A DNA stretch of 21,665 nt, from the IMG/VR virus record IMGVR_UViG_3300044632_002476, positions 1 through 21,665 of that record; one strand, written 5' to 3'. Below, in pieces: positions 1-21,665 of the stretch. Origin of the DNA: a virus. Position 1 is the stretch's first letter. The number at the start of each line of letters is the position of its first letter. Both the position numbers and the translations under genes were made by a program. Below the pieces are notes generated by a model. It did not search any database. It saw only the letters and a program-made list of their open reading frames with translations, and was not told the DNA's origin.

Positions 1-546
1 GTTTAGTTCTTTAAACTCTGTAGGCAGGGCAATCTCAAAAGAGACAATGTGCACATAGAATTTTGCGCGCATGCTTTCTTTAGATGGGTAGTACCTTTCA
101 AGCGCATCAATTTTTACGCTGTCTTTGTGCTGCTCATAGAAGTCGAGAGCCTCCTGCTTGTACTTGTCATAGTTTTCAATAAACTCTTCAGCAGTAGCCA
201 TGTACTCATTCTTAAGCTTATTCAGCTCAGTGTAAACTTCCAGGTACCTGTTCTTTGGAACAAAGTGGGCCTGGCTAATTAATGGGAACTCAAAAGAATT
301 GGTATACAGATACCTCCTGATTTTCCCCTCAATGTTTTTGAACTTTTTGTACACAGCCTTTTGAATAAGCATTTTCTTACCAAGATCAATAGTGTCTGGC
401 AATTTATTATCCAACAGGATGTCTTCTTCAGTGAGGTTAACTGACATGCCCCACATACCAATGTGTACGTTCACAAGCTTCCCATCCTGGAAAACTTTGT
501 CATAGTATCTTTGCAATGTTGCTGTAATTTTAGGTTCTGTGTTCAT
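1..546 (-). CDS. DUF3150-like phage protein, C-terminus cut by window edge
   Basis: An open frame runs from ATG at 546 to the left edge (182 codons, no stop), so the C-terminus is missing. The pattern matches my memory of the DUF3150 family: a short strand with VNVHIGMWG and then LTEEDI near residues 24-42, a helix with LGKKMLIQKAVYKKF, an FP...HFVP stretch, then a long charged helix with LKNEYMATAEEFIENYDKY. Near the edge is KFYVHIVSFEIALP, which fits the family's C-terminal region. DUF3150 genes are known next to MoxR/CobS-type AAA ATPases in phages and mobile elements, and here the next gene upstream is an AAA ATPase, which supports the call. The molecular role is unknown. The gene lies 34 bases after the ATPase stop and is probably cotranscribed with it. 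It has no Shine-Dalgarno sequence; its leader is A-rich. Confidence 0.65.
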   Translation of the reverse strand, partial: MNTEPKITATLQRYYDKVFQDGKLVNVHIGMWGMSVNLTEEDILLDNKLPDTIDLGKKMLIQKAVYKKFKNIEGKIRRYLYTNSFEFPLISQAHFVPKNRYLEVYTELNKLKNEYMATAEEFIENYDKYKQEALDFYEQHKDSVKIDALERYYPSKESMRAKFYVHIVSFEIALPTEFKELN

Positions 547-580
547 AATTATCTAGTTAGTTTTGTTGTTGTTTTGTTGT
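547..580 (-). promoter_or_regulatory. A-rich CAA-repeat leader of the DUF3150-like gene
   Basis: On the minus strand the 34 bases between the ATPase stop and the next ATG are almost only A and C at first, with CAACAAAACAACAACAAAAC, then CTAGATAATT up to the ATG. No purine-rich Shine-Dalgarno core is present. An unstructured A-rich leader of this type can support ribosome binding in hosts with little Shine-Dalgarno use. That role is an inference. Confidence 0.4.
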
Positions 581-2236
581 TTACTCTTCACCGATTGCAA
601 TACTCAACTTGCGCATGTTCTTTTGTACATCCGCAATAGGATCACCATTGTTTGTGACCATCATTAATTTACCTTGGGCCTGTTGACGCATAGTCTCTAA
701 ATCTTCCTTGTGAGACTTTGCAAAAGGAATAAATTCCGCCAGCCCTTCTGTTATATGTGAGTCGTTTACTTCTTCTCCTACGTCAAACGCCTTGTACATA
801 GCGTCTTTGAAGACCTCCTCAATCTCAGCACCTGTAAACTGTTTTGAGCCAGTTACAAATGTGTTGATTGCGAAATTTCTAGGATCACGCCCATATTTTT
901 TAATAACTACACTGAAGATTTCCTTACGCTCGTCGGCAGTAGGAAGGTCTACCCAGAACAGCTGGTCAAAGCGACCCTTGCGGATTAGTGCAGGAGGGAG
1001 CAGCGTGTGGTTGTTCGTGGTTGCCACAATAAACGCAGGGTTTGTGCGGTCATTGAGCCAGGTCAGGAATGTCCCAAAGATACGGCTGCTTACGCCGCTA
1101 TCTCCAGCACCACTCACCGCGCTAGAGCTCAGTGACTTCTCAATTTCGTCAATGAGGATTACGCATTTACCGACAGACTCTACTGTCTTGATAACTTCTC
1201 GCATATTTTTCTCGCTGTTACCCACCAGAGAATCAAAGATGCTACCAATATCGAGCGCAAATAAGGGGCAATCAAACTCCTTGGCAATTGCTTTACATAT
1301 TAGAGACTTGCCTGTACCAGGAACGCTGGCCAGCAGCATGCCCTTAGGTAATGGCAGGTTATATGCTCGTGCTTCTTTTGCATATGCTTTTTTACGAGAC
1401 ATGAGCCAGGTTTTTAGCCCACCTAAACCGCCAACATTATCAAAGCTGACGTTAGGCTCCATATAACTCAATAGCCCGTTCTTCTTTAACTGGGCAATTT
1501 TTTCCTGGAAAACAGTTTGCACAAACGCCTCATTATACGTCTTGTTTTCAGCCCAGGCTAGAGCAATAGCATTTTCAGCTTCTGTGGAGGTCATACCTTT
1601 AGCCGCCTCTGCCACCAGATCCTCGAAGGGTTCTGTCAACTCTGGAGCTTTCCTGTCTCCTCCTGTCTCTTCATTCTGAAGCTGAATTGTATTACGAATA
1701 GACATATCAATAAACTTCAACCTCTCCTTGTGGGCTTCTGCGTCAGGTAGAGAGTAGTCAAGAAGTTGAATTTCTTTCTGAAGTTCTCCAGGCACAGCAA
1801 ACTTATGCCCGGTAAATATCAGCATATTACCTCTCGCCTTCAATACATTCCATGCATTCCTGAGATGCCTGATCACAAGCTTGTTGTCAAAATGCATGTG
1901 AAAGTCTTTCATTACAAAAATACAATTACTCACATCATACGTCTGTAGATATAAAATAATTTTTGTGATGTTGGAAGTTATATCAACATTATGCAGCATT
2001 TCTTCATTTTCTTTTGTTGAAACTGTGGGTACTTCTGATCCGTCAGAATTTAACTGCTTGGGACCTGTGATATATTTCAGGCCAATCTGTACGTCCCATT
2101 CATATATAGATAAATCTGAATTAATTGCCCTGATACCGCAGAGCTCATTCATAAACCTTCTCTCCTCGTGTGTAAGTACAAACAAAGATGCGTAGGCAGA
2201 TTCTTGATATTTTGCTATTTTTCTGATGCTGTTCAT
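581..2236 (-). CDS. Ycf46-like AAA+ ATPase
   Basis: The 551-aa protein has the Ycf46 layout. An N-terminal domain carries a core like FVMKDFHMHFDNKLVIRHLR (about 107-126) and LLDYSLPDAE (158-167). A linker carries GMTSTEAENAIALA (214-227). An AAA+ module begins with NVGGLGGLKTWL (267-278). Walker A is VPGTGKS (305-311), where the usual GPPGTGKS has become SVPGTGKS. Walker B is VILIDEIEK (359-367), sensor 1 is ATTNN (405-409) and the arginine finger region is RKGRFD (419-424), so ATPase activity is probably intact. Ycf46/SpoVK-type proteins are common in cyanobacteria and plastids and their substrates are poorly defined. Here the enzyme may remodel a phage or host complex. The start ATG overlaps the AT-hook gene stop as ATGA, suggesting translational coupling. 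The C-terminal 100 residues are charged and helical. Confidence 0.9.
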   Translation of the reverse strand: MNSIRKIAKYQESAYASLFVLTHEERRFMNELCGIRAINSDLSIYEWDVQIGLKYITGPKQLNSDGSEVPTVSTKENEEMLHNVDITSNITKIILYLQTYDVSNCIFVMKDFHMHFDNKLVIRHLRNAWNVLKARGNMLIFTGHKFAVPGELQKEIQLLDYSLPDAEAHKERLKFIDMSIRNTIQLQNEETGGDRKAPELTEPFEDLVAEAAKGMTSTEAENAIALAWAENKTYNEAFVQTVFQEKIAQLKKNGLLSYMEPNVSFDNVGGLGGLKTWLMSRKKAYAKEARAYNLPLPKGMLLASVPGTGKSLICKAIAKEFDCPLFALDIGSIFDSLVGNSEKNMREVIKTVESVGKCVILIDEIEKSLSSSAVSGAGDSGVSSRIFGTFLTWLNDRTNPAFIVATTNNHTLLPPALIRKGRFDQLFWVDLPTADERKEIFSVVIKKYGRDPRNFAINTFVTGSKQFTGAEIEEVFKDAMYKAFDVGEEVNDSHITEGLAEFIPFAKSHKEDLETMRQQAQGKLMMVTNNGDPIADVQKNMRKLSIAIGEE

Positions 2237-2745
2237 GTTGCGATGAAGTTATTTTTTTTAATTTGTTTTAGTATGTCCGCATTTTGTACATTAAAGAACC
2301 CTAACACGTCAGCCATCATGGCTTCGTGTACAGATGTTCCATTTCTGGTTGCCCTGACTCTATAGTACTGAGTCTGGGTGTTGTGCATGTACGAACACAA
2401 CCAGTTTACGGCAAGATACAGAGGATGCTCTTGTATGTTATCCTGCCTCGAGGGCTTTTCCTCGCTTTTAGCTGGCTTGACCTCTTTTACCTCCTCAAGC
2501 CTTCTAGGTTTGCTTTTTACAAGAATTTTATTTTCTTCTACTTTGGGTTTATTCTTGGAACCCTTCGGTCTACCTCTTCCGCGTTTCGCTTCTTTAACTT
2601 GCGTGATTTGCTGGGGTAACTCTGCATTTTTAGGTTTATTCTTTGCCCCTTTGGGTCTGCCTCTTTTTCTAGGCACGCAGGGCTGCTCAGCTTCCGTCCG
2701 CAGATTCGTCGGGTGGCAAGCCTTTCCTTTCAATGTTTCTCTCAT
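2233..2745 (-). CDS. Protein with two AT-hook-like motifs
   Basis: The 170-aa protein has two near-identical basic motifs, RKRGRPKGAKNKPK (residues 26-39) and RGRGRPKGSKNKPK (55-68), each with the GRP core of an AT-hook that inserts in the minor groove of AT-rich DNA. A lysine- and glutamate-rich linker follows, then a folded-looking C-terminal part (about 105-170) beginning with HPLYLAVNWLCSYMH, which I do not recognise. DNA binding is a reasonable inference; the target is unknown. The stop TGA overlaps the start of the Ycf46-like ATPase. The ATG at 2745 gives a 59-base overlap with the small upstream gene. A GTG near residue 24 (about 2676) would remove the overlap and place the first motif at the N-terminus. 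Neither start has a Shine-Dalgarno sequence. Confidence 0.8.
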   Translation of the reverse strand: MRETLKGKACHPTNLRTEAEQPCVPRKRGRPKGAKNKPKNAELPQQITQVKEAKRGRGRPKGSKNKPKVEENKILVKSKPRRLEEVKEVKPAKSEEKPSRQDNIQEHPLYLAVNWLCSYMHNTQTQYYRVRATRNGTSVHEAMMADVLGFFNVQNADILKQIKKNNFIAT

Positions 2746-2863
2746 GAGATTTGGCTACATCCGTGTAGTACTTGGCATCAAGCTTAAGTTTTTCTACACG
2801 CTTGTATTTATCGCGTTTATTTCTAAGTTGATATTTTTTTATAGATCTACTCATGCATACCAT
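2687..2863 (-). CDS. Small basic protein, unknown
   Basis: This 58-aa frame reads MVCMSRSIKKYQLRNKR at its start and is rich in lysine and arginine, with a charged helix around DKYKRVEKLKLDAKYYTDVAKSHE. No family is recognised. I chose the ATG at 2863 (another ATG lies at 2854). The frame stays open upstream to a TTG at 2929, which would add 22 residues of low-complexity sequence. Its 3' end overlaps the AT-hook gene by 59 bases in another frame, so either it is the first gene of the operon or the AT-hook gene starts later. On the minus strand TATAAT lies directly before the ATG, which leaves almost no leader if it is used as a -10. The overlap is the main doubt. Confidence 0.5.
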   Translation of the reverse strand: MVCMSRSIKKYQLRNKRDKYKRVEKLKLDAKYYTDVAKSHERNIERKGLPPDESADGS

Positions 2864-2893
2864 TATATCATTCTGGTTTGTATTTGTAGACTC

Positions 2894-2899
2894 TATAAT
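2894..2899 (+). promoter_or_regulatory. Possible -10 element for the terminase transcript
   Basis: A perfect TATAAT lies here. Seventeen bases upstream is TTCTGG, a poor -35. The expected transcript would start near 2906 and give a leader of about 130 bases before the terminase ATG. It sits in the divergent gap between the minus-strand operon and the terminase, the expected place for a promoter. Confidence 0.35.
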
Positions 2900-3001
2900 G
2901 TTTTTTCTTGAAAGACTTTTGTCTATCAAATAGGCTGGTTAAGGCAGTTAAGGATACCTCAAAGAAATTAAATAGTTCTGTTGTTGGTGCTGGTTTCTGT
3001 T

Positions 3002-3037
3002 TTACCGCTCTGTGAAAACGGTAACTTTTTGTTTTTC
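3002..3037 (+). terminator. Terminator-like hairpin in the terminase leader
   Basis: TTACCG (3002-3007) pairs with CGGTAA (3019-3024) around an 11-base loop and is followed by CTTTTTGTTTTTCT, ending right at the ATG at 3039. A 6-bp stem is short, so termination may be partial. It could act as an attenuator on terminase expression or as a structured leader. A GTG at 3012 lies inside the loop. Confidence 0.35.
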
Positions 3038-3038
3038 T

Positions 3039-4757
3039 ATGATGACCCATGATACAGTTAAAGATACGGCAGAAAAGTTGCTTCGAAGGAATAATCCAAA
3101 GTCAGCCTTTCTGGCGCGTCAATTGATGTTTTCGGTACTTCCTCCGTCACATTTCGTAGAGAACTATCTATACGATAACGAAGGGCGTCTCCAGGACCTG
3201 GAGAATTTCCCGATGCTGAAGCAGATCTATGACAGCATGCCTCAGAAATTGCTGCTCAAGTGTAGCCGCAAAACTTTGAAGTCTACACTAATTAGTAATT
3301 TTATTTGTCTTAATTTAATTAGATGGAATTATTTTAAAATGATGTATGTCGGCCCTCAGGAACTGACGACAAAATACTTTTCAAGTAATTATCTGCCCCC
3401 AAGGTTTGAAAGCCCTAAAATCAAAAAGTTACTTAATAAAGGATGGTTTAAAAATGATGTTTTTGAAAAAATATTAGATGATACACATAGTAGTGTGTTG
3501 TTTAGATATGTGAGCGATGACGCTACACGAACTCGTGGACCTGCCATTGACTGCTTGGTGTATGACGAAATCCAGGATATTCAATATGACCAGATTCCTA
3601 TTATTCAGGAAACTATGGCGATGAGTCCTTATAAGCGCGAAATATTTGCGGGGACTCCGTTAGATTCAACAAATACAATTCACAGAATATGGAAATCATC
3701 AAATCAATTAGAATGGATGATGAAGTGTGCGAAATGTAATCATTGGAATTCTCTTACAGAAGGAAATGAACCACTTAAAATGGTGCAGCCTCACGGTTTC
3801 AGTTGCTCTAAATGTCTTAAGCAACTAAACTCTCGTAATGGAGAGTGGGTTGCTATGAACCCTGGATCATATCTTTTGACCGGCTATCACCTAGCTCAAC
3901 CTCTGTTACCGCACTTTAACGAAGATCCTAAAGAATGGAAAGAAATCTACGAAAAAGTACACAGCGGTAAGTATGAGTTAAGAACTGTCATGAATGAGAC
4001 TTTTGGTCTTACCTATGACATAGGCTCAAAACCAATTACCATGGAAGAGCTGGTTAAGATATGTACTCTTGGTCCTCAGTATGAAAATAATGCAGAGCAA
4101 AAAGGTTTAAATATCCTCGCAAAAAATAAATCAAAATATGTGCTTTATACTATGGGTGTAGACTGGGGTGTGAGTATGGCACAGTCAAGAACAGTTGCCA
4201 CTATGGGAGGCATGACAGCTGCAGGTGTCTTTGAAGTTGTTTTTGCAAAGATATATCGTGGGTTTGATTACGAGGCACACATTAAAGATATTGCAGAAAA
4301 GGCTAACAGCGTGGGAGCCTTTTGTGTGTCTGACTCTGGTCCTGACCCTATCAGAGGCATACGTTTATGCGAGCTTACAAGTATACAGAGGTCTCAGCTC
4401 GCGGCGTACAGAAGAACCAAAATGATTCAGCACTTTGAGCAAGGGCAATATGATTGGAGGCAGAATAGATGGGTATTGCATCGCTCTGATGTTATATCTC
4501 TAGTTATTCGCCAATTAAAAGCAGGCAAGATTAAATTTCCTCAATGGGACGATGTGTCAGAGTATATGCAGGACATTTTAAATGTATTCATTGAGGTGCG
4601 TGACGGGTTGTTTGGTCAGGAGCTTATATATGACCATCACCCCAAGCAGCCTGACGACGCTATGCATAGCCTTGTATTTGCGGTGTGTGCTGCCTATATG
4701 GCTATTGGTGACGCAGGTCTTGTGGGGGCTAGTAGTACGGCTGGTAGGGAAAATTAA
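3039..4757 (+). CDS. terL: Phage terminase large subunit, with zinc ribbon
   Basis: This is the ATP-driven DNA packaging motor and headful or site nuclease. Numbering from the GTG at 3012 (581 aa), the ATPase domain has a variant P-loop KCSRKTLKS (83-91) and Walker B CLVYDEIQD (181-189, with D185 and E186). A coupling region EIFAGTP follows (210-216). A zinc ribbon is formed by CAKC (239-242) and CSKC (265-268), as in GpA-like terminases. The RNase H-fold nuclease shows D384 in MGVDWG, D441 in CVSDSGPD and D548/D549 in QPDDAMHS, so all catalytic acids are present. I prefer the ATG at 3039 (or 3042) because the GTG lies in a hairpin loop. The neighbours on both sides run on the opposite strand. 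The stop overlaps the convergent AAA gene stop in TTAA. No small terminase subunit is visible in the window. Confidence 0.93.
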   Translation: MMTHDTVKDTAEKLLRRNNPKSAFLARQLMFSVLPPSHFVENYLYDNEGRLQDLENFPMLKQIYDSMPQKLLLKCSRKTLKSTLISNFICLNLIRWNYFKMMYVGPQELTTKYFSSNYLPPRFESPKIKKLLNKGWFKNDVFEKILDDTHSSVLFRYVSDDATRTRGPAIDCLVYDEIQDIQYDQIPIIQETMAMSPYKREIFAGTPLDSTNTIHRIWKSSNQLEWMMKCAKCNHWNSLTEGNEPLKMVQPHGFSCSKCLKQLNSRNGEWVAMNPGSYLLTGYHLAQPLLPHFNEDPKEWKEIYEKVHSGKYELRTVMNETFGLTYDIGSKPITMEELVKICTLGPQYENNAEQKGLNILAKNKSKYVLYTMGVDWGVSMAQSRTVATMGGMTAAGVFEVVFAKIYRGFDYEAHIKDIAEKANSVGAFCVSDSGPDPIRGIRLCELTSIQRSQLAAYRRTKMIQHFEQGQYDWRQNRWVLHRSDVISLVIRQLKAGKIKFPQWDDVSEYMQDILNVFIEVRDGLFGQELIYDHHPKQPDDAMHSLVFAVCAAYMAIGDAGLVGASSTAGREN

Positions 4758-5863
4758 AAGAATCCTACTCGTTTTTCTTCTGCCTTCTTGTAGCCTGGCT
4801 GATCTTCCATGTGGTAGATGTCTGCCAAAGTCATACCTTCTGTAATTCCCTCTGTGTTTAAATTTAAAGATTCTGCCAGTCTGATAGTATCCTCAAGGGA
4901 AAGCTTTCCAAACTCGTAGCTAAGCTTCAGCCTGCCTTTTCTTAGAAGTGCGGAATCAATATTATCTTTGCCTGTATTAAAGGTGGCAATAATTGACACG
5001 TTGGCTGCGTCTCCTAAAAAGCCTGACGTAAGGTTTAATATAGTTTGAACTACATCCGAGTCAGTAGATATCTCTCTAGAGATCAAAGCTTTCTCGGCAT
5101 CTTCAATAACAAGAATAATATCTTTGTTTTCTAGCAGCAGAGGAACAAGCTCAGGACTTGTGAGTTTTTCTACAATCCCTCCTGGGAGGTATACGATCTT
5201 ACGTTCAATATTGCACGAAGTAAGATATTTAATATATGAAGACTTACCTGTACCTGGTAGCCCGTTAAATAGATACAAGCCAGACGTAGATGTCTTCAAG
5301 CTATCTATAAGCTTATCATGAAACTCTAAAAAATTTTGCCCGTAGTTTAAGGCTAGGTCTCCGGATACTTCCATTGTGGGTAGCGGAGATAATGTTAACT
5401 CTCCGTATGTGGATGTAAGCATGTAAATTTTATTTTTACGTACTAGCTTGTGCGGAAGCAGAAGGTCACACAGTTTCTTTACGCTAGATCTGTCTTCCAC
5501 CGCTACCCGAATATGCACATGCAAATCATCCAGATCTTTCTTTTTAAGATCATTAAAGATACTAGCCACATGAAAATACTCACCCTCTGCAGACTTATAG
5601 GACGTCTGCATAAACACATCCTTATACTCACCATCTTTACCAATCCAGATGTTTTCTTCAACTACTCTGTTATTTATGACAGTGATGTCGCTAGAAAAAA
5701 CATCAAAGTGCTGCTCAATTTCTTTTAAAACGCTCATCTCAAAGGTGTCAGAAAAACCTAGAGATGTTGGAACAATACCTTTGAGTCTGTTGTAAAGAAA
5801 CTCTAATTTCTTAGTGTTTTGCAGTTCATAGAAATTGTGCAGTTGCTGGTTAGATGTGTGCAT
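4754..5863 (-). CDS. BCS1-like AAA ATPase
   Basis: The 369-aa protein has an N-terminal domain of about 180 residues of unknown type and a C-terminal AAA module. Walker A is GLPGTGKS (201-208). Walker B is IILVIEDAEKAL (249-260), with the ED order seen in the BCS1-like branch rather than DE. Sensor 1 is ATFNT (294-298) and LLRKGRL (306-312) holds the arginine finger. The protein ends in KRVGFF. Related ATPases occur in many large phages with no settled function, and a role in remodelling virion or replication complexes is possible. Its start overlaps the preceding 183-aa gene by 14 bases, so the two are probably coupled. The stop TAA at 4754-4756 lies within the TTAA shared with the terminase stop on the other strand. 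No terminator separates them. Confidence 0.85.
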   Translation of the reverse strand: MHTSNQQLHNFYELQNTKKLEFLYNRLKGIVPTSLGFSDTFEMSVLKEIEQHFDVFSSDITVINNRVVEENIWIGKDGEYKDVFMQTSYKSAEGEYFHVASIFNDLKKKDLDDLHVHIRVAVEDRSSVKKLCDLLLPHKLVRKNKIYMLTSTYGELTLSPLPTMEVSGDLALNYGQNFLEFHDKLIDSLKTSTSGLYLFNGLPGTGKSSYIKYLTSCNIERKIVYLPGGIVEKLTSPELVPLLLENKDIILVIEDAEKALISREISTDSDVVQTILNLTSGFLGDAANVSIIATFNTGKDNIDSALLRKGRLKLSYEFGKLSLEDTIRLAESLNLNTEGITEGMTLADIYHMEDQPGYKKAEEKRVGFF

Positions 5864-6401
5864 CGTCTATGTATTCTTTTAGTGTTTTAATTTTTTCGTC
5901 AAACAACTCTTGCAGAGCTTCATTCTTGCCTGTGTCATCGCCTTCACGCTCTTTCATAATAGCCTCAGGAAATAACACCGGAGGTTTATGCATACCATAG
6001 TCATGGAATATCTGACCAGCATAAACTCTAACTTCAGGAGAAAAATTTATCTTCTCACCTTTAATCAAGTAGGCTTCTGTGAGTCCGTATATTAGCTCCT
6101 CTGCTTCCAGAGGGTTTAGCTCTTCAATATTGTCTGGCTGGTTATTAAGCAAGTAATTTATAGTTTCAAAAACAGAAATATTTGACTCGTACACCTCTGT
6201 GGTAAGCAGCACAATGCCTGCCTGTATCTTATCAGACTGTAGATCAGATACAGAGCATTTGAAATCTTCCTGCAACTCTGCCCTTAAAACTGCAGCTTCC
6301 CACGTGTAACACTCTTCACCATATTCTTTTGTGATTAGCGCAATGAGTGCAAGTACCGGCGCTTTTTCATCTTCTAATATTTGTTTTTTACTTTTCTTCA
6401 T
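5850..6401 (-). CDS. Unknown acidic helical protein
   Basis: The 183-aa product is rich in glutamate and leucine and looks mostly helical, with a basic start MKKSKKQILEDEKAP and long amphipathic segments such as LNPLEAEELIYGLTEAYLIK. No cysteine cluster, signal peptide or membrane segment is seen and I do not recognise the family. It overlaps the AAA ATPase start by 14 bases and follows the 193-aa gene after 9 bases, so it belongs to the same transcript and may be a partner of the ATPase. A TATAAT lies 9 bases before its ATG. Confidence 0.8.
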   Translation of the reverse strand: MKKSKKQILEDEKAPVLALIALITKEYGEECYTWEAAVLRAELQEDFKCSVSDLQSDKIQAGIVLLTTEVYESNISVFETINYLLNNQPDNIEELNPLEAEELIYGLTEAYLIKGEKINFSPEVRVYAGQIFHDYGMHKPPVLFPEAIMKEREGDDTGKNEALQELFDEKIKTLKEYIDDAHI

Positions 6402-6409
6402 ATCTAATG

Positions 6410-6415
6410 ATTATA
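6410..6415 (-). promoter_or_regulatory. Possible -10 element before the 183-aa gene
   Basis: On the minus strand AGTATAAT lies just upstream of the ATG at 6401 and contains the stop codon of the preceding gene. The best -35 at a usable distance is TTGTGG (18-base spacer), which is weak. The same AGTATAAT string precedes the gene starting at 8122. Confidence 0.3.
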
Positions 6416-6992
6416 CTAGTTCACCGTTGGGGTCCACAAATTGTTTGTATACTTTCTGTACTGCTGCGTTTATGTAGTGCGCCCAATTGGTTAAGTGTTG
6501 AGAATTTAAACTTTTATCTAAATTTACTGCATACTCTACCCCAAACGGAGGAGCCAATATTACTCTCGGAGGCGATAGGCCGTCGGAGGTATAAACCACC
6601 TCGTTTTCAACTTTACGACTTGTGCAGGGTAGTACTGCAGTGGAAACAAACGGTATTATATTGAATGGTCTGGCCGATTCGGCTACTGCTGGGGGAGCAC
6701 CGTACTGCCAAAGTCTCCAGTAGTTCTTTAGTGTTTCTAACCTATCTTTCTCAAATATATCGTGCCTCACGGCACCGATACGTAAATCTAAATGATATCT
6801 CGGTGTGCTATAATGATTAAGTCTCTGTATGTTCCCTACAAGACACACAATTGCTTTATCCTGTCTTAGTGCATCAGTGAAAAATTTACTAGGATCATCG
6901 TAGTCAATAAAGTTTAAATATTTTCTTTTTTTAAAATGCTTGCCTCCTGGACGCCAGGCAATATGCACATCTTCGTCTGTGTAATGTATCAT
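6411..6992 (-). CDS. Unknown phage protein starting at a terminator
   Basis: The 193-aa protein starts MIHYTDEDVHIAWRPGG and contains FKKRKYLNFIDYDDPSKFF, a DLRIGAVRHDIFEKDRLETL segment and a proline-rich middle (SPPRVILAPPFGVEYAVNL). It looks like a soluble mixed alpha/beta protein and I recognise no family. Placement beside terminase and ATPases would suit a neck, completion or head-tail joining protein, but that is only context. The ATG directly follows the T-tract of the terminator of the preceding gene, with no Shine-Dalgarno sequence and no other methionine near the N-terminus. Expression must come from read-through or from a promoter within the terminator region, or else a non-ATG start further in is used. 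Confidence 0.75.
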   Translation of the reverse strand: MIHYTDEDVHIAWRPGGKHFKKRKYLNFIDYDDPSKFFTDALRQDKAIVCLVGNIQRLNHYSTPRYHLDLRIGAVRHDIFEKDRLETLKNYWRLWQYGAPPAVAESARPFNIIPFVSTAVLPCTSRKVENEVVYTSDGLSPPRVILAPPFGVEYAVNLDKSLNSQHLTNWAHYINAAVQKVYKQFVDPNGELV

Positions 6993-7032
6993 AAAAAAAA
7001 TAACCCGCCAGACTGTTGGGTCCTGGCGGGTT
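6993..7032 (-). terminator. Strong intrinsic terminator after the 351-aa gene
   Basis: A perfect 10-bp stem pairs 7002-7011 (AACCCGCCAG on the plus strand) with 7023-7032 (CTGGCGGGTT) around an 11-base loop. On the minus strand it is followed by ATTTTTTTT (8 T at 6993-7000). It lies 34 bases past the stop at 7067. The T-tract touches the ATG of the next minus-strand gene. Confidence 0.88.
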
Positions 7033-7066
7033 GTTATTTAATTTTAGTTTGTTTAAGTTTGTAAAA

Positions 7067-8122
7067 CTAGATAGGTCGCAATCCGGTGATTTCTTCCAGA
7101 AGCTTGATGTCACTCCTAGGCATGGTGGGCAGGATTTCTGCGATCTTCTCTGGATCCGCTGGATCAATTCCGCTGTCGCCAAAAGCTTCTTCGTACTTGT
7201 CCTTGCTGATCTTTGTGAGGTCTTCTAGCTTGTATTTGTCTCCATGCGCCTCTACGTAACTTAGGTCGCTTGCGACTTTTGTTACAGGTAGAGTAAAAAA
7301 CATGTCTACAGGGTCGCCCAGTATTTCAGCAGATGCTTTCTTGTCATAGAGCCCTTCCATGTTTTCAATATTAAAACAGGTCTCAGCGATCTTCATTACC
7401 TCACTAAGATCAGTCATATTGCTAAGATCGTTAGAAATAGACTCGTACACCTTCTTGTGTTCCTCTTTTGCAAGCTTTGTACTTCTGCGCCACAGCTCAT
7501 GAGTCAGGTTACCTAGATCTGGGTAATACAAGCCTGCATACTTTAAAAGCAGGTCAGGCATGTCATCAACACCTAAATCTGATGCCGCCTTGATAAAATT
7601 CTCGGCAGATTTAACCCTTACTTCAAAAGGAAAATTTTTAATATTTTTTACGAAATGTTCAGCTGAGTCGGTGAGGTCTGCTGCGGTCTTGACTGGAAAC
7701 AATTTAAATGTGTAGGACTCACCAGGAACAGGGACCTCCACCATATGCTTTTCTTCATACTCAGAGGCTACCTTCTCGTTCAACTCACGATTATAATTTT
7801 CAATATCTTCTGTAATACCTAAAACTTCCGCAGCTTCTTTGATTTTATTTTCCAATTGACTAACGTAATCTTCCCCGTATAACTTGGAGATACCGGCCCT
7901 TTTATTAATCAAATGAGCGTTACTCACATAAACCCTAGCAGGAGTATTGATAGGATAGATCATTCTGTCCTGGTCTGCAAAAGCTGTTTTAGGGAGCTGG
8001 CGAATCTCGTAAGAATCTTCCAACTCGGCTGTTTTGACATACTCGGGAATTTCCACGCCGTGGAGCATAGCGTAAAGCTGTTTCCCTGAATAGTCTGATT
8101 GTTGATCTAAAGCGATTTTCAT
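7067..8122 (-). CDS. Unknown acidic protein, possibly abundant structural protein
   Basis: The 351-aa protein begins MKIALDQQSDYSGKQLYAML and is rich in lysine, glutamate and aspartate. It has a probable coiled coil around residues 85-125 (LENKIKEAAEVLG, YNRELNEKVASEYEEKH) and recurring short (K/S)(T/V)A(A/S)(D/E)L-type strings. I recognise no domain. It is transcribed alone: a near-consensus promoter lies just upstream and a strong intrinsic terminator follows, which is typical of a highly expressed gene, so an abundant virion or scaffold-type protein is plausible. It ends in TAG. Its ATG has the only Shine-Dalgarno-like string in the window (AGGT, five bases before the start). It is divergent from the 424-aa gene, with 17 bases between start codons. 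Confidence 0.85.
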   Translation of the reverse strand: MKIALDQQSDYSGKQLYAMLHGVEIPEYVKTAELEDSYEIRQLPKTAFADQDRMIYPINTPARVYVSNAHLINKRAGISKLYGEDYVSQLENKIKEAAEVLGITEDIENYNRELNEKVASEYEEKHMVEVPVPGESYTFKLFPVKTAADLTDSAEHFVKNIKNFPFEVRVKSAENFIKAASDLGVDDMPDLLLKYAGLYYPDLGNLTHELWRRSTKLAKEEHKKVYESISNDLSNMTDLSEVMKIAETCFNIENMEGLYDKKASAEILGDPVDMFFTLPVTKVASDLSYVEAHGDKYKLEDLTKISKDKYEEAFGDSGIDPADPEKIAEILPTMPRSDIKLLEEITGLRPI

Positions 8123-8131
8123 AATTACCTA

Positions 8132-8159
8132 ATTATACTATGTTGTTAAACTCTTTCAA
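8132..8159 (-). promoter_or_regulatory. Near-consensus sigma70-type promoter of the 351-aa gene
   Basis: On the minus strand TTGAAA (8154-8159), a 16-base spacer and TATAAT (8132-8137) lie just before the ATG at 8122. The -35 matches 5 of 6 consensus bases and the -10 matches fully. The leader would be only a few bases long. The -35 lies inside the first codons of the divergent gene at 8140. That gene's own candidate promoter, TTGTTG (8099-8104) and CATAAT (8120-8125), lies inside the 351-aa gene and is weak. Confidence 0.6.
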
Positions 8160-9414
8160 TTCCAAAATAAACCTACCCAGCGTAGTGTCAAAGCTAGGTA
8201 TCAGTACGTCAGAATACGATTTCATTAGAGTACCTCTTTTTGGATGGTATGCAAGAGCTAAAGCAAACGATTTTGTTGGAAACATTTTTGATTTTTTTAC
8301 GATAGACGAATGGCCTAAACTCTACGGGAGAATCTGTAGAGACTTCTCTGATTGCTTTGATTTTAATTTACCTTATAGCGAATACGCTGAAAAGCAACTG
8401 TTTAAGAATCAAAGCAGGATCATGCAGTTTCAATCTCTGTGGGTAATGGCTGCGCAAGAAGCGCAAGCTGTAAGAGTTAGGCATTTTGATAAAGTGGTTT
8501 ATTTGACGGATCTACTGAATGACCTAGGTATGCCTGAATTGCTATCTAATAAGTTTGGTTATCTCACAGAAAAAATAATGAAGGCTTTTCCCAGGCTTGA
8601 GCTGGAGAGTAAGTTTAAATACAAAAAAACTGTTATAGTTCCGTCTTTTTGTTCTCCTAAGCATATCTGCTCTCTAGAGGTATCCAGACTTGCAGACATC
8701 AATAGCCGAGAGACTCTGTTTATTAACGGGGAGTATGGCTGGTACGGCTGTCAGGGTACACAGATAGTTAGAGATATCAATGAACTTAAAGTTAAAAAAG
8801 GTAATACTTGGAATTATAAAAATGACCTCTGGAATAATACACCCATAGCTGTTTCGGATATGGTGGGAACAGAGCAGCTCATTAAGCTATGGAGTGAAGC
8901 GTCGTATACCAAATTTACAGAAAACATTATGGACATCATAATGGGTAAACAGGGTACAGAAGATTTAAGAAACCATGTGGCAATGCTTAACTATACGCAA
9001 GTTCAGGAGCTCGAAAAAAACAGTGAGCAAAGTTTACTGCCCTTCTGGATGAAGAGCAGAGAACAGCAATTTAACGTACAAGGTAAAACTTATGTTAAGC
9101 GGGATAAAGCCTATTTTCTGATTAAAAAGAACGAAGAAGAGCAGCTCACTAATTTTACGCTAGATATTATCGAGATACGTAAAAAGGGGGAAGATGAGTT
9201 TGTGTGGTGCGGTATGATATACTTTGAAGAGCACGCTGTACCTTTTGAAATGGAAGATAAATACTTCATGTCTTGCCATCTGTTTACAAAAGGAATCAGA
9301 AAGATGTTTCTAGGCCTAGGATTAGGTATTCCTTTTATTAACGAAAAATATGTAAGGCAACTAATCACAATGATCCAGCTTACCTGCCATAATGTTAAAA
9401 TAGTGAATAGCTAA
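8140..9414 (+). CDS. Unknown 424-aa protein, possible degenerate primase relative
   Basis: I do not recognise this protein with certainty. Its N-terminal part (residues 25-55) holds DFIRVPLFGWYARAKANDF then VGNIFDFF, which recalls the end of a DnaG zinc-binding domain (F-G-x-G-x-x-G-D-x-F-D-F) but without the zinc cysteines. Later stretches, TVIVPSFCSPKHICSLEVSR and a region near TPIAVSDMVGTEQLIKLW, are spaced roughly like the core of a primase, yet no clear Toprim acidic pair is seen. The C-terminal third is mixed, with lysine- and glutamate-rich strands, and ends in VKIVNS. The start is the ATG at 8140, 17 bases from a divergent start, without a Shine-Dalgarno sequence. The gene is alone on its strand. 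The primase link is weak inference. Confidence 0.8.
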   Translation: MLLNSFNSKINLPSVVSKLGISTSEYDFIRVPLFGWYARAKANDFVGNIFDFFTIDEWPKLYGRICRDFSDCFDFNLPYSEYAEKQLFKNQSRIMQFQSLWVMAAQEAQAVRVRHFDKVVYLTDLLNDLGMPELLSNKFGYLTEKIMKAFPRLELESKFKYKKTVIVPSFCSPKHICSLEVSRLADINSRETLFINGEYGWYGCQGTQIVRDINELKVKKGNTWNYKNDLWNNTPIAVSDMVGTEQLIKLWSEASYTKFTENIMDIIMGKQGTEDLRNHVAMLNYTQVQELEKNSEQSLLPFWMKSREQQFNVQGKTYVKRDKAYFLIKKNEEEQLTNFTLDIIEIRKKGEDEFVWCGMIYFEEHAVPFEMEDKYFMSCHLFTKGIRKMFLGLGLGIPFINEKYVRQLITMIQLTCHNVKIVNS

Positions 9415-9434
9415 AAGAAACCGGGTTTTTTAAA

Positions 9435-9468
9435 CTTTCTCCTGCAGTGCGCAACTAGCAGGAGAAAG
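9435..9468. repeat. Perfect 11-bp inverted repeat after the 424-aa gene
   Basis: CTTTCTCCTGC (9435-9445) and GCAGGAGAAAG (9458-9468) are perfect reverse complements around a 12-base loop that contains TGCGCA. No T-tract follows on either strand, so it is not a standard intrinsic terminator. It may be a 3' mRNA stabiliser, a protein-binding site or a processing hairpin. Confidence 0.7.
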
Positions 9469-9488
9469 ATCTCTCAATATATTATAAC

Positions 9489-9619
9489 AAAAAAACTGCT
9501 TCGTGGTTAGGCCAACTGCTGCAGTATACAGTTCAAAAAGGGCGCAAGCAGCGCCTGACCGAGGTACTCACGACTTCCCTTTTCTGAGTGCCCAAAGCCC
9601 AATTACTCAGAAATTTTTT
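9489..9619 (+). ncRNA. Candidate small structured RNA
   Basis: The gene-free interval holds several stems: TCGTG (9501-9505) with CACGA (9569-9573), GTTAGGC (9506-9512) with GCCTGAC (9553-9559), AACTG (9514-9518) with CAGTT (9529-9533), and GGCGC (9541-9545) with GCGCC (9551-9555). The second and fourth stems share bases, so they would be alternative folds. An intrinsic terminator closes the interval. TATAAC at 9483-9488 could be a -10, without a good -35. It is not a tRNA: no cloverleaf or T-arm fits. The region could also be a 3' UTR of the 424-aa gene. No known RNA family is recognised. Confidence 0.35.
9581..9619 (+). terminator. Intrinsic terminator on the plus strand
   Basis: TTTCTGAGT (9581-9589) pairs perfectly with ACTCAGAAA (9605-9613) around a 15-base loop and is followed by six T (9614-9619). 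It ends plus-strand transcription from the 424-aa gene or from the candidate RNA. Its 3' arm lies inside the last codons of the convergent 77-aa gene. Confidence 0.7.
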
Positions 9620-9836
9620 GCTCTGGATGCGCTTTACCAAGAATTATGCCATCTGTGGCTATGTCATCCAGACTTCTCAGACACCAGGTGCCTGTAGAAA
9701 CACTGTATTGCGCATGCTTTGCTTTTACTAATTCACTTCTCCATCTACTGTTTGCTGCTTGTGCGCCCACAATCACGCCAATAAGTAACAATAGTATACC
9801 TACCAGCAAAGTATTTATAAATTTTATGTTTTGCAT
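9603..9836 (-). CDS. Small single-pass membrane protein
   Basis: The 77-aa protein has a short N-terminal MQNIKF, one strong membrane helix at about residues 7-28 (INTLLVGILLLLIGVIVGAQ) and a soluble tail with HAQYSVSTGTWCLRSLDDIA. Small phage proteins with one N-terminal helix and an A-x-Y-x-x-x-T-G-x-W/F type tail are common and usually of unknown function. An i-spanin or other lysis role is possible but not shown. There is no lipobox. The start overlaps the end of the 55-aa gene by 13 bases, suggesting coupling. The end overlaps a plus-strand terminator. Confidence 0.7.
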   Translation of the reverse strand: MQNIKFINTLLVGILLLLIGVIVGAQAANSRWRSELVKAKHAQYSVSTGTWCLRSLDDIATDGIILGKAHPEQKISE

Positions 9837-9991
9837 ACAGGGTGCAAGTTTTGTGCTTGGTTAAGCCTTAATTGAGTTAACTTGTTTTTCTTTAAAAGAA
9901 GCAGCTTATCTAGCTCTTCTTTCAATTGCTCTAGCTGAGAAACCGTTAAGTCTTCCAGCATATCTAACAATCTAGCTTCTGTTGTTTTCAT
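9824..9991 (-). CDS. Small 55-aa coiled-coil-like protein
   Basis: Reading from ATG at 9991 gives 55 codons and TAA at 9824-9826. The sequence starts MKTTEARLLDMLEDLTVSQL and continues with a leucine- and lysine-rich heptad-like helix (LEQLKEELDKLLLLKKNKL), then a polar tail ending VCKT. A coiled coil is very likely; the function is unknown. The stop lies 13 bases into the membrane-protein gene, so the two form a small operon. Together they could make a membrane-anchored complex, but that is speculation. A TATAAT with an extended -10 lies about 45 bases upstream. Confidence 0.55.
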   Translation of the reverse strand: MKTTEARLLDMLEDLTVSQLEQLKEELDKLLLLKKNKLTQLRLNQAQNLHPVCKT

Positions 9992-10033
9992 GTATAATAG
10001 GCTAAAAAAGGCTAAATGCCTCTACAGCAATAT

Positions 10034-10042
10034 ATTATACCA
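10034..10042 (-). promoter_or_regulatory. Extended -10 promoter for the two small genes
   Basis: On the minus strand TGGTATAAT combines a full TATAAT (10034-10039) with the TGn extension. The -35 is weak (GACACA with a 17-base spacer). A transcript starting near 10027 would pass AGGC-ATTTA-GCCT followed by five T (10004-10021), a 4-bp hairpin that may be a weak attenuator. Confidence 0.45.
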
Positions 10043-10061
10043 TAAAATACGCAAAATGTGT

Positions 10062-10652
10062 CTATCCTGGTGAATAGAACGTGTCTGACTGATGTGGGCT
10101 TTTACCTACAGTATTTACGCTATTAGGCCATGTTGACTCTACCGCGCCTCTAGTTACTGTAGTGCTGTTGGCCTTTCTGCTCTCTGGTGCAGGAGAATGA
10201 TTACTATATTCTAAATTAAACACGGTTTGAGCCAATACAAATTTCCTATCGTAAGCCCCTTGTCCTGTACCTATACGCTCTGTAATAAGGATGTCTATAA
10301 AATAGGAACCCGCTAATAACGGTTCTGTGATTACGCTAGGTATCCATAGCTCATAAAAGCCTGATAAACTAGGAGTAGGTGTAAGCCCTGCATTTACTTT
10401 ACCTTCCCAAACCACTGTGGCCGCTCTAGGACTGGTTTTCACAATAGCTGAAATATCGTAGTCTACGTGAGTTACAGGGGATCCAGCCTGTTCTAAATAC
10501 AGGGCATAAACTATATCTTCTCCCTGATAGTACACATCAGGGTTAGGTTGCCCTTCTTCAAACAAGGGTACGCCAGGAAGCCCCGCATAAACTGTTTTAT
10601 CAGTTATAGGATATCTAGTTTCTCTTCCTCTTGTTTTTATGTACGTAGACAT
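10062..10652 (-). CDS. Virion protein with Ig-like N-terminal domain
   Basis: The 196-aa protein has a beta-rich core from about residue 36 to 150: DVYYQGEDIVYALYLEQAGS, then DYDISAIVKTSP, VWEGKVNAGL, GFYELWIPS, AGSYFIDILITERIG and FVLAQTVFNLEYS. The order resembles Ig-like beta-sandwich domains of phage baseplate or fibre proteins, such as the N-terminal part of BppU-type proteins. The last 40 residues are polar and look flexible. It is the last gene of the tail operon, one base after the 110-aa gene, and ends in TAG. I infer a minor tail or fibre-associated role; no exact family is recognised. Confidence 0.75.
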   Translation of the reverse strand: MSTYIKTRGRETRYPITDKTVYAGLPGVPLFEEGQPNPDVYYQGEDIVYALYLEQAGSPVTHVDYDISAIVKTSPRAATVVWEGKVNAGLTPTPSLSGFYELWIPSVITEPLLAGSYFIDILITERIGTGQGAYDRKFVLAQTVFNLEYSNHSPAPESRKANSTTVTRGAVESTWPNSVNTVGKSPHQSDTFYSPG

Positions 10653-10653
10653 T

Positions 10654-10986
10654 TTAAACGCAAACCAAACTCAATTTTCCGTTTGGTCCTCCTTCTCTTT
10701 TATAATAACATAGTTCATTTAAATCTAAAACATTTTTAATTGTATTAAAATCTGAAGAAGTTAATGAGGATAACGCGCTTTCTGCAACTTGTTTATTTAC
10801 ATCTGGAGTTGTAAAGTTTTGTTTGCCTCCGCAATTGCAGGATTTTTTAGGTGCGGTGCTCAGTGGTGCGGAAATTAGCCCTCCCAATCTTGGAAAATTT
10901 TGAGCTAGTTTTTCATTATTTTTAACCAAAGTAATCAATTGATTTACACTGGTTAACACGAGTCTTTTTGGTTTTTTTTGTTCCAT
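10654..10986 (-). CDS. Small CxC protein in the tail operon
   Basis: The 110-aa protein has a basic N-terminus (MEQKKPKRLVLTSVNQLITL), a central KKSCNCGGKQNF with Cys50 and Cys52, a helix around SALSSLTSSDFNTIKNVLDL and a C-terminal ELCYYKREGGPNGK followed by a final cysteine. The four cysteines could bind a metal or form disulfides. I do not recognise the family. It lies 5 bases after the 335-aa gene and 1 base before the Ig-like protein, so it is part of the virion operon and may be a small tail or chaperone component. Confidence 0.7.
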   Translation of the reverse strand: MEQKKPKRLVLTSVNQLITLVKNNEKLAQNFPRLGGLISAPLSTAPKKSCNCGGKQNFTTPDVNKQVAESALSSLTSSDFNTIKNVLDLNELCYYKREGGPNGKLSLVCV

Positions 10987-10991
10987 ATAGT

Positions 10992-11999
10992 TTATATTGC
11001 AGGAGTTAAATTAACTGGCGCACATATGTCCGTTTTTTGAAAGTCTAACCCAACAAATAAAGTATTAGGATTTGAGGGTTCTGTCAAGGAATCTTCAAAA
11101 GTAGAGTCGATTGTTTCTCCAGAGGAAATAATGATACTGTTTCCTGGAAGTAGCCTGAAATTGCCTCGATCGTCTGGCGGAATGCCATTAATGTACGACA
11201 CCAACTCGTCGCAGTTTAGGTATATCGGATCTAGGAACCTTGTTTCACAGTTCATCATTAAACCGTAGGCTGCACCAACTTCAAGGTCAATAAGCTCATT
11301 ATTGATATTGACTCTAAAATTAAATCCTTCTAGAAGCTGGACGTCTCCGTCCAGCTTTGTGGGTTCGTTTATTCCAGTTTGCTGTTGCAGTGGGTCATAT
11401 ACACTCACAAGAGGCAATACTGGTGTATAAGAATTATCTACTGTTTTTTTCTCTGGTGCAGTGCGCAAGCTATTAACCCCAAGCCACGCATCATTAAACT
11501 GTATGCAGGCTGATGGCTCAATAGGTATACCTATGCTGATTCCCGCACCGGCGCCAAGTCTGCTGCAGCCGTTTAACTCCCTTGGGTACATGATGTCAGC
11601 GTATTCTTTAACACCTTTACCAAAAACACCCAAATGCCCTTCTGGAGTTCTTATATATGTGGGGTAGCTGCGTGTTCTTGCCTGCGGAATTGAAAAAATT
11701 ACAAGATCTCTTACACCTTGGCCGTACTGATATTCTGAAATATACACCTCGACAGTATCTAGATTTAAATCTGAACTTGAGCCCTCAGGATACCTTTTAT
11801 AGCATAGCCCTGAAAAAAGAATATCTGTGTCAGTCAATGACGAATCAACCAGCTTAAGCTGCAAATCAAGCAGCAAGTTGTCCGGTATCAAATAAGTTAT
11901 ATCTGCTGTAGGTCCAATTATTACACGCCTGTCAGCAGAGTCTAGTAGCGGATAAGCTCTGACCTCATTTTCGTTTAACCAATCAATTACCTGTTCCAT
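10992..11999 (-). CDS. Tail structural protein with N-x-N-x4-YPL start
   Basis: The 335-aa protein opens with LNENEVRAYPL (N9, N11, Y16, P17), the element shared with the next two genes. It then has an IPDNLLLDLQLKL strand region, a glycine-rich middle (GAGAGISIGIPI, about 150-159) and a C-terminal SYINGIPPDDRGNFRLLPG (268-286). The latter matches an ING-x-x-P-D-x-x-G-N-x-x-(I/L) pattern seen in many phage tail and baseplate proteins. A beta-rich fibre or baseplate subunit is likely. The gene lies 3 bases after the 237-aa gene in the same operon. No catalytic motif is seen, and the exact place in the virion is not known. Confidence 0.78.
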   Translation of the reverse strand: MEQVIDWLNENEVRAYPLLDSADRRVIIGPTADITYLIPDNLLLDLQLKLVDSSLTDTDILFSGLCYKRYPEGSSSDLNLDTVEVYISEYQYGQGVRDLVIFSIPQARTRSYPTYIRTPEGHLGVFGKGVKEYADIMYPRELNGCSRLGAGAGISIGIPIEPSACIQFNDAWLGVNSLRTAPEKKTVDNSYTPVLPLVSVYDPLQQQTGINEPTKLDGDVQLLEGFNFRVNINNELIDLEVGAAYGLMMNCETRFLDPIYLNCDELVSYINGIPPDDRGNFRLLPGNSIIISSGETIDSTFEDSLTEPSNPNTLFVGLDFQKTDICAPVNLTPAI

Positions 12000-12002
12000 A
12001 AA

Positions 12003-12716
12003 TTAAGATGCTAGGGTTGGTAGTGTGAACGCGCTTGTTCCTCCTGCCACAAGATCAATCGTAAGGTACGACCCTGTGGGTGACGTTATCTTTATGACAT
12101 CGTTGGACACAAGATTGATATTGTTATTCACAGGCTTTACAAGATTAATCTGTCTCAACCCTTCAGCTATCCCTGGTTTTACTGCGTGTCCTCCTACAGC
12201 ATTAAATGTAATACTGTTAAGCTCAGTTGAAGTATTATAGAATATGGTCTCGTCAACATCAGTTCTACCTAAAAGCACATCACCGTAACTGCCATCAAAA
12301 AGGTAAACGGCATCCTTTAAAGGTATACTCCTAACCGTGTCTTGTAAAAATTTTATGTCGTAAATTATTTTTCTTCCTACATACGAGCTCCATAATACCC
12401 CTGCACCAGGGCCTATAGTTAAACTACCCATGTGTCTATCTCCTGAATTGTTGTACATTCTCACATATCTTCCAGCATCGCCTGCATCATAAGTACTTTT
12501 TAAAAAAACAATATTGTCATTTGCACCATAATCAAAAGTTATGCTGAATATGATTTTATCATTTTCAACAAGAATGTAATTTAATGTTGGTATAAAGTTG
12601 TCGAACTGTACAAACTTTGCATCAACTATGAAATCTTGAACTTCTTGGTCCAGCGTAAATGGATAGCTAGACAGCGCGTTTTCATTCTGCCAATTTAATG
12701 TGTTATATATTGCCAT
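12003..12716 (-). CDS. Tail structural protein with N-x-N-x4-YPF start
   Basis: The 237-aa protein opens with LNWQNENALSSYPF (N11, N13, Y18, P19) and then DFIVDAKFVQFDNFIPTLNY, aligning with the start of the 335-aa and 343-aa neighbours. The rest is beta-rich with alternating hydrophobic residues, including IIFSITFDYG, GSLTIGPGAG and IKITSPTGSYLTIDL near the C-terminus. No enzyme motif is present. It is the shortest of the three relatives and lacks the ING-P element of the others. Gaps to its neighbours are 3 and 5 bases. It is probably a minor tail, fibre or baseplate subunit; paralogy with its neighbours rests on the N-terminal motif only. Confidence 0.78.
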   Translation of the reverse strand: MAIYNTLNWQNENALSSYPFTLDQEVQDFIVDAKFVQFDNFIPTLNYILVENDKIIFSITFDYGANDNIVFLKSTYDAGDAGRYVRMYNNSGDRHMGSLTIGPGAGVLWSSYVGRKIIYDIKFLQDTVRSIPLKDAVYLFDGSYGDVLLGRTDVDETIFYNTSTELNSITFNAVGGHAVKPGIAEGLRQINLVKPVNNNINLVSNDVIKITSPTGSYLTIDLVAGGTSAFTLPTLAS

Positions 12717-12721
12717 AAGAT

Positions 12722-13753
12722 TTAAGTCGGGCTACTCCAATTTTCGTAATAAGATTCTTTAACAAATTGTGGCCAAAAATAATACTCAGGTAGCGTTGTG
12801 TTATTAAAATTACTGGCGCTTCGTTGTGGTCTTTCTGTACTGCATTCTCCTACTTCGAGTACAGGTAATTCTGGTTTTGAATAATATTTATCTTTAAACT
12901 CTATTGCTGGTAATGTAAAACCGCAGACATTCACAGGAGGAAGAACTTTGTGCTTTAAAGTGCATAATGCGTCAATATTTAAATCCCCTGTATCTACACC
13001 TATTGTACCAGGCTCTGTTGTATTTTCAAGAATTCCAGGTATCCCATAAAACACAATAGGTTTAATTCCTGCAATATATATGTTCCAATCATTAATTGGT
13101 GAAGCTCCTCCAGGAGAAGACGGGAATACACCATTAATATTTTTAATTATAGGTGTAGGGCAGTTGTTTAAATATATTGATTGATCTGCAGGATTAAATA
13201 GTCTTTCTGGATAGGTGGCTTGAAATTTTGCATGTTTGTTTGAAGAGCTTGAAGTTTTTGTTAGATTTGTTAATACTCCAAAATTTACATATCCTCTAAG
13301 TTCTGAGTATTTTTTATCTACAATACTTGTTACCTTGGGTGGAGTGTAACAAAAAATTGTAGACTCTTCAAACTCGCTGTTTTCTGGCAAAAAAACCAGC
13401 GCTCTATCAATGTTTGATACTGTCTCTAAATTTCCTATCGTGATGCTGCCGCTTACATTTCTAACAAAAGGAGTAAGTGTCAGTGTGGTGTCTTCTGAAA
13501 GCACCTCACCAATAAAACAACCTAACACAAGCTCGTCCAGCAAAGAGGCTATAGTTATCCTTAAAACAGAATCTTTGTAGTGAATCTGCTTAATGTATAT
13601 TCTGTGCCTACCATATAAAGTAGTTATAGACGCGTTGACAATCAGACTATCTCCCACCACGAACCCTGCAGTTGATTTTAAATTGGCTGTCTGCTTTAAA
13701 GGGTATTTTCTATATTTATTTTTGTTGTTAAATGATAAGGAAAGTATGCTCAT
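12722..13753 (-). CDS. Tail structural protein with N-x-N-x4-YPL start
   Basis: The 343-aa protein opens with LSFNNKNKYRKYPL (N10, N12, Y17, P18), then beta-rich sequence (GDSLIVNASITTLYG, IYIKQIHY, VLRITIASLLDEL), a serine-rich stretch near 168-172 and NINGVFPSSPGG followed by DWNIYIAG (205-229), similar to the ING-x-x-P element of the 335-aa protein. It ends with an aromatic-rich tail (YYFWPQFVKESYYENW). It directly follows the giant FN3 protein (25 bases), so it is a candidate partner that anchors or caps that fibre, which is an inference. Its start is preceded by AAAGTAAAATTAT, without a clear Shine-Dalgarno sequence. Confidence 0.78.
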   Translation of the reverse strand: MSILSLSFNNKNKYRKYPLKQTANLKSTAGFVVGDSLIVNASITTLYGRHRIYIKQIHYKDSVLRITIASLLDELVLGCFIGEVLSEDTTLTLTPFVRNVSGSITIGNLETVSNIDRALVFLPENSEFEESTIFCYTPPKVTSIVDKKYSELRGYVNFGVLTNLTKTSSSSNKHAKFQATYPERLFNPADQSIYLNNCPTPIIKNINGVFPSSPGGASPINDWNIYIAGIKPIVFYGIPGILENTTEPGTIGVDTGDLNIDALCTLKHKVLPPVNVCGFTLPAIEFKDKYYSKPELPVLEVGECSTERPQRSASNFNNTTLPEYYFWPQFVKESYYENWSSPT

Positions 13754-13778
13754 ATAATTTTACTTTAAATCTAACTAA

Positions 13779-16700
13779 TTAACTTAACTTTAAAATACCA
13801 CCCATCGGAACTTGTGCGATATATGGCGTTGATATTACGGTTGTAGTTGTGGAATCGGCTTTTTGATAGGTCACAATAATACCTACATGGAGGCTATAAG
13901 TATACGGAGCAAAATTATAAAATACATTATAAGGGCTGAATGTAATTGAGCTCTTGGATGCTAGATTTATGTTTATTTTTTGATTTGGGGGGCCTCCGGG
14001 CCAGTAGCTATAACTGAATAGCGGAGGGGTTGCCCCAGGGTTATAAGACAATCCTCCGCCAAATCCAACAAGCTCTATCTTTGTGATGGTGTCTCCTGGT
14101 GTGTATATCTGTCCTGGGGTGAAGTTAATGGTAAAATACACAAGATTATAAGGTACATTGGGATCTGTACCGATCTGGCGTACAGTTACGTTACTTAAAA
14201 TGCTTGCTGCGGGTTTTTTGTATAACGTGGTGCTTTTTGGTGAGGATGAAAAACCTTCACCCATACTTGTTACTGGGCGAATTCTAACCTCGTAAATTTC
14301 TCCTAAAATTAATGTATCCCCTGGAATAGTTATTTGCGTAAGACTTGAGGTTGTGGCCCTGACCCATGGGAGATAATTTATAGAATACTCGTAAGCAAGT
14401 ATAGGTAGCCCGCCTGTAATAGCTGAAGTCTCTTCATTGACTACATACGTGTTTGAATCGGGTGGTGCAATTTGTACATTTATAGCCCCATCACCATATT
14501 CTAAAAAGCTGGCTATTTCTCTGGTCTGTGGAGCATACGGTGTTTTTTGTGCGACGCCGTTAGAGCTTGGACCTTCTCCGACAATATTCACAGCTCGTAA
14601 ATATACCGTGTATTCTGTGGCTGGGAGTAGATCATTACCAAAAAAATCTTTTGTAATGACTACAGGTGAAGTGCTGTCCGGTGGGTCGAAATTCACCCAA
14701 TTATTGTTGTCGAAGCTATACATGTAATTACTTATGCCGGCCCTGTTTGGGTTGGCCCCCACAAAGTTAACTTGCAGTGCAGGTTTTGCATTTACGCTGT
14801 GTTTACTTATACTGGTTATTTGTGGCGCTCCAGGAACACTTGGCGTAGTTATATTAATCGCCATTGAAGGTAAAGAGAAACCAACCGTATTAGATAATTT
14901 CAATTTAAAACTATATGTAGTGTTATTAAGTAGGTTTGGAATAATCAATTTTGCTGTTTGTAGTGTGGGGGTACTGTCGTCTAAATCAATGTAATCCTCG
15001 TATGAAGAGCCAGATAACGCCTGTACCCTGTAAATGGTTATTGGAGAGCCTCCGTCACTGCCTCTAGTTACAATGAGTACTGCTTCATTCAAGCCTGCAT
15101 ATGCTTGTTGTAAAATAGGTATAGCTGGTACAGTTGCTGTAGACCCATATATTGGAAACACGTCTATAGACAACCCGTTTCTATTTCTGGCCTTAAGGCC
15201 TATTTTATATGTGGTACTGTTTTCTAAATTAGTGATAACCCGAGGTTCCCCAACGACCCAGTCAACATAGTTTGTAAGTGGATCTGAAAGATTCTTTGTG
15301 TAGGCATAAGCATAAGTAAGTATGCTTGGAGGTGTGCTGGTGGCCCCGGTGTATAATGTGCTGGGTGTAATGCTTGTAACGGTCAGCGCTCCGACTCCTG
15401 TTTGTATTTGAGCGGCAATAGGGGCATTCCATATACCTTGATTGCCGGGAAGTAATTCTACAGGCGCAGAAGGAACACCATCGCCTACAGCGTTTACAAG
15501 TAATATTCTAGCCAATCTAACTACATTATTTACCAACCCACCTATTATAATTTTACCGTCAGTTAAATTTACAGGAATGAAATTTCCTGAGTCCAGTGAA
15601 TATTTATATCCTGTTACCGGAGAGCCTCCGTCATTTATATCACTTAATGATAAAATTACATATGTAGAAGAGGTGAGGAAGACCGTAGCTGTGGGAGCTA
15701 GTGGTACTCTTACCGGTGTGGCGGACACAGGGTCTGAGGCTACACCATCCCCTATAATATTAATTGCTTTAAGTCTTATCGCGTAGGACTGGCCATTTGT
15801 TAACCCTGCAATAAGGTACATATTATTCACTAGAGTTAAATTTAAGTATTCGCCTCCGTTAATTGAATATTTATATCCTGTTACCGGAGAGCCTCCGTCG
15901 TCAGTGGGTGGTGTAAGTTGAACACGCAGGGTTTGATCTTGTGCGGTCAAAGTGAAGGTTGGTGGTGCGCCGGGCGCTGATTCCTGGGGCACACCATCAA
16001 CTGTGTTGGAATACCCGCTCCAGCCAAATGAATTTTGCGCAGAAATTTTAACGGAATAAGTTTGTCCGTTAATTAATGCTCCTCCTGTTACAGCTCTTCC
16101 TGTGATATTGATTGGACTGGTCACATCTGCAACTATCTCCTGAAGTTCAGGACCATTGTTTAGTCTGTATTTATAACTGGTTATGGTCCTTCCTCCATCC
16201 GAGATAGTGTTAAAATATACTTTTAAATAGTTGTTAAATCCTTCTACTGCAGTAATAACTGGAGCGCTTGGCACTGTGCCTGCGGACGTTAAAATTGCAT
16301 TAGAGTAATCTGAAGAACCAAAAAAGTTTATTGCAAGCAGTCTTATATTATATGTTACCCCGTTTGGAACATTTGCTAAAATAGGGTTTGTGCTTGCTGA
16401 TACTGTTAGATTAAGCGGAAGTACTGCATAAGAGGTTATAGGTGCTCCCCCGTTATCTGTAGGGGCAGTGTAATTTATTAATAGCTGACCATTACCTACT
16501 TGAATGCTGTCGATTGTGGGTGGTTGCGGGGTAGTTCCAGGAATTATCTGAGCTGTGGGGTCGGATGGGGGACTGTCTCCTACTGCGTTGACAGATTTAA
16601 CCTGCAGCACGTACGGTTTTCCATTTATCAAATTAGATACGGTAAACACTCCTGTAGTGTTCTCCACATAAGTATAATTGATCCCGTCGATGGAATACTT

Positions 16701-19700
16701 ATATCCTCTAACACTGCTACCTCCATCGTAAACAGTTAAATTCATTGTAATTCTGATGGATTGATTTAACCTTTGTGTACTGGTAATTACTGGCTTGTTA
16801 GGGTGTTCAGCTAAAGTAAAATTAAACGTCTGCGATTCTTCACCGTCACCATAAGTGTTAACAGCCTGTAGTTTGACTAAGTACTCTTGTCCTTTTTCTA
16901 GATTTGAAATTAAGAACGAGTTATTTAAAACACTAGCCGAAGCAGCTACACCATTAATTGTATATTTATACGCTGAAATTGCTGCTCCTCCATTTTGTTG
17001 GGGCGGATTAAAGGTTACGCGAGCTTGATCTGCCTGCGTGGACATAATTGAAGTTATGGTGGGTGCCCAAGGAACACCTACGGTTGTCGCTGTTTTGCCT
17101 GTAGACTGTGCACCTTTAGCTGGTAGTGTTTTCCCATCGTACCAAACTCCCTCTACATTATATTTGTGAGCTGTCACAGCTCTAATTCTTATTTGATATG
17201 CTGTTGCAGATCTTAATTTTGGATACTCATAATAAGCTGCACCATAATAGTTATATTTTAGCACGCCGCCTGAGCTTAGTGCTGTAATTTGTAAGCTGTT
17301 GGTTGTAAGATTAGTGGAGTTTATCGCTCCCGCAAAAGGGGCGTAAGTGACGCCGTTATCTGTGCTGTACTCGTAATCTACAAGCTCTATATTAGCTGGA
17401 CCTATTGTTTGCGTGGGAGTTATAGTTAAATCTATGAATGGATACCCCAACTGTGAATAACCTGAAGTAACCGTTTGTATTGTTGGAGCTCCTGCAGGAG
17501 GTATTGGAATTACGTAATATGGAGGGTAGTTAAGACACGGGCCTGCGCAATTGCTAATAAACGCGCAAAAAGAGTCTAAATACCTTTCGGAGGTGTAATA
17601 AAATCCGCTGCGGTAAAGAAGTGCGCTGTACCCTGGAGTTTTTACGGTTGTCCCTCCTTGGGAGGTTCTAGTCTGTACTGCTCTCAAGGATACAGTTTTA
17701 ACTATTCCATTAATCTGTGAAAGTATAGTTATAGGACTTGTTATAGTGGCTACACTTACAATTGACGCTGCTGTAAAAAAATTGTCTTTTAAAGAGTACT
17801 GATACCCTGTGATGTTGCCGCTGACTCTTGGTGGTTTAAATTCAATAACTATTTTTTGAGACTGCGTTGGTATATTTGTTATTGTAGGCCATAGAACTGC
17901 GTCTGGAGTTGTAGTAAGATTAAAATAAGCTGTGTCTATGCTAGTGTAAGTTTCACTTGACCCATATTGATTTGCGGCAAAAACGGAAACTCCTGTGATT
18001 GTCGTTGCGTTGGGTATGCCCTGTACATACAAATATCTCCCTGTGGTGTTCCCTGTTGCGGGAAGGCCGGTGATATAGTCGTTAACCGTAAACTGCCCAA
18101 GAAACCCGTTTGTAGTGGTTACGAGCGCAAAGATGTCTGTGATGACTGAGCCTCCATCGTCAAGGCAACCTGCATCATTAGCAAAAAAAACAAAGCCATC
18201 CACACCTGGAATCCAATAGCCCTGTGATGAATTTATAGGCAGTGCTCCTGGTAATGTGTTTACTTGTTTAACTAAAGATCCAGACGAAGGACTTTCTAAT
18301 AAATATTCAGGGCAGTAAAAACAATCTTTAATTGTTTTTCCTAGTGTAGCGTATATTCTCCAAGATATTCTATTGCCGTACCCATCTCTGGGGCGCAATA
18401 GTGTGAGCACATTTAAAGTGTTTTCATTATTTTCAGAAAGATGTGCTATATTTTCTTCTAGTCTAACAGTCTCGATGGGGTCAAAATAATTGTACACTAC
18501 ATCTTGAGGTTCAAAATATAGTATGACTTTATCTGCTCCTCGGTATTTAGGTATAGTTATATTAATTGAAAACTGGTTTAAACCTGGGGTAGTTACACTT
18601 ACTAGTGTGGGGGCCGTTTCAGGTGCGCCAATAATTAAAGCTTCCTGATCTGCCCCTCTTGTCGCCCCCGCAGGTGTGGAAGCTACAATGTAAAAGCGAT
18701 AAGTAGTGCCGTTGTATAAATTATCAATTTCTAAGTTGTATCTGTACCCTAAGCTTTTATCTAACAAATAATCTATAGGTATATTTGTTGCAGGCTCTGG
18801 GAAACTTGCTTCCCTACTGCTTCCAATATACAAAGTATATTTTACGTCTAGGTCTAGGTTTAACTCTGGGTATGCGTATACGTAATTTACCCAGCCATTG
18901 TCCGCTGACGGGCTAAATGAAAAATTTATTTTTTTATTATTGCTTCCTTCAACCTGCGCGTAGGTTTCTCCAGGCATAGATGGCGGGCCTAACGGAAAGA
19001 CAGGCTTTTCAGACTGTACTTCTTCTCCTAGACCAAACTCGTTATTTGCCCTCAATTTAAATGTGTAATAATTGGAGCTATCAAAATTTAATTGTACTGT
19101 GTTTTCCCCTGGTAAGTTTAAATTAGTCAAAGTATAAGCTTCTTCCCAAAAATCTTCAGGGTAGCGCTGGATTTGCTTGTATACTTGAATATTTGTTAGT
19201 TCTGCTCCAGATGTGTTTTCAGGTAAATTTATTCTAACATTTGCATATGTAGAAAAATAATCTATACCTAATATTTCTGGCGCAACAGGTACTCTACCAG
19301 GCTTGGCCGAAACAACTAAGGGATCGCTCGCGCCCTCGCTGTTGTTTGCATATATTTTAAACAAATACGTAGTGCCATTAATTAAATTTAACAAATTTAA
19401 TTCTGTAAAATCGGTTGTAACTGGTTGGCCATCAAATATCGTATAGCTATAATTTATAATTTCAGCTCCACCATCAGACGCAGGAGGGTTAAATTTAATA
19501 CTTACAGCTCTATCTGCTATTGAATATTCCTCTAGCACAGGACTGTCAGGTCTGTAAACTCTAGGGGTTACTTGAATATTCTCTGTGGGTCTACCAGTGC
19601 CGTAAACGTTTGCCAGCTTAATCCTAATGTTATACGTATTAAAATTAACAAGATTTGAAACAACCACAGGGTCTGCTGTACCTGCTGAAACGTATTCACC

Positions 19701-21665
19701 ACCATCTACAGAATAAAGTCTGTCTGTAACCTCTTCTCCGCCATTATTGACAATATTTAAATAAAATTTTACTAGTTGATTATTTTCTTCAAAACTTACT
19801 ATTTCTGGTGGTTGAGGTGCGGATAATGTGGGTGTGACGCTTATCGGGTAATCGTAAACTGCTCCGTCCCCAGCTGCGTTCCTGGCATAAAAAGAAAGAG
19901 TATACTCAATGCCATTTTCTATAGGGAAATTTGGACTGGAATAAATTCTATACAACCCATCAAAAAATTCTAATTCTCCTGTTGAGCCTCCTGATGTATT
20001 TCTTACAAAAAACGACGTTATTTGGCTTCCTCCATTATACCCAGGTTGTAGCGCAATCCATAACGCCTGGTTTTCAGCAAAAACATCAGTGACAATAACC
20101 ATGGATGGTACAGTGTACACTTCAGCCAAAACAGTATTAGACTCAGCACTTGCACCCAAACTATTCAAGGCTTTAATTTTTACTGAAACAGTTTCACCAT
20201 TGACTAAGTCAGGAATCTCAATCGCGTAAAATTCAGGCAAATAATCTTCTATGACTGCAATATTTATAAAATCTTGTTCATTAATAGAATACGCGCATTC
20301 ATTAATTTCTCTACCTCCGTTATTTTGAACATTAAAAAGTATTGTCGCTTTTGAATCTCCTGGGCGGGCTTCGACTATTTGAGGTGTTGAGGGCGTTGTG
20401 GCTGGCGACGCTGTGACTGCTTCTGATGCCTCGCTGTCTCCGGCAGCATTAACTGCTTTGATTTTTACTGCATAGTTTTCACCATTCACAAGATTGGCTA
20501 TTACTATAGGAGAAATAACACTATTGATTTGTGTGTATACACCATCATTTATACTCCACTTGTAACCTATTACTGGTGCACCTCCATTATTTTCTGCCGC
20601 CGTAAAATATACACGTAACTGCATGTTTTCTGGGGATATGGAAGTTATGGTTGGAGGATTGCTGACAGTTCTGGGTGTCGCGGAAAGTAAATTAGATTCC
20701 GAACTTTCCCCTGCCACGCTTATTGCCTTGGCTTTTACGGTATAAGTTTGACCATTTGTTAATCCAGTTATCGTAAACGGCTCAACTGCACTTTCCGTCA
20801 ATATGTATTCCGCACCATTTAAAGAATACGCATACGCTGTAAGCGGTGAACCTCCGTCATCAACAACAGCCAAATCCACAACTATAGCCTGGTCTGATGG
20901 AGTTAAACTTAATATGTTAGGCGCTGTCGGGGCTACAATTGTCGGGGTACCTAAAACTGTATTCGATGCCTCGCTATCCCCTAAGACATTTGAAAGCTTT
21001 ATTCTTACTGTGTACTCAGTACCATTGCTTAACCCTGTTATTTTTAAATAACTCTCAGACAGGTTTAAGTTTTCAGGAGAGACAGATACAAACTCTGAAA
21101 AGTTAATGCTGTATTTTGCCGATAAATTAACAAATCCTCCTGTGTCTACTACATTAAATAAAACTTTTAACTGTGCGTTTTGAGGTACAATTTCATTAAT
21201 CTGTACAACTGGAAGTCCTTGAGGAGTTGCAGTAATTGTATTCGATGCCTCGCTATCCCCTAAAGTATTTGAAAGCTTTATTCTTACTGCGTAAGCTGCG
21301 CCGTTATTTAACCCAGGTATTGTTAAATAATTCTCAGACAGGTTTAAGTTTTCAGGAGAGACAGATACAAAGCTAGAAGAATTGACGCTGTACTTTGCGG
21401 TCAATATGGGAGGTCCCCCCGTATCTACCACATCAAATAAAACTTTTAGCTGCTTATCCTGCGATACAATTTCATTAATCTGTACAACTGGTGTTCCCTG
21501 AGGGGTTGCGGTGACTGTATTTGACGCCTCGCTATCCCCTAAGACATTTGAGAGCTTTATTCTTACTGCGTTCTCGGTAAGATTATCCAACCCAGGTATT
21601 GTTAAATAATTCTCAGACAGGTTTAAGTTTTCAGGAGAGACAGATACAAAGCTAGAAGAATTGAC
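13779..21665 (-). CDS. Giant fibronectin type III repeat fibre protein, N-terminus beyond window
   Basis: The frame is open from the right edge to TAA at 13779, giving at least 2628 residues; no real start is seen. It is built of about 25 FN3-like modules of 85-105 residues, each with a core like DGGSPVTGYKYSI, a GL-x-NG-x-x-Y strand, (V/I)K-(A/L)-x-N-x-x-GD-x-x-x-S and a T-P linker. The modules nearest the N-terminus are almost identical, while those toward the C-terminus are diverged and some hold insertions. One insertion near residue 1365 has FCAFISNCAGPC; another cysteine pair (CFYC) is near residue 1115. The C-terminal 140 residues (from about ILSNVTVRQIG) are a distinct glycine- and proline-rich beta domain ending GGILKLS. 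FN3 arrays form extended rods, so a long tail fibre or host-surface adhesin is the best reading. It heads the operon of tail genes that follows. No signal peptide or anchor is seen in the window. Confidence 0.92.
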   Translation of the reverse strand, partial: VNSSSFVSVSPENLNLSENYLTIPGLDNLTENAVRIKLSNVLGDSEASNTVTATPQGTPVVQINEIVSQDKQLKVLFDVVDTGGPPILTAKYSVNSSSFVSVSPENLNLSENYLTIPGLNNGAAYAVRIKLSNTLGDSEASNTITATPQGLPVVQINEIVPQNAQLKVLFNVVDTGGFVNLSAKYSINFSEFVSVSPENLNLSESYLKITGLSNGTEYTVRIKLSNVLGDSEASNTVLGTPTIVAPTAPNILSLTPSDQAIVVDLAVVDDGGSPLTAYAYSLNGAEYILTESAVEPFTITGLTNGQTYTVKAKAISVAGESSESNLLSATPRTVSNPPTITSISPENMQLRVYFTAAENNGGAPVIGYKWSINDGVYTQINSVISPIVIANLVNGENYAVKIKAVNAAGDSEASEAVTASPATTPSTPQIVEARPGDSKATILFNVQNNGGREINECAYSINEQDFINIAVIEDYLPEFYAIEIPDLVNGETVSVKIKALNSLGASAESNTVLAEVYTVPSMVIVTDVFAENQALWIALQPGYNGGSQITSFFVRNTSGGSTGELEFFDGLYRIYSSPNFPIENGIEYTLSFYARNAAGDGAVYDYPISVTPTLSAPQPPEIVSFEENNQLVKFYLNIVNNGGEEVTDRLYSVDGGEYVSAGTADPVVVSNLVNFNTYNIRIKLANVYGTGRPTENIQVTPRVYRPDSPVLEEYSIADRAVSIKFNPPASDGGAEIINYSYTIFDGQPVTTDFTELNLLNLINGTTYLFKIYANNSEGASDPLVVSAKPGRVPVAPEILGIDYFSTYANVRINLPENTSGAELTNIQVYKQIQRYPEDFWEEAYTLTNLNLPGENTVQLNFDSSNYYTFKLRANNEFGLGEEVQSEKPVFPLGPPSMPGETYAQVEGSNNKKINFSFSPSADNGWVNYVYAYPELNLDLDVKYTLYIGSSREASFPEPATNIPIDYLLDKSLGYRYNLEIDNLYNGTTYRFYIVASTPAGATRGADQEALIIGAPETAPTLVSVTTPGLNQFSINITIPKYRGADKVILYFEPQDVVYNYFDPIETVRLEENIAHLSENNENTLNVLTLLRPRDGYGNRISWRIYATLGKTIKDCFYCPEYLLESPSSGSLVKQVNTLPGALPINSSQGYWIPGVDGFVFFANDAGCLDDGGSVITDIFALVTTTNGFLGQFTVNDYITGLPATGNTTGRYLYVQGIPNATTITGVSVFAANQYGSSETYTSIDTAYFNLTTTPDAVLWPTITNIPTQSQKIVIEFKPPRVSGNITGYQYSLKDNFFTAASIVSVATITSPITILSQINGIVKTVSLRAVQTRTSQGGTTVKTPGYSALLYRSGFYYTSERYLDSFCAFISNCAGPCLNYPPYYVIPIPPAGAPTIQTVTSGYSQLGYPFIDLTITPTQTIGPANIELVDYEYSTDNGVTYAPFAGAINSTNLTTNSLQITALSSGGVLKYNYYGAAYYEYPKLRSATAYQIRIRAVTAHKYNVEGVWYDGKTLPAKGAQSTGKTATTVGVPWAPTITSIMSTQADQARVTFNPPQQNGGAAISAYKYTINGVAASASVLNNSFLISNLEKGQEYLVKLQAVNTYGDGEESQTFNFTLAEHPNKPVITSTQRLNQSIRITMNLTVYDGGSSVRGYKYSIDGINYTYVENTTGVFTVSNLINGKPYVLQVKSVNAVGDSPPSDPTAQIIPGTTPQPPTIDSIQVGNGQLLINYTAPTDNGGAPITSYAVLPLNLTVSASTNPILANVPNGVTYNIRLLAINFFGSSDYSNAILTSAGTVPSAPVITAVEGFNNYLKVYFNTISDGGRTITSYKYRLNNGPELQEIVADVTSPINITGRAVTGGALINGQTYSVKISAQNSFGWSGYSNTVDGVPQESAPGAPPTFTLTAQDQTLRVQLTPPTDDGGSPVTGYKYSINGGEYLNLTLVNNMYLIAGLTNGQSYAIRLKAINIIGDGVASDPVSATPVRVPLAPTATVFLTSSTYVILSLSDINDGGSPVTGYKYSLDSGNFIPVNLTDGKIIIGGLVNNVVRLARILLVNAVGDGVPSAPVELLPGNQGIWNAPIAAQIQTGVGALTVTSITPSTLYTGATSTPPSILTYAYAYTKNLSDPLTNYVDWVVGEPRVITNLENSTTYKIGLKARNRNGLSIDVFPIYGSTATVPAIPILQQAYAGLNEAVLIVTRGSDGGSPITIYRVQALSGSSYEDYIDLDDSTPTLQTAKLIIPNLLNNTTYSFKLKLSNTVGFSLPSMAINITTPSVPGAPQITSISKHSVNAKPALQVNFVGANPNRAGISNYMYSFDNNNWVNFDPPDSTSPVVITKDFFGNDLLPATEYTVYLRAVNIVGEGPSSNGVAQKTPYAPQTREIASFLEYGDGAINVQIAPPDSNTYVVNEETSAITGGLPILAYEYSINYLPWVRATTSSLTQITIPGDTLILGEIYEVRIRPVTSMGEGFSSSPKSTTLYKKPAASILSNVTVRQIGTDPNVPYNLVYFTINFTPGQIYTPGDTITKIELVGFGGGLSYNPGATPPLFSYSYWPGGPPNQKININLASKSSITFSPYNVFYNFAPYTYSLHVGIIVTYQKADSTTTTVISTPYIAQVPMGGILKLS
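15597..15899 (-). repeat. Pair of identical 36-base segments in adjacent FN3 modules
   Basis: The same 36 bases occur at 15597-15632 and 15864-15899, 267 bases (89 codons) apart. They encode the GGSPVTGYKYS core of two successive FN3 modules. Perfect identity here, against diverged flanks, suggests local gene conversion or a recent partial duplication. Confidence 0.85.
20829..21665 (-). repeat. Tandem FN3-coding repeats with a 279-base period
   Basis: The string TCTCAGACAGG recurs at 21053, 21332 and 21611, exactly 279 bases (93 codons) apart, inside long matching segments. The two right-hand copies are nearly identical over long stretches and the third is slightly diverged. The array continues past the right edge. 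This marks recent expansion of the FN3 array at its N-terminal side. Confidence 0.9.

Follow-up and report, generated by a model that had tools for sequence, protein, structure and literature searches.

Gene organization of the locus

The window, a stretch of 21,665 nucleotides of a large phage, starts at position 1 of IMG/VR virus record IMGVR_UViG_3300044632_002476 and begins with an operon of three genes encoding an AT-hook protein, a classical AAA ATPase and a DUF3150 protein that runs off the left edge (Table 1). The first two genes overlap by 4 bp at the AAA start, 34 bases separate the AAA stop from the DUF3150 start, and a terminase (packaging) gene adjoins the operon in the window. 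A preliminary description of this DNA had proposed such an operon, and its coordinates and strand were right. The DUF3150 assignment was confirmed with Pfam, as the 182-residue fragment matched PF11348 with 45 bits (E 1.1e-11) and a full-length relative with 49.2 bits (cut-off 24.9 for both).

Table 1. Genes and motifs of the operon in window coordinates.
Feature	Position	Strand	Details
AT-hook gene	2745-2233	minus	170 aa
AT-hook core 1, RGRPKG	2647..2664	minus	residues 28-33; coordinates by hand
AT-hook core 2, RGRPKG	2560..2577	minus	residues 57-62; coordinates by hand
Classical AAA ATPase gene, Ycf46-like layout (AAA1)	2236-581	minus	551 aa
Walker A, SVPGTGKS	1304..1327	minus	coordinates by hand from the translation
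Walker B, VILIDE	1145..1162	minus	residues 359-364; coordinates by hand
Arginine-finger region, RKGRF	968..982	minus	residues 419-423; coordinates by hand
DUF3150 gene	546-1	minus	N-terminal 182 aa, open at window edge; PF11348

The preliminary description had asked whether the three genes co-occur in other phages, and it would have failed if the left-edge protein had been assigned elsewhere or the neighbourhood had not been conserved. Neither occurred: the order AT-hook, AAA, DUF3150 on one strand was kept in all 33 related viral loci, a constancy beyond chance even though about one third of them are near-duplicates of another locus. The junctions are short or overlapping, with an exception of 1,189 bases in one locus (L034), where the gap contains a homing-endonuclease-like ORF. 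The gene architecture of the phage module is well supported by these data.

Besides its two RGRPKG cores, the AT-hook protein has a conserved C-terminal region. RGRP is invariant across 14 aligned relatives, and one relative scored 16.7 bits against PF02178, under the cut-off of 17.4. The DNA-binding partner that had been suggested is constant in the phages, lying upstream of the AAA gene in 33/33 viral loci, but no AT-hook gene was seen in the bacterial and plasmid modules examined. As far as seen, the AT-hook partner is thus phage-specific and lies outside the wider module.

The AAA ATPase

The ATPase matched PF00004 (E 5.5e-29, Pfam) and phrog_8638 (E 8.4e-123), and among PDB chains it resembled those of the Cdc48/VCP D2 type. 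Its N-terminal ~280 residues look like an AAA domain devoid of a P-loop, and an active-type AAA domain follows. We take this protein to be of the Ycf46 type, a name that none of the homologues compared carried in its record. Homologues from cyanobacterial and other plasmids cover 92-98% of the query, the N-terminal half aligns with bacterial homologues, and the query shares 37% identity with a Treponema plasmid protein across 97% of its own length. Its motifs had been called intact, and Walker B, sensor 1 (ATTN) and the RKGRF region are indeed present. The claim needs a footnote because Walker A starts with a serine, which in the aligned phage proteins replaces the first glycine of G-x4-GK[ST].

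For this motor, PADLOC and NCBIfam returned generic AAA matches only. The AAA domain is weakly like IetA (PADLOC E 2.3e-27) and the module occurs in mobile-element contexts, which could fit a host-takeover or counter-defence machine whose ATPase and adaptor disarm a host complex or defence system. We consider this explanation unlikely, since the IetA likeness is that of the common AAA fold (81 bits against an NCBIfam cut-off of 510), the module is constant in the phage group and not patchy, and just one of eight other proteins scanned together with two AAA proteins matched a defence model, weakly (E 0.0073). No match to the IetS protease partner was obtained among the proteins scanned with PADLOC.

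Genes beyond the left edge

The genes that follow DUF3150 were studied in relatives, as the window ends earlier. They encode a ~100-aa protein, a DUF1257/Ycf35-type protein, a DUF2997 protein and a ~87-aa protein. HMMs built partly from the phage sequences themselves detected DUF1257 after DUF3150 in 29 of the 33 viral loci and DUF2997 in 27, the exceptions lying at contig ends. The DUF2997 protein of a relative scored 38.5 bits (cut-off 24.1). A single DUF1257 sequence reached 14.6 bits, below the cut-off of 22.2, and by profile the relatives' DUF1257 was recognized at 97.4% (E 9.6e-12; off-target control 0.2%). The ~87-aa protein matched its bacterial counterpart at 98.2% (control 0.4%). A model of the DUF1257-type protein (mean pLDDT 67.3) was not telling when compared with the PDB (best Z 5.2).

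The neighbours on the phage side include an SMC/RecF-type ATPase and a metallophosphoesterase, which lie downstream in relatives together with helicase- and primase-like ORFs. These genes are not structural, and the isolate stretches examined show no annotated terminase adjacent to the AAA gene. Both observations argue against a virion-assembly chaperone, in which the ATPase would serve capsid, tail or terminase assembly. Such a role is suggested by the terminase gene next to the operon and by a baseplate-V gene after the AAA homologue on the Treponema plasmid, and we regard it as improbable.

DUF3150 proteins are known from modules with a CobT-like VWA protein, and the preliminary description suggested looking for a VWA/CobT-like gene past the left edge. 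The DUF1257- and DUF2997-type genes stand there instead, and the VWA profiles PF13519 and PF00092 matched in none of 13 related phage records, some of them perhaps incomplete; in 14 control genomes, these profiles matched in 12 and 11, respectively. With the AAA_5 profile, matches with E up to 0.01 were found in seven of the same 13 records, over the cut-off in three. One of these three is a clear CobS-like gene, which lies far from the operon and therefore is not its motor.

Two contexts of DUF3150

Full-length DUF3150 proteins of the relatives are mostly ~332-343 aa long (one has 368). Their predicted model was weak (mean pLDDT 61.1) and yielded no telling match in the PDB, with Z up to 6.8. 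In a viral structure library, eight matches with E <0.01 were obtained, one of them named DUF3150, at low TM-scores. The best E was 0.06 when PDB sequences were searched with the full-length protein (phmmer), tblastn of isolate phages with both the fragment and the full-length protein returned no relatives, and a literature search found no paper naming DUF3150. The phage profile matched bacterial DUF3150 at 98.2% and 99.7%, the latter value being that for the Ycf46-linked branch (E 7.6e-26, 295 columns), and the CobT-linked branch less well (90.1%, E 1.6e-6). By sequence profile, the DUF3150 of the phages thus resembles the Ycf46-linked proteins more than the CobT-linked ones.

To compare these contexts, we used one set of bacterial genomes picked for having the AAA and later sets drawn by phylum. 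Among 28 bacterial DUF3150 places, six were of the CbbQ/CobS-DUF3150-CobT(VWA) type, 16 were of the Ycf46/DUF1257/DUF2997 type, six were neither and none was mixed. Planctomycete proteins from three loci (L065, L067 and L068) were excluded from this count; they are not DUF3150 by Pfam, matched the bacterial DUF3150 profile at 97% and did not match the phage profile (2.8%). A survey of 282 Myxococcota genomes gave no DUF3150, and its controls were also silent, so that absence is not shown. DUF3150 thus recurs together with a Ycf46-type motor, and this pairing is a genuine alternative to the CbbQ/CobS-DUF3150-CobT(VWA) module. The operon had been proposed to be a variant of the MoxR/CobS module with a Ycf46-type motor; the recurrence of this pairing in bacteria supports the proposed motor, but no VWA profile matched in the 13 records.

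These data also bear on whether the phage operon is a CbbQ/CobS (MoxR)-DUF3150-CobT(VWA) chaperone module that has degenerated or been rearranged, its VWA gene lying elsewhere in the phage. DUF3150 is a hallmark of that module, as on a Vibrio plasmid where a CbbQ-type AAA, DUF3150 and CobT-VWA lie in one region, and the distant CobS-like gene mentioned above would fit as well. We nevertheless find this origin highly unlikely, since the motor belongs to PF00004 and not to PF07728/CbbQ_C (no match to either up to E 1, Pfam), VWA profiles are absent from 13/13 records, the partner sets were mixed in 0/28 places and the phage DUF3150 is nearer the Ycf46-linked branch.

Seen from the ATPase, DUF3150 is an optional part, as it was found in only 4 of 80 bacterial AAA loci. 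In 27 of the 80, on several short contigs among others, the partner families were undetected nearby. In the AAA tree, the modules that do bear DUF3150 are spread over three distinct regions. In the bacterial locus L193, the genes run DUF3150-DUF1257-DUF2997-81 aa-AAA, and the small fifth protein is likewise present in L187, L065, L067 and L057. Bacterial neighbours include RadC, SSB, primase, PD-(D/E)XK and DNA polymerase beta-clamp domain proteins.

A different reading starts from the occurrence of Ycf46 and Ycf35 in photosynthetic cells: the module might mature or reload a redox or metal cofactor enzyme, the phage thereby keeping a host enzyme running. The AAA gene adjoins DUF1257 in many cyanobacteria, and a gene for a 4Fe-4S protein neighbours the module in Paenibacillus and the AAA gene in Treponema. 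A passage of PMC4284462 places the cyanobacterial DUF2997-ycf35 pair beside the ferredoxin gene fed7, which is at the same time a counter-indication to a DNA role. On the other hand, inspection by eye of the listed ORFs near the phage operon revealed no Fe-S or ferredoxin gene, the phage and DUF3150-bearing bacterial loci adjoin DNA-metabolism genes, and the AT-hook partner suggests DNA. We hold this reading, itself a guess, to be rather unlikely.

A proposed nucleoprotein-remodelling machine

Part-by-part homology, the constant phage gene order, the same families in bacteria and plasmids and the DNA-metabolism neighbourhood support the view that the window holds the left-hand end of a phage-borne version of a bacterial Ycf46-type AAA+ remodelling module, with a putative DUF3150 adaptor, that would probably act on nucleoprotein. 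In this view, DUF3150 is a subunit common to two alternative AAA+ machines. We assign this interpretation a probability of roughly 60%. Its core would consist of the Ycf46-type ATPase, DUF3150, the DUF1257 (Ycf35) protein, DUF2997 and the ~87-aa protein, joined in a physical complex. A ring is the most likely form of the ATPase, which would spend ATP on dismantling or remodelling a protein complex. Its coupling to the substrate may fall to DUF3150 as an adaptor or regulatory subunit, by analogy with the other module, where DUF3150 stands between CbbQ/CobS and CobT-VWA, and the three small proteins would have accessory roles. The machine is probably anchored on A+T-rich DNA by the AT-hook protein, whose gene overlaps that of the ATPase, and such a tether would make nucleoprotein the likely substrate, in replication, recombination or packaging.

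More broadly, and tentatively, DUF3150 might be the marker of a family of AAA+ machines whose motors can be exchanged, with CbbQ/CobS and CobT-VWA in one branch and a Ycf46-type motor, DUF1257, DUF2997 and the small protein in the other. The second branch, found in phages, plasmids and bacterial DNA-metabolism islands, would act on nucleoprotein, the AT-hook subunit steering it to DNA in this phage group. We rate this wider scheme at somewhat below even odds. The comparison of the two contexts suggests that DUF3150 has swapped motors between AAA+ machines. Such a swap is directly testable, and the compact phage copy offers a convenient place to do so. Four uncharacterized families, namely DUF3150, DUF1257/Ycf35, DUF2997 and a small family without a name, travel with one ATPase, and if they form one machine, the function of any member would explain the rest, including plastid and cyanobacterial Ycf46 and Ycf35.

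Comparison with known systems

Conjugative plasmids, for example Vibrio parahaemolyticus pA-vp-201806, and some bacteria have the CbbQ/CobS (MoxR family)-DUF3150-CobT(VWA) module, which also combines DUF3150 with an AAA+ ATPase and likewise occurs on mobile DNA near recombination genes. Its motor is AAA_5 plus CbbQ_C and its partner CobT/VWA, whereas the phage motor is a classical AAA whose N-terminus is Ycf46-like, and no VWA profile matched in the 13 related records.

Three isolate phages with a phrog_8638 AAA (Aeromonas phage HJ05, Pseudomonas phage SM1 and Agrobacterium phage JP1) have DUF1257 and/or DUF2997 within four genes after it. Unlike in the present phage, the protein that follows their AAA is not recognisable as DUF3150; for these three and Firecracker, such an identity was ruled out by profile. 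Neither DUF1257 nor DUF2997 was found in the stretch of Firecracker examined. Other phages with the same motor have unrelated proteins directly after it, which speaks against the proposed remodelling module.

The Ycf46-type AAA, DUF1257 (Ycf35) and DUF2997 loci of cyanobacteria and many bacteria share full-length AAA homology and the DUF1257/DUF2997 neighbourhood with the phage, but mostly lack DUF3150, and the AT-hook and ~100-aa genes of the phage were not seen there. The bacterial sets with DUF3150 differ from the phage in gene order, DUF3150 being last in L057, L202 and L203 and first in L193, and no AT-hook gene was seen in them. On Ca. Manganitrophus plasmids and in the genomes L202 and L203 (AAA-DUF1257-DUF2997-DUF3150), as well as in L193, the same four families lie close together as in the phages.

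A DUF3150 operon in phages and its gene order in viral relatives

The 21,665-base virus record covers part of a tailed-phage genome, in which the three operon genes run divergently from the terminase gene. A Pfam match above the cut-off, a check that had been set beforehand, confirmed the assignment of the left-edge fragment to DUF3150. The motifs of the AAA protein had been described as intact; this holds for all but Walker A, where the aligned phage sequences have serine in place of the first glycine. No clear Shine-Dalgarno motif precedes the three operon starts (2745, 2236 and 546), which may be a hint on the host. Elsewhere in the window, a second AAA ATPase gene, whose stop overlaps the end of the oppositely oriented terminase gene, is retained in most relatives. 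The ORF at the right edge encodes repeated units of ~90 aa that, judged by eye, look like fibronectin type III domains, and its product is possibly an adhesin.

Features of the window and of related phage loci (L numbers)
Source	Feature	Coordinates	Strand	Remarks
Window	DUF3150 gene	546-1	-	cut by window edge; Pfam above cut-off
Window	AAA gene	2236-581	-	Pfam above cut-off
Window	AT-hook gene	2745-2233	-	two RGRPKG cores in protein
Window	terminase large subunit	3012-4757	+	PF05876, phrog_675
Window	second AAA ATPase	4754-5863	-	PF00004, 38.4 bits; phrog_14322
Window	2,628-aa ORF	13779-21665	-	open at right edge
L029	tmRNA	2818-3224		
L030	tmRNA	1655-2091		
L034	tmRNA	2720-3129		
L029	abiF RNA	5676-5713		above Rfam cut-off
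L030	abiF RNA	5583-5619		above Rfam cut-off
L032, L033	AAA gene split at Walker A	8921-10046		
L029	AAA gene split at Walker B	10998-11824		
L034	endonuclease-like ORF in DUF3150 gene	12552-13415		287 aa
L047	CobS-like AAA_5 gene	6419-7495		followed by 259-aa ORF

Scanning viral contigs with the AAA protein yielded 33 loci (55-85% identity by best segment), roughly a third of which are near-duplicates, so that the independent cases are fewer. The neighbourhood, for which a survey had been proposed, proved to be conserved: the AT-hook, AAA and DUF3150 genes occur in this order on one strand at all 33. They are followed by genes for proteins of ~100 aa (without a Pfam match), 129 aa and, optionally, ~95 aa, then by DUF2997 and a protein of ~87 aa. 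As a single sequence the 129-aa protein falls under the Pfam cut-off for DUF1257; its profile matched DUF1257 proteins of other phages and bacteria at 97.4% (E 9.6e-12; unrelated-profile control 0.2%). With HMMs built in this analysis, AAA, DUF3150, DUF1257 and DUF2997 were found together at 27 of the 33 loci, while DUF2997 alone was missing at two and both DUF1257 and DUF2997 at four; all six stop at a contig edge. The ~87-aa protein likewise matched 77-89-aa proteins at bacterial loci in a profile comparison (98.2%, E 3.5e-14; control 0.4%), and at one bacterial locus (L193) five consecutive genes encode DUF3150, DUF1257, DUF2997, an 81-aa protein and AAA. Farther downstream, relatives carry a metallophosphoesterase, helicase-like and primase-like ORFs (recognised by eye) and, in L026, an SMC/RecF-type ATPase.

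Three relatives contain tmRNA genes, and the window has none at or above the cut-off. The abiF RNA matches in L029 and L030 are found at the homologue of window positions 5850-6401 or a short way upstream of it.

Among the 60 matches listed, isolate phages with the AAA protein showed 26-36% identity. Four were inspected: by Pfam, HJ05 and SM1 carry DUF1257 and DUF2997, JP1 carries DUF2997 and Firecracker neither. In all four, AAA is followed by a gene other than DUF3150; HJ05 also encodes a relative of the ~87-aa protein.

Two settings of DUF3150

The preliminary description suggested that the operon may be a variant of the MoxR/CobS-DUF3150-VWA module and advised looking for a VWA/CobT-like gene beyond the left edge. 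Each of 13 related phage records gave a single match to PF11348 (DUF3150) and none to the VWA profiles PF13519 and PF00092 (controls: matches in 12 of 14 and 11 of 14 genomes); the expected CobT-like partner is thus absent from these records. One related record, L047, has a CobS-like AAA_5 gene, and the VWA profiles found no match there.

In bacteria, PF11348 occurred in 4/50 genomes picked for their AAA, in 17/387 genomes of the phylum of L079 (Verrucomicrobia), in 4/392 of the phylum of L111 (Planctomycetota) and in 0/282 of the phylum of L136 (Myxococcales), where the controls matched none either and no absence is shown. We inspected 28 distinct places, leaving out further copies in one genome (G180). 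CbbQ-type AAA and/or CobT-VWA genes lie beside DUF3150 at six (L181-L185, L198), and DUF1257, DUF2997 and/or Ycf46-type AAA genes at 16 (L079, L152, L154, L157, L186-L193, L196, L202-L204), including L186 with DUF1257 only, L204 with AAA only, and L154 and L157 with weak DUF1257/DUF2997 scores. Neither set was seen at the remaining six, where a contig end cuts L153, L155, L156 and L195 but not L194 and L197, and no place had a mixed set. The phage DUF3150 profile matched the Ycf46-linked branch at 99.7% over 295 columns and the CobT-linked branch at 90.1% over 233 columns (99.0% between the two branches), which on sequence grounds places it with the former rather than the latter.

Of at least 584 candidates from a scan of bacterial genomes with the AAA alignment, 80 loci were kept. 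Within about 6 kb, 27 had DUF1257 only, nine DUF2997 only, 13 both, four both plus DUF3150 (HMM built here) and 27 none of the three. Three of these four DUF3150 calls were weak and below Pfam; the proteins matched the bacterial DUF3150 profile (97%) but not that of the phages (2.8%). DUF3150-bearing modules fell in three separate places of a midpoint-rooted AAA tree of 101 sequences (support 1.0 for the phage clade, 0.8-0.9 for deeper nodes). Ca. Manganitrophus plasmids carry AAA, DUF1257, DUF2997 and DUF3150 in this order, then a small protein. On a Treponema succinifaciens plasmid (L059, 5082-6506), an AAA homologue (37% over 97% of the query) has a 4Fe-4S protein on one side and a phage baseplate-V gene on the other, a setting that might be a contractile injection system.

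Inserted elements and a possible mechanism

Several relatives have an AAA gene that is split at Walker A or Walker B by inserts with ORFs that by eye resemble homing endonucleases. In L032 and L033 the split falls right at Walker A (VPGTG/K), and the insert, without an Rfam match, holds a 283-aa LAGLIDADG-like ORF. Splits at Walker B occur in L029, L030, L031 and L034; the L029 insert has a 179-aa HNH-like ORF and a group I intron match of 26.4 bits, under the Rfam cut-off of 50 (E 0.0002). In L034 the beginning of the DUF3150 gene is interrupted as well: a second endonuclease-like ORF sits within it, immediately ahead of MWGMSYNL. Homing-endonuclease elements prefer conserved sites, and inserts at the Walker motifs would therefore fit an active ATPase. 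Inserts in both genes can be read as a natural sign of importance.

The AAA domain marks the motor as one of Cdc48/VCP type, so that by default it would form a ring and pull its substrate. DUF3150, for which a weak model predicts long helices and a small strand-bearing part, would serve as adaptor. The module likely works on DNA because of its AT-hook partner in phages, because RadC, SSB, primase, PD-(D/E)XK and DNA polymerase beta-clamp domain genes lie near several bacterial DUF3150 genes, and because Bet and exonuclease genes sit between AAA and DUF3150 on a Vibrio plasmid. The strongest counter-lead to a DNA role is a link of module families with a ferredoxin gene in cyanobacteria, as given in PMC4284462, together with 4Fe-4S proteins near the module or AAA in two plasmids.

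The literature searched, with subscription titles mostly outside its reach, did not name DUF3150; two papers in it name DUF2997 and three name DUF1257, and the passages covered gave no account of this module; such silence is therefore no proof of absence from print. AAA+ modules with DUF3150 are already known, and what appears to be new here is one with a different motor and a different set of partners.
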